In this document: positions 1 through 64,000 of the stretch, piece after piece | Numbering within the stretch: position 1 is the first letter of the stretch | How the letters are laid out: each line of letters begins with the position of its first letter | Notes under the pieces: generated by a model | What the model was told of the DNA's origin: nothing | The model's database searches: none | What the model saw: only the letters and a program-made list of their open reading frames with translations | Translations under genes and position numbers: made by a program | Source of the DNA: Actinomycetes bacterium | GTDB lineage: Bacteria; Actinomycetota; Thermoleophilia; RBG-16-64-13 | DNA length: 64,000 nt | Assembly (NCBI GenBank): GCA_024637095.1 | Contig: JAGXFV010000009.1 | Span: forward strand, 1 to 64,000 | Reading direction: 5' to 3'

Positions 1-993
1 CTGGCCGTGGTCTTTCAGCGGCCGCTCTTGTTTCAGGGGGACGTGCAGAGCAATGTGGCTTACGGTCTGAAGCTCCGCCGCGAAGCGCGCAGGAGCATTC
101 CCGCCAAGGTCGCCGACGCCCTGGAGCTCGTGGGACTCACTCAGTTTGCGCGGGCGGACGTGCGTAAACTCTCCGGTGGAGAACTGCAGCGGGTCGCCCT
201 CGCCCGCGCCCTGGTGCTGGATCCGGAGATACTCTTTCTGGACGAGCCCACGAGCAACCTGGATCCTAGCCTTCGCCGGAGTTTCCGTCGCGAACTGCGC
301 GATCTAATCAAAAGGCTGGAAACCACCGTGGTGCTAGTCACCCACGATCAGGGCGAGGCGCTCTTGCTCTCGGATCGGGTAGCCGTCATGCGGGAGGGGC
401 GAATCGTCCAGGTCGGCGAGCCCGAGAACGTCTTTGCCCGGCCGAGCAGTTCCTTTGTCGCCGAGTTCATGGGCGTGGACAATCTTTGGTTGGGCGAAGT
501 GGTGCGGGCCGATGAGGGAGAGGTAACGTTTCTATCGGATCAAGGGGTCGAGGTCGAGGCGCTTTCTGACTGCGCTCCCGGGGACGCCGTCACCATCTCG
601 ATCCGCTCTGAGGACGTGGTGCTCGGTATCCCCGCCGCCACTTCCCCCCCGGCGACGAGCATGCGTAACCGCTGGAGGGGGGTCGTGGACTCTATCGAGC
701 CGACCGGTCCGGTGGTGAGGGCGGTGATCCGCCTCCAGCCCGACGCGGGCCGGCCTCAGCGGGGAGCCGCCCTGCTTACCTCTTTGGTCACCCGCTCGTC
801 CGCCAGGGATCTCGGGCTGTCGCCCGGGTTGGTAGTGGACGCCTCGGTGAAAGCCACCGCCATCCATGTGATTCCCGCAGCGGGAGGCAGTGCGTTGTCT
901 CCGGACGGAGGCAGCGCGTTATCTCCCCCGGACGGAGACAGCGCGTCGACAATGCAGGCGGAGGTGGCGACCCATTCGCCCCTCGCAGGTTAG
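1..993 (+). CDS. ABC transporter ATP-binding protein, molybdate/tungstate type (5' partial)
   Basis: The reading frame is open from base 1, so the Walker A end lies outside the window. What remains starts at the Q-loop (VVFQRP), followed by the ABC signature LSGGELQR, Walker B with the D-loop (LFLDEPTSNLDP) and the H-loop THDQ. This is a complete catalytic half followed by a roughly 150-residue C-terminal region of the TOBE/MOBE kind found in anion importers. It probably energises molybdate or tungstate uptake, because the next four genes make molybdopterin cofactor; ModC, TupC and WtpC cannot be told apart here. The last 35 residues are odd: they are encoded by three imperfect DNA repeats (883-950) and read as Gly-Ser-Ala-Leu-Ser-Pro repeats, probably a non-conserved tail. 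Confidence 0.85.
   Translation: MAVVFQRPLLFQGDVQSNVAYGLKLRREARRSIPAKVADALELVGLTQFARADVRKLSGGELQRVALARALVLDPEILFLDEPTSNLDPSLRRSFRRELRDLIKRLETTVVLVTHDQGEALLLSDRVAVMREGRIVQVGEPENVFARPSSSFVAEFMGVDNLWLGEVVRADEGEVTFLSDQGVEVEALSDCAPGDAVTISIRSEDVVLGIPAATSPPATSMRNRWRGVVDSIEPTGPVVRAVIRLQPDAGRPQRGAALLTSLVTRSSARDLGLSPGLVVDASVKATAIHVIPAAGGSALSPDGGSALSPPDGDSASTMQAEVATHSPLAG
883..950 (+). repeat. Three imperfect tandem repeats at the ABC ATPase/mobAB junction
   Basis: Units beginning GGAGGCAGTGCGTTGTCTCC, GGAGGCAGCGCGTTATCTCC and GGAGACAGCGCGTCG follow each other with a period of about 24-27 bases. They encode the low-complexity tail of the ATPase and, in another frame, the arginine-rich residues that would precede MobA if its GTG at 890 were used. 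This argues that those residues are not part of the conserved protein. Confidence 0.7.
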
Positions 994-2308
994 CCTCGCC
1001 ATTCAGGCCGGCGGGGCCTCCCGCCGCATGGGCGTCGACAAGGCACTGGTCGACTTTGCCGGTCAGCCTCTGATTGCCCGGGTGATAGGCCGAGTCGCCC
1101 CCAGCTTTGGTCACGCCTTCATCGTGAGCAACAAGCCCGCGCAACTGCGCCACCTGGGTCTGCCCGTGCTGACCGACGCCGTCTGCGAGCGTGGATCGGT
1201 GGTCGGCATCTACACCTCATTGCTGGCCACGCCCACGGAGCACGTCCTCTGCCTTGCCTGCGACATGCCTTTCGTCGATCCTTTGCTGCTGCGCTGTCTG
1301 GCGCAGGCTGCACCGGGCCATGAGGTGGTGGTTGCGTCCCACGGCGATTACCTCGAGCCCATGGCCGCCGTCTACGCGCGTTCCGCAGTGCCCGTGGTAG
1401 AGGATTTCATGGCCGAAGGGGGCCGTCGCCTGGACCGGCTCTTCGAGCGGTTGCGGGTGCGCTACGTGGACGTGGCCGACGGTCGGTTTGGCGACCCGCG
1501 GATCATCTTCATGAACGTGAACACTCCCGAGGAACTGGCTCGGGCCGAGGAGATCGCGCGAGCCGAGGTGCCGTCGAGAACAAGCTCGCGTGCGCCGGCC
1601 GAAACGGCCAATACGGGTGTGGCGGACGAGACGGCCGAGAAGGCTGAGGCGGCCGAGAAGGCCAAGCCGGATGTGGCGGGCCAGGCGGGCAAGAGGGTTA
1701 CGAGGGGCGAGGCGCATGGTCTCGCAGACTGGGGTCCCCGTGTCTACGACCTCGCCCCGCGAGTGCGCGAGTTCTTCGCCCAGGCGGCGGTCCCCACGGT
1801 GTCCTTCGTGGGCAAGAAGAAGTCGGCCAAGACGAGTGTCCTCCTGGGCGTCATCGCCGAACTCGCGCGGCTGGGATATCGGGTGGGGGTGGTCAAGCAC
1901 GATCGGCACGGTTTCGAGGTCGACTTACCCGGAACCGACTCCTACCGTTTGCGGCAGGCGGGAGCGGTGGTCACCGGGGTTAGCTCGGCGGAAAAGTACG
2001 TCTGGATCAATGACGTCGCCGCGGAACGCTCGCTGCTCGAGCTCGGGGCGCGTATGGGCGAAACCGTGGACATCTTGATCACGGAGGGCTTCAAAGAGGA
2101 GGCCGCGCCCAAAATCGAGGTGTCCCGTAAAGCGCGAAGCTCGGAGTTGGTATCCTCTGTGGACGAACTCTTGGCCATCGTCAGCGATCAGGAGTTCCCA
2201 GGATACGCCGTCCCTGTATACGGGCTCGACGACCACCTGCTCGTTGCGCGACTGGTGGAGGAACGCATCTTGCGGGCCTGTGCGAACAAGAAAGGTGTCT
2301 CCGCGTGA
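890..2308 (+). CDS. mobAB: MobA-MobB fusion: molybdenum cofactor guanylyltransferase with MobB GTPase domain
   Basis: The N-terminal half is MobA, which attaches GMP to molybdopterin: the nucleotide-binding motif LAIQAGGASRRMGVDKA is followed by the CDMPFVDP metal-site motif. A charged linker rich in Ala/Glu leads to a C-terminal MobB domain with the P-loop-like VGKKKSAKTSVL and the downstream VKHDRHGFEVDLPGTDS motif. The P-loop has Ala where Gly is usual. Start: the only NTG codon before the conserved region is GTG 890, inside the previous gene and its repeats. ATT 974 lies 9 bases after a strong Shine-Dalgarno sequence (GGAGGTGG, 960-967) and would give a normal MobA N-terminus, so true translation may begin there. 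The stop overlaps moaA by four bases. Confidence 0.9.
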   Translation: MRCLRTEAARYLPRTETARRQCRRRWRPIRPSQVSLAIQAGGASRRMGVDKALVDFAGQPLIARVIGRVAPSFGHAFIVSNKPAQLRHLGLPVLTDAVCERGSVVGIYTSLLATPTEHVLCLACDMPFVDPLLLRCLAQAAPGHEVVVASHGDYLEPMAAVYARSAVPVVEDFMAEGGRRLDRLFERLRVRYVDVADGRFGDPRIIFMNVNTPEELARAEEIARAEVPSRTSSRAPAETANTGVADETAEKAEAAEKAKPDVAGQAGKRVTRGEAHGLADWGPRVYDLAPRVREFFAQAAVPTVSFVGKKKSAKTSVLLGVIAELARLGYRVGVVKHDRHGFEVDLPGTDSYRLRQAGAVVTGVSSAEKYVWINDVAAERSLLELGARMGETVDILITEGFKEEAAPKIEVSRKARSSELVSSVDELLAIVSDQEFPGYAVPVYGLDDHLLVARLVEERILRACANKKGVSA

Positions 2309-3276
2309 GGGATGTCGTCGCCCCCTCTCATCGCCGCGTCGATTACCTGCGGCTATCGGTCACGGACCGCTGCAATTTGCGCTGCGTGTACTGCATGCCC
2401 GAGCAGGGCGTGCCCTACAAGCCGCACGAGCAGATACTCTCCTACGAGGACATGGTCTTCTTCGTCGACGCGGTGCGCGGCTTGGGGATCGGCAAGGTTC
2501 GGCTTACGGGCGGCGAGCCGTTGGTACGCAAGAACCTGCCATACCTGGTCCGCCGGGTGGCCGCGCTGCCGGGCATCGAGGACGTTTCCCTAACCACGAA
2601 CGGCATCCTGCTCCCCAGATTCGCGGCTGAACTCGCGGATGCCGGTCTTTCTCGGGTCAATGTCAGCCTGGATTCTCTCGATTCCGAACGCTATCGGCGG
2701 CTGACGCGCGGCGGGAGGCTGGATGAGGCCCTCGCCGGTATCGAGGCCGCTTTTGCCCACGGGCTCACTCCGGTCAAATTGAACGCAGTCATGCTGCCGG
2801 AGCTGATACAGGAACTTGATGCGTTCGTGGAACTGACCCGCGAGCACCCTCTGCACGTGCGCTTTATCGAATGGATGCAGGTGGGCGGCTGCGGCCCGCG
2901 CGAGGAGGGCGAGCGGCTCAGCCGGGTGGAGTTGCTCGCGGCTCTATCGGAGCGGGGGGCGCTGGTACCGGTGGCCTCTCCCGGAGGTTTTGGCCCGGCG
3001 CGCTACTTTCGGCTCGAGGGTCATGCCGGCACTCTTGGGGTGATCAGTTCGGTCTCGGATCACTTCTGCGGCGATTGCAACCGGCTGCGGTTGACGGCCG
3101 ACGCCCGCTTGAAGAGCTGCCTGTTCTCCGAGGAGGAGACCGACGTCTCGGTGGCGGTTAGGGGGCGTGACCGGGAGGGGCTGCTGGCGCTCGTGAACCA
3201 GGTCCTGGGAAGCAAGACCTACGCGCGACCTCAAGCCGGGGTTGGGGGTCGCGGAATGTCGCAGATCGGCGGATGA
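2305..3276 (+). CDS. moaA: GTP 3',8-cyclase MoaA
   Basis: Radical SAM enzyme for the first step of molybdopterin synthesis, converting GTP to 3',8-cyclo-GTP. The N-terminal cluster motif is CNLRCVYC near residue 20. The second, substrate-binding cluster is seen as [18 protein letters not shown] near the C-terminus, and the protein ends in the conserved Gly-Gly needed for activity (QIGG). Length of 323 residues is normal. The GTG start sits in a GTGA overlap with the mobAB stop, so the two are translationally coupled. It is followed at 17 bases by moaC, whose product acts next. No MoaD, MoaE or MoeA is in the window. Confidence 0.96.
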
Positions 3277-3292
3277 CGAGGAGGCCAGGCCC

Positions 3293-4273
3293 TTGAGCGA
3301 AGCAAGACTCAGCCACGTCGACGAGCGCGGCGAAGCGCGAATGGTCGATGTCGGCGGCAAGGCGGTGACCCGGCGGATGGCGCGGGCCGGTGCCCGCGTA
3401 ACGGTGGCCGCCCGCACCATGCGTCTTCTGCGCGAGCAGGCGTTGCCCAAGGGTGACGTGCTTGCGGTCGCCAGGATTGCCGGCATCATGGCCGCCAAGC
3501 GGACCAGCGAACTGATCCCCCTTTGCCACCCGTTGCCGCTCACCCAGGTGGAGATCGAGTTTCGGGTGCTGGTCGAGGAGAGCGCGATCGAGATCGAGTG
3601 CACGTCGCGCACCGAAGGACGGACCGGGGTGGAGATGGAGGCGCTGACCGGGGTCTCGGTGGCGGCACTGACCATCTACGACATGGCAAAGGCGGTGGAT
3701 CGCGGAATGGTTATCGGAGACATCCGCCTACTGGAGAAGACCGGCGGCAAGGAGGACTACGTGCGGATCGAGGCTGAATCGGGGGAAATCGAGGCACAGA
3801 GTCAGACCGAGCATACGACCGAGGCCGATGCGCGGGTACTCTCCGTGAATGTGAGCCCGGGTAAGGGCGAACGCAAGAAGCCCGTGGAGCGGGCCACTCT
3901 GCGCGAGGAACACGGAATCGAAGCGGACGGTCACGCCGGGTCCTGGCACCGCCAGGTGAGCCTGCTGGCCCAGGAATCCATCGACAAGATGGTCGCCAAG
4001 GGGCTGGACGTAGGACCGGGCGACTTCGCTGAGAATCTGACCACTTTGGGCATCGATCTGCTCTCGCTGCCTGTGGGGAGCCGCATCGAGGCGGGGCCGG
4101 CCCTGCTGGAGATAACTCAGTTGGGCAAGGTATGCCACGACCGCTGCGCCATCTACTATCAGGCGGGAGATTGCGTCATGCCGCGGGAAGGCATCTTCGC
4201 CCGGGTGATACGCGGCGGTGACGTTTCCGCCGGGGATGCCATCGTGGTGGTCTCTCGTGGGGCGGCCGAGTGA
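3293..4273 (+). CDS. moaC: MoaC-MOSC fusion: cyclic pyranopterin monophosphate synthase with MOSC domain
   Basis: Residues 1-160 are MoaC, which turns 3',8-cyclo-GTP into cyclic pyranopterin monophosphate: [18 protein letters not shown], the active-site [12 protein letters not shown] and the [21 protein letters not shown] stretch are all present. After a Glu/Thr-rich linker, a MOSC domain follows ([42 protein letters not shown]), a sulfur-carrier fold related to Moco sulfurase C-terminal domains. The TTG at 3293 is chosen because GACGAGGAGG lies at the right distance, whereas an ATG upstream at 3242 has no homology behind it. Overlaps mog by four bases. Confidence 0.93.
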
Positions 4274-4806
4274 CCATGCGCGCCGCCGTAGTCACCGTGA
4301 GCGACAAGGGTCACGCCGGTGAGCGCAAGGACGCCTCCGGCCCGGTGCTCGCCGAACTGCTTCGGGGAATCGGCGCGGAGGTGGTGGCCACGCGGTTGGT
4401 TCCGGATGAGCAGGACCAGATCTCGGCCGTACTGGTGGAACTCTCCGACGAGACCCGCGTGGACCTCGTCTTAACCACCGGGGGCACAGGCCTGGCGCCG
4501 CGAGACCGCACCCCGGAGGCCACCGAAGCTGTTATCGACCGCCGCGCGCCCGGATTTGGCGAGGCCATGCGGGCCGCGTCTTTGGCGATCACCCCACACG
4601 CGATGCTCAGCCGGGCGTTGAGCGGCACCCGCGGCCGCACGCTGATCATCAATATGCCCGGTAGTCCGAAGGCCTGCCGGGAGACTTTCGCCGTGGTCGC
4701 CGGGGCCCTGCCTCACGCGGTGGAAACCCTGCGCGGCGAAGCCCACGAATGCGCCGCCACTCCCCCTCGGCAGAAGGCTGCTGGGCCCTCCCCCGAGACC
4801 CCGTGA
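4270..4806 (+). CDS. mog: Molybdopterin adenylyltransferase (Mog/MoaB family)
   Basis: Small MPT-binding-fold protein of 178 residues that adenylates molybdopterin before metal insertion. Key motifs are [17 protein letters not shown] near the start, [20 protein letters not shown] in the middle and [14 protein letters not shown] near the end, as in Mog/MoaB/CinA-type proteins. The GTG at 4270 overlaps the moaC-MOSC stop (GTGA); ATG 4276 is an alternative. It is the last gene of the Moco run, followed by a spacer containing a promoter and hairpin before ccsB. Confidence 0.92.
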
Positions 4807-4829
4807 CGGCTCGAACTGCGCGGGATTGC

Positions 4830-4838
4830 TGGTATAAT
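4830..4838 (+). promoter_or_regulatory. Extended -10 promoter upstream of ccsB
   Basis: TGGTATAAT is a perfect extended -10 element (TGN plus TATAAT at 4833-4838), 57 bases before the ccsB GTG. No good -35 is seen, as allowed for extended -10 promoters. It separates the Moco genes from the cytochrome/haem genes. Confidence 0.6.
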
Positions 4839-4840
4839 CC

Positions 4841-4870
4841 CGCTCCGGCGGCCGAGTCACGGCCGGAGCG
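4841..4870 (+). other. Hairpin in the ccsB leader
   Basis: CGCTCCGGC (4841-4849) and GCCGGAGCG (4862-4870) form a perfect 9-bp stem with a 12-base loop, placed just after the promoter -10 and ahead of the ribosome-binding site. It has no U-tract, so it is not an intrinsic terminator of the usual kind; it may stabilise the mRNA 5' end or be a regulatory structure. Confidence 0.5.
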
Positions 4871-4895
4871 GCCCCTACTCCATCGGTAAGGACTC

Positions 4896-5942
4896 GTGCA
4901 GGAAATCGAACAGACCCTATTCGGTCTAGTCACCTTTGTCTACTTGGTCGTGGTGGTCCTATACGTCCTCGGCCTGGCCTACCGCCGTGCGGACCTGGAG
5001 CGTTTTGGTTTGCTGACCTTGACCGCCGGCTTCGCCCTTCACACCATCGCCCTGATTCTGCTCTGGATCAGCGCGGGGTGGCCGCTTCTGGCCGATCTGC
5101 ACCAGTCGATGGTCTTTCTCTCCTGGTCGATCGTGTTGATCTATCTGATCGTGGATCGGCTCTACCGGATCCCAGCTTCGGCCCTGATCATGATCCCGGC
5201 CGCGTTCTTCACGGTGGGCGTGGGTCAGGTGCTCTACGAAGGCGACCGCGCCCTCCCCGAGGAGCTCGACAGCGGTTGGCTGGTGGTGCACGTCGGGGTC
5301 AGCCTGCTGGCTTACGCCGCCTTCGCCCTGGCTTTTGCCACCGCGTTCTTCTACGTGGTGCAGGAGGACCTGCTCAAGCGGCGATATCGGCAGGTAAGGC
5401 ATCTGGTGCTGACACTGGCCGGTGCGCTGGGACTGGGCACCGGGCTCTACGCGGGCTACCTCATCGCCGACCCCACCTTGTTCGAGGATGCCGCGGGCAA
5501 CCGGGTCTACGCATACTCCGGAGCCGACGTCACCATCATCCTGGCCGGCGCAGCCATCGGCCTGGTCGCGGCCCTGGCCGTAGGCTGGGTCGCGGCCCGA
5601 GGGGCCTCCCGCCCAAGTTTCGCCAACCGCCTTCCCGCGCTGAACCTCTTGGACAATCTGAGTTCCAAGAGCGTGGTGGTCGGGCTCGCTCTGCTGGCCG
5701 TGGGCATCCTCACCGGGGGAATCGGCGCCTACCAGGAATGGGGCGCCTTCTGGCGCTGGGAGCCCAAAGAAACCTGGGCGCTCGCCGCCTGGCTCTTCTA
5801 CGCCGGATACGTGGCCTTGCGCGAGTTCGCCAACTGGCGCGGCAGGAACACCGCCGTTCTCGCGATCGCCGGTCTTTTTCTAGTCTTCTTCGCCTTCCTG
5901 GGCGTCAACCTCTTCCTTCCTGGGCGACATGACTTCAACTAG
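4896..5942 (+). CDS. ccsB: Cytochrome c biogenesis protein CcsB/CcsA family (ResC-like)
   Basis: Polytopic membrane protein of 348 residues with about eight hydrophobic segments. The haem-handling WWD-type signature appears as WGAFWRWEPKETWAL around residue 285, with conserved His residues in flanking membrane segments (for example ADLHQSM and VVHVGVSLL). This family forms the haem export and ligation half of system II cytochrome c maturation, together with ResB/Ccs1, which is not in the window. Its presence fits the large number of c-type cytochromes downstream. It opens the tetrapyrrole operon and overlaps the next gene by 14 bases. Confidence 0.92.
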   Translation: MQEIEQTLFGLVTFVYLVVVVLYVLGLAYRRADLERFGLLTLTAGFALHTIALILLWISAGWPLLADLHQSMVFLSWSIVLIYLIVDRLYRIPASALIMIPAAFFTVGVGQVLYEGDRALPEELDSGWLVVHVGVSLLAYAAFALAFATAFFYVVQEDLLKRRYRQVRHLVLTLAGALGLGTGLYAGYLIADPTLFEDAAGNRVYAYSGADVTIILAGAAIGLVAALAVGWVAARGASRPSFANRLPALNLLDNLSSKSVVVGLALLAVGILTGGIGAYQEWGAFWRWEPKETWALAAWLFYAGYVALREFANWRGRNTAVLAIAGLFLVFFAFLGVNLFLPGRHDFN

Positions 5943-6624
5943 CCGGCTGAACAGCACGGTCCCGCTGTACCTAGCCGGCCTGCGGCTGGAGGGTAAGCCC
6001 TGTCTGATCGTAGGTGGGGGAGCCGTGGCGGCGCGCAAGCTGCCGCCGCTTCTCGAGGCCGGCGCGCAGGTCACCGTAGTCGCGCCCGCGCTGGGCCGGC
6101 AACTCAAAGACTCGGGGCCGCTCCCCACGGCCTCGAACACGGCCGATCAGCGGGGCTGGCACTGGATCGCGCGCGCCTTCCGCCCGGAGGACGTCGAAGG
6201 CCAACTGCTGGTCTTTGCCGCAACCGACGATGCCGTGCTCAACGAGCAGATCGGCCGGACAGCGGCGGCGGCGGGAGCCCTCGCCAACCTGGCCACCTCT
6301 TCCGACGAATCGGACTTTCACGTTCCCTCGGCGTTTCGCCGCGGCTCTCTTCAGGTTGGCGTGCTCACCGGAGGCAAGGCGCCGGCTCTGGCTGCAAGCC
6401 TTCGCCGCGATATTGAAGCGCGGGTGGGCGATGGGTGGGAAGAGGTCGTCGAGGTCCTCGGCGAACTCCGCGATTCTCTGGCGGAGCAGAACGCGGATCA
6501 GGAGTCGCGTCAAAGGCTGAACCGAGAGCTCGCCCGTATGGATCTCGCCGGTTTGCTCGCGGAGGGCGGCGCCGACGCGGTTCGCTCCGCGGTGCAGGAC
6601 CGGCTGCGGCAGGGCAAGGCCTAA
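5929..6624 (+). CDS. Precorrin-2 dehydrogenase (sirohydrochlorin-forming; CysG N-terminal/Met8-like)
   Basis: An N-terminal NAD-binding Rossmann motif (CLIVGGGAVAARKLPPLLEAG) is followed by the family motif AATDDAVLNEQIGR and the SDFHVPSAFRRGSLQVGV stretch typical of the CysG N-terminal/Met8 family. It oxidises precorrin-2 to sirohydrochlorin with NAD+ and in some members also inserts iron. Length (231 residues) matches the stand-alone form. Set between ccsB and hemA, it commits the pathway to sirohaem, which ahbD further along suggests is then turned into haem. Confidence 0.92.
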   Translation: MTSTSRLNSTVPLYLAGLRLEGKPCLIVGGGAVAARKLPPLLEAGAQVTVVAPALGRQLKDSGPLPTASNTADQRGWHWIARAFRPEDVEGQLLVFAATDDAVLNEQIGRTAAAAGALANLATSSDESDFHVPSAFRRGSLQVGVLTGGKAPALAASLRRDIEARVGDGWEEVVEVLGELRDSLAEQNADQESRQRLNRELARMDLAGLLAEGGADAVRSAVQDRLRQGKA

Positions 6625-6626
6625 GC

Positions 6627-8039
6627 ATGCGTCTAGCCGTACTGGGAGTCAACCACAAGACTGCGTGCCTTAGCCTGCGGGAGCAGGTGGCATTGAACAC
6701 CGAGGCCAGCCAGAAGCTCGTGCGCACCCTCGTGGACTGCGCTCAGGTATCCGAGGCGGTGGTCCTCAGCACCTGCAACCGCACCGAGGTCTACTTGGCC
6801 GGCACGGAACTGCCGCTGCGCACGGTGGCCAAGGATTGTCTCTGCTCGAGCACCGGCGTCTGCCGCACGGACCTGGACGACAGCGTCTACTACTACGAGA
6901 ACATGGATGCCGTGGAGCACGTCTTTAGTGTTGCGGGCTCGCTCGATTCCATGGTGTTGGGCGAGGCGCAGATCCTGGCACAACTCAAAGAGGCGTATTC
7001 CGTGGCTCAGGAATCCGGCACCACCGGGCCCATGCTCAACCGTCTGCTGCGCCGCTCCTTCGAGGTGGGCAAGCGGGTGCGTTCCGAGACCAAGATCTCC
7101 GAGGCGTCGCTTTCGATCGCCTCGGTCTCGGTGGACCTGGCCCGCAACGTCTTTGGGGATCTGGCCGACCGTCCTGTGCTGGTCATCGGCGCGGGCGAGA
7201 TGGCGGAGCTCGTGGTAACTCACCTGAAGGGCCGCGGGGTGAACCGCATCCTGGTCGCCAACCGCACGTATGAACGTGCCGTCGCGCTTGCGGAGAAGTT
7301 CGGCGGCGAGGCGGTGAGGTTCCAAGAGGAGCACGAGGATCCCAAGCGGGGCCAGAAGCAGGTCGGCTCCCACCCCCACAACCGGGCCCTGGCTCAGCAC
7401 CTGGAGCTGGCCGACATCGTGATCTCCTCCACGGGTTCCCCGGACCCAATCATCGGCCGGAAGCTGCTCGAAGGAGTCATGCGCAGGCGCAAGAACCGCC
7501 CTATCTTCTTGATCGACATTGCCGTTCCTCGCGACATCGATCCCGAGGTCAACCATGTCAACAACGCCTATCTCTACGATATCGACGACCTGCAGGAGGT
7601 CGTGGCTTCAAATCTGGATGAGCGCGAACAAGAGGCGGTGAGGGCGCGCGAGATCATCGCCGAGGAGGTGGGTTCCTTCGAGGAATGGGCCCGCAGCTTG
7701 ACCGTGCTGCCCACGCTGGTCGCCTTCCGGGAGTGGGCGTCCGCGATCAAAGACGAAGAACTGACCAAGTTCCTGGGCCGCATGCCTGACCTCTCCGAAG
7801 AGGACCAGGAGAAGGTGCAGGCCCTGGCGCACTCCATCATCAACAAGATCCTGCATCCCCCCACCGTGGCGGTGAAAGAGAGAGCCGCGGCGGACGAGGG
7901 CTACCTCTATGCGGAGGCGCTGCGCACGCTTTTCCAGCTGAACGGCGCCGGCCGGAGCGAGTCGGGAGCCTCAGAGAATGACCGGGCCTCGAGCGGGTTT
8001 GGGTCCGAGGACAAGACAAACTCAAACTCGAGGAGCTAG
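6627..8039 (+). CDS. hemA: Glutamyl-tRNA reductase
   Basis: First enzyme of the C5 route to 5-aminolaevulinate. The N-terminus GVNHKTACLSLREQVA is diagnostic; the catalytic Cys is in VVLSTCNRTEVYL; the NADPH Rossmann motif is VIGAGEMAELV; and the C-terminal dimerisation helix is present (total 470 residues). A charged insertion of roughly 20 residues (EEHEDPKRGQK...) follows the Rossmann domain and is unusual but lies in a variable loop. The ATG at 6627 is two bases after the previous stop. Its partner hemL lies separately at 33.6 kb. Confidence 0.97.
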   Translation: MRLAVLGVNHKTACLSLREQVALNTEASQKLVRTLVDCAQVSEAVVLSTCNRTEVYLAGTELPLRTVAKDCLCSSTGVCRTDLDDSVYYYENMDAVEHVFSVAGSLDSMVLGEAQILAQLKEAYSVAQESGTTGPMLNRLLRRSFEVGKRVRSETKISEASLSIASVSVDLARNVFGDLADRPVLVIGAGEMAELVVTHLKGRGVNRILVANRTYERAVALAEKFGGEAVRFQEEHEDPKRGQKQVGSHPHNRALAQHLELADIVISSTGSPDPIIGRKLLEGVMRRRKNRPIFLIDIAVPRDIDPEVNHVNNAYLYDIDDLQEVVASNLDEREQEAVRAREIIAEEVGSFEEWARSLTVLPTLVAFREWASAIKDEELTKFLGRMPDLSEEDQEKVQALAHSIINKILHPPTVAVKERAAADEGYLYAEALRTLFQLNGAGRSESGASENDRASSGFGSEDKTNSNSRS

Positions 8040-8041
8040 TC

Positions 8042-9022
8042 ATCAGCGCGAAGACCGTCGTCATCGGCTCACGCAAGAGCACGCTGGCCCTGACCCAGTC
8101 CCGCTTGGTTCGCCAGATGTTGTTGGATCTGAACCCAAGCCTGGACGTCCGAATCGAGAAGATCGTCACTTCCGGCGACCGCATCCTGGATTCCCCGCTG
8201 TCTCAGATCGGGGATCGGGGGCTCTTCGTCAAGGAGATCGAGGAGGCTCTGTTGGGGGGCGATATCGATCTCGCGGTGCACAGCGCCAAAGACGTCCCCA
8301 CAGCGCTGCCGGAGGGTCTGGGGCTTTTGGCCTTTCCTCCCAGGGAGGATCCGGCCGACGTCTTCGTCGGGGGGCTCAGCTCGGTGGATGAACTCGGACC
8401 CGGCAGGGTGATCGGCACTAGCAGTCTCCGTCGGCGCTCCCAGCTTCTGGCGAACTATCCGGAACTGGAAGTGGTCGACATCCGGGGCAACGTCGAGACG
8501 CGGATCCGCAAGATCGAAGAGGAGAGGTTGGACGGCACCATCCTCGCCAAGGCCGGCCTCGAAAGGCTGGGGCGGCTGGAAGAAGCGGCCTTCGAGTTCC
8601 CGCTCGAGGTGATGGTGAGCGCCGTTGGGCAGGGATCGTTGGCGCTTGAAGGCCGAATCGGCGACGAGAAGCTCGCCCCCTACATCGAGCGGCTGGACCA
8701 CGGGGCCACGCGCCAGGCGGTGCTCGCCGAACGTGCGCTGATGCGGACCCTCGAGGGGGGTTGCCAGGTGCCCATAGGCGCACGCGGCGTTGTGCAGAAT
8801 GGTGAGCTCCTTCTGGTTGCCTACGTGGGCAGCCTCGACGGGGAACGCCACCTGCGCCGGGAGGCGCGCGGTCCGGCCGAGCGACCCGAGGAACTGGGGA
8901 CGCGAATGGCGCAGGAGTTGCTCGAGGCGGGCGCCGACGTCATTCTGGAGGAGATCCGCACCACCTGTGCCGCCCCTAACAGCCCGGACGCCTGTGAACC
9001 TCCGCCCCCGGCGGCGGGGTAG
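8042..9022 (+). CDS. hemC: Hydroxymethylbilane synthase (porphobilinogen deaminase)
   Basis: Joins four porphobilinogens into hydroxymethylbilane. Seen motifs: TVVIGSRKSTLALTQSR at the N-terminus, DLAVHSAKDVPTALP, GTSSLRRRSQLL, VVDIRGNVETRIRK and the dipyrromethane-cofactor Cys in RTLEGGCQVPIGA. The start is unusual. The first NTG suitable for initiation, TTG 8105, would delete the first strand and substrate-binding residues, and the frame upstream to the stop at 7979-7981 has no ATG, GTG, TTG or CTG before the motif. ATC at 8042 lies 6 bases after GAGGAG (8030-8035) and is the best candidate start. The last 20 residues are Pro-rich and probably not conserved. Confidence 0.94.
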   Translation: MSAKTVVIGSRKSTLALTQSRLVRQMLLDLNPSLDVRIEKIVTSGDRILDSPLSQIGDRGLFVKEIEEALLGGDIDLAVHSAKDVPTALPEGLGLLAFPPREDPADVFVGGLSSVDELGPGRVIGTSSLRRRSQLLANYPELEVVDIRGNVETRIRKIEEERLDGTILAKAGLERLGRLEEAAFEFPLEVMVSAVGQGSLALEGRIGDEKLAPYIERLDHGATRQAVLAERALMRTLEGGCQVPIGARGVVQNGELLLVAYVGSLDGERHLRREARGPAERPEELGTRMAQELLEAGADVILEEIRTTCAAPNSPDACEPPPPAAG

Positions 9023-10582
9023 TTGTCTGTGGACGGAACTCCTCGTAGCAACGCTGCTGCCTGGCGCGAGCCACGCGTATTCTTGGTGGGCGCCGGTCCA
9101 GGCGACCCGGGTCTGATCACGATACGCGGTCTGCGGTTGCTCGAGCGGGCCGAAGTGGTTCTCTACGATCGTCTGGTGGACCCGGTACTGCTGGACGCAG
9201 CCCCTTCCAGCGCAGAGTTGATCTATGTGGGCAAGCGCACGGCCGCCCACACCGTGCCGCAGGACGACATCAACCGCCTGCTGCTCGAGCACGGCCGCCG
9301 GGGAAGGCGGGTGGTGCGGCTCAAAGGGGGCGACCCCTTTATCTTCGGCCGTGGCGGAGAGGAAGCGATGACTCTGCACGAGGCCGGCATACCCTTCGAA
9401 GTGGTGCCGGGCATCTCCGCGGGCTACTCAGTTCCGGCCTACGCGGGCATCCCCGTGACCTATCGCGGCCTGACTTCCCACGTCACCTTCGTTACCGGCC
9501 ACGAGGACCCCACCAAGGACAGCGCGGCCCTCGATTGGGACAAGTTGGCTTCCGGTGTCGGCACCCTGGTCATCTTCATGGGAGTGAAGAACCTGCCGCA
9601 GGTCGTGCAGAAGCTCAAGGAGCGGGGTCGGCCGGGAGACACTCCCGTCGCCCTGATCCAGCAGGGCACCCTGCCCGGTCAGCGCACGGTGGTCGGTTGC
9701 CTGGACGACATCGTCGACAAGGTGAGGGAATCGGGGCTGCGCCCGCCCGCCATCACCGTCATTGGCGACGTCGTGAGCCTGCGGGAGCAACTTTCCTGGG
9801 TCGAGCAGCGCCCGCTCTTTGGCCGCCGCGTGGTGGTCACCCGGGCTCGAGCGCAGGCGCTAGGCCAGATCGACCGCCTCCGAGACCTGGGGGCGGAGGT
9901 GATCGCCTTTCCTACCATCCGCATCGAACCGGTGGAGCGCTCCCGCGAGATCAGCGCCATGCTGGAAGGCCTCAGTCGCTACCAGTACGTGATCTTCACC
10001 AGCGCGAACGCCGTCGCTTGTTTCTTCGAGAGAATAGGCGAGGCCGGCCTGGACGTTCGCCGACTGCACCAAGCAACGGTGGTGGCCGTCGGTCCCAAGA
10101 CCGCAGCCGCCTGTCGCGCCGGAGGACTGCAGCCGGACCTTATCCCTGAGGACTTCGTCGGAGAGGGCATTCTCGAGATGCTGGGGGACAGTGAGGTAAA
10201 GGGCGCCCGGGTGCTCATCCCGCGGGCCCGGAAAGCCCGTGACCTCCTCCCCCGGGCTCTGAGCGCCGCCGGGGCGGTGGTCGAAGTGGTTCCGCTCTAC
10301 GACACCCTGCCCACGGAGCCTGAGGAAAGGGCGGTCCGGCGGGTGCTCGAGGCGGACTACGTCACCTTCACCTCGAGTTCCACGGTCAAGAACTTCGCGG
10401 ATCTGTTCCGTGCGCAGGGGCTCGAGGAACGGTTGGGCGAGATCAGGGCCGCCTCCATCGGGCCAATGACGTCTGAGACGGTGCGCAAAGAGGGTCTGCA
10501 ACTGATTGTCGAGGCCCGGGAGTATACCGTCGAGGGGCTGGTGCAGGCTCTGGCGGCAATGGGCGGCGACTCGCCCAGATAA
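9023..10582 (+). CDS. cobA-hemD: Uroporphyrinogen-III C-methyltransferase / uroporphyrinogen-III synthase fusion
   Basis: Residues 15-265 form the SAM methyltransferase: VGAGPGDPGLITIRG, VVLYDRLVDP, RLKGGDPFIFGRGGEE and VVPGISAGYSVPAYAGIPVTYRG are all classic SUMT motifs. Residues 268-510 are the weakly conserved HemD domain (RRVVVTRARAQA at its start, YVTFTSSSTVKNF near its end). The fusion cyclises hydroxymethylbilane and methylates the product to precorrin-2, channelling flux to sirohaem or cobamide. This fusion is common in Gram-positive anaerobes. Start is TTG 9023 or GTG 9029, directly after hemC. Confidence 0.95.
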   Translation: MSVDGTPRSNAAAWREPRVFLVGAGPGDPGLITIRGLRLLERAEVVLYDRLVDPVLLDAAPSSAELIYVGKRTAAHTVPQDDINRLLLEHGRRGRRVVRLKGGDPFIFGRGGEEAMTLHEAGIPFEVVPGISAGYSVPAYAGIPVTYRGLTSHVTFVTGHEDPTKDSAALDWDKLASGVGTLVIFMGVKNLPQVVQKLKERGRPGDTPVALIQQGTLPGQRTVVGCLDDIVDKVRESGLRPPAITVIGDVVSLREQLSWVEQRPLFGRRVVVTRARAQALGQIDRLRDLGAEVIAFPTIRIEPVERSREISAMLEGLSRYQYVIFTSANAVACFFERIGEAGLDVRRLHQATVVAVGPKTAAACRAGGLQPDLIPEDFVGEGILEMLGDSEVKGARVLIPRARKARDLLPRALSAAGAVVEVVPLYDTLPTEPEERAVRRVLEADYVTFTSSSTVKNFADLFRAQGLEERLGEIRAASIGPMTSETVRKEGLQLIVEAREYTVEGLVQALAAMGGDSPR

Positions 10583-10633
10583 TCCCGCTCGAAGTCCGGT
10601 GGAAGGCGCGACCGAGAGCCCGGCCGGAGTCGT

Positions 10634-10642
10634 TGCTATACT
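10634..10642 (+). promoter_or_regulatory. Extended -10 promoter upstream of hemB
   Basis: TGCTATACT (TGN plus TATACT at 10637-10642) sits in the 129-base spacer between cobA-hemD and hemB, with the hemB ATG 70 bases downstream. No convincing -35 is visible. It would allow hemB-ahbD to be transcribed apart from the upstream genes. Confidence 0.55.
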
Positions 10643-10711
10643 CTCTCGGTTGCGCCCAAGAGCGCTCCAATAGACCCGGTTTGTCCCTAGTTCCGGAGGT
10701 GCCCGCAGCAT

Positions 10712-11698
10712 ATGTACTTTCCCCAGTACCGGTCGCGCCGCATGCGGCAGAGTGAGACCCTCCGCGGGCTGGTCCGCGAAAACCGCCTGCATCCCGGCAG
10801 CTTCGTTTACCCCATGTTCGTCATCCACGGCGAGGATGTCCGCAATCCGGTGGCTTCCATGCCCGGCGTGTTCCAGTTCTCGATCAACCACCTGGTGGAT
10901 GAAGCGCGAGAGGTGGCGGAACTGGGCGTCAAGAGCGTAATCCTCTTTGGAATCCCGGAGCAGAAGGACGAGGCTGCCTCCGGCGCCTACGACCCCGAAG
11001 GCGTAGTGCAGATGGCGACGCGGGCCCTCAAGCAGGAGGTGCCCGAGCTGACCGTGATGGCCGACGTCTGCCTTTGCGAATATATGAGCCACGGGCACTG
11101 CGGCGTGGTGCAGGAAGACCGGGTGCTCAACGATGTCTCGCTGGAACTTCTCGCGAACGCGGCCGTCAGTCTCGCCCACGCCGGGATCGACGTGGTCGCG
11201 CCCTCCGACATGATGGACGGCCGGGTGGGCGCCATCCGCTCGGCGCTCGACCAGGAAGGGCACACCGAGCTGCCGATCATGTCCTATAGCACCAAATACG
11301 CTTCGGCTTTCTACGGCCCATTTAGGGACGCTGCCGAATCGCCCCCGGCTTTCGGCGACCGCCGCTCCTATCAGATGGACCCGGCCAACTCGGACGAGGG
11401 AGTGCGGGAAGCCCTGATAGACATCGAGGAGGGGGCTGACGTCGTCATGGTCAAGCCTGCTCTGCCCTACCTGGACCTGATCTATCGATTGAAGACGGAA
11501 ACCCGCTACCCCGTCGCCGCTTACAATGTCAGCGGCGAGTACGCCATGGTCAAAGCGGCCGCCGAGAAGGGCTGGATCGACGAGAAGGCCGTGGTGCTCG
11601 AGACGCTGCTTGGGATCAAGCGCGCGGGGGCGGACATCATCATCACGTATCACGCCAAGGACGCGGCCCGCTGGTTGGCCGAGGAGAGCAGTGCCTGA
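10712..11698 (+). CDS. hemB: Porphobilinogen synthase (5-aminolaevulinate dehydratase)
   Basis: Condenses two 5-aminolaevulinates to porphobilinogen. The Zn-site motif DVCLCEYMSHGHCGVV carries the three Cys of the Zn-dependent class. The two active-site lysines are in STKYASAFYGPFRDA and MVKPALPYLD. Length of 328 residues is typical. ATG 10712 follows CCGGAGGTGCC at good spacing. Its last base is shared with the ahbD ATG (TGATG), so these two are coupled. Confidence 0.97.
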   Translation: MYFPQYRSRRMRQSETLRGLVRENRLHPGSFVYPMFVIHGEDVRNPVASMPGVFQFSINHLVDEAREVAELGVKSVILFGIPEQKDEAASGAYDPEGVVQMATRALKQEVPELTVMADVCLCEYMSHGHCGVVQEDRVLNDVSLELLANAAVSLAHAGIDVVAPSDMMDGRVGAIRSALDQEGHTELPIMSYSTKYASAFYGPFRDAAESPPAFGDRRSYQMDPANSDEGVREALIDIEEGADVVMVKPALPYLDLIYRLKTETRYPVAAYNVSGEYAMVKAAAEKGWIDEKAVVLETLLGIKRAGADIIITYHAKDAARWLAEESSA

Positions 11699-12849
11699 TG
11701 GAAGTAAGGGAGAAAACGCAGGAGCAGACCGAGGAGATCCAGTATCTGCCCAAGCTGATCGCTTGGGAGGTCACCCGCTCGTGCAACCTGTCCTGCAGGC
11801 ATTGCCGGGCTTCGGCAGAGAAGGGTCCCTACCCCGGCGAGCTGACCACCTCCCAGGGCAAGGCTTTGGTGGACGATATCGCCGCCTTCGCCAATCCGGT
11901 GCTCATCATGACCGGTGGCGATCCGCTGATGCGCGAGGACATCTGGGAACTGGCCGAGTACGCTATTCATCAGGCCGGCCTGCGCGTGGTGATGTCTCCG
12001 AACGGCACGTTGGTGACGCCGGAAGCCGCGCGCAAAATGAAGGAGGTGGGAATCCCCCGGATCTCTATCTCGATTGACTTCCCCACCGCCGAGATGCACG
12101 ATGAGTTCCGCGGCGTTACCGGCGCGTTCGAAGGCGCGGTACGTGGAGTTAAGACCGCTCTCGAGGCCGGCGTCCAGGTGCAGATCAACTCCACCATCAC
12201 CAAGCTGAACGTGGACTTCCTGGACGATCTGCTCAACCTCTCCAAGGAACTTGGGGCTGTAGCCTTTCATCCCTTCCTGCTGGTTCCCACCGGTCGCGGC
12301 AAACAGCTGGGACCGGAAGAGCTTCCCCCGGAGGACTACGAGCGCACGCTCAACTGGGTGTACGAGCGGCAGAAGACCTCGGACATCTTTTTCAAGCCCA
12401 CCGACGCCCCGCACTATCACCGCATCATGCGCCAGCGGGCCAAAGAGGACGGCACCGATCTGTCCGAACTCAAGATGCATCCTCATTCACACGCCATGAT
12501 GGCCGGCGGGGTGGGCAAGTCCCGCGGACACGGCGATATGGATTCTCACTCCAAAGGCTGTCTCGCCGGGACCGGCTTTTGCTTCATCAGCCACACCGGC
12601 AAGGTGCAGCCCTGCGGCTACTTCGACGTGGCGGCAGGCGACGTCAAACAGCAGCCATTCAGCGAGATCTGGCGCACATCCGAACTCTTCCGCGATCTGC
12701 GGGACGTATCCAAGCTCAAGGGCAAGTGCGGCATCTGTGAGTACCGCCGGGTTTGCGGGGGCTGCCGGGCGCGGGCCTACGAGGTAACCGGGGACTACCT
12801 GGCCGAGGAGCCCTACTGCGTGTATGAGCCGGTTCGCCAGGGTTGCTGA
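11698..12849 (+). CDS. ahbD: AhbD-type radical SAM haem b synthase
   Basis: Radical SAM/SPASM protein of 383 residues. The N-terminal cluster is AWEVTRSCNLSCRHCRASAE, with the HCRASA form that marks the AhbD branch, then MTGGDPLMREDIW. A C-terminal SPASM-like region has eight further Cys, including CGICEYRRVCGGCRARA. AhbD decarboxylates Fe-coproporphyrin III to haem b, the last step of the sirohaem-dependent pathway of archaea and sulfate reducers. The alternative NirJ/AhbC assignment is less likely from the motif. AhbA, AhbB and AhbC are not in the window, nor are HemE or HemN. It is coupled to hemB. Confidence 0.88.
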   Translation: MEVREKTQEQTEEIQYLPKLIAWEVTRSCNLSCRHCRASAEKGPYPGELTTSQGKALVDDIAAFANPVLIMTGGDPLMREDIWELAEYAIHQAGLRVVMSPNGTLVTPEAARKMKEVGIPRISISIDFPTAEMHDEFRGVTGAFEGAVRGVKTALEAGVQVQINSTITKLNVDFLDDLLNLSKELGAVAFHPFLLVPTGRGKQLGPEELPPEDYERTLNWVYERQKTSDIFFKPTDAPHYHRIMRQRAKEDGTDLSELKMHPHSHAMMAGGVGKSRGHGDMDSHSKGCLAGTGFCFISHTGKVQPCGYFDVAAGDVKQQPFSEIWRTSELFRDLRDVSKLKGKCGICEYRRVCGGCRARAYEVTGDYLAEEPYCVYEPVRQGC

Positions 12850-12991
12850 GGTCCCTTCCCCAAGATGCGCTTTATTGCACTGGCAGCCGAGGGCGGATGA
12901 CGCTACAGTCTAATCATGGAGAGTCACCGCTGGCGGTGGCCGATGCTGTGCGGAGTGGGATAGCTTCGCGCCGGGAGGGTAAGGAAGGAGG

Positions 12992-14425
12992 GTGGTCTCG
13001 CTGCCGAGCTTAGAGGATGGACGTCGCCGCATGATCCCCCACGCCGCCTTCCGCGTCGTGGGCCTTATGCTCCTTCTGGCGGCATTACTCACTCCCCTGC
13101 TTTCGGCATCGGTCCTGGCTGCTCCCGGCAGCACCAATGCGACCACGGGCACGACTCTCGCTCCCAACGATCCCGCGGCGGCAGGCGACCCGGCCAATGC
13201 CGACACCACCGTGATCACGGCCCCGCTATTCTCGGGTTCCGATGAGCAGCAGAAGGCTTTGGAAGAAGTGAAGCGGAAAGCCGAGGAAGCCCAGCGCCAG
13301 GCCCAGCAGATCGCTGAGCTTTCCGGGAGTATCCCCGGAGGTCTCTCTCAGGCGGACGAAGCGCAGCGCCGGGCCGCTGAAGTCCAGAGGCGGGTGGAGG
13401 AGATGGAGGCGCTTTCCTGGGAGATCACGGCCAAGCAGCAGGAGGTCATCCGGGTCGCAGCCGAGATCCAGTTGATGGACGACGAACTGGCGGGTGTCGT
13501 CGAGGAGTACAACCGCCGCATGATCGAACTAGAAGAAGCCAAAACGGAGGCGGACAGCCTGCGCCGGGAACTGTCTCTGGCCGAGAAGCAACTGGAGACA
13601 CTCGAGGCGATCCTGGAAGAGCGGGTGATTGGCGCATACAAGAGCGATTCCTCCCCCCTGGAACTCCTCCTCGATACCACCGACGTTCAGGATCTGATCA
13701 AGCGCATGAGTTTCCTGATAACTCTTGCCCAGGACGACCAAGAGCGGGTGAGCGAAGCTTCATCGTTGCGTTCGCGAGTCGACCGCCTCCTCGACGACCT
13801 TTCGCGGAATATCTACGACGTGACTGTCGCCTCGGAGCGGCTCGACCAGCAGCGCCGCGTGATCGAGGGCAAGGTGGCCGAGCGCCAGGCCTATCTCGAT
13901 ACGCTAAACGCGGAGATCCGGGAGTTGGTTAACCAGCAACTGGACGTCGCCCGCAATGTCATGCCGGCCGACTTCAACCTGGCGGCCTTTCTCACGAGTG
14001 ACGGCAACGCGGTGGTCAAGACGGCCCTCAAGTATCTCGGGGTGCCTTATGTCTGGGGAGGCGAGACCCCCTCCGGCTTCGATTGCTCGGGCCTCACCCT
14101 CTACGTCTTCCGCCAGCATGGGGTCTACCTGCCGCACTACTCCGTTTACCAGGCGATGATGGGCTATGGCGTTCCCCTGAACGCGCCCGAAGCGGGGGAC
14201 CTGGTCTTCTTCGGCCGGCCGGTGCACCATGTCGGCATCTATATGGGCAATGACATGTACGTGCATGCCCCGCGCACGGGAGATGTGGTCAAGATCAGCC
14301 GGCTCTCAGCCCGCAGCGATCTGAGCCACGTCCGCCGCTTTACCTTCGCCCCGACCACCGACTCGTTGACCGCCGGCCTGGAGCAGGCGAGCACCGGAGC
14401 TCCCGCCCAAACGCAGGCTCCCTAG
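12992..14425 (+). CDS. Secreted NlpC/P60 peptidoglycan hydrolase with coiled-coil N-terminal region
   Basis: A signal peptide (hydrophobic GLMLLLAALLTPLLSA, cleavage near AAPG) is followed by a Thr/Ala-rich stretch, then about 200 residues of Glu/Gln/Arg-rich coiled coil (roughly residues 80-330). The C-terminal NlpC/P60 domain has the catalytic Cys in GFDCSGLTLYV, the first His in HHVGIYMG and the second in YVHAPRTG. This RipA/CwlO-like architecture suits cell-wall hydrolysis during growth or division. Start is uncertain: GTG 12992 overlaps the Shine-Dalgarno AAGGAGGG-like sequence (12985-12992), CTG 13001 has better spacing, and ATG 13031 gives a standard signal peptide. Confidence 0.9.
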   Translation: MVSLPSLEDGRRRMIPHAAFRVVGLMLLLAALLTPLLSASVLAAPGSTNATTGTTLAPNDPAAAGDPANADTTVITAPLFSGSDEQQKALEEVKRKAEEAQRQAQQIAELSGSIPGGLSQADEAQRRAAEVQRRVEEMEALSWEITAKQQEVIRVAAEIQLMDDELAGVVEEYNRRMIELEEAKTEADSLRRELSLAEKQLETLEAILEERVIGAYKSDSSPLELLLDTTDVQDLIKRMSFLITLAQDDQERVSEASSLRSRVDRLLDDLSRNIYDVTVASERLDQQRRVIEGKVAERQAYLDTLNAEIRELVNQQLDVARNVMPADFNLAAFLTSDGNAVVKTALKYLGVPYVWGGETPSGFDCSGLTLYVFRQHGVYLPHYSVYQAMMGYGVPLNAPEAGDLVFFGRPVHHVGIYMGNDMYVHAPRTGDVVKISRLSARSDLSHVRRFTFAPTTDSLTAGLEQASTGAPAQTQAP

Positions 14426-14434
14426 CCCCGTTCC

Positions 14435-14466
14435 GCCCTGGAGCTTCGCCGGAGAGCGAACAGGGC
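14435..14466 (+). terminator. Strong hairpin after the NlpC/P60 gene
   Basis: GCCCTG (14435-14440) pairs with CAGGGC (14461-14466), and inside it TTCGC (14445-14449) pairs with GCGAA (14456-14460). It starts 10 bases after the stop codon. There is no U-tract, so this is a candidate terminator or 3' processing structure only; lack of U-runs is common in high-GC genomes. Confidence 0.45.
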
Positions 14467-14489
14467 CTATCAGTGGTCCGGAGGGCGCG

Positions 14490-14498
14490 TGCTAACAT
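14490..14498 (+). promoter_or_regulatory. -10 element placed for a leaderless transcript
   Basis: TGCTAACAT (extended -10, TAACAT at 14493-14498) ends only 6 bases before the GTG start at 14505, and no Shine-Dalgarno sequence precedes that start. Transcription would begin at or next to the start codon. Confidence 0.5.
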
Positions 14499-14504
14499 CC
14501 TTCC

Positions 14505-15596
14505 GTGAACTCCGGCCGCGTCTACGTCGTCGACACCAACGCCCTCCTCAACGATCCGGAAGTGCTTTATTTCTTCTCTGGATCGGAGGTGGTGGTGCCC
14601 GCCGCCGTGCTCAAAGAACTGGATCACCTCAAGCGCCGCGGTAAAGATCGACGCATCCGCTATCACGGACGCAAGGCCACCCGGCTGCTCTTCGAAGCCT
14701 CCCAGCATGGCCGCCTGGTCGATGGGGTTCCCCTCGGCAATGGTTCAACTCTGCGCGTCGAGTCCAAAGGTGATTTCGAAGATGCCCCCGTGGACCTCGA
14801 CCTGGAGCGCACGGACGACCTGATTCTCGCCCACGCCTGGGCGATCAACCGGCGGCCCTTGGTGCGAGCGACCCTGGTCACCAACGACCTGAATATGCTG
14901 CTGCGTGCTGAGGCGATGGGGATCGATGCCTACCGGTTCGAGGGGAAGCTGGACCGGCTGCACCAGCAAGAGAGGGGGCTTCTCGAAAGGGCCCGCGAGC
15001 GCCGATGGACGCTGCTCTTCGCTTTTCTCGCGCTCCTCTTCCTGTCGTCGACCGCCTATCTGTACGTAACCCGGCCGGCCCAGGTGAATGTGGCCACCCT
15101 GCCTCAGGTGGACGACTCCTCACTGCTCCAGAGTCTTGGCATAGCTCCGTCGATACTGGAGGACTACTATCGCGGTCGGATTCGAGAGGACGAAGAGGAT
15201 CTGGCCGCACACATCAACCTGGGGAACGTGCTCTTTGATCAGGGAGAGTTTCTGCAGGCGGTGGAGCACTATCGCACGGCTCTTCAGCAGGAACCGGACA
15301 ACATGAGCGTGCTGACCGACACGGGGATCGCCCTCATGGAACTGGGCCACAACCAGGAAGCCGTCGTCACCCTGAATAGGGCCGTGGGTCTCGCTCCCAG
15401 CGACAGCCTGATCAGCTACAATTTAGGGCTGGCCCATGCCTTGGGAGGCAACAGCGAAGAGGCGATCAGAAGTCTGGATAGGGCGGTCAGGCTCGCGGAA
15501 GAACAACAATTCGCCCGCTTTCCCCTGGAAGAGGCAAAACGGCTGATCGAGGACTTGCGGACCGGCAACAGCAACGCGGTCCGACGGGACTCTTAG
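14505..15596 (+). CDS. PIN-domain / transmembrane / TPR fusion protein
   Basis: Residues 5-145 form a PIN domain of the type found in front of PhoH-like ATPases: VYVVDTNALLNDPEVL gives the first acidic residues, KELDHLKRR the middle, TDDLILAHAW and LVTNDLNMLLRAEAMGI the later acidic residues. Instead of a PhoH ATPase, a single membrane helix follows (LLFAFLALLFLSSTAYLYV, about residues 168-186) and then three or so TPR units (AHINLGNVLFDQGEFLQAVEHY and so on), presumably outside the cell. The PIN half is likely a cytoplasmic metal-dependent nuclease. I do not know a described protein with this layout; function unknown. Confidence 0.85.
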   Translation: MNSGRVYVVDTNALLNDPEVLYFFSGSEVVVPAAVLKELDHLKRRGKDRRIRYHGRKATRLLFEASQHGRLVDGVPLGNGSTLRVESKGDFEDAPVDLDLERTDDLILAHAWAINRRPLVRATLVTNDLNMLLRAEAMGIDAYRFEGKLDRLHQQERGLLERARERRWTLLFAFLALLFLSSTAYLYVTRPAQVNVATLPQVDDSSLLQSLGIAPSILEDYYRGRIREDEEDLAAHINLGNVLFDQGEFLQAVEHYRTALQQEPDNMSVLTDTGIALMELGHNQEAVVTLNRAVGLAPSDSLISYNLGLAHALGGNSEEAIRSLDRAVRLAEEQQFARFPLEEAKRLIEDLRTGNSNAVRRDS

Positions 15597-15615
15597 ACGG
15601 GCCCCTCGGGGGCAT

Positions 15616-16260
15616 CTACTCAACCACGCTGAGAGTCAGCCGCTCTCTTCCGGGGTCGGCGGAACCCACTTCTAGCAGCGCCTCGAGCGGATCGGCTCGG
15701 AAGACCGCGGCATCGGCGCCGGTTTCTGCGCTTTCGGAAAGCCGCCAACCACGCTCTTCCAAGAATGCGGCAAATTCCTGTTGTCCCTCCTCTTGGTCGA
15801 GCGAGGAACCCCCGCCCACCTCCGCCGTGCCCACCGCGACCAAGCGGGCGGCCTCCTCTTCCGTGAGCGCATCTCCCGCCCGCAGTGAGGGCAGCCCCCC
15901 TGACTGCCAGGCGTATCCGCGGTCGGCCAGCCAGTTCACCATCGCCGCGAGTTCCGTGGCCACCTCACGCAGCGGTTCCTCTTGGGCGGGCGGCACGGCG
16001 TCTATCCCCGCGACCTTGACGTTGTCGACATAGGTGACGTCGCGCGTGAACCACCAGAGCATCGCCAACGCCAGGAGCAGGGCGGCGAATACCCGGAAGT
16101 AGACCGTCCAGCGCCGCGGGAGACGAAGCCCAAAGATTCGCCAGGCCGTGGTGTCGAGCCGAGGATCGTCGTGGGCGTCGGTGCCGCCGTTCTCGGGTGG
16201 GAGCGGATCCGCGAGTTCGTCCCGCCCCGGCGGGCGCGACTGAGCCGGCGTTCGGCTCAA
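15616..16260 (-). CDS. Hypothetical single-pass membrane protein
   Basis: Not recognised. The predicted 214-residue protein has a basic, Pro-rich cytoplasmic N-terminus, one membrane helix (VYFRVFAALLLALAMLWWF) and an acidic outer domain rich in Ala and Glu, including a Gly-Gly-Gly-Ser-Ser-Leu run. The TTG at 16260 is chosen because it overlaps the stop of the upstream gene as TTGA; a longer reading to 16380 would run back through that gene. It converges with the PIN-TPR gene 19 bases away. Confidence 0.6.
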   Translation of the reverse strand: MSRTPAQSRPPGRDELADPLPPENGGTDAHDDPRLDTTAWRIFGLRLPRRWTVYFRVFAALLLALAMLWWFTRDVTYVDNVKVAGIDAVPPAQEEPLREVATELAAMVNWLADRGYAWQSGGLPSLRAGDALTEEEAARLVAVGTAEVGGGSSLDQEEGQQEFAAFLEERGWRLSESAETGADAAVFRADPLEALLEVGSADPGRERLTLSVVE

Positions 16261-16445
16261 CGGGCTCCCGGGGGTTTTAGCAGATAGCCGCCGGAGATCG
16301 CCATGATGAAGCCCAGGACGGTGAAAATCAGAAACTGGACGATGTCGAACTCGAGGAACTGGAAAACGGCCAGGGTCCACAGAGTGACCCCCCCCACCAG
16401 AAAGAGCAGTCCGACAAAATTCGGAAAGTCGAATCGCGATCCCAA
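16257..16445 (-). CDS. Small two-helix membrane protein
   Basis: A 62-residue protein consisting almost wholly of two hydrophobic segments (FVGLLFLVGGVTLWTLAVF and FLIFTVLGFIMAISGGYLL) separated by a short acidic turn. It has no recognised family. It is translationally coupled to the next gene on the same strand by a TTGA overlap, which suggests the two products work together in the membrane. Divergent from the cytochrome operon. Confidence 0.65.
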   Translation of the reverse strand: MGSRFDFPNFVGLLFLVGGVTLWTLAVFQFLEFDIVQFLIFTVLGFIMAISGGYLLKPPGAR

Positions 16446-16487
16446 CTGAGCTCCCCCTGAGTATCCTCGGGCCTCGAAGGCATGATC

Positions 16488-16515
16488 TGGACAGCGTGTA
16501 GACGGGTGCTATAGT
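16488..16515 (+). promoter_or_regulatory. Promoter of the multihaem cytochrome operon
   Basis: TGGACA (16488-16493), a 16-base spacer and an extended -10, TGC TATAGT (16510-16515), form the best promoter in this 264-base spacer. It implies an mRNA leader of about 190 bases before the first cytochrome. TTGTGAA at 16532-16538, just downstream, is a perfect left half of the Rex consensus, but the right half is poor. A second weaker -10 (TACAAT, 16693-16698) lies close to the start codon. Confidence 0.5.
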
Positions 16516-16709
16516 AGCAGACTGCAGGGGCTTGTGAAATCTCTTGCTTTAGCCATTGTAGCGGCGGACTTCTTACAAAGCTCCAGCAAATCTGGCACAA
16601 TCGGAGCAAGTGAGGAGTCTCTTGTAGTCCGTGAAAACCCCTTCGCCGGGGTGGGCTGTCGAGGCCTCGGGATGTTCGCCCATCTCGTTGCTTACAATAG
16701 AAGGAGCTG

Positions 16710-17504
16710 TTGTTGTCTGACGGTGGGAGGAACCCGTTCCGTTTTCGCATCTATGATGCGGGTGGGCGGGCCGTTCGGATACGTCTACGCTACTTGATCC
16801 TCGTGGGGTTTGGCCTGGCGGCGGTTGCCGTGGCCTTCCTTTTCGTGCCTTTTTACGTGACCAGCACTCCTCAGTTCTGTTCGAATTGCCACATCATGGA
16901 CCCCTTCATCGCCTCTTGGGAGCAGTCCACCCACTCCAAGTTCGGATGCGCGGAATGCCATGTGCGCCCAGGAATCCTGAACCACGTGGTGAACCAGGCA
17001 CGGGTGACGCAAAACATCTACGCCAACCTGGTTGGCGGCGCGGAGATGCCTGCGACGATTGCTTCTGCCAGCAACGAGAACTGCCTGCAGGCGGGTTGTC
17101 ACAGCCTGAACCGGACCGCCTCCACGTCCGGGGATCTGCTCATACCGCACTACGATCACGTCACCCTGCGCGGCCTGGAGTGTAAGCACTGCCACTTCAA
17201 CGTGGTCCATACTCGGGATGGCGGAACCCCGGTGCCGCCGATGGGGGTCTGCGCCATGTGCCACGACGGAACGCAGGCCCCGAACGAGTGCGAGACCTGC
17301 CATCAGCAACCCCCGGCCGCGGAAGACGCGCACCCAGCCCTCGCCCTGGAGCAGCACGCAGAGTTCGCGCGAGGACGCGAGCAGGAGTGCTTCGACTGCC
17401 ACCACGCCGACCAGTCCTTCTGCTCGCAATCCGGATGCCACGCGGAGGGCGAGTTCCAATCTCTGACTGGGCGCGAGAGAATTGAAGAGAGGTTTAACGA
17501 GTAA
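16710..17504 (+). CDS. NapC/NirT-family octahaem cytochrome c
   Basis: A cytoplasmic N-terminus and one membrane helix (YLILVGFGLAAVAVAFLFV) lead to a NapC-like region (TSTPQFCSNCHIMDPF...WEQSTHSKFGCAECH). Haem sites: six CXXCH plus two CX4CH (CLQAGCH, CSQSGCH), eight in all. NapC proteins oxidise menaquinol and pass electrons to outer cytochromes. The C-terminal half repeats Cys pairs without a catalytic CXXCK, so it is a carrier, not a nitrite reductase. TTG 16710 or 16713 follows AAGGAG. It shares the N-terminal RIYD-x2-GR pattern and overall plan with the next gene, with which it overlaps by one base, so the two look like an old duplication. Confidence 0.88.
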   Translation: MLSDGGRNPFRFRIYDAGGRAVRIRLRYLILVGFGLAAVAVAFLFVPFYVTSTPQFCSNCHIMDPFIASWEQSTHSKFGCAECHVRPGILNHVVNQARVTQNIYANLVGGAEMPATIASASNENCLQAGCHSLNRTASTSGDLLIPHYDHVTLRGLECKHCHFNVVHTRDGGTPVPPMGVCAMCHDGTQAPNECETCHQQPPAAEDAHPALALEQHAEFARGREQECFDCHHADQSFCSQSGCHAEGEFQSLTGRERIEERFNE

Positions 17505-18490
17505 TGCGCTGGCCGGGTTTTCTCCGAATCTATGATGAGAGCGGGCGACCTGTTCGGCTGCGGGTGCCTTACCTGATCTTGATCGCGGCCGCCATCGTGT
17601 TTATCCTGATCGCCGCCGTCTACCTGCCGGTGGCGATGACCTCCACTCCCAGCTTCTGCGGGAACTGCCACCTGATGCAGGAGCCGGTGGAACTGTGGGA
17701 AAACTCGACTCATGCCAACGTCAACTGCATTCAGTGCCACATCGATCCCGGTTTCATCAATACGCTCGAACATAAGCTGATGTCCTACAAGGAGATCTAC
17801 GGGCAGTTCCTCGGCGACGGAGAAATGCCCGACGAGATCCACCTGCCCTCCAACGCGGCCTGCCTTCAGTGCCACTCCCTCGACCGGAACGTCTCGCCCG
17901 GCGGGGACATCAAGATTCCGCACCGCGAGCACGTGGAGATGCGCAATCTGCTCTGCGCCGACTGTCACTTCAACGTCGTCCACACCCGCCGGGCCATCTC
18001 GGGCGGCAATCCGCCCATGGACGTTTGCTACATGTGCCACGACGGTGAACAGGCGCCCAACGAGTGCGAGACTTGCCACACCACCCCGCGGGAGGCTTTT
18101 GTCGAACAGGGCCATCCGGAGGATGCCTTGGAAAACCACGGCGCCCTTGCCCGGGAGCGCGTCGAGGACTGCTATCGGTGCCACTCTCAGGAGTCCGGGT
18201 TCTGCGAGGATTGTCACAGCCAGCCGCCGGCCACGCATGCCCGCGACGACTGGCGTTACACCCACAGCGTCGAGGTCAATCGGGACGGGCGCAGCTCCTG
18301 CCAGGGTTGTCACGAAGAAGAGTTCTGCGAGAAATGCCACAGCGTCCAGCACCCGCCCAACTGGGTGAACCAGCACGGAGACTTCGCGCAGGGCGGCGGT
18401 GAAGCGTGTCTCGTCTGCCATGCACCGGGATTCTGCAACGACTGCCACGACACCGAGGGAGTCGACACGAGAATAGGCCAGGCTCAGTAG
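17504..18490 (+). CDS. NapC/NirT-family dodecahaem cytochrome c
   Basis: Paralogue of the preceding gene with an N-terminal LRIYDESGRPVRLR segment, one membrane helix (YLILIAAAIVFILIAAVYL) and a NapC-type haem region (TSTPSFCGNCHLM, VNCIQCHIDPGF). Twelve CXXCH motifs are present in 328 residues. After the NapC part come paired haem motifs (CQGCHEEEFCEKCH, CLVCHAPGFCNDCH) with PPNW-x3-HG between them, the same di-haem repeat used by the surface cytochromes downstream. It may therefore form the bridge from menaquinol to those proteins. A TAATG overlap couples it to the previous gene. Confidence 0.88.
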   Translation: MRWPGFLRIYDESGRPVRLRVPYLILIAAAIVFILIAAVYLPVAMTSTPSFCGNCHLMQEPVELWENSTHANVNCIQCHIDPGFINTLEHKLMSYKEIYGQFLGDGEMPDEIHLPSNAACLQCHSLDRNVSPGGDIKIPHREHVEMRNLLCADCHFNVVHTRRAISGGNPPMDVCYMCHDGEQAPNECETCHTTPREAFVEQGHPEDALENHGALARERVEDCYRCHSQESGFCEDCHSQPPATHARDDWRYTHSVEVNRDGRSSCQGCHEEEFCEKCHSVQHPPNWVNQHGDFAQGGGEACLVCHAPGFCNDCHDTEGVDTRIGQAQ

Positions 18491-18504
18491 AGCAAGGTCG
18501 GTCA

Positions 18505-19452
18505 ATGAAGGAGGAGACTTTGAAGACGGTGGCTGGGGCTGCCGGGGGGTTCGCGAAAGAATTCACGTGTCTTCGCCGGGGGGCGGGGTTCGGGATTCTC
18601 GCATTTATCCTGCTCGTTCTCCTCACTGGGGAGGTCGCCTGGGCGCAGGAGAGTGCGCAGTCGGCCGAGGGCGACAACGGCTGTTTGGTGTGCCATGGGC
18701 AGGAGTACTTGGGATCCGTCGAGGTGGACGGAGCGGCGCAGGATCTCTTCGTCGGTCCAGAGGCCTACGAGGAATCGGCGCACGGACTGCTGCCGTGCGC
18801 GTCGTGCCATATCGGATTCACCCACGATAACCCGCATCAGATGGTGACGAACGCGGAGTTCTTCGCCGAAACGGCGCGCGAGGCGTGCCGCAATTGCCAT
18901 GCCGATCAGTTTGAGATGTATCAGCAGAGCTATCACGGCGAGTTGAGCCGGGGAGGCGTCGCCGGGGGGGTCCTGGCCCCCGGCTGCACCGACTGCCACG
19001 GCATGCATCAGGTGCAGCGCGTCGATACGCTGGAATACCGTCAAGACATTCAGCAAATCTGCGGGCAGTGCCATGGCGGGCGCACGGACACCTTCCTCGA
19101 CACCTATCACGGCAAGGCCATTACCCTTGGGCGAGAGGCTTCGGCCACCTGCGTGGATTGTCACGGTTCGCACTTCATCCTGCCAACCACCAACCCGATG
19201 TCCACGCTTTCGGAGGCCAATCACCTAGATACCTGCCAGACCTGCCATCCCGATGCCGATGAGGGCTTCACTTCCTTCTTGGTGCATATTCAGCCCACCT
19301 CCACCGATGCTCCTTTGATCGTCTTCGCGGTGGCGATCTTCTACATCTCGATGATCGTTGTGGTCTTTGCCTTCGGGGGGATCCACACGCTTCTGTACAT
19401 CTACCGGGGGCTCAAGAACGGTCTCTACTTCGGTAAAGGAGGTCACCACTGA
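18505..19452 (+). CDS. Membrane-anchored heptahaem cytochrome c, first c/b module
   Basis: The protein (about 315 residues) has an N-terminal export signal (FGILAFILLVLLTGEVAWA), seven CXXCH motifs, several spaced as CTDCHGMH and CVDCHGSH in the style of c7/tetrahaem quinone-linked cytochromes, and a C-terminal membrane helix (LIVFAVAIFYISMIVVVFA). ATG 18505 is listed; TTG 18520 has the better Shine-Dalgarno sequence (AAGGAGGAG, 18508-18516). It overlaps the cytochrome b gene that follows by one base, so the two are probably subunits of one quinol-oxidising complex, comparable in parts to the fused b/c protein CbcL of Geobacter. Confidence 0.87.
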   Translation: MKEETLKTVAGAAGGFAKEFTCLRRGAGFGILAFILLVLLTGEVAWAQESAQSAEGDNGCLVCHGQEYLGSVEVDGAAQDLFVGPEAYEESAHGLLPCASCHIGFTHDNPHQMVTNAEFFAETAREACRNCHADQFEMYQQSYHGELSRGGVAGGVLAPGCTDCHGMHQVQRVDTLEYRQDIQQICGQCHGGRTDTFLDTYHGKAITLGREASATCVDCHGSHFILPTTNPMSTLSEANHLDTCQTCHPDADEGFTSFLVHIQPTSTDAPLIVFAVAIFYISMIVVVFAFGGIHTLLYIYRGLKNGLYFGKGGHH

Positions 19453-20303
19453 TGGCGGCCGGCACCGACGCGCTCGAAGGGGTGCGCCTCGTCTACAGAA
19501 GATTCAGCGCCTTCCACAGGTTCAACCACTACCTGGTGATGATCAGCTTCTTCGGTCTGGTCCTCACCGGGATTCCGCTCAAGTTCAAGGACAGCCTCTG
19601 GGCCGAGTTTTTCATGGGCCTTATCGGCGGTGTTGAAGGGGCGGGATTCATCCACCGCGTGATGGCTGTGTTCAATTTCACGTATTTCTTCTTGGAAATG
19701 GGCTATATGTCCTGGTACGTGGCCGCCCGCAAGGGCCCCATTTTTGGTCCTGACTCCATAGTCCCGAGCAAGAAGGACTGGCAGGACATCAAAGGCATGT
19801 TTCGTTGGTTCCTAGGCAGGGGCCCCAAGCCGCGGTTCAACCGCTTCACCTACTGGGAGAAGTTCGACTTCTGGGCCCTCCTGGCGGGAACCTTTCTCAT
19901 CGGTGGAACCGGCCTCATGATGTGGTTCCCGGAGTTCACCACTTCGTTCCTACCCGGGGTTTCACTCAACGTGGCGCTGGTGCTCCATTCCAACGAGGCC
20001 TTCCTGGCCACCGGGGTGATCTTCATCTTCGTGCACTTCTTCTCGGCGCACGGACGCCCCGAGTCCTTCCCCGCCGATGAGGTGATCTTTAGCGGCAGCC
20101 TGCCTCTCGATCACTACATCGCGGACCGGCCCGCCGAATACGAGAACCGTCTGCGGGCGGGGACTCTCGATCAGGTGGTGCGTCCCGCGCCGACGGGCCC
20201 CATGACTCGCGTGAACTCGTGGCTCATGGTCGTATTCAGCGCGGTTGCGCTGTTTGCCGCCACGTACACCATGTTGCTGGTGGTGTGGCCGCTTCTGTTC
20301 TAG
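19452..20303 (+). CDS. Di-haem cytochrome b membrane subunit (FdnI/HydC-like), first module
   Basis: A 283-residue protein with about five membrane segments. Conserved His residues stand in membrane helices (SAFHRFNHYLVMI, FIHRVMAVFNF, VLHSNEAFLATGVIFIFVHFF), as in the b-type quinone-reactive subunits of formate dehydrogenases and hydrogenases. No iron-sulfur or catalytic subunit lies beside it; its partner is the heptahaem cytochrome upstream. Likely direction is menaquinol to haem b to haem c. It is about 40% like the second module's b subunit by eye, with shared KKD-W and GP-PRFxRFT-W-KFD-WA motifs. Confidence 0.85.
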   Translation: MAAGTDALEGVRLVYRRFSAFHRFNHYLVMISFFGLVLTGIPLKFKDSLWAEFFMGLIGGVEGAGFIHRVMAVFNFTYFFLEMGYMSWYVAARKGPIFGPDSIVPSKKDWQDIKGMFRWFLGRGPKPRFNRFTYWEKFDFWALLAGTFLIGGTGLMMWFPEFTTSFLPGVSLNVALVLHSNEAFLATGVIFIFVHFFSAHGRPESFPADEVIFSGSLPLDHYIADRPAEYENRLRAGTLDQVVRPAPTGPMTRVNSWLMVVFSAVALFAATYTMLLVVWPLLF

Positions 20304-20364
20304 CTTTGCAATCCGCCTTTAGAAGGATGTGAGTAGGATCTTGCAGTCGAATACGGGGGAGAAG

Positions 20365-21387
20365 ATGAATATGACTGGGGTGGGCCTACCGCGGCCCCGG
20401 CGCCACGTTGGGAGGGCCGCGGCCTCGGCCACGCTCCTGGCCGCCTTGATGCTTGGGCTTTTTGTCGGCGTGGCCTCGGCCCAAGATGTCGAGGGCTGCC
20501 TGATCTGCCACGGTGATCCGAATTTCACCGATCCCACGCCGGCCGAGAATCAGGAGGGCGACGACCTCTCTCTCTATGTCGACTCGGAAGTCTTCTTGAG
20601 TTCCGTGCACAAAGAACTGAAGTGCTCCGATTGTCACGAGGGCTTCCTCCTGACCATCCCCAACCATCAATTGGATATGGACAAGGATTTCCGGCAGGTG
20701 GCAATCGAAGCCTGCGAGGGCTGCCATCAGGAAGCCTTCCAGGAGTACCAGACCTCGGATCACGCCCAGCGCTTCTACGAGGACCAGGCGGGGCCGATCT
20801 GCATCAGTTGCCACGGCTCGCACGCCATTCGCCGGGTGAACCTGGGCGAGGAGTCGGCCGACTTCAAGATGAGCATGGCCCGTGACTCCTGCGGCCAATG
20901 CCACGCGGACAAGTTCGAGCAGGCGAGCCACGAGTTCCACTTCAAAGCACTCTCGCTCGGGTACGAGCGGGCGGCGACCTGTTTCGACTGCCACGGCTTT
21001 CACGACAACCTGGCTCTGACCTCCGGCGAACCGGAGACGGTCGAGGCCTGCCGTCAGTGTCACCCCGGCGCGAACGAGGGCTTCACCTACTTCCAGATGC
21101 ACCTGGAGGAGGGCTTCCAGAACGCCTGGTGGGGTGTGCGCGTCGTCTACTACTTCTTCAGTACCTTGCTGGTGGTGGTGCTCGTAACCGGCATCGCCTA
21201 CACCACGGTCCATTTCCAGAAGGAAACCCGGACCATCCTCGGCGTATTCGGTCGAGGCACGGGACGCCTCTTCGGCTTCATCCGTCAGCTCGAGGAAGAG
21301 TCCATGAGAGAGCGCGAGGGCCGGCCGAACGGCCCCGAGGACCAATCCAAAGATGAACCTGAGAACGACGACAGGGGGATGCTGTAA
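20365..21387 (+). CDS. Membrane-anchored heptahaem cytochrome c, second c/b module
   Basis: Paralogue of the first heptahaem protein: signal peptide ending near ASAQDVEG, seven CXXCH motifs in matching order (CLICHG, CSDCH, CEGCH, CISCHGSH, CGQCH, CFDCHGFH, CRQCHPGANEGF), then a C-terminal membrane helix (VVYYFFSTLLVVVLVTGIAY). It differs in having a charged cytoplasmic tail of about 55 residues rich in Glu, Arg and Asp. ATG 20365 follows GGGGGAGAAG. It shares one base with the next gene (TAATG), again a b-type subunit. Confidence 0.87.
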   Translation: MNMTGVGLPRPRRHVGRAAASATLLAALMLGLFVGVASAQDVEGCLICHGDPNFTDPTPAENQEGDDLSLYVDSEVFLSSVHKELKCSDCHEGFLLTIPNHQLDMDKDFRQVAIEACEGCHQEAFQEYQTSDHAQRFYEDQAGPICISCHGSHAIRRVNLGEESADFKMSMARDSCGQCHADKFEQASHEFHFKALSLGYERAATCFDCHGFHDNLALTSGEPETVEACRQCHPGANEGFTYFQMHLEEGFQNAWWGVRVVYYFFSTLLVVVLVTGIAYTTVHFQKETRTILGVFGRGTGRLFGFIRQLEEESMREREGRPNGPEDQSKDEPENDDRGML

Positions 21388-22157
21388 TGGCCGAGGCGAC
21401 CTACCCGGCCACGGGTGAGGAACGGCTGGAGGGAGCGGCGGTTGCCGAGACGAATGTCGAGGGACGTGACTACTATGTCCGCTTCTCGCCCTACCACCGG
21501 TTGAGCCACTTCGTCATGATGACCACCTTCATCGGCTGCGCCCTCACCGGCCCGCCCCTGAAGTACAGCTATGACTTCTGGGCTCAGGCGATGATGGGCT
21601 TCTGGGGCGGGGTGGAGAACGCCGGCCTGATCCATCGCGTAATGGCCGGTTTCATGGTCGCCGACTTCGTCATCCACGTGCTCTACCTTGGCTACCACAT
21701 CGGGCTCAAGAAGGCCAAGATCTTTGGGCCCGACTCGATCTTCTTCTGGAAGAAGGATCTGACCGACGCCCTGGGCATGGTCAAGTGGTTCTTCGACCGC
21801 GGCCCGCGACCGAGGTTCGAGCGCTTCACCTTTTGGGAGAAGTTCGATTACTGGGCGGTCTTCTGGGGGATCGCGATGATCGGCACTTCGGGCTTCGCGC
21901 TCTGGTTTCCCACGGTGACCAGCACGCTCGTGTCTGGTATCTTCCTCAACGTTGCGCGAATCATCCACGGCGACGAGGCCATCTTGGCCATTGGCTGGAT
22001 CCTCTTCGTCCACCTTTACAACTCACACCTACGCATGAACGTCTTTCCGATGGACCCGGTCATCTTCACCGGGCGTATGCCCGTCGAGCACGTGAAGCAC
22101 GACAAGGCGGCCTGGTACGACCGCCTGGTCCGGGAAGGAAAGATCAAGCCGGAATGA
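21387..22157 (+). CDS. Di-haem cytochrome b membrane subunit (FdnI/HydC-like), second module
   Basis: A 256-residue integral membrane protein, paralogous to the b subunit of the first module: PYHRLSHFVMMTTFIGCALTG, LIHRVMAGFMVADFVIHVLY, and IIHGDEAILAIGWILFVHLYNSH carry the candidate haem b His ligands. It lacks the last membrane helix of its paralogue. The tandem duplication of the c/b pair suggests two quinol dehydrogenases tuned to different potentials or acceptors. The end overlaps the following lipoprotein gene by four bases (ATGA). Confidence 0.85.
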   Translation: MAEATYPATGEERLEGAAVAETNVEGRDYYVRFSPYHRLSHFVMMTTFIGCALTGPPLKYSYDFWAQAMMGFWGGVENAGLIHRVMAGFMVADFVIHVLYLGYHIGLKKAKIFGPDSIFFWKKDLTDALGMVKWFFDRGPRPRFERFTFWEKFDYWAVFWGIAMIGTSGFALWFPTVTSTLVSGIFLNVARIIHGDEAILAIGWILFVHLYNSHLRMNVFPMDPVIFTGRMPVEHVKHDKAAWYDRLVREGKIKPE

Positions 22158-23056
22158 TGGGGAGCATGCCGCAAAAAAATGGCCTCGCGCCCTCGGATGG
22201 GCGTGCGCAGACGGAGCGGTGGCGGGCTTTGCTTATGCTGGTGATCCTGGCGCTCGCGGTCGTCCTGCTGGCGGGCTGTGGGGAGGATGAACCCTCGAGC
22301 GCCGAGAGCTTTGGCGAGCGCCTGCTCGAAGCAGAGCAGGAGCCGGGGGTGGCGGCCGAGCCGGCCAGCTTCATCAGCCTCTGCGCTAACTGCCATGACC
22401 GGCTTGACCGGGAACTCGACTGGCGGCGGGAGCGCAAGTTGGTGTTCAGCCATCCCGCCCACTTCGCCCAGGGCATACGCTGCCAGGCGTGTCACGAAGA
22501 GTTCCCGCACAAGCCCGGGCTAACGCTGCACGTGGAAGTCGAAACCTGCTTCGTGTGTCACGGGACACTTCACGGGCAGGGAGGAGAGTTGGCTTCGACT
22601 GACTGCGATACCTGCCACACTCCCGACATCGCCCCGGTCACCGACGACCACAGCCTGTCCAACTGGCGTCTGGCGGAAGGGCCGGAACGAGCCCTCCATG
22701 CGGAGAAGGCTACTCAGCAGCGCCTGTACTGCAAGATGTGTCACCAGGAAACATACTGCCAGGACTGCCATCAGGTGGAGATGCCGCATCCCGAGGACTG
22801 GCAGGCCGCGCACATGCCGGCTGCCCAGGAAAACGGGAGGGCTTGTGACCAGTGCCATACGCCGGAGTACTGCAACGCTTGCCACCACGCTGCTTTCGAG
22901 CAGCCGCCGGACTGGCGCCGGCAGCATCGTACGGTGGTGGGTGATGTGGGAATCGATGCCTGTTTTGAATGTCATGACCCCACTTTCTGCTCGAACTGCC
23001 ACGTTCGCGTCGGTCAGGACAGGGGTGTTCTAGGGGGGCCGGGAAACGGGGGCTAA
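22154..23056 (+). CDS. Decahaem c-type lipoprotein with di-haem repeats
   Basis: A lipobox (LALAVVLLAGC, Cys near residue 38) indicates lipid anchoring outside the membrane. Ten CXXCH motifs follow. The N-terminal part has the FSHPAHF...CQACH arrangement shared with the next three cytochromes. The C-terminal part is made of the di-haem repeat C-x2-CH-x4-5-C-x2-CH, with MPHPEDW-x3-H after the first pair. 300 residues, no enzymatic motif. Likely an extracellular electron conduit that takes electrons from the NapC or c/b modules. Confidence 0.88.
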   Translation: MMGSMPQKNGLAPSDGRAQTERWRALLMLVILALAVVLLAGCGEDEPSSAESFGERLLEAEQEPGVAAEPASFISLCANCHDRLDRELDWRRERKLVFSHPAHFAQGIRCQACHEEFPHKPGLTLHVEVETCFVCHGTLHGQGGELASTDCDTCHTPDIAPVTDDHSLSNWRLAEGPERALHAEKATQQRLYCKMCHQETYCQDCHQVEMPHPEDWQAAHMPAAQENGRACDQCHTPEYCNACHHAAFEQPPDWRRQHRTVVGDVGIDACFECHDPTFCSNCHVRVGQDRGVLGGPGNGG

Positions 23057-23074
23057 GTGAAAGAGGAGGACCCC

Positions 23075-23917
23075 ATGAAGACCCCTTGGCGTGGCCGCGG
23101 GGCAGAGCTCGTGCCGGGAGTCTTTCTCCTGGCGGCGTTGCTGGCCCTTGCCCTCTTCTCGCTCGGCTGCGGGGAAGATGTTGAGGCTCCGAGCAGCGCC
23201 ACCGAGCAGGCGGAAACGGCCCTGGCGGTGCCGGTCCGGAGCGAGCAATGCCTGTCCTGCCACACCGATTTTGCCGAGCGGATCTCAAACGAGAACCAGC
23301 GGGTCTTCTCTCACGAACTCCATCTGGAGCAGGAGATCGACTGCAGCGCCTGTCATTCGGACGTGGGGCACGACGGTGCCCCGATTCACCATCCGAGCTC
23401 CTGCCAGGATTGCCACGGAATCACCATGCCGCACCCCGGCGGTTACATAAATGAGCACGGCGAGCAGGTGCTAGACGAGGGTACCGACGTCTGCACTCGT
23501 TGCCACAATGTCCATCTGCACTGTCAGGCATGCCACGGCATCGAGATGCCGCATCCTGCCGAATGGGAGCAGAAGCACGGTGAGTTGGCGGTGCCGGAGC
23601 TGGAATCCTGCCGGCAGTGCCACCAGTCGGACTACTGCCTGCAGTGCCATCCGGTGGAGATGCCGCACCCCGGGGATTGGATCAAGACCCATGGCCTGCC
23701 CGTGGTGGACCAGGGATCCGCGACCTGCACTAGATGCCACGAGACCAATCTTTGCGTCAGCTGTCACGGTATGCCCATGCCGCACCCGGAAGATTGGGGT
23801 ACCGGTCACCCTGCCGTGGCGGCTGAGAAGCGGGCCGAATGCCTGCTTTGCCACACCGAGCAGGACTGCGCTGATTGTCACGATATCCATCAGACCCACG
23901 GGAAGGATGGTGTGTGA
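23075..23917 (+). CDS. Undecahaem c-type lipoprotein with MPHP di-haem repeats
   Basis: Lipoprotein signal (ALFSLGC) and eleven CXXCH motifs in 280 residues, about one haem per 25 residues. Four MPHP segments, each followed by W or Y and a His some residues on (MPHPAEWEQKH, MPHPGDWIKTH and similar), alternate with paired haem motifs, making this the most regular of the set. The extra His residues are about equal in number to the haems of the repeats and could be the distal ligands. ATG 23075 follows GAGGAGG; GTG 23057 is less likely. Ends in a TGATG overlap with the next gene. Confidence 0.88.
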   Translation: MKTPWRGRGAELVPGVFLLAALLALALFSLGCGEDVEAPSSATEQAETALAVPVRSEQCLSCHTDFAERISNENQRVFSHELHLEQEIDCSACHSDVGHDGAPIHHPSSCQDCHGITMPHPGGYINEHGEQVLDEGTDVCTRCHNVHLHCQACHGIEMPHPAEWEQKHGELAVPELESCRQCHQSDYCLQCHPVEMPHPGDWIKTHGLPVVDQGSATCTRCHETNLCVSCHGMPMPHPEDWGTGHPAVAAEKRAECLLCHTEQDCADCHDIHQTHGKDGV

Positions 23918-24867
23918 TGCGCTCATCAATCAGTTCCCGCAAGATTCGCTTCGGGCTATTGCTGGTTGTTGGATTGCTCCTGGTCTTGGGGGGTGCCGTG
24001 CTTAGGGACTCTCCGGATACCATGGCGCAGGAGGAATCGGAACCCGAGCGCACCCGCACGGACCTTCGTGGACTCCCGGCGACCGGTGAGCCAACCGGCG
24101 CGAGCGGTGCGCCGCGAGAATCCGGGGGCGAGCCTTTCCGCACCTGCGAGGCGTGTCACCCCGACTTCCTGCAGATGCCCCCCCAATCAGCGGATCTGAT
24201 CTTCTCCCACCAGACACATCTGGACGAAGACGTGGAATGCGCCACCTGCCACAACCCTCCTCTGGGTCACTTCGGCAAGCCGGCCGCCTTGATGAGCACC
24301 TGCCTCTCCTGCCACGAGGGGCAGACCGCCCCCAACGAGTGTGAGAACTGCCATCGCAAGTTGGACGAGATCGCGCCTGACCTGGACGAACCCATCGTGC
24401 ACCTCGACCCAGACGCTTCCAAGCGGCAGAGCTGCGACAAATGCCACGACGTCGAAGTCTGGTGCGAGCGCTGTCACGGCGTGGACATGCCCCACCCCGA
24501 CACCTGGACGGGCGCCCACGGAGAGGTCGCCTTGGCCGAGGCGCAGGTATGCGAGAAGTGCCACCAATCCAGGGACCCCGCGTACTGTGTGGAGTGTCAT
24601 GGGGTGGCCATGCCTCATCCGGCTTACTGGTATTCGGGCCATGGGGACATCGCCTCGGACAACCGGGATTCCTGTGGTCAGTGCCATCTGGAGGCGCCCC
24701 AGTACTGCAACGAGTGTCACCACGCGGGCTTCTCGCCTACCGAAGATTGGCTGCCAGAACAGCACGGTCAGGTCGTTGAGGATCGTGGGGAGGCCACCTG
24801 CCTTGTTTGCCATGAGGAGGAGTTCTGCGCGCAGTGCCACACTGCGGGACGGTTTGTTAAGGGATGA
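23917..24867 (+). CDS. Dodecahaem cytochrome c with MPHP di-haem repeats
   Basis: An N-terminal membrane segment (FGLLLVVGLLLVLGGAVL) without a lipobox may be a signal anchor. After a Gly/Pro-rich stretch come twelve CXXCH motifs in 316 residues. The first four (FRTCEACH, VECATCH, CLSCH, CENCH) match the N-terminal region of the sister proteins, including FSHQTHL. The rest form di-haem repeats with MPHPDTW-x3-HG and MPHPAYW-x3-HG. Coupled to the upstream gene and followed by a hairpin. Confidence 0.87.
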   Translation: MRSSISSRKIRFGLLLVVGLLLVLGGAVLRDSPDTMAQEESEPERTRTDLRGLPATGEPTGASGAPRESGGEPFRTCEACHPDFLQMPPQSADLIFSHQTHLDEDVECATCHNPPLGHFGKPAALMSTCLSCHEGQTAPNECENCHRKLDEIAPDLDEPIVHLDPDASKRQSCDKCHDVEVWCERCHGVDMPHPDTWTGAHGEVALAEAQVCEKCHQSRDPAYCVECHGVAMPHPAYWYSGHGDIASDNRDSCGQCHLEAPQYCNECHHAGFSPTEDWLPEQHGQVVEDRGEATCLVCHEEEFCAQCHTAGRFVKG

Positions 24868-24869
24868 TC

Positions 24870-24900
24870 CTGGAGAGGCCGGCTTCGCCAGCCTCTCCAG
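24870..24900 (+). other. Intercistronic hairpin in the cytochrome operon
   Basis: CTGGAGAGGC (24870-24879) and GCCTCTCCAG (24891-24900) form a perfect 10-bp stem, with GGC/GCC pairs inside and a TTC loop. It directly follows a stop codon and lacks a U-tract. It may be an mRNA stability or partial termination element that sets the last cytochrome's expression apart from the rest. Confidence 0.6.
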
Positions 24901-24950
24901 AACCAATATGCCATTCAAGTTTCGCGGGACAGAATAAAGGAGGTGAATGC

Positions 24951-25892
24951 ATGATTAAACTGCGAAATCAGAGCCTGCTGCTCGCATCCGCTCTGGTCCT
25001 TCTGCTGGCCGCACTGGTGTTCGTCGCCGGGTGCCAGGAAGCCGACGATGAACCGGAAGCCACGGACACCGAGGCGACGGAGGCAACCGACACCGAGGCG
25101 ACGGAAGGGACAGAGGACACAGAGGGTGAGGTAACCGACACCACCACGGCCGTTGCCGATTCGACGGAGACAACCGAGGCCGGTGAGTCTCTGGCCCCCG
25201 TCTCCGAATCGTTTCAGACCTGCGCCGACTGCCACTCGGACTTCAACCAGTTCCTGGCCGACAGTACTGTGCTCACCCCGAACTTCAGCCACGCTTTGCA
25301 CCTGAATCAGGGGTTTGAGTGCGAGACCTGCCACGTCGTGCCGACGCACGAGCCGGATATGATCAACCAACCGCCGATGCTCAAGTGCTTCTCCTGCCAC
25401 GGTCAGGAGGCGGACGCCAGTGCGCCAGGCGAGTGTAGCGTCTGCCATCCGGCGGACTTCCCACTGGTTCCGGCCAATCACACCGAACCCAACTGGTTGC
25501 CACCGGCAACTCCGGCCGAACTGATCGCGACGGTTGACTCACAGCACTCCGGCGTAGCCACACAGGACCGGGCTTACTGCGAGATGTGCCACGCTCAGCA
25601 GTTCTGCCAGGATTGCCATAACACCGAGATGCCACATGCGAGTGACTGGACACAGGTCCACTCCACGACGGTGCGCGACGCGGGCGATCCTCAGCAGTGT
25701 TTGCGCTGTCATCCGCAGGAGTTGCTATGCAACACCTGCCACCACCCCGGCTTCGAAGCGGGGGGCGGTGCGTGGACGCAACAACACCCGCCGATAGTGC
25801 GCAATGCCGGGGCGGAGGCCTGCTTCCAGTGCCACAATCCTTTGACTTGCGCGCGCTGCCACGTGACCGGCGAATATCAGTCCTTCGACTGA
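24951..25892 (+). CDS. Decahaem c-type lipoprotein with acidic Thr-rich linker
   Basis: The lipobox is FVAGC (Cys near residue 29), followed by about 50 residues of Glu/Thr/Asp repeats (TDTEATEATDTEATEG), a flexible stalk that would hold the haem part away from the membrane. Ten CXXCH motifs follow with the shared N-terminal FSHALHL unit and C-terminal di-haem repeats (CEMCHAQQFCQDCH, MPHASDW-x3-H). ATG 24951 has a near-perfect ribosome-binding site, AAGGAGGTGA, the strongest in the operon, suggesting high expression. It ends the operon before a clear terminator. Confidence 0.88.
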   Translation: MIKLRNQSLLLASALVLLLAALVFVAGCQEADDEPEATDTEATEATDTEATEGTEDTEGEVTDTTTAVADSTETTEAGESLAPVSESFQTCADCHSDFNQFLADSTVLTPNFSHALHLNQGFECETCHVVPTHEPDMINQPPMLKCFSCHGQEADASAPGECSVCHPADFPLVPANHTEPNWLPPATPAELIATVDSQHSGVATQDRAYCEMCHAQQFCQDCHNTEMPHASDWTQVHSTTVRDAGDPQQCLRCHPQELLCNTCHHPGFEAGGGAWTQQHPPIVRNAGAEACFQCHNPLTCARCHVTGEYQSFD

Positions 25893-25920
25893 TGGTGAGG
25901 TAAGGAGAGAGGGATGGAGT

Positions 25921-25954
25921 GGGGCGGCGCCACAAGGCGCCGCCCCATTTCTTT
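25921..25954 (+). terminator. Rho-independent terminator of the cytochrome operon
   Basis: GGGGCGGCGCC (25921-25931), loop ACAA, then GGCGCCGCCCC (25936-25946) form an 11-bp perfect stem followed by ATTTCTTT. It lies between the convergent cytochrome and GGDEF genes. Confidence 0.9.
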
Positions 25955-25958
25955 GCGG

Positions 25959-27035
25959 TTAGCCCTGGCGCGCCTTCTGCTGCTTCATCTCATACAGGCT
26001 GGAATCAGCCTGCTGCAATAGTTCTTCCGTCTCCAGACCGTCCGAGGGGCATGACGCGGAGCCCTGGCTCACCTGGAGCGATATCAAGGTATGGTCGGTC
26101 TTCAACTTGGTCTTGCTCAGAGAGTCCGAAATGCGGTCGCTCACCAAGCGGACCACGTCCACCTCTGTTTCGGGCATCAGGATCATGAACTCGTCGCCCC
26201 CAAAGCGGAACGAGAGATCGACGTCGCGCACGTTGGAACGGATGACTGCGGCCACATTCGAGAGGGCGGCGTCACCGACGGCATGCCCGTAGGTGTCGTT
26301 GATCCACTTGAGGTTGTCTGCATCGAGCATCAGCAGCGAGAAGGGGTGGCGGTAGCGCTTATACATCTCAACCTGTAGCTCCAACTGCTGTACCAGGTAT
26401 CTGCGATTGAAGAGCCCGGTCAGGGGATCCGTGTGCGCCAGCCGATTGAGTTCGGTGATAGAGAGGTCGTGGTAGCTCTCGGTGGCCGAGGCGGCAATGC
26501 CCTGCAAACAGGTCCGGAGTCTCAGCACCAGGGAGAGCAGTTCGTGATCTTCCCGTCGGAGGGCCTGGGCCAGGAGCGACCAGATAGACTCCTCGAGCGC
26601 GAGGGTGTGGCGGACCAGCGCCTGCATCCCCTCCTTGCCCGAAGAGACCGACGCCCCCAGAATCGCGGCGCGCTCGTAGTAGCGGCCCCCCGGGGAGAAC
26701 TCCTGCATTGCCTCCTCGTCCTCGAGGGCTCGAGCCATACCTTCCACGAGTTCTACCGAGGCACTGATGCTTTCCTGCGTTGGGAAGTTCTCCAGGGTGG
26801 AAAGGTCGTCGACATCGCTGATGATCCGGCCAAGCCAACTCTTGGTCAGCTGGAGCTTGTTCTGATCGAGGAGCCGGCGGGTCTTGTCGAAGAGCGGGCG
26901 CGAGGGAGACTGATCGCTCTCCCTCAGCAACTCGTCCATTTTCCCGAAATCTTCTACCAAGACGAAACTCTTTTCTTCCAGGAGTACGATTAGGACTACT
27001 ATAATCCAACCGGTCGCCAGAGTAAACTTCAGCAC
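25959..27035 (-). CDS. GGDEF-domain diguanylate cyclase
   Basis: The C-terminal 165 residues are a GGDEF domain making cyclic di-GMP from two GTP: LTGLFNRRYL, LDADNLKWINDTYGHAVGD and the intact active site RFGGDEFMILM. No RxxD inhibitory site is evident at the usual place just upstream. The N-terminal 190 residues are helical with no recognised sensor domain. Start is uncertain: the longest reading (GTG 27035) would add a membrane helix, but a -10 on this strand (26998-27003) lies inside it, and TTG 26960 preceded by GGAAGAAAAGAG is a good alternative giving a soluble protein. It may control attachment or surface features near metal or other solid acceptors. Confidence 0.88.
   Translation of the reverse strand: MLKFTLATGWIIVVLIVLLEEKSFVLVEDFGKMDELLRESDQSPSRPLFDKTRRLLDQNKLQLTKSWLGRIISDVDDLSTLENFPTQESISASVELVEGMARALEDEEAMQEFSPGGRYYERAAILGASVSSGKEGMQALVRHTLALEESIWSLLAQALRREDHELLSLVLRLRTCLQGIAASATESYHDLSITELNRLAHTDPLTGLFNRRYLVQQLELQVEMYKRYRHPFSLLMLDADNLKWINDTYGHAVGDAALSNVAAVIRSNVRDVDLSFRFGGDEFMILMPETEVDVVRLVSDRISDSLSKTKLKTDHTLISLQVSQGSASCPSDGLETEELLQQADSSLYEMKQQKARQG
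26998..27005. promoter_or_regulatory. Overlapping divergent -10 elements
   Basis: The forward strand carries TATAAT at 27000-27005, pointing to the DUF4388-like gene, and the reverse strand carries TATAGT at 27003-26998, pointing to the GGDEF gene. Sharing one A/T core, the two could be fired as a bidirectional promoter. If used, the reverse one rules out the GTG 27035 start for the GGDEF gene. Confidence 0.4.
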
Positions 27036-27133
27036 TACTCTTTCGCCGCTTGTTCGTTCGAGGGCTCCCTCAAGCCCTTCCTCCTTATTGCCGATGGCCT
27101 GTCATTAGAAGCCCTAAGGCGGAAAGTGAGGCC

Positions 27134-27967
27134 ATGTCGGCATCTGGCTCCTTGGCCACCATTGGTGTGGCGGAACTCCTGCAGATCGGTGCCCTTTTTC
27201 GAAAGATGGGCTCACTGGTATGCACCTTCAACGACGACCGCTCGATTGCCGTGTACCTGCAGGATGGATACTTGAGCGGGCTGACCGACACCGGCGCGGT
27301 GTGGCAGCTTGGCGATCTTTTGGAGTGCATGGGGCTGCTCACTGAGGCGGAGAAGTTCCGACTGCTGGCCGAAGCCCGGCTTCACGGCAAACGACTGGGT
27401 CAGTTGCTGCTGGAGGAGGGAGTCCTTTCTCGCGCCGAGATGGAAGGCCTGCTCCGGCGACTGATCATGCAGTCGCTCCTCTACGCGGTCGAGAACGAGG
27501 CCGATGGCTGGTTCGAACTGGAACTGGGCGCGGTGTCTCAGACCTCGGTGATGTTTCCGATCAACGATTTCTTGATCGAAATAACATCGGCCGTCGATGA
27601 ACTGGAGCGTTTGCGGTCGGTGCTCGGGCCTGGGGGTGGCCGCGTCAGATTGAGTTCGGTGGCGGACTTGACGGATCACGTGCACGCTCTGCCCTATCGG
27701 CTGGTCCAAGTGCTGGCTCACGTCGACGGAGACAAGACTCCCATGGAAGTGGCGGCGTCTTCGCCCTTCTCGCCGTCGGAAACGCTGAGGCTCCTGTCGG
27801 AGTTGGGCCGGCTGAGGCTGGTGGTCTGGGCGGCGGCGGTCGGCGAACCGGAAGCCGAGGTCGTCTTCTTTCTCGAGCCCACCGGCGAAAAGCCGCCCGC
27901 GCGCCGCGCAAAAGATAGGTCTTCGCCGGTGAGCCCTCTGATAGAATTGCGCCGGCGGCTGCCGTAG
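27134..27967 (+). CDS. DUF4388/PATAN-like signalling protein
   Basis: The N-terminus (SLATIGVAELLQIGALFRKMGSL, then a beta strand VYLQDGYLSGL) resembles the DUF4388/PATAN fold used as an effector or adaptor in two-component and surface-sensing networks. The middle resembles type II secretion GspE N-terminal helices (KRLGQLLLEEGVLSRAEMEGLLRR). No enzymatic site is seen. It is divergent from the diguanylate cyclase gene with a shared control region, so a link to the same signalling circuit is likely. ATG 27134 is used; family assignment is by eye. Confidence 0.6.
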   Translation: MSASGSLATIGVAELLQIGALFRKMGSLVCTFNDDRSIAVYLQDGYLSGLTDTGAVWQLGDLLECMGLLTEAEKFRLLAEARLHGKRLGQLLLEEGVLSRAEMEGLLRRLIMQSLLYAVENEADGWFELELGAVSQTSVMFPINDFLIEITSAVDELERLRSVLGPGGGRVRLSSVADLTDHVHALPYRLVQVLAHVDGDKTPMEVAASSPFSPSETLRLLSELGRLRLVVWAAAVGEPEAEVVFFLEPTGEKPPARRAKDRSSPVSPLIELRRRLP

Positions 27968-28008
27968 TATCGTCCGCCACTCTGTCCCGCCTCATTCCTG
28001 GGGGTCAC

Positions 28009-29106
28009 TTGAGGGTCGGATTCGACGCGCGCGCGATTGATACCAGCGGCATCGGCAGATACACGCGAGATCTGCTGCTTGGACTCGCCGAACTGGACGT
28101 CGACCTCGTAATCTTCTGCCAGGACGGCAACAAGGAACTCGTGCCCGAGGGCCGCCGCTTCAACCTGGTGTCCTCCAATGCCGATCCGGGTTCCTGGCTT
28201 GCCGGCTCCGCCTTCGCGCGCACCGTTAAGAGTTCAGCCGTCGACCTGCTCCATGTCCCTGGCCATCTCACCGTCCTCCCGGAAGGTGTTCCCACGGTGG
28301 TCACCATCCACGACGTGATCCCGCTGATCTATCCAAGGAGTATTCGCAGCCCCGTCGGCCGCATCCGTTATCGGCGCCTGTTGGAGCAGGCCCTGACGCG
28401 CTCGCGCCTCGTCATTACGGTCTCGCGCATTTCTCAGTCGTGCCTGAGCGCCTATGCGGCCATCGACCCCGCCAAGGTCAGGGTGATCTACAACGGGATT
28501 TCCGAGCACTTTCACCCAGTGGAGGACGCGGAGACGCTGGCGGACGTCCGGCGCCGCTACAGCCTGCCCGAGGTGTTCGCACTATGGCTGGGAGGATTCC
28601 GGCCGGAGAAGAATCTCGAATTCCTGGTGCAGGCGTGGGCGGGGGTGCTGGAGCAACACCCCGAATTGCAACTGGTTCTCGCGGGGGCGCAGACTGACGA
28701 GTATCTGAAGATTCGGCGCGAGGTCGGGAGGCGCGGGCTGGAGGAGTCGGTGCACTTCCCCGGCTTCATCCGGGAGTCAGATCTCGCCGCCCTCTACACC
28801 GCGGCCAAGCTCTTCGTCTTCCCGTCCCTCTATGAGGGCTTCGGCATGCCCCCGGTCGAGGCCATGGCGTGCGGCACGCCGTCCGTCGTCTCGAACTCTT
28901 CCTCACTGCCCGAGGTGACCGGACGCGCCGCTATGATGTTCAACCCCACGGAGCACGAGCAACTGGTGTGGTGCGTCGACCGCCTTCTGAGGGATGATGA
29001 TCTCTACGAAACGCTGCGCCGCGAGGGCTTCAAGCAGGCGGAGGGCTTCAGCTGGGGCAAGGCCGCGCGCGAGACCTTGAGGGTCTACCGCCAAGCGCTG
29101 GAGTAA
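28009..29106 (+). CDS. Glycosyltransferase family 4 (GT-B) protein
   Basis: A retaining GT-B glycosyltransferase of 365 residues: N-terminal FDARAIDTSGIGRYTRDLL, the central VIYNGISEHFHP, GGFRPEKNLEFLVQAW, and the C-terminal donor site with PSLYEGFGMPPVEAMACGTPSVVSN, which contains the E-x7-E pair. Such enzymes add mannose, glucose or similar from nucleotide sugars to cell-surface glycans; the sugar cannot be inferred. TTG 28009 starts the protein immediately at the conserved strand. Stands alone between signalling and PRC-barrel genes. Confidence 0.88.
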   Translation: MRVGFDARAIDTSGIGRYTRDLLLGLAELDVDLVIFCQDGNKELVPEGRRFNLVSSNADPGSWLAGSAFARTVKSSAVDLLHVPGHLTVLPEGVPTVVTIHDVIPLIYPRSIRSPVGRIRYRRLLEQALTRSRLVITVSRISQSCLSAYAAIDPAKVRVIYNGISEHFHPVEDAETLADVRRRYSLPEVFALWLGGFRPEKNLEFLVQAWAGVLEQHPELQLVLAGAQTDEYLKIRREVGRRGLEESVHFPGFIRESDLAALYTAAKLFVFPSLYEGFGMPPVEAMACGTPSVVSNSSSLPEVTGRAAMMFNPTEHEQLVWCVDRLLRDDDLYETLRREGFKQAEGFSWGKAARETLRVYRQALE

Positions 29107-29115
29107 CCGGTCGCC

Positions 29116-30072
29116 CTAGTCCACGTTCAGCGATAGGATCAGGAGCAGGTCTTGGCTCTTTGCCCGCTGGATCATCTCGTAATCCACGACGTCACCCTCG
29201 CTGGCGATGAGTTCTCCTGACGGTGACTCGATGCGGCGCAGCACCCGCTTGCCCATGAGAAAGTGGCGTTGCTGGGAGGCCAGATTGTCTTCCTCCGGCT
29301 CGGCACCGATCGAGGCCGGGGAAGTCTCCACCGGCGTCAACGCCTGTTCTGGTACCCGCGTCTGCTCGGCCTCCTCGGCGACAGGGGGCTCAGGTTCGAG
29401 TGCGGCGGCTTCGGCCGGGGATTCTTCAACGATCGACGAGGACTCGTTCGCCTGGGGCTGAGTGGCTGTGGACCCATACGCCTCGGGCTGCGGCGGGGTG
29501 GGTTCAGCAGTCTGCGGTAGGCCGGCGGCAGCCGTCCGATTGCCCCGGGCTTCGCGCCGCGTCAGCGCCTCGCCATCCGGCATGAAGTGCTGGTCGTAGT
29601 CGTTGGCCAGCACCACGATGTCCCGGCCGAGACGATGGACGACCGAGATGGGCACGACCACCGTGTCGCGAGGGTAGACAGCTTCTTCGAGTGGGAGGAA
29701 TTCAAAGCCCTCCAGATCTCCGCTCTGCGCATCGACGAAGAAGTCACCCACCGCCCCGACGTTCTTGCCCGCCAGGGTGATGGCCACCACCCCCGAAAGC
29801 GTGATCTCTCTCTCGGTCAAGTCCTCCAACTCCTGGTTCTCCGAGAGCCGGACGACCGAGGAGGCCCCCTCTATGATGATGGCATCCTCGCCGATAGCCT
29901 GAGCCTTCGCGAACGGGAGCACCATGGCTTCGTAGAGGCTCAGATCGACGACGAACCCGGCGACGCGCAGAGTCTGCTCGTCGATTATCAGTCCGTCTAC
30001 CTCGCCAACGATGGAGGCATCTTCCTTGCTCACAATCGGCAGTCCGAGAAGATCGGTGTCGAGTCGGGCCAT
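29116..30072 (-). CDS. PRC-barrel protein with long acidic Pro-rich C-terminal region
   Basis: Residues 1-75 and roughly 80-160 look like two PRC-barrel units (LLGLPIVSKEDASIVGEVDGLIID; later VGAVGDFFVDAQSGDLEGFEFLP). The remaining half is rich in Glu, Pro, Ala and Thr and probably disordered, with a short ordered end (FLMGKRVLRRIESPSGELIASEGDVVD), itself like a further PRC strand set. PRC barrels bind partners in RNA processing, photosystems and sporulation, so function is open. ATG 30072 has a good GGAGG. It is a paralogue of the gene at 30859. Confidence 0.7.
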   Translation of the reverse strand: MARLDTDLLGLPIVSKEDASIVGEVDGLIIDEQTLRVAGFVVDLSLYEAMVLPFAKAQAIGEDAIIIEGASSVVRLSENQELEDLTEREITLSGVVAITLAGKNVGAVGDFFVDAQSGDLEGFEFLPLEEAVYPRDTVVVPISVVHRLGRDIVVLANDYDQHFMPDGEALTRREARGNRTAAAGLPQTAEPTPPQPEAYGSTATQPQANESSSIVEESPAEAAALEPEPPVAEEAEQTRVPEQALTPVETSPASIGAEPEEDNLASQQRHFLMGKRVLRRIESPSGELIASEGDVVDYEMIQRAKSQDLLLILSLNVD

Positions 30073-30115
30073 GGGAACATCCTCCTGTTGCGCTGTGGGC
30101 TGGTGCACGGCGGCG

Positions 30116-30805
30116 CTAGGCTCCATCGCCCATATCCTGCATCGTGCGTTCGAGTTGCTCGATGAGCAAGTGGTTGTCCGTGTAGACGGTGGCCTGAGTG
30201 TATGCGGCCGCCGCCTGCGTATACATGCGCTGCTTGCGGAATGCGCTGCCTATCTCCACGAATAGGGTCAGTTTGGCATCCAGGTCGTCGGTGTGTTCGG
30301 TAGCCCGCAGGAATTGGTCAGCGGCATCGGCGAGCAGGCCTGTTTCGAGCAGCCTGAAGCCAAGTGTCACCCGGAAATCGAAGTCGCGCACCCCGTCCCC
30401 AATGGCGTCAGGGGCGTCGTCGAGCGCGGCGGCCGCGCTCGCGATAGACGAGGCGTCGGGCAACGAAGGCTCGCCCCCGCTCAACCCGGAAGGCTCGCCC
30501 GCGCTCAATCCGGAAAGCCATGTCTCCGCGGTCTGCGAAGGGGGGGCGAACTCCAGGGTGGGCTCATCTTGCACGTCAGGCTCGGCCACGTCAGTCTCGG
30601 CGCCGTCAGTCTCGGCCACGGGCGGTTTCCCGCCCAGTCCGTCCGCGATATCTGTGGTCAGAGGGCGATCGAGGAAGTCGCCGCCCTCCTCTTCGATAGC
30701 GGTTTTTTGCCGGGTTTCCCGGCCCACGAGGAACGAAAGGACGATGAGCGACAGGCCGGCGACCACGAAGATCCCAGCGACAGCCAGCACCACGGGATTG
30801 CTCAT
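30116..30805 (-). CDS. Membrane-anchored protein with TPR-like C-terminus
   Basis: A 229-residue protein with one N-terminal membrane helix (VVLAVAGIFVVAGLSLIVLSFLV), an acidic low-complexity middle containing GEPSGLSGGEPS repeats, and a C-terminal helical part with TPR character (GFRLLETGLLADAADQFLRA, then AFRKQRMYTQAAAAYTQA). It lies between the two PRC-barrel genes on the same strand and may bridge them to the membrane. No family recognised. Confidence 0.65.
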   Translation of the reverse strand: MSNPVVLAVAGIFVVAGLSLIVLSFLVGRETRQKTAIEEEGGDFLDRPLTTDIADGLGGKPPVAETDGAETDVAEPDVQDEPTLEFAPPSQTAETWLSGLSAGEPSGLSGGEPSLPDASSIASAAAALDDAPDAIGDGVRDFDFRVTLGFRLLETGLLADAADQFLRATEHTDDLDAKLTLFVEIGSAFRKQRMYTQAAAAYTQATVYTDNHLLIEQLERTMQDMGDGA

Positions 30806-30858
30806 CGAGGCTTCCCGACCGAATTCAGGGGGCTCATGGAATTCACCCCAGACATCTC

Positions 30859-31365
30859 CTAGAGATCGTCGGGTCCTCCGACCACCATGGCCCTGTATTT
30901 CGAGGAGACCAGCACCAGATCGGTTCCAATGCTCACCACGGCCGAGACGGGGATCACGTGGGTCTCTTCGCCGGTTTCGGTATCGAGGACGATCTCGATC
31001 CCCGCGAGGGAACCGTCACCGGGATTGACGAAGTAGTCGCCTACCATGCCGACCACGTCTCCGCCATCGGTAAGCACCAGCAATTCATCCAGCTGGATGG
31101 AGCGCTGAGCGATGGCTTCCAGTTCCGGTTCTTCGGAGAGGTGACGGACGAGTTCGGCCGACCCGACCAGGACGGCATCTTCGCCGAGGGCGGTGATTCG
31201 GTCGAAAGGCAGAACGCGCGCCTCGTACAGGCCCATGTCGATGATCAGGCCGGCAACCCGTTTGGTGGTTTCATCCACGATCAGCCCGTCCACTTCGCCG
31301 AGAAGCGAAGCGTCGTCGAGTCCGATGACATCGAGCCCTAAGAAGTCCTTGTCGCTGCGAGCCAT
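30859..31365 (-). CDS. PRC-barrel protein (short paralogue)
   Basis: 168 residues covering two PRC-barrel units, FLGLDVIGLDDASLLGEVDG and VVGMVGDYFVNPGDGSLAG, in the same order as in the larger paralogue 800 bases away but without the disordered tail. ATG 31365 is preceded by CAGGAGG. First gene of a three-gene reverse-strand run, divergent from a TPR gene. Confidence 0.7.
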   Translation of the reverse strand: MARSDKDFLGLDVIGLDDASLLGEVDGLIVDETTKRVAGLIIDMGLYEARVLPFDRITALGEDAVLVGSAELVRHLSEEPELEAIAQRSIQLDELLVLTDGGDVVGMVGDYFVNPGDGSLAGIEIVLDTETGEETHVIPVSAVVSIGTDLVLVSSKYRAMVVGGPDDL

Positions 31366-31496
31366 GACGGGCGGTTCCTCCTGATTGTCACGAAGTAGGC
31401 GGGCGATTGCCCGGAGCGCCATGTTAACAGATCGCACTTCTGCCCTGTGCGATAATTCTGTGTCGCTCAGCGCTCTCCCAGAGATGGAGGAAAGGG

Positions 31497-32318
31497 ATTC
31501 CCAGCATAGTTTCCAGCCGTCGTCTCTTGTTGCTTGCCGGCGTCCTGTTCATTGCCGGCGGGGTCGCGATCATGGTCTCGCTGCTGCTGCCCAACGAAGG
31601 GAGCGGCGGTCCGCCGTCGACAACGCCCCCACCGCCTTCCACGACGACGACCGCGCTCGAACTGCCAGGCGCCGAGCAAATCCGCGCCGGAGACCTCAAC
31701 GCGGCACGCGCGCAGATCACGGCATACCTGGAGCAGCATCCTTTGGATGAACAGGCTCACTTCCTGCTCGCCCATACGTACGAGCGTGAGGGCGACTTCG
31801 CGGCCGCACTGGCGGCCTACCGGACCCTTCTCGAGGTCCAGTCGAACAACTTCGAGGCCCACTACCGCATCGGCCTTCTGCAGGAGCGTCAGGAGCAGCT
31901 GGAAGAGGCCGCTGCTTCGTATACTGAATCGCTGGCCCTGAATTCGGATTTCACGCCGGCGCGCCTCGCGCGGGCGGAGGTGCTGGTCCAGTTGGGACAA
32001 GCCGAAGAGGCGGCAGAGCTGTATTTCGAAGTGATCGACCGGCGGCCGATGGGGGTTCACCTGGATGAGGTCAGGGTTGAGCTGGCCCGGCTGCTCCTCG
32101 AACTAGGTCAGACGGACAACGCGGTCATACAGTTGGAACGGGCGCTCAGCGAGAATCCCCAAAACGAGACTGCCGCGGAGCTCCTCGAGCAGGCGGAAGC
32201 CGCGGCGGCGACCACGACCACGGATGCGGAAGCCGCGCCTTCCGTGGGGGCGACGACCACCAGCGTGGGAACGGGCGCGACCATCGGATCGGCCACGACG
32301 ACGGCGGAGGAGGGCTAG
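31497..32318 (+). CDS. Membrane-anchored TPR protein
   Basis: A membrane helix (LLLLAGVLFIAGGVAIMVSLLL) and a Pro/Thr linker precede about four TPR units (LDEQAHFLLAHTYEREGDFAAALAAY and following) and an Ala/Thr-rich tail. It is probably an extracytoplasmic scaffold. Start: a Shine-Dalgarno sequence GGAGG (31486-31490) is followed 6 bases later by ATT 31497; the first NTG, TTG 31527, has no Shine-Dalgarno sequence and would cut into the signal region. ATT initiation is therefore proposed. An extended -10 (TGCGATAAT, 31448-31456) lies upstream. Coupled to the next gene by TAGTG. Confidence 0.75.
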   Translation: MPSIVSSRRLLLLAGVLFIAGGVAIMVSLLLPNEGSGGPPSTTPPPPSTTTTALELPGAEQIRAGDLNAARAQITAYLEQHPLDEQAHFLLAHTYEREGDFAAALAAYRTLLEVQSNNFEAHYRIGLLQERQEQLEEAAASYTESLALNSDFTPARLARAEVLVQLGQAEEAAELYFEVIDRRPMGVHLDEVRVELARLLLELGQTDNAVIQLERALSENPQNETAAELLEQAEAAAATTTTDAEAAPSVGATTTSVGTGATIGSATTTAEEG

Positions 32319-33433
32319 TGGCTTCTCGAATCCCTTCCGCCCTCTGCCCTCGGTGCCGGCCGGTCGCCCTCCTCTGGTTGGTCGTGCTGTCGACGCTGTT
32401 GGCCCTGCTCGTCACCGCGGCGCCCGTTCTGGCCTTGGCCGACCCGGTCGGCCCCCCTGTGAAATCCGGGGCTCAGCCCGAGACGGAGCAGAGCACCGGT
32501 CCCTTGCCTAAGACCATGCTCTCGGTCTCCCCGGTTTCCCCGGACGGCGACGAAGACTGGTATCGCACTGTGCCCCAGATCACGCTGGTCGCGGAGTATC
32601 CCGGGCGTGCGTTTCCGACCACCTTTTATGCGTGGGGGGATGAATCAGGGGAGATCTATGCCGGGTCTTTCACCGCTCCCGCAGGGACGAACACTCTGAA
32701 CTTCCATTCCGAGGCGGTAAGGGTGACGGAGGAAGAGCGCTCCTGGGTTTTCCGCGTCGACACCAATATCCTCGCGCCTGAGCTCACCGGCCCTCCCGTC
32801 CCGGAAGACCCCAATCTGCCCTACCTGCTGACGGGGACGGTGCCGGTAAGCGCCATGGCTTCCGACGACGTGTCGGGCATACGTCACGTGTCCTTCTTCT
32901 ACTTCGCTTGGAGCGAAAGCAGTCAGAACTGGTCGGTCGGCGGTAGACAAATCGGCATCAACCAGCCCGTGCCTCTGAGCGACAGGTCCTTCGGTGAAAG
33001 GTGGCAGACCTTTTCTGTCCCGGATGGCAGGTATCGGGTGCAGGCGCAGACACGTGATTACGCGGGGAACAGCGCTTGGTCTGAGCCCTCCTTCGTTGTG
33101 GTGGACAACACCCCTCCCGACGTGTCCTTCTCGCGTCCCGCGTTTGACCAGGCCGTCACAGGCACCTGCGTCGTCGCCGGAGCGATGCTCGAGGAGAATC
33201 TCCTTTCCTGGGAGCTCGAGGTGGCACAGGAGTCGGGGGACAAGTGGGCGGTACTCGCTGCGGGCACGGCACCTGGCACCGGGGAACTACATTCCTTCGA
33301 TACGCGCATCTACCCCGACGGTGAGTACCGCCTCCGCTTGACCGTGACCGACCTCGTCGGTCTGACCCGCTCGGCGGAGACGACCATCCGGATCGTGAAT
33401 CAGCCGGGAGCAAGCCCCTCGCAGTCGCCCTAG
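32318..33433 (+). CDS. Secreted beta-sandwich-repeat protein
   Basis: A signal peptide (LLWLVVLSTLLALLVTAAPVLA) is followed by about 300 residues with Ig/fibronectin-like character: Trp and Tyr residues at strand spacing, DDVSGIRHVSFFYF, DNTPPDVSFSRPAFDQAVTG and IYPDGEYRLRLTVTDLVG, the last two being typical of bacterial Ig-like and Y_Y_Y-type modules. No catalytic residues or anchoring motif seen. Likely a secreted or surface-associated binding protein partnered with the TPR protein upstream, with which it overlaps by one base. Confidence 0.7.
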   Translation: MASRIPSALCPRCRPVALLWLVVLSTLLALLVTAAPVLALADPVGPPVKSGAQPETEQSTGPLPKTMLSVSPVSPDGDEDWYRTVPQITLVAEYPGRAFPTTFYAWGDESGEIYAGSFTAPAGTNTLNFHSEAVRVTEEERSWVFRVDTNILAPELTGPPVPEDPNLPYLLTGTVPVSAMASDDVSGIRHVSFFYFAWSESSQNWSVGGRQIGINQPVPLSDRSFGERWQTFSVPDGRYRVQAQTRDYAGNSAWSEPSFVVVDNTPPDVSFSRPAFDQAVTGTCVVAGAMLEENLLSWELEVAQESGDKWAVLAAGTAPGTGELHSFDTRIYPDGEYRLRLTVTDLVGLTRSAETTIRIVNQPGASPSQSP

Positions 33434-33495
33434 GAGGCCACTCCAGCCCCTGTTCTTCCCGCAAACGTCGGGCCGGCAGGTGCCGCCTTCGCACT

Positions 33496-33525
33496 TTGCT
33501 TCTGTTTTCACAAATATGGTAGATT
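33496..33525 (+). promoter_or_regulatory. hemL promoter with possible Rex operator
   Basis: A -35 of TTGCTT (33496-33501), an 18-base spacer and an extended -10, TGG TAGATT (33520-33525), precede hemL. Bases 33496-33513 also match the Rex site TTGTGAA-N4-TTCACAA at 10 of 14 positions, with the right half (TTCACAA) perfect and the left half weak. The rex gene is the second gene of this unit, so autoregulation by NADH/NAD+ status is plausible but unproven. Confidence 0.45.
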
Positions 33526-33585
33526 CACCCGTACGGCACGCTCAGGGCCGGCGCTCGTCATGGTTACGGATACACGGGGGGAGCC

Positions 33586-34872
33586 TTGAAAGATCAGAGG
33601 AGCTCCGAGCTCTACCGCGAAGCCCAGCGGCTCATGCCCGGCGGGGTCAACAGCCCGGTCCGGGCGATGCGCTCGGTAGGCCGGGAGCCTTTGTTCATAG
33701 AGCGAGCCGACGGGTCACGCATGTGGGACGCGGACGGCAACGAATACATCGACTTCGTGGGTTCCTGGGGCCCCATGATCCTGGGCCATCGCCATCCTCG
33801 AGTGATCGAGGCGCTGGAGCGGGCCCTCGAAAAGGGCACGAGTTTCGGGGCTCCCTCGGCGCTCGAGATAGAGCTCGCCCGCCGGGTGGTCGAAGCCGTT
33901 CCCTCGGTTGAGATGGTGCGCATGACCAGCTCGGGGACCGAAGCCACCATGAGCGCCCTTCGCGTTGCCCGCGGTTACACGGGGCGTGAAAAGATCGTGA
34001 AGTTCATCGGCGGATATCACGGACACGCCGACTTCCTGCTCGTGCACGCCGGATCGGGCGTCGCGACGTTCGGACTGCCGGATAGCCCCGGCGTCACCAA
34101 GGGTACTGCCGGTGACACCCTCAGTCTGCCCTACAACGACTTGGAAGCCGTGCGCCGGGCATTCGCCGACTCGGGTGAACAGATCGCGGCGGTGATTGTC
34201 GAACCGGTGGCTGGGAACATGGGCTGCGTCCCTCCGGTCGAGGGTTTCCTGGAGGGCCTGCGCGAGATCACCGCCGCGCAGGGCAGCGTGCTGATCTTCG
34301 ATGAAGTGATGACCGGCTTCCGGCTCGCCTACGGAGGGGCGCAGGAGCGCTTCGGCATCAGGCCGGACATGACTACGCTCGGGAAGATCATCGGCGGCGG
34401 CCTGCCGGTGGGGGCCTTCGGTGGCCGAGCCGAGATCATGGAGCGGGTGGCGCCCGCCGGGGACATCTACCAGGCCGGAACGCTCTCCGGTAATCCGCTT
34501 GCCATGGCTGCCGGCATCGCCACGCTGGACGTGCTCAACCAGCCGGGTAGCTATGAGTATTTGGAGCAGCGGGGAGCCCAGCTAGAAGAGGGGATGCGTA
34601 AGGTGTCCGGGGAGACCGGGATCCCGGCGACGGTCCAGCGGGTGGGAGCCATGCTGACCGCTTTCTTCACCGACCATCCGGTGACCGATTTCGACAGCGC
34701 CAAGAAGAGTGACGCCGAGCGGTTTGCCCGCTTCTTCCGCGGCATGCTGGAGCGGGGAATCTATCTGGCTCCCAGCCAGTTCGAAGCGACCTTTTTATCC
34801 CTGGCCCACTCCGAGGAGGATGTGGTCAGGACCGTCGAGGCGGCCCGGACGGTGTTGGGAGAGTTGTCATAG
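33586..34872 (+). CDS. hemL: Glutamate-1-semialdehyde 2,1-aminomutase
   Basis: PLP enzyme that finishes 5-aminolaevulinate synthesis begun by HemA. Motifs: [54 protein letters not shown] and the PLP lysine in [18 protein letters not shown]. 428 residues, normal for the family. TTG 33586 after GGGGGGAG is used. Unlike the rest of the haem genes it is linked to rex and the menaquinone genes, possibly placing haem precursor supply under redox control. Confidence 0.97.
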
Positions 34873-34908
34873 ACGGTTGCGGTTCGACCTTGACTGGGGG
34901 AGGAAGCG

Positions 34909-35562
34909 TTGGCGCCAGGTCCGATCGATAAGTCTCAGGTCCCGCAGGCGACTGTGCCGCGGCTGGCCCGTTATCTGCGAGTTTTGCACCGGCTGGAGAG
35001 CGAAGGCGTGCCCAAGGTCTCGTCCAAGGAGCTTGCCGAACGCCTGGACGCGAACGCCGCCCAGATCCGCAAGGACTTCAGCTACTTCGGGGAATTCGGC
35101 GTGCGCGGCGTCGGTTACGAGGTCGAGTACCTAATCGACCAGCTCTCCCGCTGCCTGGGCGTGAGCGAGAAGTGGAAGGTGATCATCCTCGGGGCCGGCA
35201 AGCTGGGAAGCGCGCTTGCGCGCTACCGCGGCTTTCAGGAGGAGGGCTTCGACCTGGTCGGCGTGTTCGACAGCTCGCAACGGGTGGTGGGCCTCGACAT
35301 CGATGGAGTGACCGTGCGGCCGGAGCGCGAACTGGCGGAATTCTTGAAGGACAACCCCGTGGACATCGCCATTCTGACGGTTCCCGGAGAGGTGGCCCAA
35401 CTGGTGGCCGACAAGGTCATAGCCGGCGGCGTCAAGGGCATAGTCAATTTCGCCCCTGCCCGTCTCGCTTCGGTGGACGGCGTCTTCATCCGCCAGGTGG
35501 ATCTCTCCACCGAATTGATGGTGGTTTCGTTCTACCTCTCGAAGGAGTGCAGCCCCCGCTGA
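34909..35562 (+). CDS. rex: Redox-sensing transcriptional repressor Rex
   Basis: A 217-residue repressor with an N-terminal winged helix (RYLRVLHRLESEGVPKVSSKELAERL...IRKDFSYFGEFG) and a Rossmann NADH-binding domain (VIILGAGKLGSALARYRGF). Rex leaves DNA when NADH is high, releasing genes for respiration and fermentation. The window holds likely targets: the hemL-rex promoter itself and perhaps the cytochrome operon. TTG 34909 follows GGGGGAGGAA. Overlaps the ubiD gene. Confidence 0.96.
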   Translation: MAPGPIDKSQVPQATVPRLARYLRVLHRLESEGVPKVSSKELAERLDANAAQIRKDFSYFGEFGVRGVGYEVEYLIDQLSRCLGVSEKWKVIILGAGKLGSALARYRGFQEEGFDLVGVFDSSQRVVGLDIDGVTVRPERELAEFLKDNPVDIAILTVPGEVAQLVADKVIAGGVKGIVNFAPARLASVDGVFIRQVDLSTELMVVSFYLSKECSPR

Positions 35563-37115
35563 ACGACCTGCATGACTTCATAGAGCTCCTCCGCAGGCGG
35601 AAGGAGTTGGCCGAGATCGAGACCCCGGTCGATCCCGAACTGGAGATCACGGAGATAGCAGACCGGGTCGTGAAGGCCGGAGGACCTGCGCTCCTGTTCA
35701 CAGCCGTCAAGGGCAGCGACCTGCCCGTGCTTATTGGGCAGTTCGGCACGCATGGGCGCATGCTGGCGGCCCTGCGGGCGGATTCCTATGAATCCCTCTC
35801 CCGTCGGGTGCGCGAACTTGTGGCCATGGATGTGCCCGGCGGCTTCGTCGAGAAACTCAAGGCCCTGGGACGGCTGCGAGACATCGCCGGTTACGGGCCC
35901 AAGTTGGTCAAGGAAGGCGTGTGCCAGGAAGTGATCTACCGCGGCGACGAGGTGGACCTCGGTCGCCTGCCGGTGCTCACCACCTGGCCCCTGGACGGGG
36001 GGCCATTCATCACGCTCCCCGTGGTCTTTACCCGCGACCCCCGCAGCGGGCGACGCAATGCCGGGATGTACCGGTTGCAGGTCTATGACCGAAACACCAC
36101 GGGCATGCATTGGCACCTGCACAAGGACGCAGCCGAGAACTACCGGCAGGCCGGCGGCCGCCTGGAAATCGCCGTCGCGATCGGCACCGACCCGGCCGTC
36201 ACCTACTCCGCCACCGCACCGCTGCCCAAGATGTTGGACGAGATGATGTTCGCCGGCTTCCTCCGGGGGCAGGCGGTGGAGATGGTTCCCTGCGTGAGCG
36301 TCGATCTCGAGGTCCCGGCGCACTCGGAGATCGTGCTCGAGGGCTATGTCGACGTCGGGGAGCGCCGCACCGAAGGGCCGTTTGGCGATCACACCGGCTA
36401 CTACTCCCTGGCCGACGAGTATCCGGTCTTCCACGTGACCGCCCTCACCCATCGCCGGGACGCGGTGTATTCGACCACCATTGTGGGCGTTCCCCCCATG
36501 GAGGACACCTACCTGGGCAAGGCCACCGAGCGGCTCTTCCTCCCCCTGCTCCAGCTAACCATGCCCGAAGTGGTGGATATGGACCTGCCTGATGAAGGTG
36601 GATTCCACAATTGCGCTATCCTTTCCATCCGGAAGTCCTATCCTCTCCATGCACGTAAAGTGATGCACGCGGTCTGGGGCATGGGGCAGATGCAGTTCAC
36701 CAAGAACGTGATCGTGGTGGACGAGGATGTGAACGTGCACGACTATGCCGAGGTGGCCTGGCGGGTGTTGAACAACGTGGATCCCAGGCGAGATACGATC
36801 ATCACGGAGGGACCGCTCGATGCCCTCGACCACTCGTCGCCCAACCCCCACTGGGGCGCAAAGATGGGAATCGATGGGACCAGGAAGTGGCCCGAGGAGG
36901 GTCACCCGCGCGAGTGGCCCCCGGATATCGTCATGGACCCTGAGGTCAAGAGGCGAGTCGACGGGCTCTGGGCCGATCTGGGTCTGGAGAAATGGGGACT
37001 GGGAGACCTGGGCGGTGCCGGGGATGGCGGTTCCCAGGCGGAGGCAAGCCTGGCCCGACGTGCCGGAGGGCGGCTGCTGCGCCGGCGTGGGCGTCGAGGC
37101 GAGGACGGTCGCTAG
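35547..37115 (+). CDS. ubiD: UbiD-family decarboxylase (menaquinone pathway)
   Basis: A prenylated-FMN-dependent decarboxylase of about 520 residues: RRRKELAEIETPVDPELEITEIADR at the start, then GMYRLQVYDRNTTGMHWHLHKDAA, VPAHSEIVLEGYVD, EGPFGDHTGYYSLADEYPVFHVTA with the active-site E-x-P-F-GDHTG, and ESSP-like ends. In futalosine organisms this protein (with a UbiX partner, absent here) removes the carboxyl group of the naphthoate precursor. Start may be GTG 35547 or CTG 35559, the latter in a CTGA overlap with rex and 11 bases after GAAGGAG. The last 35 residues are Gly/Arg-rich and unconserved. Confidence 0.9.
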   Translation: MQPPLNDLHDFIELLRRRKELAEIETPVDPELEITEIADRVVKAGGPALLFTAVKGSDLPVLIGQFGTHGRMLAALRADSYESLSRRVRELVAMDVPGGFVEKLKALGRLRDIAGYGPKLVKEGVCQEVIYRGDEVDLGRLPVLTTWPLDGGPFITLPVVFTRDPRSGRRNAGMYRLQVYDRNTTGMHWHLHKDAAENYRQAGGRLEIAVAIGTDPAVTYSATAPLPKMLDEMMFAGFLRGQAVEMVPCVSVDLEVPAHSEIVLEGYVDVGERRTEGPFGDHTGYYSLADEYPVFHVTALTHRRDAVYSTTIVGVPPMEDTYLGKATERLFLPLLQLTMPEVVDMDLPDEGGFHNCAILSIRKSYPLHARKVMHAVWGMGQMQFTKNVIVVDEDVNVHDYAEVAWRVLNNVDPRRDTIITEGPLDALDHSSPNPHWGAKMGIDGTRKWPEEGHPREWPPDIVMDPEVKRRVDGLWADLGLEKWGLGDLGGAGDGGSQAEASLARRAGGRLLRRRGRRGEDGR

Positions 37116-37116
37116 G

Positions 37117-38031
37117 ATGGCCGGTTCCAGCCGCCTGAGTCAGCGGGGCAGCGTGGCCGAGAGCGGTCTTGGGGCGCTGTCCTACCTGGGGCTCTACATC
37201 AACCTGGTCAAGTTCGAGCACACCATCTTCGCCCTGCCCTTCGCCTACGTGGGCGCCTTCCTGGCAGAGGGAGCCATTCCCAGCTTCTGGCGGATGTTAT
37301 GGATTACGGTGGCCATGGTGGGCGCCCGCAGCCTGGCGATGGCGCTCAACCGCCTGCTGGACGCGGAGATCGATGCCCTGAACCCCCGCACCGCTGTGCG
37401 CGAACTGCCGGCGGGGAGACTCTCGCGGCTGGAAGGCTGGGTTTTCTCGCTGGTCAGCCTGGCCGTGCTCATCATCGCTACCCTCAACCTGCCCGAGATC
37501 ACCCGCTATCTCTGGCCCCTGGTCGTGCTTCCCTTCCTGATCTACCCTTTGACCAAGCGCTGGACCTGGCTCTGTCACCTCTTTCTGGGGGCCACCATCG
37601 GCCTGGGACCGGTGGGCGCCTGGGTCGCGGTCACGGGAGAAGTCACCTGGGAGCCCTTCCTGTTGGGCGGAGCGGTGGCCTTGTGGATCGCGGGATTCGA
37701 CATCATCTACTCCTTCATGGATGTTCCCTTCGACCGGTCGCACGGAATCCACTCGGTACCCGCAGATCTCGGTTATCAGGCGGGCGTCTGGCTCCCCCGC
37801 GTCTTTCACACCGCCTCGATCGGACTGCTGGTACTAACCGGTCTGGTCACCGGGGTGGGCTGGCTCTTCTTCGCGGGAGTCCTCGTCAGTGCGGGTCTCT
37901 TGGCTTACGAGAACTGGCTGGTTCGCGAGGTCGACCTGGCCAAGACGGGCATCGCCTTTATGACCATGAACAGCATAATCAGCGTCGTGTTCTTCGTGTT
38001 CGCCACGGGCGCGGTCTTGTTGCAGGGTTGA
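37117..38031 (+). CDS. ubiA: UbiA-family prenyltransferase (menaquinone synthesis)
   Basis: Polytopic membrane enzyme, about eight or nine helices, 304 residues. The first Asp-rich motif is NRLLDAEIDALNPRTAVRELP and the second is DVPFDRSHGIHSVPADLG, both needed to bind prenyl diphosphate with Mg2+. The start of the conserved region, FEHTIFALPFAYVGAFL, is typical of the MqnP/4-hydroxybenzoate polyprenyltransferase branch. It attaches the isoprenoid tail to the naphthoate ring in the futalosine route. ATG 37117 is one base past the ubiD stop. Confidence 0.92.
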   Translation: MAGSSRLSQRGSVAESGLGALSYLGLYINLVKFEHTIFALPFAYVGAFLAEGAIPSFWRMLWITVAMVGARSLAMALNRLLDAEIDALNPRTAVRELPAGRLSRLEGWVFSLVSLAVLIIATLNLPEITRYLWPLVVLPFLIYPLTKRWTWLCHLFLGATIGLGPVGAWVAVTGEVTWEPFLLGGAVALWIAGFDIIYSFMDVPFDRSHGIHSVPADLGYQAGVWLPRVFHTASIGLLVLTGLVTGVGWLFFAGVLVSAGLLAYENWLVREVDLAKTGIAFMTMNSIISVVFFVFATGAVLLQG

Positions 38032-38041
38032 GGGGCGTTCG

Positions 38042-38767
38042 ATGAAGGCCCCGCTGCTCAAGCGCGTAGACGCGGCTCCCGAACCCAGTAAGGTACGGGC
38101 GATGTTCGACACTATCGCCGGTTCGTATGATCTGCTCAACACCCTGATGAGTGCCGGTCTTCACCATCGCTGGCGCGAACTCGGAGTGCTCTTGACTCGG
38201 GTGGGACCCGGCGATTCGGCGCTCGACGTGGCTACCGGAACGGGCGACTTTGCCTTCGCCCTGCGGCGGGTCGTGGGCCCCCAGGGAAGAGTGGTGGGCC
38301 TCGACTTCTCCGAGGAGATGCTCGCCGTCGCCCGGGAGAAGAGCGGGCGCAACCAGCACTGGGTAGATTTCGTTCAGGGCGACGCACTCAGCCTGCCCTT
38401 CGCCGACGATATCTTCGACGCTTCGACGGTTGGCTTTGGCATCCGAAACGTGCCGGACATCGAGCGGGCTTTTGCCGAGATGCGCCGGGTGGTGCGTCCG
38501 GGGGGCCGGGTCGTCTGCTTGGAAATCACTCAGCCGCAGATCATCGGCTTCAAGCAGTTCTTCGGGCTGTGGTTCGATCTGGGCGCGCCGGTGCTGGGCC
38601 GGCTGGCCGGGAGCAACGGCTCGGCCTATGAGTACCTTCCCGCCTCGGTGCGCCGCTTCCCCGATCCCGAAGCCCTGCGGGAGATCATGCGTTCCGCGGG
38701 CATGCAGAATCCACGCTACGAGATCCTGGCCGGGGGCATCATCGCCCTTCACCACGCCTCGGCCTAG
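38042..38767 (+). CDS. ubiE: Demethylmenaquinone methyltransferase
   Basis: Class I SAM methyltransferase of 241 residues: FDTIAGSYDLLNTLMSAGLHHRWR at the N-terminus, SAM motif ALDVATGTGDFAFALRR, GDALSLPFADDIFDASTVGFGIRNVPD and the C-terminal YEILAGGIIALHHA are diagnostic of MenG/UbiE. It adds the C2 methyl to demethylmenaquinone, the last step. Position within the ubiD-ubiA-ubiE-mqn run confirms the menaquinone role. Confidence 0.96.
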   Translation: MKAPLLKRVDAAPEPSKVRAMFDTIAGSYDLLNTLMSAGLHHRWRELGVLLTRVGPGDSALDVATGTGDFAFALRRVVGPQGRVVGLDFSEEMLAVAREKSGRNQHWVDFVQGDALSLPFADDIFDASTVGFGIRNVPDIERAFAEMRRVVRPGGRVVCLEITQPQIIGFKQFFGLWFDLGAPVLGRLAGSNGSAYEYLPASVRRFPDPEALREIMRSAGMQNPRYEILAGGIIALHHASA

Positions 38768-38781
38768 ACTTTGAGGAGCAA

Positions 38782-40014
38782 ATGAGTACTGGCGAATACG
38801 AAAACAAGAACCCGCGTGCCTCCGTTGCGAACGGCGCGAACGGGGCCGGCGCCCGCCTGCGCGCGTCTCTTGATCTGGTCGAAGAGAAGGTGCGCGCCGG
38901 TGAGCGGCTCGGCCGCGACGACGGCCTCGCTCTGTTGAGCAGCCCCGATCTGCTTCGTGTGGGCCGCTTGGCCGACCTGGCCCGCAGGCGCAAGGCGGCC
39001 GAGACCGGAGCAGGCGAAACCGTCTACTTCATCAACAATCGGCACATCAACCACACCAACATCTGCAAGAACATGTGCCGTTTCTGCGCCTTCTCGCGGG
39101 CGGCGGGCGCAGAGGGAGCCTACGCACTTACGCTCGACGAGATCCTGGCCAAAGCCCGGGAGGCAGCGGCACTGGGGGCGACCGAACTGCATATCGTCGG
39201 CGGCGAGCACCCGCAGATGAGCTACGCCGAGGTGCGGGAGATGATGGTCCGCCTGCACGAGACCGTACCGGACATCACGCTGACGGCCTTCACTGCCTCG
39301 GAGATCGTCCACTTCGCCGACAATGCGGAGATGAGCGAGGAAGAGATACTTCTGGATCTGAAAGACGTGGGGCTGGGCAGCCTTCCCGGGGGCGGCGCCG
39401 AGATCTTCTCTCCGCGGGTGCGCGGGCTGGTCTGCGAACGCAAGATCTCTGGAGAACGTTGGCTCGAGGTGCACAAGACGGCCCACCGCGCCGGCCTGCC
39501 GACCAACGCCACCATGCTCTACGGGCATGTCGAGAGCTTGGAGGAGCGGGTCGACCACCTGCTGGCGTTGCGTGAGGCTCAGGACGAAACCGGTGGCTTT
39601 CTGGCCTTTATCCCGCTGGCCTTCCACCCGCAGAACACCGAACTCTCTCATCTGCCCGGGTCAACCGGAGTCGAGGACCTGAAGGTTCTGGCAGCGGCGC
39701 GCCTGTTACTCGACAACTTCCCGCACATCAAAGCCTACTGGGTGATGATCGGGCTCAAACTGGCGCAGGTCAGTCTCTTCTTCGGAGTGGATGACGTGGA
39801 CGGCACGATCGTCGAGGAAACCATCACCAAAGCGGCGGGATCCCAGGCGGGGCAGGCCGTGGCCCGCGCCGAACTGGAACGCATCATCGCAGACGCCGGG
39901 CGGGTTCCCGTCGAACGCGACACTTTCTACCATCCTGTGGCGGGGCAGGCGCCCGCAGATCCCGCGGATGCCATCACTGCGCCGGTGTCCGGGAGCCGGG
40001 GAGTCTCTGCTTGA
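38782..40014 (+). CDS. mqnE: Aminofutalosine synthase MqnE
   Basis: Radical SAM enzyme of the futalosine pathway that joins the chorismate-derived enolpyruvyl benzoate to adenosine. The sequence NRHINHTNICKNMCRFCAFSR has the C-x3-C-x2-C cluster with the HINxTN context typical of MqnE; HIVGGEHPQMSYAE and GGGAEIFSPRVR also fit. About 25 poorly conserved N-terminal residues precede the domain. 410 residues. It overlaps mqnA by four bases (TTGA). Confidence 0.94.
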   Translation: MSTGEYENKNPRASVANGANGAGARLRASLDLVEEKVRAGERLGRDDGLALLSSPDLLRVGRLADLARRRKAAETGAGETVYFINNRHINHTNICKNMCRFCAFSRAAGAEGAYALTLDEILAKAREAAALGATELHIVGGEHPQMSYAEVREMMVRLHETVPDITLTAFTASEIVHFADNAEMSEEEILLDLKDVGLGSLPGGGAEIFSPRVRGLVCERKISGERWLEVHKTAHRAGLPTNATMLYGHVESLEERVDHLLALREAQDETGGFLAFIPLAFHPQNTELSHLPGSTGVEDLKVLAAARLLLDNFPHIKAYWVMIGLKLAQVSLFFGVDDVDGTIVEETITKAAGSQAGQAVARAELERIIADAGRVPVERDTFYHPVAGQAPADPADAITAPVSGSRGVSA

Positions 40015-40883
40015 GGGTTCGCGTCGGGCATATCGAGTTTCTCAACTGCTATCCCCTCTACCACGGGCTTCGGCGGCGGGCGGAGGCTGGGCTGGTGAAG
40101 GCCGCCGACTTCGAGCTGATCTCGGGAGTGCCCACCGATTTGAACCGCATGCTGGTTTCCGGCACCATCGACTTCGGCCCGATCAGTTCCATCGCCTACG
40201 CCCGCAACCATCGCCAACTGGCTCTCTCCCCCCGGCTCTCCATCTCGTCCAGGGGCGCGGTGGACAGCATCCAACTGGTGACGCGGACTCCGATCAAGCA
40301 CATCTCCGCGGTGGCGCTAACCCCCAAGAGCGCGACTTCGGTGGCCCTGCTCAAGACGATTCTCAAGCTGCGATACGGCAGCGACGTCGAGTACGTGGAA
40401 CTCCAGGTGCCTCCTGAGCAGGCGCTGGACGAGGTGGGTGCGGTCCTGCTAATTGGGGACGAGGGACTCGAAGCGATGTACTTCCCCTTCTCGGAGGCGG
40501 GGCGCTACGACCTGGGACAGGTCTGGCAGGACTGGACGGGCCTGCCGATGGTCTACGCGGTCTGGGCCGCTCGGCGCGAGTTCGTCCACGACCATACATG
40601 GGCCCTCCTCTTGGTGGAGGAGGAGCTGGTGAGCTCCATGGGCGTGGGCCGCGAGCGGGCGGACGAGGTGGTGGACGCTGCGGCGGGGATCTCCCGTTTT
40701 GGGCGGGACTGCCTGCAACGCTACTTCCGCATGCTTCATTACGGCTTCGAGCCGGAATATCGGATGGGTCTGCGCCGCTACTACGAGCTTGCGCACGAGG
40801 CGGGCGAACTGGTCGAGCTCCCCGAGTTGCGCTTTCTGCACGAGTTCGGCGCACCCGAAGAATCGCTGGAGGCGCCGGCGTGA
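40011..40883 (+). CDS. mqnA: Chorismate dehydratase MqnA
   Basis: Periplasmic-binding-protein-fold enzyme (cytosolic, no signal) that dehydrates chorismate to 3-enolpyruvylbenzoate, the first step of the futalosine pathway. Motifs: RVGHIEFLNCYPLYHGL, GVPTDLNRMLVSGTIDFGPISSIAYA, LTPKSATSVALLK and LIGDEGLEAMY. 290 residues. TTG start within the mqnE stop, GTG of mqnC within its own stop: the three mqn genes are tightly coupled. Confidence 0.96.
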   Translation: MRVRVGHIEFLNCYPLYHGLRRRAEAGLVKAADFELISGVPTDLNRMLVSGTIDFGPISSIAYARNHRQLALSPRLSISSRGAVDSIQLVTRTPIKHISAVALTPKSATSVALLKTILKLRYGSDVEYVELQVPPEQALDEVGAVLLIGDEGLEAMYFPFSEAGRYDLGQVWQDWTGLPMVYAVWAARREFVHDHTWALLLVEEELVSSMGVGRERADEVVDAAAGISRFGRDCLQRYFRMLHYGFEPEYRMGLRRYYELAHEAGELVELPELRFLHEFGAPEESLEAPA

Positions 40884-41980
40884 CGGACCCCGCCACCGCC
40901 GAATTCCCCGCCGGGGTCGCCGGTAGAGTCCGGGCCGGAGAGCGCCTCTCCGACGAGGAGGCGGTTGCCCTGCTGCGCTCGCGTGACCTTCTGCGCCTGG
41001 GTGAGCTGGCCTCCGAGCGTCGGGCCCAGACGGTTCCCGGGGACCGCGTCACCTACGTGGTCGACCGCAACATCAATTACTCCAACGTTTGCATCACCCA
41101 GTGCGACTTCTGCGCTTTTTACTGCGCTCCCGGCCAGGAGGGAGCCTACGTGCTCACCCAGGAGGAGATCTTCGAGAAGATCGAGGAGACCATCGAGTTG
41201 GGTGGCACCGCCGTGATGATGCAGGGCGGTCATCACCCCGATCTGGGCGTGGAGTACTACGAGGAGCTCTTCCGGGCGATCAAGCAGCGCTTCGAGATCA
41301 CGATTCACTCGCTCTCTCCTCCGGAGATCCTGCATATCGCCAAGGTCAGCGGCCTCGAGACCACGCAGGTGCTTGACCGGCTGCGCGCGGCGGGCCTGGA
41401 CTCGCTTCCGGGTGGCGGCGCCGAAATCCTGGTGGACTCCGTGCGCGAACGCATCGCTCCCCGCAAGGCGCGGACCGAACCGTGGCTGCGGGTCATGCGC
41501 GAGGCGCACAGGATCGGGATGAAGAGCACGGCCACGATGATGTTCGGCAGTATGGAGAGCCTGGAGGATCGGGTCGAGCACATGCGCCGCATCCGAGAGG
41601 TGCAGGACGACACGGGAGGCTTTCGCGCCTTCATTCCCTGGACCTTTCAGCCGGGGAACACCGAACTGGAGGGAGAAGCCGAATCAGCCACCGCCGTCGA
41701 TTACCTGGCCACTCTGGCGGTTTCGCGACTTTATCTGGACAACGTCCCCAACATCCAGGCCTCCTGGGTCACTCAGGGACTCAAGGTGGGCCAGGTGGCT
41801 CTGCACTTCGGGGCCAACGACCTGGGCAGCACCATGATCGAGGAAAATGTGGTGGCCGCCGCCGGGGTGACCTTCAGCGTTTCTGCCGCGGACCTCAAGC
41901 ACGCCATCCGCCAGGCCGGGTTCGTGCCCGCGCAACGGCGGACCGATTACAGTCTGGTCGAGGGGGCTCTGGACCAGTAG
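40880..41980 (+). CDS. mqnC: Cyclic dehypoxanthinyl futalosine synthase MqnC
   Basis: Radical SAM enzyme closing the second ring to give cyclic DHFL. The cluster motif NINYSNVCITQCDFCAFYC and the following MMQGGHHPDLGVEYYEELF, HSLSPPEILHIAK and LPGGGAEILVDSVR are classic MqnC features. 366 residues. GTG 40880 overlaps mqnA as GTGA. The hydrolase that makes its substrate (MqnB, or an MTA/SAH nucleosidase) and MqnD are not in the window. Confidence 0.96.
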   Translation: MTDPATAEFPAGVAGRVRAGERLSDEEAVALLRSRDLLRLGELASERRAQTVPGDRVTYVVDRNINYSNVCITQCDFCAFYCAPGQEGAYVLTQEEIFEKIEETIELGGTAVMMQGGHHPDLGVEYYEELFRAIKQRFEITIHSLSPPEILHIAKVSGLETTQVLDRLRAAGLDSLPGGGAEILVDSVRERIAPRKARTEPWLRVMREAHRIGMKSTATMMFGSMESLEDRVEHMRRIREVQDDTGGFRAFIPWTFQPGNTELEGEAESATAVDYLATLAVSRLYLDNVPNIQASWVTQGLKVGQVALHFGANDLGSTMIEENVVAAAGVTFSVSAADLKHAIRQAGFVPAQRRTDYSLVEGALDQ

Positions 41981-42104
41981 GGTGCGCTTGTCGGAGCGGG
42001 GGCCCCGGGGTGCCGGGCGGTCGGTGGTCAGACCAGTTTCTTTCACATAGCAAAATTACCTGCAAAAATGGGACTTTCTTGGGCAGCTTCTGGCGGTTTC
42101 TGGC

Positions 42105-42134
42105 TTGTGGAGAGCAAGTCGGCAATGTTATACT
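42105..42134 (+). promoter_or_regulatory. Promoter of the hdr-flx operon
   Basis: TTGTGG (42105-42110), an 18-base spacer and extended -10 TGT TATACT (42129-42134) form a near-consensus promoter 100 bases before hdrC. The 253-base spacer (41981-42233) is locally A/T-richer than its surroundings and holds no other recognised element. Confidence 0.65.
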
Positions 42135-42233
42135 GCCCGGCGCTGCCTCTTGTGGAGGCCTGCACATTCTCTTTTGAGCAACAGCCCAGGCGTCAGCCCT
42201 GTTCCGTAGCCCCGCCAACCTCAGGAGGTCGGC

Positions 42234-42794
42234 TTGATCAGATACAACCCTGAGCAGGCCCGCGAGTACCGCGAGAAGCTAATCGAAGAGGTGCAGGCCG
42301 ACGTGGCCGAGTGCTACCAGTGTGGCAACTGCTCCGCCGGCTGCCCGGCCAACTTCACCTTCGATTACCCGCCTAACCAGATGATGCGCATGCTCCAGGT
42401 GGGGTTGGTAGACGAGTTGCTTCGCTCGAAGAGCGTGCAGAACTGCATTCAATGCCTCACGTGCTCGGCGCGCTGCCCCCGCACCATCGACGTGGCCGGG
42501 ATCATAGAGGATCTCAAGACCATCGCCGCCGCGCGCGGCATCGCCGTCCCGGAGCACGTGGAGACCTTCAACCACGCCTTCCTCAAGAACATCGCCCGCT
42601 TCGGACAGCTCAACGAGGCGCTCTTCCTGGTGCGTTTCAATCTGGAATCGGGCCAACCATTCAACGACGCCAGCCTGGGCACGCCGATGCTGACCCGGGG
42701 CAAGCTGGACCCCATCCCTCGGCGGGCGGCGGGTGCCGGCGAAGTCGGACGCATCTACGAGAAAGCGATGGAGAAGGCCAGATGGCAGGCGTAG
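42234..42794 (+). CDS. hdrC: Heterodisulfide reductase subunit C-like iron-sulfur protein
   Basis: A 186-residue protein with two [4Fe-4S] motifs: CYQCGNCSAGCPANF and CIQCLTCSARCPRTIDV, separated by NQMMRMLQVGLVDELL, as in HdrC. It passes electrons between HdrA and the HdrB active site. TTG 42234 follows CAGGAGGTC, a strong ribosome-binding site. First gene of the seven-gene hdrCBA-flxDCBA run; overlaps hdrB by 13 bases. Confidence 0.93.
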   Translation: MIRYNPEQAREYREKLIEEVQADVAECYQCGNCSAGCPANFTFDYPPNQMMRMLQVGLVDELLRSKSVQNCIQCLTCSARCPRTIDVAGIIEDLKTIAAARGIAVPEHVETFNHAFLKNIARFGQLNEALFLVRFNLESGQPFNDASLGTPMLTRGKLDPIPRRAAGAGEVGRIYEKAMEKARWQA

Positions 42795-43792
42795 CCTACT
42801 ACCCGGGGTGCTCGCTGCGGCACTCCGCGATCGAGTTCGACCGCTCCACCCGCATAGTGCTCGAGTCGCTGGGGATCGACTACGAGATCGTCAAGGATTG
42901 GACCTGCTGTGGGGCGTCTCCCGCGCACATGACCAACCACCTGCTGGCGCAGGCGCTCGCGACGCGCAACCTGCGTCAGGCTGCCAAGATCGGCGAGGAA
43001 CTGCTGGCTCCCTGTCCGGCCTGCTATCAGCGGGAGAAGAACGCCGAGGTCGAGGTCCATGCCGACGCCGACTTCCGGGCTGAGGTCAACGAGATCATGG
43101 ATGAGCCCTACACCGGCGAGGTCCGGGTGTGGAGCCTGCCTGAGTTTCTCAAAGAGAAGGTGGGCCTGACGACGCTGGCCAAGCTGCCCACCACCGACCT
43201 CTCTCAGCTGAAGGTGGTGCCCTACTACGGTTGCCTGCTGGCCCGGCCCGCGGAACTGACCGGCGAGTGTGACACCGAGCAGCCCATGGTCATGGACCAG
43301 TTGCTGGCCGCCGCCGGAGCCGACGTGGTCTGGTGGAACTACAAGACCGAGTGCTGCGGCGCCAGCGTGGGCGTACCCAACAAGATCATTCAGCAGCGCC
43401 TTTCGGAGAAGATCCTTTCCCAGGCGGAAGAGGCCGGAGCGGACGCCATCGTGACCGCCTGTCCCCTCTGCCACCAGAACCTGGACATGCGCCAACACCA
43501 GCTGAACGACGCCATGGGCACCAGCCACCGTATGCCGGTGCTCTACCTGACCCAGGTTATGGGCTTGGGCCTGGGCTTCACGCCAAAAGAGATGATGCTG
43601 GACAAGCACCTGATCGACCCCACCCCGGTGGTGGAGCGGGCAATCGCCAAGGCCGCGGAGGTGCGGGCCGAAGCCGAGCTCAAGGCGCAGGAGGCTGCGG
43701 AGAAGGCACGCAAGAAGGCCGAGCGCAAGAAGAAGGAAGCGGAGGCCAAGCCGACCGGCGACGAAGATGCGAACGTGGAGGAACGCGAATGA
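42782..43792 (+). CDS. hdrB: Heterodisulfide reductase subunit B-like protein with charged tail
   Basis: Two CCG domains carry the non-cubane cluster ligands: YYPGCSLRHSA with WTCCGASPAH and APCPACYQREK; then YYGCLLARP with TECCGASVGVP and TACPLCHQNLD. HdrB reduces a disulfide or related thiol acceptor; the natural substrate here is unknown because no DsrC or coenzyme M/B genes are present. The C-terminal 45 residues are an unusual Lys/Glu/Ala-rich helix (KARKKAERKKKEAEAK) not found in typical HdrB, suggesting an extra interaction surface. Confidence 0.92.
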   Translation: MAGVAYYPGCSLRHSAIEFDRSTRIVLESLGIDYEIVKDWTCCGASPAHMTNHLLAQALATRNLRQAAKIGEELLAPCPACYQREKNAEVEVHADADFRAEVNEIMDEPYTGEVRVWSLPEFLKEKVGLTTLAKLPTTDLSQLKVVPYYGCLLARPAELTGECDTEQPMVMDQLLAAAGADVVWWNYKTECCGASVGVPNKIIQQRLSEKILSQAEEAGADAIVTACPLCHQNLDMRQHQLNDAMGTSHRMPVLYLTQVMGLGLGFTPKEMMLDKHLIDPTPVVERAIAKAAEVRAEAELKAQEAAEKARKKAERKKKEAEAKPTGDEDANVEERE

Positions 43793-45774
43793 GGATCGGA
43801 GTCTTCGTCTGCCACTGCGGCACGAACATAGCGGCGACCGTCGATTCCGAGGGCATCGCGGCCCGCGCCGGGGAGCTCAAGGGCGTCGTCCACACCGAGG
43901 ACATCATCTACACTTGCTCGGAGCCCGGGCAGCATGCCATCCAGCGGGCGATCCGGGAGAAAGACCTGGACCGCGTGGTAGTGGCCGCCTGTTCCCCGCA
44001 CATGCACGAGGTCACTTTCCGGCGCACCGTGGAAGGCGCGGGGCTCAACCCCTACCTCTTCGAGATGGCCAATATTCGCGAGCACTGCTCCTGGATCCAC
44101 GCCGACAAGCCCGAGGGCAGCGAGAAGGCCTACGACCTCATCAAGATGGCGGTCGCCAAGGTGCGCGATCTGGAGCCGCTCTACGCCAACGAGGTCGAGG
44201 TGAACAAGGACGTGCTGGTGATCGGCGGCGGCGTGGCCGGCATCCAGGCGGCGCTCGACCTGGCTGAGGCGGGCCTCAAGGTGACCGTGGTGGAGAAGGA
44301 GACCACCATCGGCGGCACCATGGCCCAGCTGGATAAGACCTTTCCCACCATCGACTGTTCCGCCTGCATTCTCACTCCCCGCATGGTGGACTGCTCTCAG
44401 CACGAGAACATCGAGATCATGGCCTATTCCGAGATCGATCGGGTGCAGGGCTACGTGGGCAACTTCACCGTCGACATCCGCAAGAAGGCGTCGATGGTCG
44501 ACTGGGACAAGTGCATCGGCTGCGAGCTCTGCCAGCAGAAGTGCCCGGCCAAGGCGCCGGATGCTTTCAATGAGGGGATCGCCACCACCAAGGCAATCTA
44601 CATCCCCTTCCCGCAGGCGGTACCCAAACGGGCGGCCATCCAGGTGGATTACTGCCGCTGGTTCCAGGAGGGCAAGTGCCGGGTCTGCGAGCGGGTTTGT
44701 CCTGCCGACGCCATAGACTATAAGCAGCAGGACGAGTACGTGCAGAAGGAGTTCGGAGCCATCGTGGTGGCCACCGGCCAGGACGTCTTCCCCTGGGAGG
44801 AGTACTACCACGAGTACGGCTCGGGGCGGATTCCCGATGTAATCTCGGGCCTGCAGTACGAGCGCATGCTGAACGCCTCGGGCCCCACTCACGGCCACGT
44901 GCTGCGGCCCTCCACCATGGGCCAAAAGGACGTGGAGCCGGAGGAGCCGCAGACCGTGGTATTCATCCAGTGCATCGGCTCGCGTGACGAGTCGGTGGGC
45001 CGGCCCTACTGCTCGAACGTTTGCTGCATGTACACGGCCAAGCAGGCGATCCTGACCAAGGATCACGTGGGCATGGAGACCGAGGTCTATGTCTTCTACA
45101 TCGACATCCGGGCCTTTGGCAAGGGCTACGAGGAGTTCGTCAAGCGGGCTCAGACGGAGTTCGGGGTCAAGTACGTGCGCGGCCGCGTGTCCAAGCTCTA
45201 CGAGGAGCGGGGCAAGGTCAAGGTGCGGGGCATGGATACCCTGCTGGGCAAGCAGGTGGAGATCGACGCCGACCTCGTGGTCCTGGCTTCGGGCATCACC
45301 GCGGCCGACGGTGCCTCCGAACTGGCCCAGCGCCTCAACATCAGCTACGACCAGTATGGCTTCTTCAAAGAGTCTCACCCCAAGCTGCGGCCGCTGGAGA
45401 CCAACACCGCCGGCATCTTCCTGGCGGGAGCCTGCCAGGCGCCCAAGGACATCCCGACCACCGTGGCTCAAGCTTCGGGCACCGCGGCCAAGGTGCTGGG
45501 ACTGCTGGCCAAGGACAAGCTGAAGACTTCACCGATGATCGCGCGGGTCGACCAGAACCGCTGCGTCTCCTGCTGGAAGTGCATCGAGGTCTGCCCCTTT
45601 GGCGCTCCCGAGAAGGAGGAGCTCCGCGACGGCAGCTACAAGAGCCATATCATCGAGACCGTCTGCCAGGGTTGCGGCATCTGCGTGGCCACCTGCCCGG
45701 TCAACTGCATCGACCTCAAGGGCTTCGGCACTCAGTCGGTTCTCGATCAGATCGAAGAAGTCCTCCTAACCTAG
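43789..45774 (+). CDS. hdrA: Heterodisulfide reductase subunit A-like flavoprotein
   Basis: Core electron-bifurcating subunit, 661 residues. N-terminal GVFVCHCGTNIA, the linker motif VVVAACSPHMHEVTFR, FAD Rossmann VLVIGGGVAGIQAALDLAEAG with the Cys segment TIDCSACILTPRMVDC, a ferredoxin insert (CIGCELCQQKCPAKAP and CRVCERVCP), the FIQCIGSRDE stretch, and a C-terminal pair of [4Fe-4S] sites (CVSCWKCIEVCPFGAP, CQGCGICVATCPVNC). It splits electrons from NADH (through Flx) between a low-potential carrier and the HdrBC branch. ATG 43789 overlaps the hdrB stop. Confidence 0.95.
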   Translation: MRIGVFVCHCGTNIAATVDSEGIAARAGELKGVVHTEDIIYTCSEPGQHAIQRAIREKDLDRVVVAACSPHMHEVTFRRTVEGAGLNPYLFEMANIREHCSWIHADKPEGSEKAYDLIKMAVAKVRDLEPLYANEVEVNKDVLVIGGGVAGIQAALDLAEAGLKVTVVEKETTIGGTMAQLDKTFPTIDCSACILTPRMVDCSQHENIEIMAYSEIDRVQGYVGNFTVDIRKKASMVDWDKCIGCELCQQKCPAKAPDAFNEGIATTKAIYIPFPQAVPKRAAIQVDYCRWFQEGKCRVCERVCPADAIDYKQQDEYVQKEFGAIVVATGQDVFPWEEYYHEYGSGRIPDVISGLQYERMLNASGPTHGHVLRPSTMGQKDVEPEEPQTVVFIQCIGSRDESVGRPYCSNVCCMYTAKQAILTKDHVGMETEVYVFYIDIRAFGKGYEEFVKRAQTEFGVKYVRGRVSKLYEERGKVKVRGMDTLLGKQVEIDADLVVLASGITAADGASELAQRLNISYDQYGFFKESHPKLRPLETNTAGIFLAGACQAPKDIPTTVAQASGTAAKVLGLLAKDKLKTSPMIARVDQNRCVSCWKCIEVCPFGAPEKEELRDGSYKSHIIETVCQGCGICVATCPVNCIDLKGFGTQSVLDQIEEVLLT

Positions 45775-45787
45775 AAAGGCGGTGACG

Positions 45788-46246
45788 ATGGCACAGGCAA
45801 CGGATATAACGACCGGCACCACCGCCTCCTGGGACGGGGAGGGACGCGTCAAAGTGGTCGGCATCCTCTGCAACTGGTGCAGCTACGCGGGCGCCGACGG
45901 CGCGGGCACTGCCCGGTTGCGCCAACCCTTCGACTTTCGCATCGTGCGGGTTCCCTGCACGGGCCGCATCGATCCTCTGCATATCCTAAAGGCCTTCGAG
46001 AAGGGCGCGGACGGGGTGCTGGTCAGCGGCTGCCATCCCGGCGACTGCCACTATGCGGAGGGCAACTACTACGCCCGGCGCAAGTTGGAATTGCTCGAAC
46101 GCATGCTGCCGCAACTGGGCTTCGAGGCCGAGCGCTTCAAGTACACCTGGGTCTCTGCCTCGGAAGCCCAGCGCTGGCAACAGGTCGTCACCGAGTTCAT
46201 TAAGGGCGTGGAGAAGCTCGGGCCGCGTGAGGGGAGGGCCCTGTGA
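45788..46246 (+). CDS. flxD: FlxD/MvhD-type [2Fe-2S] subunit
   Basis: A 152-residue protein of the MvhD family, which connects HdrA to its electron donor. Cluster residues are seen in VGILCNWCSYAGAD, VRVPCTGRIDP and SGCHPGDCHYAEGNYYARRK. Start may also be GTG 45782. Placed directly after hdrA and before flxC; overlaps the latter by four bases. There is no hydrogenase gene nearby, so the donor must be the Flx subunits. Confidence 0.92.
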   Translation: MAQATDITTGTTASWDGEGRVKVVGILCNWCSYAGADGAGTARLRQPFDFRIVRVPCTGRIDPLHILKAFEKGADGVLVSGCHPGDCHYAEGNYYARRKLELLERMLPQLGFEAERFKYTWVSASEAQRWQQVVTEFIKGVEKLGPREGRAL

Positions 46247-47232
46247 GCCCCGCCAACGGCAACTACGAAGCAGTAGAGCAGCGCATCCGCGAACTGGCGC
46301 GCGCGGCGCTCGAAGAGGGTCGCGTGGATTACTTCATCGGCTGGACCACCGGCTACAACGAATCCGAGGTCATCCCCGGATTTGTGCGCAGCGCCGACAA
46401 GGTCGACGACCTGGTTTGGAATCCCCTGGCGGCCTACAACCTGACCACCTTCCTCAAGCGCAAGATGCCCGACCCGCCCCAGGCCAAGATCGGCGTGGCG
46501 GTCAAGGGCTGCGACAGCCGCACCCTGGTCTCCCTTCTTCAGGAGAACCTGGTCGATCGTGAACGCTTGTACGTGGTGGGCGTGCCCTGCGAAGGCATCG
46601 TCAACCGGCGGGCGGTCTCGAAAGTCTTCGCCAACGAGGTGGTCAAGATCGAGGTCGCGGGCGATCAGATCAACGTCACCAACCAGGACGGCGAGACGAA
46701 GCAGTTGGCGCGCGAAGATTACCTACTGGACCACTGCCGCAGCTGCAACTATCCCAATCCGCGCTACTTCGACGACCTGGCCGGCGAGGCCGTGCCTGAG
46801 CCCGAGGACCAGACCCCCATGTGGCGGGAGATCGAGGAGTTCGAGGCGCTGCCCGAGAAGGAGAAGGACCGGCTGATGGCCGAGGCCTTCGAGAAGTGCA
46901 TCCGCTGCTACGCCTGCATCAACGCCTGTCCGGTCTGTTACTGCTGGGACAACTGCGTCTGCCGTTCGCGTCAGCCCAAGCTGGTTGGCCAGAAGGTGAA
47001 CGCGCAGGAGAACCTCATGTTCCAGATGGTGCACATGTTCCACGTGGCCGGGCGCTGCCCCAGTTGCGGCAATTGCGATCGGGCCTGCCCGGTGGAGATC
47101 CCGCTCTATCTGCTTCACCGCAAGATGAACAAGGAACTAAAGGAGATGCTGGACTTCGAGCCGGGAATCGACCTCGAGCAGAAGCCGGTCTTCCAGACAT
47201 TTGACGTGAACGACCCCTTCGGCCAACACTAG
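46243..47232 (+). CDS. flxC: FlxC-like iron-sulfur protein (FrhB/FdhB-related)
   Basis: A 329-residue protein whose first half (GVAVKGCDSRTLVSLLQEN, VVGVPCEGIVNRR, DHCRSCNYPNPRYFDDLAGEA) resembles the F420-reducing-hydrogenase beta/FdhB family. The second half has two [4Fe-4S] motifs (CIRCYACINACPVCYCWDNC, CPSCGNCDRACPVEIP). Position between flxD and flxB matches the Flx order, which supports the assignment as an electron relay. Flx naming rests on operon order as much as on sequence. Confidence 0.82.
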   Translation: MSPANGNYEAVEQRIRELARAALEEGRVDYFIGWTTGYNESEVIPGFVRSADKVDDLVWNPLAAYNLTTFLKRKMPDPPQAKIGVAVKGCDSRTLVSLLQENLVDRERLYVVGVPCEGIVNRRAVSKVFANEVVKIEVAGDQINVTNQDGETKQLAREDYLLDHCRSCNYPNPRYFDDLAGEAVPEPEDQTPMWREIEEFEALPEKEKDRLMAEAFEKCIRCYACINACPVCYCWDNCVCRSRQPKLVGQKVNAQENLMFQMVHMFHVAGRCPSCGNCDRACPVEIPLYLLHRKMNKELKEMLDFEPGIDLEQKPVFQTFDVNDPFGQH

Positions 47233-47245
47233 AAAGGAGGGCGGC

Positions 47246-48442
47246 GTGAAGTTCCTACCTCAGGATCAACTCGAGGCCTTCCTGTCGCACCTGGCGGAGT
47301 CGGCCATTGTGGTGGCCCCTCAGCGAGATCAGGACGGGGTGCTCTTCTTCCAGCCTTGGGAGGCGGGCGCCGAGGTGGAGTTCGAGCAGCTGCTCACTCG
47401 GCAGTCGCCCAAGGACTACGTCTTCCGGCAGACCGAGACCTACCTCAAGTTCGGCTACGAGATGAAGGGCAAGGCGGCGGCCGAAGAGGAAGAGGTCGGC
47501 AAGAAGTCCAAAGAGGGGGAGTTGGCGGCGGCCGAAGAGGCCCCCCCCGAAGGCGAAGAGCCGGCCCACGAGGTGCTCCAGGTGGAGGCCGTGGAAGATG
47601 CCCCCGAACAGGTGATCTTCGGTCTGCGCCCCTGTGACGCCCGCGGCTACTACCAGATGGATCAGGTATTCGGTGGCTACGGCGGCTTCTACTACGACCC
47701 CTACTACATGGCGAAGCGCGAGGCTACCACCCTGGTGGCACTGACCTGCGCCCAGCCTTGGTCCACCTGCTTTTGCACGGCGGTCTACGGCAGCCCCAGC
47801 GGCACCGACGGGGTGGACCTGCTGCTGACCGGGATCGAGGGTGGCTTCACCGCCGAAGCCGTGACCGAGCGCGGCGAAATGCTCCTGGGCTTTGGCGGTT
47901 TTACTGAGGTCGGGGACGGCCAGGCCGACGCGGCGCAAACCGTCAAGGACGAGGCGTTCACCGCCATCGATCCGCCCTTTGAGATCGAAGGCGTGCCCCA
48001 GGGCCTGCGCGACAATTTCGAGGATCCCGCTTGGCACGACCTGCACATGCGCTGCATCTCTTGCGGCACCTGCACCTACGTCTGTCCCAACTGCTACTGC
48101 TTCAACATCACCGACGAGATGGTGGAGAAGTCGGGCGAACGGGTGCGCACTTGGGATAACTGCTTCAACCCGGGCTATACGCTCGAAACCTCGGGTCACA
48201 ACCCGCGCGAGCAGAAGTTTGCCCGCTTCCGCAACCGCTTCAGCCACAAGTTCTCGTATTACCCCGAGAAGTACGACAGCCTGCTGTGCTCGGGCTGCGG
48301 TCGCTGCATCCGCTACTGCCCCACGAAGATCGATTTGCGCGAGGTGATTCGCACACTGGGTCAGCCGCACCCGGACCAGGCGGCGCCCGCAGAGGACGGC
48401 GAGGCAGCTGGGGTCCACGCCCAGACTGGGGAGGACCTGTAG
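47246..48442 (+). CDS. flxB: FlxB-like iron-sulfur protein (AsrA/sulfhydrogenase beta-related) with acidic insert
   Basis: A 398-residue protein with N-terminal AsrA/HydB-like sequence (GLRPCDARGYYQMDQVF, ALTCAQPWSTCFCTAVYGSPSGTDGVDLLL) and two C-terminal [4Fe-4S] motifs (CISCGTCTYVCPNCYC and CSGCGRCIRYCPTKIDLRE). It would carry electrons from the FlxA flavin. Residues about 72-108 are an acidic, Glu/Ala/Pro-rich insert absent from usual members. A GTG start after AAAGGAGGG. Ends right against flxA. Confidence 0.85.
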   Translation: MKFLPQDQLEAFLSHLAESAIVVAPQRDQDGVLFFQPWEAGAEVEFEQLLTRQSPKDYVFRQTETYLKFGYEMKGKAAAEEEEVGKKSKEGELAAAEEAPPEGEEPAHEVLQVEAVEDAPEQVIFGLRPCDARGYYQMDQVFGGYGGFYYDPYYMAKREATTLVALTCAQPWSTCFCTAVYGSPSGTDGVDLLLTGIEGGFTAEAVTERGEMLLGFGGFTEVGDGQADAAQTVKDEAFTAIDPPFEIEGVPQGLRDNFEDPAWHDLHMRCISCGTCTYVCPNCYCFNITDEMVEKSGERVRTWDNCFNPGYTLETSGHNPREQKFARFRNRFSHKFSYYPEKYDSLLCSGCGRCIRYCPTKIDLREVIRTLGQPHPDQAAPAEDGEAAGVHAQTGEDL

Positions 48443-49516
48443 ATGGCGAAGAAACGCGACAAAACCCGGCCGACGAAGGACCAAGCGGCCCCGGCGGAAA
48501 CCCAGAAGAAGGCTCGCACCCAGGACGCCACGGACCAGCCCGCCGGTAACGGCGGCAATCACGTCGGCCGCCAGGCGCCGGAGATCCATAATCCGGTCAA
48601 GACGGGCGGCGTCCAGAGCGGCGGCCGCCAACGACTCACCCGCGACGACATCAAGCCCGGTGCCACCATCGCCGCCGCGCGTAACGCGGCCGGCAATCCC
48701 TACTTGCCCGAGCCGGCCACCATCGTCGAGATCGTGCCGGAGACGCACAACATCAAGTCATTCCGGGTGCGTTTCGACGATGACCAGGTGATGGAAAACT
48801 TCTCCTTCGCCCCGGGCCAGGTAGGCCAGTTGGGCATTTTCGGCGTAGGGGAGTCCACCTTCGCCATCAACTCCAGTCCCTCGAACAAGGACTACCTGCA
48901 ATTCTCGGTGATGCGCACCGGCGAGGTGACCACCGCCCTGCACAATCTGAGCGTGGGCGACAAGGTGGGGGTGCGGGCCCCCATGGGCTGCGGCTTCCCC
49001 GTGGATGAGTGGAAGGGCAAGAAGATCTTCTACATCATGGGCGGGATCGGCTCCGCTGCCCTGCGCGCCACGATCCACTACACTTTGGAGCACCGCGCCG
49101 ACTACGACGACATCACCATCCTCTACGGCGCCCGTTCCCCCGACGACCTCACCTATAAGTACGACATCGACGACTGGATGGCCCGCGACGACCTCAACGC
49201 GGTGATCACTATCGACCGCGAGGTGCCTGGCTGGGACAAGCGGGTGGGCTTTGTGCCCGCCGTGCTCGAAGAGGAGCAGCCGCGGCCCAAGGACACTATC
49301 GCCATCACGTGCGGCCCTCCCATCATGATCAAGTTCGTGCTGCAGAGCTTGGAGAAACTCCAGTTCACCGATGACCAGATCTACACGACGCTCGAGAAGC
49401 GGATGAAGTGCGGCATCGGCATCTGCGGCCGCTGCAACATGGGCCCCAGGTACGTCTGCGTGGACGGCCCGGTCTTCTCGATGGCCGAACTGCGGGAACT
49501 GCCCGACGAGATGTAA
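48443..49516 (+). CDS. flxA: FlxA-like FAD/NAD(P)-binding oxidoreductase with disordered N-terminal extension
   Basis: A ferredoxin-NADP reductase-type module similar to AsrB/sulfhydrogenase gamma: flavin region (FAPGQVGQLGIFGVGESTFAINSSPS), nucleotide region (IFYIMGGIGSAALRATIHY, LYGARSPDDLTYK, ITCGPPIMIKFV) and a C-terminal [2Fe-2S] motif (CGIGICGRCNMGPRYVCVDGPVFS). It oxidises NADH and feeds HdrA. The first 75 residues are Lys/Gln/Gly-rich, basic and low in hydrophobics, an unusual extension. Last gene of the run. Confidence 0.9.
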   Translation: MAKKRDKTRPTKDQAAPAETQKKARTQDATDQPAGNGGNHVGRQAPEIHNPVKTGGVQSGGRQRLTRDDIKPGATIAAARNAAGNPYLPEPATIVEIVPETHNIKSFRVRFDDDQVMENFSFAPGQVGQLGIFGVGESTFAINSSPSNKDYLQFSVMRTGEVTTALHNLSVGDKVGVRAPMGCGFPVDEWKGKKIFYIMGGIGSAALRATIHYTLEHRADYDDITILYGARSPDDLTYKYDIDDWMARDDLNAVITIDREVPGWDKRVGFVPAVLEEEQPRPKDTIAITCGPPIMIKFVLQSLEKLQFTDDQIYTTLEKRMKCGIGICGRCNMGPRYVCVDGPVFSMAELRELPDEM

Positions 49517-49663
49517 CAACGAGGCGGAGCCCGCGGTGACGGCTAAGAGGCCACATTGTTGGTAGAATGGCTACATCGACGATGGCGATCCACGATGGCG
49601 GGAAGCAGCAAAGCCGAGTGGCCCCTACGTCGCTCCGCCGGAGAAGGATGAAAGCGGGATACC

Positions 49664-49945
49664 GTGCTCCAAGTCGGGATCAGGGAACTGAAGAACAACC
49701 TCAGCCGGCTTCTCGTCCGCGTGAAGGCCGGAGAGGAGATCTTGGTTACGGATAGAGGACGGCCTGTCGCCCGGATCATCAGTGAACCCCAAGCGGAGAA
49801 CTCCCTTCGCCGCGCACTGGCGCCTCTCGTCGAACGGGGCCTTGTCGTGCTTCCCGTAAAGACCGCCCCACAGGAGGAAGTGACGGCTCTGGACGCCCCC
49901 GGCGGCAGGCCGGTTTCGGAGATAGTTCTCGAGGCACGCCGGTAG
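49664..49945 (+). CDS. Phd/YefM-family antitoxin
   Basis: A 93-residue antitoxin with the classic N-terminal DNA-binding fold: VGIRELKNNLSRLLVRVKAGEEILVTDRGRPVARI. The C-terminal half, which wraps around the toxin, is Pro/Ala-rich. GTG 49664 is the start; no good Shine-Dalgarno sequence is seen. A -10-like TGGTAGAAT (49560-49568) lies about 95 bases upstream. Followed at 15 bases by its toxin. Confidence 0.9.
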   Translation: MLQVGIRELKNNLSRLLVRVKAGEEILVTDRGRPVARIISEPQAENSLRRALAPLVERGLVVLPVKTAPQEEVTALDAPGGRPVSEIVLEARR

Positions 49946-49960
49946 GGAGGCAATCCCGAT

Positions 49961-50401
49961 TTGATCCTCTACCTCGATACGAGTGCCTTGGTAAAGCGCT
50001 ACGTGCGGGAGGATTACTCGGACGAAATCATCTCCATGTGGAAGACGGCCGACTACCTCGCCACCTCCTTCGTCGCACATGCGGAAGCCCTGGCCGCCTT
50101 TCATCGAAAGCGACGCGAGGACGATTTGCCGGGGGCCCTTTTCGACCGCCTCATCGGTCGCTTTCGGGAGGAGTGGGAGTCTCTCGTCCGAGTCGAGGTA
50201 AATGCCGGTCTCGAACCGTACGTTCTCGAGCTTAGCGAACGGCATAGCCTGAGGGGCTTCGATCTCATCCACCTGGCTTCGGCCGTCGTGCTTCACGAGA
50301 GGGTATGTCGAGAGGCCAATGACACCCTCGTGTTCGCCTGCTTAGACCAGACTCTCGCCGGTGCCGCGCGGGCGGAAGGCATGGCGGTCTTTCCGGGTTG
50401 A
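49961..50401 (+). CDS. vapC: VapC-family PIN-domain toxin
   Basis: A 146-residue ribonuclease toxin. Acidic active-site residues are seen in ILYLDTSALVKRYV, FVAHAEALAAFHRK, RGFDLIHLASAV and FACLDQTL. The TTG start at 49961 follows TAGGGAGGC. VapC toxins cut initiator or other tRNAs or rRNA; the target here is unknown. Partner of the Phd-type antitoxin just upstream. Confidence 0.92.
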   Translation: MILYLDTSALVKRYVREDYSDEIISMWKTADYLATSFVAHAEALAAFHRKRREDDLPGALFDRLIGRFREEWESLVRVEVNAGLEPYVLELSERHSLRGFDLIHLASAVVLHERVCREANDTLVFACLDQTLAGAARAEGMAVFPG

Positions 50402-50415
50402 GCGAGGATATGGCC

Positions 50416-51804
50416 CTACCGCCCCGCGTAGGTCTGGGCCAGCACCCGCTCCACGAGCACCCGCTCGAGTTCTTCCGGTTGCTCGGTGACGACGTTGTGG
50501 CCGCTTTGCTCGAACCAGTGGAACTCCTTGTGGGGAGCTTCTAGGCCCTCGTAGTAGTCCTCGGTCAGCGTCTGGAAGGCGTTCAGATCGTGGCGGCCGG
50601 CCAGGAAGTAGGCGGGGACCTCGAGGTCGGTGACATCCTCGCGGAAGTCGACCTCGTAGAGCTGGGGATAGACCTCGTTGAAGGTCGAGTAGAGTGCCCA
50701 GGCCTGTCCGACGGTGTCGATGAAGCCGTACTCCGGGGCGAGCGGGTTGTCGATCGCCATGTTATGCCCCCGGACGTCCCAGGGTCCCATGGCCTCGGTG
50801 GCCTCCATGGACATGGGCATCATTTGCAGGGTGGGATCGTCGTGGTAGGGCGGAGGGCCGTTCTTCTCGAGCTTGGCAGCGGTCGCGGTGTCACCCGTAT
50901 CCCGGGCATGGTCGAGCACCGCTTGGTACATCATCAGATCGTTCTCCACAAAAGCCACCATCTGGTCCGCCCCGATGTAGGCGTGGAAGAGCTCGGGATG
51001 CTCATCGACCAGCCAGAGACCGAGGGCACTGCCCCAGGAATCGCCCAGCACGTAGATCTTCTCCTCATCGAAGCGGGCGCGCAGCTCGTTGGTCAGTTCG
51101 AGGGCGTGCTCTCGATAGACCTCGGGGGTGAGGTCGTCGGTGTCCATGGCGTTCCAGGACTTGCCCGCACCGGGTTGGTCCCAATTGATGACGACGAAAT
51201 GCTCCTCCAGGGCGCGGCCGGTGTCTTCGTATCGGGTCTTGACCAGCTCGCTGCCCCCTGGGCCTCCCGCCAGAAAGAGGAGCACGGGATTGTCCGGGCT
51301 CTGGCCGCGGATGGTGAGGTATTGGGTCGTGCCGCCAAGCTCGATCTTCTCCAGGGAGGCAATGCCGTCGGCGATTTCGTCGCCGGTGGCGTCTCGGACC
51401 GAGGGCGCGTAGGTCAGCTGGTCGTTGGCGAGGGCCGCGATGATGAACCCGGCCAGGAGGAAGAGGGCAGTGAATGCCACCCTGTTCGCCCGGGCGTGCC
51501 AGCGGCGGCGGCTGGGTCGGGCGGCGGGGATGGCTGCGACCGCACCCGTGACGGCCGCCAGACCGAGTGTCGCGAGTGTGGTTACCAGGAATCCGGCGAG
51601 CAGCGCGACTATGACGCCGAGCTCCACGTAGACCGTCGCGCCTGTAGGCATCAGGAGCGGGCGCAGCACGACGAGGTAGAGCAGGCCAAGGCCGGCTCCT
51701 GCCCCAGCCGTTGCGAAGTACGGACGGCGGAGCCAGGATCGCAGCCGGTCAACGGTCGTCTTGGTAGTGGCAGCCTCGTCGCCGGTTTGTGTGGCCCGTT
51801 CCAT
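50416..51804 (-). CDS. Membrane-anchored alpha/beta hydrolase (proline iminopeptidase-like)
   Basis: An N-terminal region with three or four membrane segments (LGLLYLVVLRPLLM, VIVALLAGFLVTTLATLGLAAV, FTALFLLAGFIIAALA) precedes a 320-residue alpha/beta hydrolase domain. Features: oxyanion motif FLAGGPGGSELV, nucleophile elbow YVLGDSWGSALGL with Ser, and the terminal His in FEQSGHNVVTEQPEE. The family includes prolyl aminopeptidases; substrate unknown. ATG 51804 after GGGAGGACCC is preferred to 51840. Confidence 0.85.
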   Translation of the reverse strand: MERATQTGDEAATTKTTVDRLRSWLRRPYFATAGAGAGLGLLYLVVLRPLLMPTGATVYVELGVIVALLAGFLVTTLATLGLAAVTGAVAAIPAARPSRRRWHARANRVAFTALFLLAGFIIAALANDQLTYAPSVRDATGDEIADGIASLEKIELGGTTQYLTIRGQSPDNPVLLFLAGGPGGSELVKTRYEDTGRALEEHFVVINWDQPGAGKSWNAMDTDDLTPEVYREHALELTNELRARFDEEKIYVLGDSWGSALGLWLVDEHPELFHAYIGADQMVAFVENDLMMYQAVLDHARDTGDTATAAKLEKNGPPPYHDDPTLQMMPMSMEATEAMGPWDVRGHNMAIDNPLAPEYGFIDTVGQAWALYSTFNEVYPQLYEVDFREDVTDLEVPAYFLAGRHDLNAFQTLTEDYYEGLEAPHKEFHWFEQSGHNVVTEQPEELERVLVERVLAQTYAGR

Positions 51805-51840
51805 GGGTCCTCCCGTCCTGGTTACCGTCTCTGGGTCCAT

Positions 51841-52075
51841 GGTAGGGAACCGAAGTCGCTGTGGAATCAGGCAGACGCAGGGTCTCGGGACTGGTGTGGC
51901 GCACAGTTCCCACCTGGTCAGTTGCAGAGGGTCAAAGCTGGGCGCGCCGGTATTTCACGTTTACGGTGACGAGAAAATCGTCGCCACCAAGCAAGTCGGA
52001 TTGGAATTGCATAGCATGAGACCGGCGTTCATCCGGAGATGAAGGGCTAGCGGCAACCGGTGGAGGACCTACGAC
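51841..52075. other. Spacer with no gene recognised
   Basis: The region between the divergent hydrolase genes has no supported coding sequence or RNA. GGTGGAGGACC near 52059-52069 is the ribosome-binding site of the following gene. A short open stretch ending at 52042 lacks a start and any family resemblance. Confidence 0.5.
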
Positions 52076-52816
52076 GTGACGCTCCCAAACAAACAGTCTG
52101 CGCAGATCTCCGGTTCGACCATCGAGTACGTCCGTGGGGGCAGCGGGACTCCCCCGATCGTGCTACTGAATGGGGCGGGCACACCGGTCGAGGGATGGGC
52201 CAGGGTCTGGGATCCCCTCGTGGAGTTGAGCACGGTTTTCGCCTACAACCGGTTCGGGGTGGGCGGGAGCGGGAAGCCGCCCGAGCCGCAAACCGGGGAG
52301 GCGGTCGTCGCGGGCCTGCGAGAGTTGTTGGCTGTTGCGCACGTCCCGTCGCCTTGCGTGCTCGTGGGACACTCGCTCGGAGGTCTGTTGGCCAACCTAT
52401 TTGCGCGCCTCCATCCCGCAGAGGTGGCGGGCGTTGTGTTAGTGGAGGCCACCTCCCCCATGGACATCTCCCTCGTGGAGGATTACGGCTCGGCGACCCA
52501 CCGGTTTCTCCAAAGAGCGGTGGATCTCTTGCCCGGTCCGGGAGAGCAGTCCGCCGTGGCGCACATGGCGGATACCGCAAAGAGCATCACCGAGGCGGGA
52601 GGGTTCCCGGCCGTCCCCCTGGCGGTAGTCAGCGGGGGGAAGCATTCGCCGATGATGCCCCGGGCTTTTCGGAATGTGTGGGCCTATCGCCAGTCCCAAC
52701 TGGTAGCCCTCTCACCGCAAGGGAGGCACATCGTCGCCCGGCGAAGCGGGCATTTTCCTCAAGTCACCGAGCCTGAGCTCGTTGTCGACGCGATCCGCTT
52801 GGTATGCGAAGGATGA
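52076..52816 (+). CDS. Alpha/beta hydrolase
   Basis: A 246-residue soluble hydrolase: PIVLLNGAGTPVEGWARVW (oxyanion strand), FAYNRFGVGGSG, nucleophile CVLVGHSLGGLLANLFA and the catalytic His in ARRSGHFPQVTEPELV. The Asp/Glu acid is probably in the AGVVLVEATSP or later region. No signal peptide. It may act as an esterase or lactonase; the substrate is unknown. It overlaps the start of the acetyltransferase remnant. Confidence 0.85.
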   Translation: MTLPNKQSAQISGSTIEYVRGGSGTPPIVLLNGAGTPVEGWARVWDPLVELSTVFAYNRFGVGGSGKPPEPQTGEAVVAGLRELLAVAHVPSPCVLVGHSLGGLLANLFARLHPAEVAGVVLVEATSPMDISLVEDYGSATHRFLQRAVDLLPGPGEQSAVAHMADTAKSITEAGGFPAVPLAVVSGGKHSPMMPRAFRNVWAYRQSQLVALSPQGRHIVARRSGHFPQVTEPELVVDAIRLVCEG

Positions 52817-53299
52817 CCGGTTCCGACTCGATGCGGGTTCACCGCTTGCGCTCGGCGGATGCGCGGGCGCTACGACAGCTTCTCGCCGTCTTTGCCGCGG
52901 CGTTCGAGGACGAGGCGACCTACCGCGACGCCCAGCCAAGCGCGGCCTATCTAACGCGCCTGCTTGCCGGCGACTGCTTCATCGCCTTCGTGGCCGAAGA
53001 TGCCGGACGGGTGGTCGGGGGTCTCACGGCCTACGTTCTTCAAAAGCCCGAGCAGGAGCGCAGCGAGGTCTATCTCTACGACCTGGCGGTCGACTTCTCG
53101 GCACCGGCGTCGGGGTATCGCCACGGCTCTTATCGAGGCGCTCCGTCTTCTCGCTGAGGAACGGGGAGCCTGGGCGGTGTTCGTGCAGGCCGATTGGGGT
53201 GATGAGCCCGCGATCGCGCTGTACTCCAAGCTCGGCGTGCGGGAGGATGTACACCACTTCGACATTCCCCTCGGGAGGAGTAACCGCCACTGGGGTTGA
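52813..53299 (+). pseudogene. AAC(3)-I-like aminoglycoside N-acetyltransferase, frameshifted
   Basis: A GNAT-family gene split between two frames. Frame 1 gives the N-terminal two thirds ([44 protein letters not shown]); frame 2 continues with the acetyl-CoA site [24 protein letters not shown] and the end [29 protein letters not shown]. Together these cover the whole AAC(3)-I family protein. The shift lies between about 53088 and 53110, equal to one extra base. It is either a real pseudogene or a sequencing error at a CTTCTCGGCACCGGCGTCG-like run. ATG 52813 overlaps the upstream stop. Confidence 0.8.
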
Positions 53300-53529
53300 T
53301 CACCAAACCGCGAAGAAAAGTACGGTTCCTCCTGTTATTCGATCGACATCACCGTCGCGGGTTTCGACAGGCGTCCGTTGGCCGGAGCGCACAGGAATGC
53401 CAGGGCACGTATCTGGCTGATCGATGATAGCGGCGCCGTTACGGTGACCACCCTCGGCAGGCTGTTGGAAGCTGACAGGAAGCAGGCAATCGGTTGGCTC
53501 GAAGGCAAAAGAACGGTGGGCCCTCGTCC
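53300..53529 (+). other. Open but startless stretch, no gene recognised
   Basis: The frame that ends the acetyltransferase stays open to a stop at 53531-53533 and reads as plausible protein (ARIWLIDDSGAVTV, GRLLEADRKQAIGWLEGK) but has no good start or ribosome-binding site. It may be a remnant of another gene; nothing else is seen here. Confidence 0.35.
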
Positions 53530-53817
53530 CTAGCCGGTCAGGTCGCTCTTTCTATCCAGGAACTCCTGGCGGTCTATCTCCCCACGCGCGTATCGTTCTT
53601 CTAGGACATCGAGCGCGCTCGCCTGACGCTCAGAAGGTGGCCGGTCTTCGCCCTCCCGATAGCGGGTCGCTTCGCTCCCGCGGTTCTGGTTGCTCAGCGA
53701 ACGCACGACCAGAACTACCCCGACGACGATGATCACCCCGAAGAGCACCATGACGAGAAGACCGACCCAGCCAAAACCCGAACCAAAGCCGTTGTCCCAG
53801 TGCCATCCGCCCATCAT
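53530..53817 (-). CDS. Small membrane protein with C-terminal SHOCT domain
   Basis: A 95-residue protein: glycine/aromatic start (MMGGWHWDNGFGSGFGW), a membrane helix (LLVMVLFGVIIVVGVVLVV), a charged linker and a SHOCT motif at the end (ALDVLEERYARGEIDRQEFLDRKSDL). SHOCT domains are short C-terminal helices used for oligomerisation. ATG 53817 follows TAGGAGGC. Downstream partner of the cytochrome c gene and related to the small protein at 54545. Confidence 0.85.
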   Translation of the reverse strand: MMGGWHWDNGFGSGFGWVGLLVMVLFGVIIVVGVVLVVRSLSNQNRGSEATRYREGEDRPPSERQASALDVLEERYARGEIDRQEFLDRKSDLTG

Positions 53818-53827
53818 AGTCTGCCTC

Positions 53828-54394
53828 CTATTCGGAGAGTTGCTGTAAGTAGTCAACGAGCTCGTCGACCTCGTCGGCGGAAACGTCCCAACGGGGCATG
53901 ACGCGTTCGAGTTCCTCGCCCCCGGGGGTCTCGCCCTCGCGAAGCGCCGTAGAGAAGCTCTCGCGGTCGTAGGGCTCGTGGGGGTGTGCCTCGGTGGCGC
54001 TGGAACTCCCCGTTCCCGTACCCTCTTCCTCGGGCTCGGCCAAGGTGCTCCAGCGGATGTCGGGCGCATCGATATCGAACATCATCATCCGGATTTCGCG
54101 GCCTTGACCGTCCTTGCCGTGACAGTCGACGCAGGCGACGACCCCCATCATGCCGCCGAAGCCGCCCGAACGGGCAATGAGGCGCCCGTCGGCGGCCCGG
54201 CCGGTCAAGAAGATCTGCTCGCCGAGGGATGCGAAGTCGCCCTCGCGCACGTCTGCATCGCGGTCGAAGAACGACGAGGAGTCGAAAGAGCCGTCGGAAC
54301 CGGCCAGCCCCAGAAAGACGAAAAACCCGAGGAATCCGACGACGATTAGGCTGATGCCCCACCAGAGCGCCGGACTTGTCTTGCCTTGAGCCAT
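53828..54394 (-). CDS. Membrane-anchored monohaem cytochrome c
   Basis: A 188-residue protein with one N-terminal membrane helix (LWWGISLIVVGFLGFFVFLGLA) and a class I cytochrome c domain: GEQIFLTGRAADG, haem site VACVDCHGKDGQGREIRM, and the distal Met probably in RVMPRWDVSADEVDELVDYLQQL. An insertion of about 40 acidic and Ser-rich residues follows the haem site. This type carries electrons in aerobic or nitrogen-oxide respiration, unlike the low-potential multihaem proteins of the main operon. Confidence 0.88.
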   Translation of the reverse strand: MAQGKTSPALWWGISLIVVGFLGFFVFLGLAGSDGSFDSSSFFDRDADVREGDFASLGEQIFLTGRAADGRLIARSGGFGGMMGVVACVDCHGKDGQGREIRMMMFDIDAPDIRWSTLAEPEEEGTGTGSSSATEAHPHEPYDRESFSTALREGETPGGEELERVMPRWDVSADEVDELVDYLQQLSE

Positions 54395-54468
54395 GGGGAG
54401 AGCTTACCCGCCGTCATTGCGGCGAAACAGAAGGGCAAGGCAGGTGGTGTGGCACTCTTCCCCACGCC

Positions 54469-54525
54469 TTTCGCAGGCCGGCGCACCCCGGCGACTATTT
54501 CGCAGGCCGGCGCACCGCGGCGACT
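54469..54525 (+). repeat. Two 28-base direct repeats
   Basis: Two copies of a 28-base unit starting TTTCGCAGGCCGGCGCACC (54469-54496 and 54498-54525) differ at one base and are spaced 29 bases apart. They lie in the 150-base gap between the small cytochrome and SHOCT genes. Two copies are too few to call a CRISPR array and the one-base gap rules out spacers. Confidence 0.7.
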
Positions 54526-54544
54526 GACTTGTAGACTGACTGTT

Positions 54545-54760
54545 TTAGCGCTCGAGGTCGGCGCGGTGCTCACGGTACTGCTCTGCGTCGATTACACCGC
54601 GGGCGTACCGCTCATCGAGCAGGGCCCTGGCGTCCGGCCGGGTCGCCGCGGATGCGTGGGATTGCTGGGTACTATCGTCCCGATCGCGCTGCGACTGAAC
54701 GAACCACCAGACGAGTCCGATGATGAGCAACGGCCAGAGAAGCATTCCACCAAACATCAT
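54545..54760 (-). CDS. Small SHOCT-domain membrane protein
   Basis: A 71-residue protein with one N-terminal helix (LLWPLLIIGLVWWFV), a Ser/Arg/Asp-rich linker and a C-terminal SHOCT motif (DARALLDERYARGVIDAEQYREHRADLE). It is a shorter paralogue of the protein at 53530. Function unknown; such proteins often accompany membrane stress or redox genes. Confidence 0.82.
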   Translation of the reverse strand: MMFGGMLLWPLLIIGLVWWFVQSQRDRDDSTQQSHASAATRPDARALLDERYARGVIDAEQYREHRADLER

Positions 54761-54863
54761 GCTGTCGATACCTCCTACTACCCTCGGCGCCGTAAGGCTC
54801 CGGCGGGTTATATGCTAAAGAACTGCTGTTTGCTTAGTCTATTCCCCCTATACAAAGTTGAAG

Positions 54864-54913
54864 TAAAGGTGGGGTGGGATTCGAGACCCTTTAAAGGTGG
54901 GGTAGGATTCGAG
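54864..54913 (+). repeat. 22-base direct repeat in A/T-richer spacer
   Basis: TAAAGGTGGGGTGGGATTCG (54864 on) recurs as TAAAGGTGGGGTAGGATTCG (54892 on), one mismatch, period 28. The GGATTCGAG core recalls a tRNA T-arm but the flanking bases do not pair as a T-stem. The 224-base spacer (54761-54984) is otherwise without a gene and richer in A/T than its surroundings, consistent with an insertion or recombination boundary. Confidence 0.6.
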
Positions 54914-54969
54914 TCTCGCGGACCTGGACATCGACCCGGGTGAGCGGGGCCGGCGGCCGGCCGTCGCGG

Positions 54970-54978
54970 TGGTACCCT
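54970..54978 (+). promoter_or_regulatory. -10 element for a leaderless MNT antitoxin transcript
   Basis: TGGTACCCT (TGN plus TACCCT, 54973-54978) ends 6 bases before the GTG at 54985, placing the transcription start near the start codon. Confidence 0.4.
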
Positions 54979-54984
54979 GGAGGG

Positions 54985-55461
54985 GTGGACACGTCGGTTG
55001 CCAGGGAGTCCTTTATCGAGGGCCTCGAGCGTTTCTTCGCCGAGCGCTCGGACGTCGCTGCGGCCTACCTCTTCGGGTCGGCGGTGGGCGACCGGTTTGG
55101 CCCCATGAGCGACGTTGACATCGCGGTGCTCGCGACAGGCGACATAGCGGGCGCTGAGTCACCGGACTCACCCGACCCGGTTCCGCCTGAACTGACCGAC
55201 CTGCAGTTGGAGCTCGCCGGGCGGCTGCCGAGCCTCGTCGGAGGCCGGTGCGTGGACGTCTTGATGCTCAACCGCGCTCCCGTCCGGGTTGCCTTCCCCG
55301 CGGTGCACGAAGGGCGCTTGTTGAGTGGGTCCGACCGCCCAGAAAGGGTGCTCTTCGAGGTCGACCTGCTGCGTCGGTACACCGACTATCGGCCGGTGAT
55401 TCGCGAGTATCAGTCAGCACTTCGGGCACGCATCAAACGGGGCGAGTTCTTTGGTCGCTGA
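54985..55461 (+). CDS. MNT-type nucleotidyltransferase antitoxin (MntA-like)
   Basis: A 158-residue minimal nucleotidyltransferase: AAAYLFGSAVGDRFGPMSDVDIAVLA contains the GSx10DxD catalytic pattern, with a further Asp in GGRCVDVLMLNRAPV. In MNT-HEPN toxin-antitoxin pairs this protein AMPylates and silences the HEPN RNase. GTG 54985 is set by the homology start and a -10 close by. Overlaps the HEPN gene by 11 bases. Confidence 0.9.
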   Translation: MDTSVARESFIEGLERFFAERSDVAAAYLFGSAVGDRFGPMSDVDIAVLATGDIAGAESPDSPDPVPPELTDLQLELAGRLPSLVGGRCVDVLMLNRAPVRVAFPAVHEGRLLSGSDRPERVLFEVDLLRRYTDYRPVIREYQSALRARIKRGEFFGR

Positions 55462-55876
55462 GCAGGTCATCCTCGGTCGGCTGGGTCATCTCCGCACCGT
55501 GGTGGAAGAACTGCGCCGGGTGCGTCCGCGGGACCTCGATGCGATGCTCCGTCCTGAGCAGACCGCAGCCCGCCGTGCGACAGAGCGTTGTCTCTATCTC
55601 GCGATCCAAGACGTCCTCGATATCGCAAATCACATAGTCTCCGCCGAGGGGTGGGGATATCCGGAAACCTATCGTGAAGCGGTGCAGGCCTTGGCGGAGC
55701 GTGGAGTCGTCCCGCCGGATTTCGGAACCACGCTGGTGGCGATGGCCGGGTTTCGCAACATCCTCGAGCACGAGTACGTCCGCTTGGACGCCGAGCGTCT
55801 GTTTGCTTACTCGCGCAGCGAGGCGGACTTCGAGCAGTTCGCTGGGTACGTGCTCGCGTTCCTCGAGAGCGAGTAG
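55451..55876 (+). CDS. hepT: HepT-like HEPN ribonuclease toxin (DUF86)
   Basis: A 141-residue all-helical HEPN protein. The RNase motif R-x4-H-x-Y is intact in GFRNILEHEYVRLD. The N-terminal CLYLAIQDVLDIANHIVSAEGWG is typical of DUF86/HepT. Paired and overlapping with the MNT gene, it forms a complete toxin-antitoxin module with possible phage-defence use. TTG 55451 is the start. Confidence 0.92.
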   Translation: MVAEQVILGRLGHLRTVVEELRRVRPRDLDAMLRPEQTAARRATERCLYLAIQDVLDIANHIVSAEGWGYPETYREAVQALAERGVVPPDFGTTLVAMAGFRNILEHEYVRLDAERLFAYSRSEADFEQFAGYVLAFLESE

Positions 55877-55919
55877 GGCTCCGTCGACCCGGATCGAGCG
55901 TGTTTGCCGGCCGACGCGC

Positions 55920-55928
55920 TGGTAGACT
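55920..55928 (+). promoter_or_regulatory. -10 element for a leaderless nucleotidyltransferase transcript
   Basis: TGGTAGACT (TGN plus TAGACT, 55923-55928) ends 9 bases before ATG 55938, which has no Shine-Dalgarno sequence. Confidence 0.45.
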
Positions 55929-55937
55929 CGATGCGTT

Positions 55938-56453
55938 ATGAAGCTGAGCAGCCTTGAAGTCATTCTCTCGGCACTTAATGAGGCAGGTGTTGAGTACCTC
56001 GTTGCGGGTGGAGTCGCCGTCAATGCCTATGGCTATCAGCGGCTGACCCAGGATCTCGATCTGGTGGTCGGTCTTGCCCAGGACAACACCCGGCGGGCCC
56101 TCGACGTTCTGTCGGCCCTCGGCTACCGACCGATGGTGCCGGTCGACATTCACGACTTCGAGGACGCGGCCCATCGTCAACGGTGGATTACAGAGAGGAA
56201 CATGGAGGTTTTCTCTCTGGCGAGCGACCGGTACCCCGAGACGGAAGTCGATCTGTTCGCATCCGAGCCCTTCGATTTCGCGGAGGAACTCAAAGCGGCG
56301 GAAGTCTACGAAATCGGCCGGGGCATTCGCCTGCCGCTCGTCCGGCTTACCAGCCTCATTTCGATGAAGGAGCGAACCGGTCGTTCTTCAGATGCGGATG
56401 ACGTGCGCCACCTGCGTTGGGTCCTCGAGGAACGCGGAGGTCCGGACCAATGA
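55938..56453 (+). CDS. Nucleotidyltransferase-fold protein (toxin-antitoxin type)
   Basis: A 171-residue protein of the DUF6036/AbiEii-like group: VEYLVAGGVAVNAYGYQRLTQDLDLVVGL gives the GG...T-x-D-x-D nucleotidyltransferase pattern, with a later acidic segment ETEVDLFASEPF. Such proteins modify tRNA or other targets, or act with small partners in toxin-antitoxin systems. Overlaps a small charged gene by four bases (ATGA), the usual layout of a two-gene module. Confidence 0.85.
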   Translation: MKLSSLEVILSALNEAGVEYLVAGGVAVNAYGYQRLTQDLDLVVGLAQDNTRRALDVLSALGYRPMVPVDIHDFEDAAHRQRWITERNMEVFSLASDRYPETEVDLFASEPFDFAEELKAAEVYEIGRGIRLPLVRLTSLISMKERTGRSSDADDVRHLRWVLEERGGPDQ

Positions 56454-56677
56454 AGCACGGTGAAGCCCGGGAAGGTTCCAGCTGGGAAGCCGCCACCTGG
56501 GAAGGGGCTCGACGGGCGCGGCTACGGCGGGCCCTTGAATTGACCGTTGGCGAGCGGTTGGAAAGCCTCGAGCATCTGGCGGAGGTCAGCAACGCGCTCT
56601 ACGAGGCGGGTAAGAAACCCGTTGTCGAGCGTCGGTCGGAGGAGCCGCGAGAGGGGGATCGCAAGGCCGAGGAGTAA
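56450..56677 (+). CDS. Small charged protein, probable partner of the nucleotidyltransferase
   Basis: A 75-residue protein, Glu/Arg/Ala-rich: one predicted helix (ARRARLRRALELTVGERLESLEHLAEVSNALYEAG broken in the middle) and a basic-acidic tail. It is coupled to the upstream gene by an ATGA overlap. No recognised family; role as antitoxin or adaptor is inferred from size and coupling. Confidence 0.6.
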   Translation: MKHGEAREGSSWEAATWEGARRARLRRALELTVGERLESLEHLAEVSNALYEAGKKPVVERRSEEPREGDRKAEE

Positions 56678-56827
56678 CCCGGGGGTTCTCGCTCGTCAGG
56701 AGATCACTCGGAGCGTAGCGAGATCTATATCTAGTGCCTTTCTCCAGATTCCGACCCGGCCGGCCACCGGGAGCCGCCCCGGACAGCGCGTGGCCGTGTG
56801 GGCTTTGCTCAAAAAGAGGAGGTGCGC

Positions 56828-57415
56828 GTGATTCCTCTTTCAGTGACTCCGCTTAGAATCGTGGTCGCTCCCCGTTGGGGGGCAAGTTCCAGCGACGACT
56901 GGTATCCCTGGCTGCGGGCGGAACTCGCGGCCTCACAGAAGTTCGGCGAGGTATTGGTGGCGGACATGCCCGATCCGGACGAGCCCCGCATTGGTCCGTG
57001 GACCGAGCGCTTGGCCGAACTTACGGGGAGCGATCAGGACCAGCTGGAGGGCACGCTGCTCGTGGGGCATAGCGTAGGGTGCCGGGCGATCCTCAACTTC
57101 CTCGGCGAGCTACCCGCGGGCACGCAGGTTCTGGGCACGATCTGTGTGGCCGGATGGTGGACGGTAGACGAGCCCTGGGACAGCCTGCTGCCCTGGATTG
57201 AGCACCCGCTCGATCTCGACCGAGTGCGGAAGGCGGGAGGGGAGTTCGAGGTGTTGCTTTCGGACAACGACCCCTTCACTGCCGACGCTCAGGCAAATGC
57301 ACGGCTATGGCGGAAGCGTCTCGGAGCCGAGGTTCGTATGGTGCCGGGGGCCGAGCACTTTAACCGCGCAAAGGAGCCGCAGGTGCTCGCGGCAATTCGG
57401 CGATGGCGGATATGA
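56828..57415 (+). CDS. RBBP9/YdeN-family serine hydrolase
   Basis: A 195-residue small alpha/beta hydrolase. Motifs: IVVAPRWGASSSDDWYPWLRAEL, GTLLVGHSVGCRAILNFLGEL with the nucleophile Ser, LSDNDPFT with Asp, and PGAEHFNRA with His, giving a full triad. GTG 56828 is chosen because AAAAGAGGAGG ends 6 bases earlier. The family are esterase-like hydrolases of unknown natural substrate. Confidence 0.88.
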   Translation: MIPLSVTPLRIVVAPRWGASSSDDWYPWLRAELAASQKFGEVLVADMPDPDEPRIGPWTERLAELTGSDQDQLEGTLLVGHSVGCRAILNFLGELPAGTQVLGTICVAGWWTVDEPWDSLLPWIEHPLDLDRVRKAGGEFEVLLSDNDPFTADAQANARLWRKRLGAEVRMVPGAEHFNRAKEPQVLAAIRRWRI

Positions 57416-57519
57416 CTCCGCTGCGCATGGCCTCGTTTCTTTCCCCGGAGCGCCGAGCCGACCTATCGTTAAATAGCAGGGCTCCCTCGAGGCCGCCCTC
57501 GGCCGGCTGGATGAGTGGT

Positions 57520-57552
57520 CTCGCTCCTAACTCGCTCCTAACTCGCTCCTAA
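57520..57552 (+). repeat. Three tandem 11-base repeats
   Basis: CTCGCTCCTAA occurs three times in a row (57520-57530, 57531-57541, 57542-57552) in the 232-base spacer before the UGA-containing gene. No gene is seen in the spacer. It is a simple iterated array, perhaps a protein-binding site or replication slippage product. Confidence 0.8.
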
Positions 57553-57647
57553 CCGTCGTACTCGTCGCTCGGGCCGATTGGGCTTTGCCCCCCGGGCGGG
57601 GGCGTGAATGTTAGCTACCGCCTCTCTTTTTCGGGTAGAAGCCCCGT

Positions 57648-58448
57648 ATGCGTGAGTTGCGGATAGCCAACTTTCTTTCGCCGCTCCTGGAGCCGGTGTA
57701 CCGACTCGTCGCCGAGGAAGTGGGCCGAGAGTTCGACGTGCCCGTGGAATTCGTAAACGGCCGATCCTTTTCGCAGTTTGCTTCGGGCGAGGTCGACGCG
57801 GGCTTCATCTGAGGCCTGCCCTACGTGCTCCTGCGGCGGGAGGATCCTCCACCGGTGGAGCTGCTGGCCGCTCCCGTGTTGGAGGGCGAGCGCTATCAGA
57901 ATCGTCCGATCTACTTCTCCGACGTAATCGTTCGCCGGGGTAGCGACATGGTTGGGGGCTTCGAGGCGCTGCGCGGCCGTTCGTGGGCTTATAACGACCC
58001 GTTTTCCCACTCGGGTTACAACCTCACCCGTTACGAGTTGATCCGCCGCGGCGAGACCGGAGGCTTTTTTGGCAGGGTAGTCGAGGCCGGTTCCCACCTC
58101 AACGCTCTGGGCTTGGTGGCGGCGGGAACGGTAGATGCTGCCGCCATCGATTCGCAGATTCTCGCCGTCGTGTTTCGCGATTCGCCGGAACTGGCGGAAT
58201 CGCTGCGAGTGATCGATGTATTCGGTCCCTCGACTATCCAACCGATGGTGGCGGCATCGCGGCTGCCGCAGGGTATCAAGGAGCGCCTGCGCGCGCTGCT
58301 GCTCGATTTGCCCGGGGGTGAACGCTCGCGCTCGGCGCTCGGCTACGGTTTCGTGCGCCGCTTCGCCCCGGTGACCGACGCGGATTACGACGATATCCGC
58401 GACATGCTCGGTGCGGCCGAGGATCTCGGGTTCATGTCCTTGCGCTGA
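57648..58448 (+). CDS. PhnD-like solute-binding-fold protein with in-frame UGA (candidate selenoprotein or nonsense mutant)
   Basis: The frame from ATG 57648 runs to TGA 58446-58448 apart from one TGA at 57810-57812 (codon 55). Both parts belong to one protein: LRIANFLSPLLEPVYRLVAEE and FASGEVDAGFI before it, GLPYVLLRREDPPPVELLAAPV and HSGYNLTRYELIRRG after it. Related proteins, as I recall them, have Cys at this point (FICGLPYV), so the UGA may encode selenocysteine. The 211 codons beyond are undamaged. A possible hairpin (CCTGCC 57815-57820 with GGCGGG 57835-57840) starts 3 bases after the UGA. No signal peptide. Alternative: a recent nonsense mutation. Confidence 0.7.
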
Positions 58449-58640
58449 AGCCGGTTCATCCGTGGCGCTTTCCGACAACCTCACCCATCAAACGGGATCA
58501 TGAATTTGATCGCCATCTAGAGACGTCTTCCTGCGTGAGCGGGATTTATTGCCCTTCAGGCGGACTGAGCGCTACCCCACCCGGGGGGGCTGTAGTACAG
58601 TTCACCACTCGGGTACTTAATATGCAGGGGGATCGCACAG
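58449..58640. other. Spacer before the FAD oxidoreductase gene
   Basis: No gene seen. The spacer carries CTAC...GTAG flanks around a C/G-rich core (58573-58598) that could fold, A/T-rich TACTTAAT near 58613-58620, and GGGGGA just before the TTG start. I cannot assign a riboswitch or operator. Confidence 0.4.
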
Positions 58641-59942
58641 TTGTGCAAGATTTTGGTGGCCGGTGGCGGTTGGGCGGGAGTGGCTGCGGCCTACGCTGCC
58701 AGGCTCGCCGGCGCCGAAGTCCAACTGCTCGAGCGGACCGACATGCTGCTCGGAACCGGCCTCGTGGGCGGGATCCTACGTAACAACGGGCGCTTCACCG
58801 CCACCGAAGAGCACATCGCTCTGGGCATGGACGGGCTCTGGTCGGTGATCGACGAGAATCTGCGCCACCGTGACGTGCGCTTTCCCGGCCATGAGCACGC
58901 CGATCTCTACGATGTCACTACCATCGAGCCGGCCGTGCGCCGTTTTCTCGAAGTGCAGGGAGTTGAGCTTCACATGCGCACTCGGGTGAGCCGGTCCGCG
59001 CACGACGGCGCCCGGCTCACGGCTGTGGCGGCCGCCGATGTGTGGTTCGAGGCGGACGCCTTCGTCGATGCCACCGGCTCCTTCGGGCCGCAGGGCAACT
59101 GCACCCGGCATGGAAACGGATGCGCGATGTGCATCCTTCGCTGCCCCAGTTTTGGCGGCCGGGTGAGCCTGGCGCAGGAGGCGGGCATCGCCGAATTGCG
59201 GGCAACGCGCATGGACGGCACTGTCGGGGTGATGAGTGGCTCCTGCAAGCTCCATTCCGACTCGGTCTCGCCGGAATTGCGGGCTCAGCTTGCCGATACC
59301 GGCGTCGCCGTGGTTCCGTTGCCGGCGGAACTGCGAGAGGGCAAGGACGAGTTACTGGGGGCAAAAGCCTGCCAGCAGTATGCGCTACCCGAGTTCGCCG
59401 AGAATCTGGTGCTGCTCGACACCGGCCACGTCAAGCTGATGACTCCCTTCTTCCCTCTGGATCAGTTGCGGCGCGTACCCGGGTTGGAGAATGCCCGCTA
59501 CGAAGACCCCTATGCCGGAGGGATCGGCAACTCCATCCGCTACCTCGCGATGACTCCTCATCGGGAGGATCTGCGCTGCGAGACCATCGACAATCTCTTC
59601 GTCGGCGGAGAGAAGACGGGGCCTTTTGTGGGGCACACGGAGGCGATGGTGAGCGGCTCGCTCGCCGGGCTGAACGCCGCACTCGGGGCGGATGGGCGTG
59701 AGCCCTTGATTCTGCCGCCGACTCTCGCGGTCGGCGATGCATTGGCCGCCGTGGGCGAGGTGATGCACGCGGGACTTCTCAGCCGCAAGCTCACCTTCTC
59801 CGGCTCCTGGTACTTCGAGCGAATGAAGGACAAGGGGCTCTACAGCACCGATCGGGACGAGATCGGGCGGCGGGTGCAGGAGGCGAGGTTGACCGGAGTC
59901 TTCAAGAAGGCAGGAAGGGCCCAAGGCGCTTCCGTCGCCTAA
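58641..59942 (+). CDS. GidA-like FAD-dependent oxidoreductase with a Cys cluster
   Basis: A 433-residue flavoprotein: N-terminal dinucleotide motif ILVAGGGWAGVAAAYAARLAGAEVQLLER, second motif DAFVDATGSFGP and C-terminal FAD-binding LFVGGEKTGPFVGHTEAMVSGSLAGLNAAL. It resembles MnmG/GidA in plan but is much shorter than MnmG and lacks its C-terminal helical domain. A compact cluster of four Cys (residues about 154, 161, 164 and 168, within GNCTRHGNG and CAMCILRCP) could bind iron-sulfur or be redox-active. TTG 58641 is used. Its neighbours suggest a role in handling an imported small molecule. Confidence 0.75.
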   Translation: MCKILVAGGGWAGVAAAYAARLAGAEVQLLERTDMLLGTGLVGGILRNNGRFTATEEHIALGMDGLWSVIDENLRHRDVRFPGHEHADLYDVTTIEPAVRRFLEVQGVELHMRTRVSRSAHDGARLTAVAAADVWFEADAFVDATGSFGPQGNCTRHGNGCAMCILRCPSFGGRVSLAQEAGIAELRATRMDGTVGVMSGSCKLHSDSVSPELRAQLADTGVAVVPLPAELREGKDELLGAKACQQYALPEFAENLVLLDTGHVKLMTPFFPLDQLRRVPGLENARYEDPYAGGIGNSIRYLAMTPHREDLRCETIDNLFVGGEKTGPFVGHTEAMVSGSLAGLNAALGADGREPLILPPTLAVGDALAAVGEVMHAGLLSRKLTFSGSWYFERMKDKGLYSTDRDEIGRRVQEARLTGVFKKAGRAQGASVA

Positions 59943-59981
59943 CCCTGGGAAAAACACGAGCTATCGGAGGACAGGACGAGG

Positions 59982-61124
59982 ATGAAGCGCATCGGGATTT
60001 TGGGCTGGGCGGCGCTGCTATTGCTGCTGGGGCTGGCGGTTATCGTCGGCTGCGGCGACGACGAACCGGCGGTCGACACCACTGAGGGCACGGAAGTCAC
60101 CGAGGCGGGGGCCGGGGAGACCCAGGCCGGCGAAGGCACGGCCGATTTCCAGCCGCTTGATCCCCGGGTAGAGGTCAACGTGGCCTTTGACGATGCTCCC
60201 GGCACGGCCGGCATCATCCTGGCCGACAAGTTCGGCTTCTTCGACGAGGTCGGCATCGATATCAAATACACCAAATTCAATACCGGCGCCGACATGTATA
60301 CGTCACTGGCCGCCGACCAGGTGGACGTGGGGCGCGGCATCATCACGGCCTCTCTCTTCAACGGGGCCGCTCGGGACATCGCCGTGCGCGTGGTCGCCGA
60401 CAGTGGGACCAACGTGGAAGGCGCGGGCAATTACTTCGGCCTCGTGCTGCGCAAAGAGATCGCCGACGAGATTCAGGACTACAGCGATCTCGAGGGCCGC
60501 AAGATCCTGATCGTCTCCCGAGGGAGCATCAACGAACTCTTTCTTGAGCTTGCCTTGGCCAAGGGCGGCCTGACCATCGAGGACGTCGACGCGACGGTCA
60601 TTGATTCCTTTTCCGACCTCAACATTGCTCTGGCCAACGGGGCCGCCGATGCAGCGGTTCAGATCGAGCCCCTGATCACGCGCGGCGAACAGGAGGACAT
60701 CCTGGTGGCCTTCGGGGACGCCTCGGAATACGCGCCCGACGAGCAGGTGGCCGCTCTCCTCTACGCACCATCCTTCGCCGAGAAGACCGATGTGGCCCAG
60801 GCTTTCATGATCGCCTATCTGAAAGGCGTACGCATGTACAACGACGCCATCGTCATGGGCGACAAGGACCGGGAGGAGGTCGTCCGGGTGCTCAGCGAGA
60901 ACACCTTCGTGGACGACCCTGAGCTCTGGACCATCATGCGTCCCACGGGACTCAACCCGGACGGCGAGGTCAACGCCGAAGCGGTTTCCCGCGATCAGCG
61001 CTTCTACGTGGAGAAGGGACTGGTCGAAGAACCGGCGCCGATCGAGGAAGTGGTCGACAACTCGTTCGCGGAGTTCGCTGTCGATTATCTGGGGCCGTAC
61101 GAGCCGCCGGCCGAGGGGCAGTAA
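59982..61124 (+). CDS. ABC transporter substrate-binding lipoprotein (SsuA/TauA/NMT1 type)
   Basis: Lipobox LGLAVIVGC, a Thr/Glu/Gly-rich linker, then a solute-binding domain of the sulfonate/nitrate/pyrimidine precursor class: VEVNVAFDDAPGTAGIILADKFGFFDEVGIDI, SLAADQVDVGRGIITASL, LEGRKILIVSRGSINELFLELAL, ANGAADAAVQIEPLITRG. 380 residues. ATG 59982 follows ATCGGAGGACAGGACGAGG. It delivers the substrate to the permease and ATPase that follow. The ligand cannot be read from sequence. Confidence 0.9.
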   Translation: MKRIGILGWAALLLLLGLAVIVGCGDDEPAVDTTEGTEVTEAGAGETQAGEGTADFQPLDPRVEVNVAFDDAPGTAGIILADKFGFFDEVGIDIKYTKFNTGADMYTSLAADQVDVGRGIITASLFNGAARDIAVRVVADSGTNVEGAGNYFGLVLRKEIADEIQDYSDLEGRKILIVSRGSINELFLELALAKGGLTIEDVDATVIDSFSDLNIALANGAADAAVQIEPLITRGEQEDILVAFGDASEYAPDEQVAALLYAPSFAEKTDVAQAFMIAYLKGVRMYNDAIVMGDKDREEVVRVLSENTFVDDPELWTIMRPTGLNPDGEVNAEAVSRDQRFYVEKGLVEEPAPIEEVVDNSFAEFAVDYLGPYEPPAEGQ

Positions 61125-61130
61125 GAAGAA

Positions 61131-61997
61131 GTGGGCAGCACAACGGAGGACTACGGCGTGGTGGCGAATCAGAGTACAGCGGTTTCGGAAGAGACGGTTC
61201 CGCGGGAGCAGCCGGAGTGGCGCCGTCTGCGGCCTTCCTCGGACAGGCTGAGGAGCCTCCTCGGCCTGCTGTCGCCGTTGGCCCTCTTGCTGCTCTGGGA
61301 AGCGGGCGTGCATCTGGGATTCGTGGACTACCGCTTCTTCCCGGCGCCGACAAGCATCCTGATGGAGACCTGGGACATGCTGCTTTCGGGCGAATTGGTC
61401 AGGGACATGGGTTGGAGTCTGTCCCGGATCTTTGTCGGCTTCTTCGGAGGCGGTTTTCTCGGCCTGATCGTGGGCCTCTCCATGGGGTTGTTCAGACCGG
61501 TGCGTTTGTTGCTTCGGCCGATCGTGTCCGCCATCTATCCGATCCCCAAGCTGGCGCTCTATCCTCTGATCTTGCTGGTATTCGGCATCTCCGAGACGGC
61601 CATGTACTTCACCATCGGGCTCGGGACCTTCTTCATGGTGCTGATCAACACCCAAGCGGGAGTGCTCAACCTGGACAAGATCTACCTGGATGTGGCCAAG
61701 AACTACGGTGCCAGTCGCAAGGATTACTACCTGAAGATCGCCTTGCCTGGAGCCCTACCCTTGATCTTCACCGGTATCGAACTGGGTATGGGCATGGCGC
61801 TCCTGCTGATCGTGGCCGCGGAAATGGTAGGCGCGGACGCCGGAATTGGCCAGAACATATGGACGGCCAGAGACACCTTCCAGATCGAGAAGATGTTCGT
61901 CTCGTTCTTTCTGATCGCCCTGCTGGGGTATCTGTTCGCCGAACTGCTCGCTGCGATTGAGCGCCGAATCGTCCCCTGGAAGCGCCAGGAGGGTTGA
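61131..61997 (+). CDS. ABC transporter permease (SsuC/TauC type)
   Basis: A 288-residue membrane protein with about six helices. The EAA loop is at IYLDVAKNYGASRKDYYLKIALPGALPLIFTGIELGMGMALLLIVAAEM, a near-perfect member of the sulfonate/taurine/nitrate permease group (shown in two parts here: AKNYGASRKDYYLKI and LPGALPLIFTGIELGMG). GTG 61131 after TAAGAAGAA. TTG/ATG overlap with the ATPase. Confidence 0.92.
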   Translation: MGSTTEDYGVVANQSTAVSEETVPREQPEWRRLRPSSDRLRSLLGLLSPLALLLLWEAGVHLGFVDYRFFPAPTSILMETWDMLLSGELVRDMGWSLSRIFVGFFGGGFLGLIVGLSMGLFRPVRLLLRPIVSAIYPIPKLALYPLILLVFGISETAMYFTIGLGTFFMVLINTQAGVLNLDKIYLDVAKNYGASRKDYYLKIALPGALPLIFTGIELGMGMALLLIVAAEMVGADAGIGQNIWTARDTFQIEKMFVSFFLIALLGYLFAELLAAIERRIVPWKRQEG

Positions 61998-62839
61998 TGG
62001 CCGACAGCAAGATCGTCCTGCAGGAGCTGACCAAAGAGTTCAAGGTGAAGAACGGCGTGCTCACCGCCGTGGATCATGTGAACCTGCGCGTACGCGAGGG
62101 CGAGTTTCTGTGCATCGTGGGACCGAGCGGCTGCGGGAAGACCACGCTGCTGCGCATCCTGGCGGGTCTGGAGACCGCAACCTCCGGCCAAATGCGAATC
62201 GCCCAGCGCAATCCTGACAAGCCGCTGAACTCGATGGTGTTTCAGGACCAGTCGATCTTTCCCTGGATGAGCGTGCGCAAGAACATTTCCTTCGGTCTCG
62301 AGTGCCGAGGCGTGGACCGCCGGACCACGCGTGCCGTCGCCGATCGCTACATCGAGATGGTGGGCTTGACCAAGTTCGCCGACGCCTATCCCTTCCAGCT
62401 GTCGGGGGGCATGAAGCAGCGGGTGAGCGTGGCCCGCGCCTTCGCCAACGACCCCGAGATCCTCCTGATGGACGAGCCCTTCGCCGCGCTCGACGAGCAA
62501 AACAAGTTGCTGCTCCAGGAAGAACTGTTGCGCATCTGGGAGGGCTCGAACAAGACGGTGGTCTTCATCACCCACTCGATCGACGAAGCCCTGGTGTTGG
62601 CCGACCGGGTCATCGTGATGACCGCTCACCCCGGCACCTTCAAGGAGGAGGTCGAGATCAACCTGCCCCGGCCTCGCCATATCGCCGAGTTGCGACAGGA
62701 TCCCTACTTCAACGAGCTCTTTGCCCAGGTTTGGGAGATCCTCAAGGACGAGGTCGCCAAGGCCAAGGAGCGAGAGGGCTACTCCTTCCACCGCCGGGAG
62801 CGCAGCGCACTCGACGACGAATCGCATATGGTGATGTAG
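61997..62839 (+). CDS. ABC transporter ATP-binding protein (SsuB/TauB type)
   Basis: A complete ATPase of 280 residues: Walker A GPSGCGKTTLLRIL, Q-loop MVFQDQSIFPWMS, signature LSGGMKQRVSVARAF, Walker B ILLMDEPFAALDEQ, H-loop FITHSIDEAL. The FPWMSV sequence after the Q-loop is typical of the nitrate/sulfonate/taurine subclass. ATG 61997 follows CCAGGAGGG; TTG 61994 overlaps the permease. The C-terminal tail is charged. Confidence 0.94.
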   Translation: MADSKIVLQELTKEFKVKNGVLTAVDHVNLRVREGEFLCIVGPSGCGKTTLLRILAGLETATSGQMRIAQRNPDKPLNSMVFQDQSIFPWMSVRKNISFGLECRGVDRRTTRAVADRYIEMVGLTKFADAYPFQLSGGMKQRVSVARAFANDPEILLMDEPFAALDEQNKLLLQEELLRIWEGSNKTVVFITHSIDEALVLADRVIVMTAHPGTFKEEVEINLPRPRHIAELRQDPYFNELFAQVWEILKDEVAKAKEREGYSFHRRERSALDDESHMVM

Positions 62840-63001
62840 ACCGCTTCGAACGAGGTCGATCATCCAGGTATGGAGCGCTTCGATCAGTTGATCGCCCAGG
62901 GAGCCCGGCGAATCGGGACCTCAAGGCGTTGCTCGACTCGGGTCTACCGATGATCGAGGCCCGGGGGCCAAAGGCGGTCTGATCGGGTAGAATCGCCGCT
63001 C
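62840..63001. other. Spacer after the ABC operon with -10 element
   Basis: No supported gene. Short open pieces (DLKALLDSGLPMIEARG in one frame) look like protein but are not joined to a start. TAGAAT at 62988-62993 ends 8 bases before ATG 63002, consistent with a leaderless mRNA for the antiporter. Confidence 0.45.
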
Positions 63002-64000
63002 ATGGCGGACAATGTCATTCTACTTCTGGTCAGTCTCGTGATTATACTTGCCGGCTGCGAGCTGTTTGTTAACGGCGTCGAGTGGTTCGGGCGGCATCTC
63101 GAACTCGGCGAAGGCGCGGTGGGCAGCGTGCTTGCGGCGGTCGGCACCGCGCTCCCCGAGACTCTCATCCCCATCATCGCGATATTCTTCGGGAGCGACG
63201 AGAGCGGTCACGAGATCGGTATCGGCGCCATATTGGGTGCGCCCTTCATGCTCGTGACCCTGGCCATGTTCGTCAACGGCGTGGCCATCGTCATCTTCGC
63301 CGCGCGGGGGAGACGGACCCGGGAGGTCCGCATCAACCGCACGATCCTCTCCCGCGACCTGGCCTACTTCCTAGCCACCTACAGCCTCGCGGTCCTCGTC
63401 GGCATCGTCGACCCCGGCTCCACCATAAAGTTGCTGGTGGCGATCCTGCTGCTGGTCGGGTACGGGCTCTATGTCTACCGCACTATGCGCGCCGAAGGCG
63501 ATCTGGAAGGTGAGACCCGCGCCCTTTACTTTCATTACACCACCGGGGCCCCGGACTTCCGGCGGATCTTGCTGCAATTACTGGTCGCCCTTAGCGCGAT
63601 CGTCTTCGGAGCCGAGCTCTTCGTGGGCGAGCTCACCGTGCTGGCGGAAGGGCTGGGGGTCCCGGCTCTGGTGATCTCGTTGTTGCTGACGCCGGTTGCC
63701 ACCGAACTGCCGGAGAAGTTCAACAGCGTCTTCTGGATGCGGGAGCGCAAGGATACCCTTGCCATGGGCAACATCACCGGGGCGATGGTGTTCCAGAGCG
63801 CCATCCCCGTGTCCGTGGGGCTGCTCTTCACCGATTGGAATCTGGAGAGCTCCGCCCTATTGGCGGCAGGGCTGGCGCTATTATCGGGTTCGCTTCTCTG
63901 GTTGCGAATTCGGGCGACCGGGACTCTTGGGGTGAACTCGCTCCTGTTTGGCGGGCTTCTGTACGGCGTCTTCCTGACGATCACTCTGGTCCGTGTCCTC
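63002..64000 (+). CDS. Na+/Ca2+ (CaCA-family) antiporter, 3' partial
   Basis: The frame from ATG 63002 stays open to the end of the window (333 codons). Two alpha repeats with the ion-binding acidic residues are seen: GTALPETLIPIIAIFFG in the first half and ATELPEKFNSVFWM...MGNITGAMVFQSAIP in the second. About nine hydrophobic segments are visible. This is the ChaA/YrbG-like cation:cation antiporter family, exporting Ca2+ or similar in exchange for Na+ or H+. The stop lies beyond the window. Confidence 0.9.
   Translation, partial: MADNVILLLVSLVIILAGCELFVNGVEWFGRHLELGEGAVGSVLAAVGTALPETLIPIIAIFFGSDESGHEIGIGAILGAPFMLVTLAMFVNGVAIVIFAARGRRTREVRINRTILSRDLAYFLATYSLAVLVGIVDPGSTIKLLVAILLLVGYGLYVYRTMRAEGDLEGETRALYFHYTTGAPDFRRILLQLLVALSAIVFGAELFVGELTVLAEGLGVPALVISLLLTPVATELPEKFNSVFWMRERKDTLAMGNITGAMVFQSAIPVSVGLLFTDWNLESSALLAAGLALLSGSLLWLRIRATGTLGVNSLLFGGLLYGVFLTITLVRVL

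Follow-up and report, generated by a model that had tools for sequence, protein, structure and literature searches.

The window analysed here, a 64,000-nt stretch of DNA from an uncultured actinobacterium, carries a ten-gene cluster whose last four genes, P1-P4, encode separate multihaem cytochromes of 280-316 residues each that together hold 43 haems (Table 1). The same cluster also encodes two NapC/NrfH-like cytochromes and two modules that combine a 7-haem cytochrome with a cytochrome b, and the order of the haem genes is common to the window and six relatives.

Table 1. Genes and repeat modules of the cytochrome cluster, with positions in the window.
Feature	Position	Strand	Remarks
NapC/NrfH-like 8-haem cytochrome, membrane-anchored, putative quinol dehydrogenase	16710..17504	+	PF03264, 49.2 bits, above cut-off
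NapC/NrfH-like 12-haem cytochrome; C-terminal part is a His-pair/haem-pair array	17504..18490	+	PF03264, 63.5 bits
7-haem cytochrome, hydrophobic stretch close to C-terminus	18505..19452	+	start codon hand-picked
Cytochrome b561-type membrane protein (Ni_hydr_CYTB)	19452..20303	+	PF01292, 32.4 bits (cut-off 30.1)
Second 7-haem cytochrome, hydrophobic stretch close to C-terminus	20329..21387	+	
Second cytochrome b561-type membrane protein	21387..22157	+	PF01292, 32.6 bits (cut-off 30.1)
P1, 10-haem putative lipoprotein; c7-like head and three haem pairs	22157..23056	+	10 conserved non-proximal His
P2, 11-haem possible lipoprotein; c7-like head and four modules	23075..23917	+	14 conserved non-proximal His
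P2 module 1 (MPHP...H, then haem pair)	23417..23536	+	hand-set boundaries
P2 module 2	23537..23650	+	hand-set boundaries
P2 module 3	23651..23767	+	hand-set boundaries
P2 module 4	23768..23881	+	hand-set boundaries
P3, 12-haem protein with N-terminal hydrophobic segment	23917..24867	+	10 conserved non-proximal His
P3 modules 2 and 3, led by two MPHP stretches	24478..24720	+	hand-set boundaries
P4, 10-haem putative lipoprotein	24951..25892	+	9 conserved non-proximal His

Putative quinol-oxidising membrane modules are thus encoded in one cluster with multihaem cytochromes, by two PF03264 and two PF01292 proteins that all score above cut-off. The 16710 protein, whose eight haem sites were counted as C.{2,4}CH, reached 60.4 bits against the NrfH model TIGR03153, below the cut-off of 134.2. 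The 17504 protein contains four haem pairs and is matched by our array profile, A3, at 17999-18454. Of the frames that follow the 7-haem genes in the six relatives, 10/12 match PF01292 at E 0.001, four of them above cut-off. Start codons in relatives were set by a script rule, which shortened the 12-haem NrfH-like protein of one locus (L032) to 10 haems.

The N-termini of P1 and P4 are lipobox-like and that of P2 is a near match only, its orthologues satisfying a loose script lipobox rule in 5/6 relatives; P3 begins with a hydrophobic segment only. From these N-terminal features we infer that P1-P4 may lie at the cell surface. For P1, an ATG at 22154 is another conceivable start. All four proteins exceed the cut-off of the Cytochrome_C7 model PF14522 (24.8 bits), at 44.2, 34.4, 45.7 and 43.9 bits for P1 to P4, and each has further, c7-like haem sites N-terminal of the repeat. 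The best PF14522 stretch falls in this pre-repeat region in P1, P2 and P4 and within the array in P3, and the HxxH ahead of the second haem in P1-P4 is c7-like as well. The model spans 67 residues, however, and describes neither a repeated His-pair/haem-pair unit nor runs of up to 14 pairs.

The original prediction, that all four proteins are built from a repeated di-haem unit of about 45 residues with two extra conserved histidines, proved partly right. In a six-frame scan of the whole window, the strict motif matched four times, at 23492 and 23609 in P2 and at 24433 and 24550 in P3, and not at all in P1 (22157) or P4 (24951); only the relaxed form (...MPH...W...H) recovers the motif in all four, with seven matches that all fall inside the P1-P4 genes (one in P1, three in P2, two in P3 and one in P4). 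The unit-to-unit period in P1-P4, taken from motif positions, is 38-42 residues rather than 45. P1, P3 and P4 also contain a variant unit that lacks MPH and instead carries a His right after the second CxxCH (CHH), with a His-His spacing of 13-14. The same scan counted four closely spaced haem pairs and a fifth, looser one in P3, and three plus a looser fourth in P4.

The core of that proposal stands, in that every regular unit keeps both extra histidines in 7/7 aligned orthologous sequences, window included. The further claim that their number suits bis-His ligation holds for P1 (10 conserved non-proximal His for 10 haems) and P2 (14 for 11, two of them in an HxxH C-terminal of the last haem) and fails for P3 (10 for 12) and P4 (9 for 10). 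A conserved Met lies ahead of the third haem in both P3 (M126) and P4 (M143), again in 7/7 sequences.

The spacing of the two histidines in homologues, which had been set as a test, is present. Loci L049-L147 yielded 630 gaps that separate one haem pair from the next; a spacing of 8 occurred in 344 of the 504 two-His gaps (500 shuffles: mean 27.9, maximum 42) and [WFY]xxxH in 484 of the 630 (shuffles: mean 64, maximum 89), counts that are not fully unbiased because L049-L128 were fetched with patterns containing one MP or MPH stretch, and that include L130, which duplicates P1-P3 of the window itself. The His columns are likewise kept in the A3 array alignment, which comprises 93 rows at a mean identity of 28% (126 windows, minus-strand frames excluded, were thinned by similarity to 92, and the query was added). 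Invariance of the inner histidines is partly by construction here, because rows were admitted only if every inner gap had two or more His; H14, whose gap carried no His filter, was kept in 88/93 rows. A recent duplication of units was considered and is not supported, since units of one protein never exceeded 62% identity across 87 proteins and each unit of the window was closest to the unit at the same position in L054, the one orthologue compared.

A haem-free AlphaFold2 model of four modules reached a mean pLDDT of 86.0 and a pTM of 0.56, and its predicted helices include four that start at residues 10, 50, 88 and 127, in step with the repeat. Foldseek gave no match for this array model in the PDB, a result that is uninformative on the fold either way. 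Whole P2, modelled from 9 sequences, was predicted poorly (pLDDT 48.6, pTM 0.24) and was set aside.

Longer arrays, for which a search had been suggested, do occur. When only runs of at least three pairs with at least two His per gap were listed, the longest in relatives comprised 14 haem pairs in one protein, and the module is spread across phyla. In part of the searches the number of candidates scored in each genome was capped, which makes those tallies lower bounds. The predicted variability of array length is not supported for P1-P4, whose haem counts are constant at 10-11-12-10 in 7/7 complete loci. Several arrays are fused to membrane modules: to NapC/NirT domains above cut-off in L058, L059, L065, L066, L069 and L074, and to cytochrome b domains in L075, L077, L065:11001, L141 and L145. 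The L145 protein matches that of L077 in length and scores, so the two may be one protein. By PF03264, the 16710 and 17504 proteins belong with the domain to which the relatives' long arrays are fused; no described NapC/NrfH member is known to carry such an array. No paper title found named the module, in a literature search run largely outside subscription journals, and the accessible portion of PMC8042283 holds nothing on cytochromes of this lineage.

Where the unit begins bears on which histidines serve which haems. The boundaries drawn originally, haem pair first, are likely shifted by half a unit, because in P1, P3 and P4 the last haem pair is not followed by any His; the same is true of the 17504 protein. 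Three of the four P1-P4 arrays close with a haem pair, and tail histidines are absent from 17/17 array proteins listed for L131-L147, at least some of which duplicate proteins of earlier loci. Two ten-haem relatives (L137 and L140) are pure five-module arrays with a haem pair as the last element, and P1 balances at 10 His for 10 haems when read His-first. Judged by these sequences, the unit would most naturally be a His pair followed by a haem pair, the better of the two readings. That each pair is instead ligated by the histidines following it, or by one His on either side, in which case the module would not be self-contained in the His-first sense, seems to us rather unlikely, with the absent tail histidines, the pure arrays and the balance of P1 set against it. 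It draws on 989 interior haem clusters from 159 proteins (after removal of repeats and of proteins that lacked an MPH-like stretch, contained a haem cluster of more than two or had under three pairs), in which the gap after a cluster matched its size in His number better (67% exact, r 0.43) than the gap before it did (54% exact, r 0.29), so that the statistic over these mixed proteins points to the register opposite to His-first. P2 and many 12-haem relatives terminate in a haem pair plus two His, as do 51/138 final haem pairs, and exactly two His lie past the last haem in 52/201 proteins, 31 of which have none before the first.

Taking the His-first register, we consider the cluster best read as a menaquinol-fed extracellular electron-transfer relay with portable di-haem wire modules, to which we assign a probability of about 0.6. 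Each module would span some 40 residues ([M/x]PH-P-x2-W-x3-H, a stretch of roughly ten residues and CxxCH-x4-CxxCH), its two histidines most probably acting as distal ligands to the haem pair behind them, and modules in succession would give a regular repeat whose haems make up a continuous chain. Menaquinol would be oxidised by the NapC/NrfH-like proteins and by the paired 7-haem cytochromes and cytochromes b; electrons may then enter through the array borne by the 12-haem NrfH-like protein, pass through the 43 haems of P1-P4, held outside the membrane, and reach an extracellular acceptor such as Fe(III). In favour of this reading we counted the His invariance, the A3 columns, the tail-less and the pure arrays, the array model, the fusions, the shared gene order with the PF01292 frames behind the relatives' 7-haem genes, and an Fe(III)-reducing isolate from another actinobacterial lineage, and against it the cluster-size statistic, the His shortage of P3 and P4, the Foldseek null and the behaviour of a second isolate of that lineage. 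According to PMC9686372, two Anaerosomatales isolates carry 17-18 multihaem cytochromes; one is an obligate Fe(III) reducer, whereas Fe(III) is not reduced by the second, whose cytochromes form a similar set.

MtrA and DmsE are multihaem electron carriers fed by the quinone pool. Against the model of their decahaem family, TIGR03508, P2 scored 18.7 bits, below the cut-off of 192.2, and P1, P3 and P4 had no match at E 0.001. A likeness by description is the ImdcA-PdcA-CwcA-OcwA chain of Thermincola, which PMC7911101 presents as a proposed relay from the quinone pool across thick peptidoglycan, with decahaem parts and with CwcA modelled on OmcS by its authors. The same source proposes the decahaem PdcA as a soluble carrier, and P1-P4, being four separate proteins of modest size, may similarly act as shuttles, soluble or anchored, in which electrons are stored and exchanged, and not as a fixed wire. 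We regard this buffering role as possible, at well below even odds, because the fixed 10-11-12-10 order (7/7) and the lipobox-like N-termini point to an anchored assembly of defined make-up, though neither settles the matter. It appears improbable that P3 or P4 is a terminal reductase whose haems lacking a conserved His are substrate-binding sites. The His shortage of both proteins and their conserved Met would fit such a role, but Met ligation or a ligand supplied by a partner would account for the shortage without catalysis, and PdcA is itself described, in PMC7911101, with nine bis-His haems and one possible Met. Least probable of all, in our estimate, is the originally suggested assembly of P1-P4 into extracellular filaments like OmcS, OmcE and OmcZ. 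Those nanowires are bis-His haem chains, and such filaments arose more than once from unrelated sequences, as stated in PMC9473688; the arrays of P1-P4 are regular and modular. Yet no OmcS, OmcE or OmcZ chain was among the PDB matches of P2 (E up to 1: only 8k9e and 6lod), and none of the 17 PDB sequences matched by A3 (E up to 0.01) is named as a filament cytochrome; in addition, P1-P4 are four distinct, co-conserved paralogues rather than one monomer, and P1 and P4 look lipid-anchored.

It is also conceivable, though we think it doubtful, that P1-P4 make up a single, fixed hetero-assembly whose members lend histidines as haem ligands to their neighbours. In OmcS and OmcE a haem is ligated by a His of the adjacent subunit, as described in PMC9473688. 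Summed over P1-P4, the conserved non-proximal histidines equal the haems (43 and 43), and P2, with its conserved HxxH behind the last haem, is followed by P3, which is two His short. In a second clade (L057 and L068), a P2-like protein, in which 11 haems are accompanied by 13 conserved His, is followed by a P3-like protein with 10 sites (one CX4CH) and 8 or 9 non-proximal His; there the extra H149 of P2 is absent and a 16-haem gene stands where a P4-like one would be expected. Among the relatives, when an array protein has a tail of at least two His beyond its last haem, the next gene is multihaem in 50/53 cases, and 32/50 of these neighbours have fewer His than haems (41/50 when CX3-4CH is counted); tail-less arrays have a multihaem neighbour in 38/76 cases, 5 (or 6) of the 38 neighbours being His-short. 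Against the proposal we counted that 12 (or 5) of the 50 neighbours of His-tailed arrays have a His surplus, among them, by strict counting, P3 of L052, that the gene pairs represent few independent clades, and that the equality of 43 and 43 may be coincidence.

How thick-walled bacteria export electrons is still largely an open question, and the di-haem module described here is probably wiring that takes respiratory electrons out of the cell. A module that can be counted, joined to different quinol-oxidising partners, would allow the length of the wire to be compared with the architecture of the envelope, and the pure five-module proteins offer a small, clean test case for ligand register and haem packing. 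The module may also serve as a building block for designed protein wires.

The di-haem module is real, conserved and portable, and the original prediction misdescribed it in part, in its register, its length and its distribution among the multihaem proteins P1-P4 (table below). In a six-frame scan of the window, the exact pattern proposed for all four proteins matched four times, in P2 and P3 only, while a relaxed form gave seven matches, one or more in each of P1-P4 and none elsewhere in the window. Unit-to-unit start distances, taken from motif positions, were 38-42 residues rather than the ~45 proposed. When each of P1-P4 was aligned with six relatives, the His residues of MPH and WxxxH in regular units were all invariant. 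Variant units of P1, P3 and P4 carry CHH in place of MPH; in cytochrome c3, a His directly after the proximal His ligates another haem.

Features of the window, with coordinates counted from its start
Feature	Position	Strand	CxxCH motifs
Molybdenum cofactor genes and transport ATPase (judged by eye)	7-4806		
Cytochrome c assembly protein and run of tetrapyrrole genes (siroheme-type, glutamyl-tRNA reductase, porphobilinogen deaminase, methylase-HemD fusion, ALAD, radical SAM/SPASM), upstream of the cytochrome cluster	4896-12849		
Cytochrome cluster	16710-25892	+	
8-haem and 12-haem NapC/NrfH-like proteins	within 16710-25892	+	
Two pairs, each a 7-haem protein and a cytochrome b561-type protein	within 16710-25892	+	
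P1 multihaem protein	22157-23056	+	10
P2 multihaem protein	23075-23917	+	11
P3 multihaem protein	23917-24867	+	12
P4 multihaem protein	24951-25892	+	10
GGDEF diguanylate cyclase, adjoining P4 on the opposite strand	25959-27035	-	

The source genome is a 2.47 Mb draft in 49 contigs (96.6% complete; phylum Actinomycetota). By gene coordinates, adjacent genes of the cluster overlap or lie no more than ~85 bases apart, which makes an operon likely. A second array-like match occurs elsewhere in this genome (G000:C16:6092-6496).

Conserved non-proximal His residues per haem, counted over aligned relatives, were 10/10 in P1, 14/11 in P2, 10/12 in P3 and 9/10 in P4, so that the claim of a unit self-sufficient in ligands stands by count for regular units but fails for P3 and P4 as whole proteins. 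If each His pair serves the haem pair that follows it (His-first), every haem of P1 and P2 is supplied with a His, P2 having a surplus of three, and P3 and P4 fall two and one short, respectively; in both of these proteins the third haem is preceded by a conserved Met. Two P3-like proteins (L057:867 and L068:9796) have CX4CH rather than CxxCH as their final haem site.

The ends of the arrays point to the His-first register: His residues are absent beyond the last haem pair in P1, P3, P4 and the 12-haem NrfH-like protein, and in all of the array proteins printed for loci L131-L147 (17/17), and the ten-haem pure arrays of L137 and L140 are built of five His-pair/haem-pair modules and end three residues beyond the final CxxCH. 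Among runs of haem pairs, 152/159 have at least one His before the first pair, and in 76/139 C-terminal runs no His is present beyond the final pair. Against the His-first register stand the interior clusters (n = 989), whose size exactly matches the His count of the following gap in 67% of cases and of the preceding gap in 54%, and the 51 of 138 final pairs that are followed by two His. We favour the His-first reading for pure arrays and P1; ligation may also be mixed. The L137 and L140 proteins are lipoprotein-like, and their haem part, being five modules alone, offers a minimal test protein.

The proposed wire of variable length is not seen within the P1-P4 family, but appears outside it. 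The haem counts 10-11-12-10 recur in the same gene order in all seven complete family loci; an eighth genome (G005) has the whole of P1, and its P2 apparently runs off the end of the contig. P2 matches were present in 8 of 18 family genomes searched, the closest (88% identical) in the same-genus genome G001. Each unit of the window most closely resembles its positional counterpart in the orthologous locus L054, and units within one protein are at most 62% identical (87 proteins). Together, these comparisons indicate that haem number is fixed in the family. In four loci (L031, L033, L034 and L035), P4 is followed by a 15-haem protein that has a hydrophobic segment at its N-terminus; no such gene is among those listed for L029, L032 or the window.

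Outside the family, array length varies: three-pair runs occur in 47 of the 162 non-redundant proteins that have at least three pairs in a row (173 with later loci included), four-pair runs in 102 and runs of 5 to 14 pairs in 13. The longest run, 14 consecutive pairs in a 32-haem protein, comes from locus L074 (a MAG titled Armatimonadetes). At E 1e-25, a profile of four-module fragments (A3) matched in at least 27/81 genomes from the phylum of that MAG and at least 25/198 from the phylum of the window. At the contig start in L084 lies a 1537-residue open frame, incomplete at the end of the stretch, with 52 haem sites (C.{2,4}CH) and one MPH-like stretch.

An AlphaFold2 model from the A3 alignment (93 rows, mean identity 28%) was confident (pLDDT 86.0, pTM 0.56), and its helices include four starting at residues 10, 50, 88 and 127, the period of the repeat. 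At E up to 10, Foldseek returned no PDB chain resembling the model; in sequence comparison with A3, the top PDB matches were MtrC-like and nine-haem cytochromes, whose CxxCH motifs overlapped with it irregularly.

The common theme of the arrays is a quinol-oxidising membrane protein for which the array is the exit. A NapC/NirT domain (Pfam) scored over cut-off in L058, L065:8482, L066, L069, L074 and the 16-haem L059, and just below it in L067 (22 vs 24.1); it was not found at E 0.001 in L055, L056 and L096, and of two L064 proteins scanned, one gave only an internal match and the other none. Cytochrome b/b6 domains scored over cut-off in L075, L077, L065:11001, L141 and L145 (the last possibly identical to L077); here a bc/b6-kind cytochrome b is fused to a haem-pair array, mostly with a mono-haem cytochrome c domain in between. 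In L065 this architecture, together with a Rieske gene directly upstream, suggests a bc complex in which cytochrome c leads on to a wire. The gene order of L067 (9-haem, 11-haem, cytochrome b561-type [PF01292, 57 bits], 28-haem array, 10-haem) recalls that of the window. Among frames after 7-haem genes in six relatives of the window cluster, 10/12 matched PF01292 at E 0.001, four of them over cut-off; one such frame each in L031 and L032 did not match at this threshold.

Summed over P1-P4, 43 conserved non-proximal His stand against 43 haems, and the surplus tail HxxH of P2 lies just upstream of His-short P3. The next multihaem gene was His-poor after 32/50 His-tailed array proteins vs 5/38 others with strict CxxCH, and after 41/50 vs 6/38 with CX3-4CH sites counted, with few independent clades behind these counts and some gene pairs out of His/haem balance. 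Ligation of haems in one P1-P4 protein by His of its neighbour would have a precedent in OmcS and OmcE, where ligation between subunits is known (PMC9473688); we consider it unlikely here. A widespread two-gene unit, present in many loci (e.g., L064, L080, L090), pairs a 12-haem protein that has two additional His at its end with a following 11-13-haem protein, which is often His-poor.

Most likely, menaquinol would be oxidised by the NrfH-like and cytochrome b modules, and electrons would leave through the 12-haem array and then P1-P4. At the rise given for OmcZ, 58 Å per eight-haem subunit (PMC9473688), 43 haems in series would span a calculated ~31 nm, inside the 20-80 nm quoted for Gram-positive peptidoglycan (PMC7911101); an end-to-end order of the P1-P4 haems is speculation. 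A set of 17-18 multihaem cytochromes is described both for an Anaerosomatales isolate that is an obligate Fe(III) reducer and for a second that does not reduce Fe(III) (PMC9686372), and cytochrome content alone is therefore no proof of function. The window cluster is ordinary, another multihaem electron-transfer cluster; it is the module that is unusual, in its regularity, its range of lengths and its fusions.

Follow-up and report, generated by a model that had tools for sequence, protein, structure and literature searches.

A binding-protein gene with an in-frame TGA

The window analysed here, the whole stretch of 64,000 nucleotides taken from a draft assembly (49 contigs, 96.6% complete), carries at 57648–58448 a gene for an AioX/ArrX-like binding protein that is very likely a selenoprotein; the gene and the features within it that are described below lie on the forward strand. 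The frame comprises 267 codons. Codon 55 (57810–57812) is TGA, no stop occurs among the other 265 codons, and the gene's own terminator, also TGA, is at 58446–58448. With codon 55 read as selenocysteine (Sec), the predicted product has 266 residues without a signal peptide and matches PF12974 (PhnD fold) over residues 18–247 (Pfam E 4.5e-34). Because this match extends across the whole protein, the halves on either side of the TGA make up one domain. An earlier note, made from the DNA letters alone, had described an intact gene interrupted by a single TGA with one protein on both sides of it, and both descriptions hold. The motif around codon 55 is FI[U]GLPYV, and alignments with the homologues and with AioX place the proposed Sec codon at the column of AioX Cys106. 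Upstream of the ATG, and separated from it by three sense codons, lies an in-frame TAG, which fixes the start of the gene, excludes an N-terminal extension and leaves no room for a signal peptide.

Past the TGA, comparison with the homologue from the same genus gives a dN of 0.062 against a dS of 0.508 (dN/dS about 0.12). Such strong constraint downstream of the TGA fits a translated product, not a pseudogene.

Cysteine or TGA at a single column

A search of 61 related genomes recovered close homologues (53–88% identity) in five members of the window's own family, each with a single TGA in the column of codon 55, which is occupied by Cys in the more distant homologues. In addition, a scan of GTDB contigs yielded 59 loci in Actinomycetota, Chloroflexota, Cyanobacteria and a few other lineages, with TGA in seven (L030, L031, L034, L035, L038, L041 and L052, five of them from genomes already found among the 61) and TGT or TGC in the other 52. 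Including homologues added from wider genome searches, the alignment holds 105 sequences, one of which is a fragment that does not reach the column of codon 55; the other 104 have Cys in 96 cases, TGA in eight and nothing else, which answers the check on homologues that the earlier note had called for. The seven TGA genes outside the window belong to Actinomycetota and Chloroflexota and encode proteins 48–88% identical to the window protein, and none of the eight TGA genes has any other internal stop. By title, the TGA forms come from uncultured Actinomycetota (one Thermoleophilia, one Coriobacteriales) and one Chloroflexi genome. In the tree the Sec forms do not make a single clade; the minimum is three changes in a poorly resolved topology, and the starred branches force only one.

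Two further kinds of homologue were seen in these searches. An Actinomycetota fragment (L141, genome G775) has an internal TAG, and the related genomes also hold AioX/ArrX-like homologues with Cys at the column (L023–L026, L028, and L029 in genome G006), some with N-termini that look signal-type by eye.

Selenocysteine machinery

The window genome encodes selA directly followed by selB, a tRNA-Sec (74.9 bits; cut-off 47) and selD, the set that the earlier note had proposed to look for. Here selA was called from its translation beside selB, without a family-model score. The selD gene has a single internal TGA at the position typical of Sec, so SelD is itself a UGA selenoprotein and served as an internal positive control; the gene (L111, contig C40, 12598–13521) has a strong hairpin whose GGAC loop lies 20 nt past its UGA.

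All eight TGA genomes have at least one of selB, tRNA-Sec and selD. Four of the others (G001, G004, G006 and G062) have all three, G005 (76% complete) has tRNA-Sec and selD without selB, G012 (78% complete) has selB and selD without a tRNA-Sec above the cut-off, and G061 has selB only, lacking both selD and an above-cut-off tRNA-Sec. The genes missing from G005, G012 and G061 may reflect assembly gaps. Three cyanobacterial genomes with the Cys form (G083–G085) lack both selB and an above-cut-off tRNA-Sec. A tRNA-Sec was found in many other genomes with the Cys form, and thus the Sec form is not obligatory among organisms that use Sec.

A candidate SECIS hairpin

A putative bacterial SECIS hairpin, GUGCUCCUGCGGCGGGAGGAU, lies at 57825–57845 with its apical loop about 21 nt past the UGA (-8.2 kcal/mol; 4% of synonymous shuffles are equally good). 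The earlier note had suggested a hairpin beginning 3 bases downstream of the TGA. A fold of that kind is one of the alternatives, but it is a hairpin beginning about 12–15 nt past the TGA that looks like those of the relatives and conforms to the bSECIS model. A longer, competing hairpin with its loop 30 nt past the TGA (-18.8) may also form in the window gene. At gathering thresholds, Rfam models, SECIS among them, matched nothing in the window.

A hairpin fitting the bSECIS model is present in all eight UGA genes, but also in 19 of the 52 Cys homologues. Since this loose model did not separate the two classes, a synonymous-codon shuffle test was applied, with a suggestive outcome that is weak for L031 and L052: shuffles were as stable as the native hairpin in 0.7–7% of cases for six UGA genes and in 24–28% for those two, which show no gain over shuffles at the short-hairpin position. 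In L052 an alternative, strong hairpin places a GGUCG loop at 31 nt. Six-pair stems closing on UGGUAC, UGAUGC and UGAUAC, respectively, are found 19 nt past the UGA in L031, L034 and L041, the only genes in which the gapless six-pair register is complete, and the stem of L041 differs from that of L034 by one compensatory change, G-C to C-G. L035 keeps this stem, interrupted by a bulge, the loop of L038 is at 20 nt, and in the window gene and L030 the stem is slightly shifted and its loop stands at 21 nt. In the window lineage, SelD hairpins carry a GGAC loop 20 nt past the UGA. A G stands 21 nt past the UGA in all eight sequences, partly owing to a conserved Leu codon. The SECIS evidence, weak gene by gene, agrees with the other lines and would not by itself carry the case for Sec.

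Fold and ligand pocket

In a profile ranking against the PDB, the window family matched AioX (2.6e-29) and ArrX (1.6e-28) ahead of PtxB (1e-14) and PhnD (about 1e-7). Sequence identity to AioX is 28–30%. The AlphaFold model of the window protein (mean pLDDT 96.6, pTM 0.92) likewise has ArrX and AioX as its best Foldseek matches (TM 0.78–0.84) and places Sec55 immediately N-terminal to helix 56–63. The solute-binding fold named in the earlier note fits the PF12974 match; the kinship with AioX and the absence of a signal peptide had escaped it.

The AioX pocket consists of Tyr88, Cys106, Tyr131, Ser161, Ser163, His192 and Asp210, and in the crystal Cys106 is linked to arsenite (PMC5908839). Mapped through the AioX sequence alignment, and counted over the 105 sequences, the equivalents of Tyr131 (Tyr89, 57912–57914; 103 of 105), of Ser161 and Ser163 (within Ser120-His121-Ser122, 58005–58013; both serines in 105 of 105), of His192 (His150, 58095–58097; 105 of 105) and of Asp210 (Asp168, 58149–58151; 105 of 105) are conserved together with the Sec or Cys at the Cys106 position. 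Tyr88 is not: the window protein has Phe41 there (57768–57770), and Phe, Tyr, Leu, Trp and other residues occur across the family. In PhnD the Sec column is occupied by Gly (PMC5908839). No conserved second Cys or Sec that would make a CxxU or UxxC motif was found in the family.

AioX and ArxX bind arsenite with Kd values of 177 nM and 311 nM; the ligands of ArrX, whose pocket is very similar, are arsenate and phosphate (PMC5908839). Because one residue set serves these different ligands, the ligand of the window protein cannot be read from the pocket.

Genomic context

The window gene is flanked by genes for a serine hydrolase, an FAD oxidoreductase and an NMT1-type ABC transporter; the last two occupy 58641–61994, where the FAD-dependent oxidoreductase is followed by an NMT1-type substrate-binding protein and a permease. 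Among the loci compared, only that of the same-genus genome (L030) shares the FAD oxidoreductase 3' of the gene. No neighbours are conserved across the 59 loci beyond close relatives, no histidine kinase/response regulator pair (XSR cluster) adjoins the window gene, and no arsenic genes were recognised beside the gene in the neighbours examined. Inspection by eye showed no signal-like N-termini among the relatives checked. Given the missing signal peptide and the lack of an adjacent kinase/regulator pair or of shared neighbours, the window protein is probably a stand-alone, cytosolic protein.

Elsewhere in the family, Cys forms recur in Nostocales and other cyanobacteria (L070–L085), and at several of these loci a short conserved ORF (about 100 residues) lies directly upstream on the same strand. 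Culturable hosts of the Cys form include Tengunoibacter, Dictyobacter, Nostoc and Calothrix. In an Anaerolineaceae genome (L039, 560–2820) the Cys form lies between a gene for an ArsR-type HTH/rhodanese fusion and one of metallo-beta-lactamase fold with the appearance of a persulfide dioxygenase, both neighbours being read by eye.

How the TGA is read and what the protein may do

Several readings of codon 55 compete with Sec. In a draft assembly of this kind the TGA might stem from a recent nonsense mutation or a miscalled base, yet we consider this negligible: the constraint past the TGA is strong, and the recurrence of the same in-frame TGA in seven other genomes of two phyla, without a further internal stop, rules out sequencing error or chance. 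It is scarcely more credible that a suppressor tRNA or a changed code lets UGA stand for Cys, Trp or another standard residue. The homologous residue is indeed Cys, but TGA terminates the window gene itself and 18 of the 51 long ORFs of the window, the genome has a complete Sec system, and the eight genes contain no second TGA that would have to be read through. Equally improbable is a true stop serving regulated truncation, which would yield a 54-residue peptide or, from a GTG start at 57825 past the TGA, a separate product; residues 1–54 belong to the same domain as the rest, and the UGA column is that of the invariant ligand Cys of the family. The selenocysteine reading put forward in the earlier note is thus upheld by a column restricted to Cys and UGA, by the Sec machinery and by the constraint past the TGA, and Sec is almost certainly inserted at codon 55, as far as genomic evidence can tell. 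Ordinary annotation is likely to label the gene as truncated or as a pseudogene in these lineages.

We propose that the UGA at 57810 would be decoded as Sec through SelA, SelB, tRNA-Sec and SelD, aided by a hairpin shortly downstream, to give a soluble two-domain binder of the AioX/ArrX type in which a selenol replaces the thiol ligand at the helix start in the ligand pocket. That the gene encodes a selenoprotein with an AioX-like pocket we hold with high confidence, leaving ligand and role aside. A thiophilic oxyanion would then be held by a bond from selenium to the metalloid together with Tyr89, Ser120, Ser122, His150 and Asp168, and the binder would act as a sensor or a scavenger. Arsenite is the first candidate, because Sec replaces the Cys that bonds arsenite in a conserved pocket and there is no conserved redox partner Cys; the chance that the ligand is arsenite or another thiophilic oxyanion is about even. 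A role in sensing or scavenging is more speculative, buffering or delivery of the ligand being further possibilities. Only tentatively do we advance the idea of a cytosolic metalloid sensor or sponge based on a selenol, where Sec directly ligates arsenite (or selenite or antimonite) and tunes binding instead of serving redox catalysis, and of which the Cys version is widespread in Chloroflexota, Actinomycetota and Cyanobacteria.

A rival of real weight, to which we give somewhat under an even chance, accepts the selenoprotein but not the arsenite binder: Sec might be redox-active, might bind selenium or sulfur species, or might be protective in a phosphate/phosphonate-type binder. A review regards most selenoproteins as redox proteins (PMC13188914), the window protein has no signal peptide, arsenic genes were not recognised among the neighbours examined, and the ligands of ArrX point the same way (PMC5908839). 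Against this stand the absence of a conserved second Cys or Sec for a CxxU or UxxC motif and an invariant residue set that is that of the AioX oxyanion pocket.

Comparison with known systems

Among the 119 families or subfamilies of prokaryotic selenoproteins inventoried in a 2026 review there is no PF12974 or AioX-like entry (PMC13188914), in keeping with the remark in the earlier note that Sec was not known to be described in this family. Literature searches, with partial coverage of the literature, also found no selenoprotein of the AioX-like PF12974 family. To judge from these comparisons, the AioX-like PF12974 binder is very probably a selenoprotein family outside the current catalogue. 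It also draws attention to AioX-like proteins of the cytosol as a family still to be characterised, with members in Chloroflexota, Actinomycetota, Cyanobacteria and some further lineages. The substrate-binding selenoproteins in the catalogue are SaoX and SaoB, with the motifs UxP and CUxxT (PMC13188914). They too are selenoproteins of the ABC solute-binding type, but the window family has U-G-L-P-Y instead, and the SaoX and SaoB models (NF040735 and NF040727) matched none of 12 family members at E up to 1. The SelD of the window genome (TIGR00476), likewise a UGA selenoprotein with a loop about 20 nt past the UGA, is an unrelated enzyme.

PhnD and PtxB (TIGR03431 and TIGR01098) share the Pfam family PF12974 with the window family, which scores far under their curated cut-offs (78 against 261 bits and 79 against 112 bits, respectively); in NCBIfam it also shows weak matches to the Rv1680 SBP-like family. 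The closest known systems are AioX, ArxX and ArrX, with which the window family has in common the fold, the pocket Tyr, two Ser, His and Asp, a ligand residue at the Cys106 column and, from AioX, the CGxP motif. It differs from them in having Sec for Cys in eight members, in the loss of a conserved Tyr88, and in the absence of a signal peptide and of an adjacent histidine kinase/regulator; it is also four residues shorter ahead of the Sec, through a deletion, and carries an insertion ahead of Tyr89. Whereas catalogued selenoproteins are mostly related to redox enzymes, here Sec would sit in a binding pocket and not in a redox motif. It would take the ligand position in an oxyanion-binding fold that is not enzymatic, and the Cys form of this fold has been solved with arsenite bound. 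Thus, with this Sec/Cys pair in a structurally characterised binding fold, one can test what advantage selenium has over sulfur when a ligand is bound.
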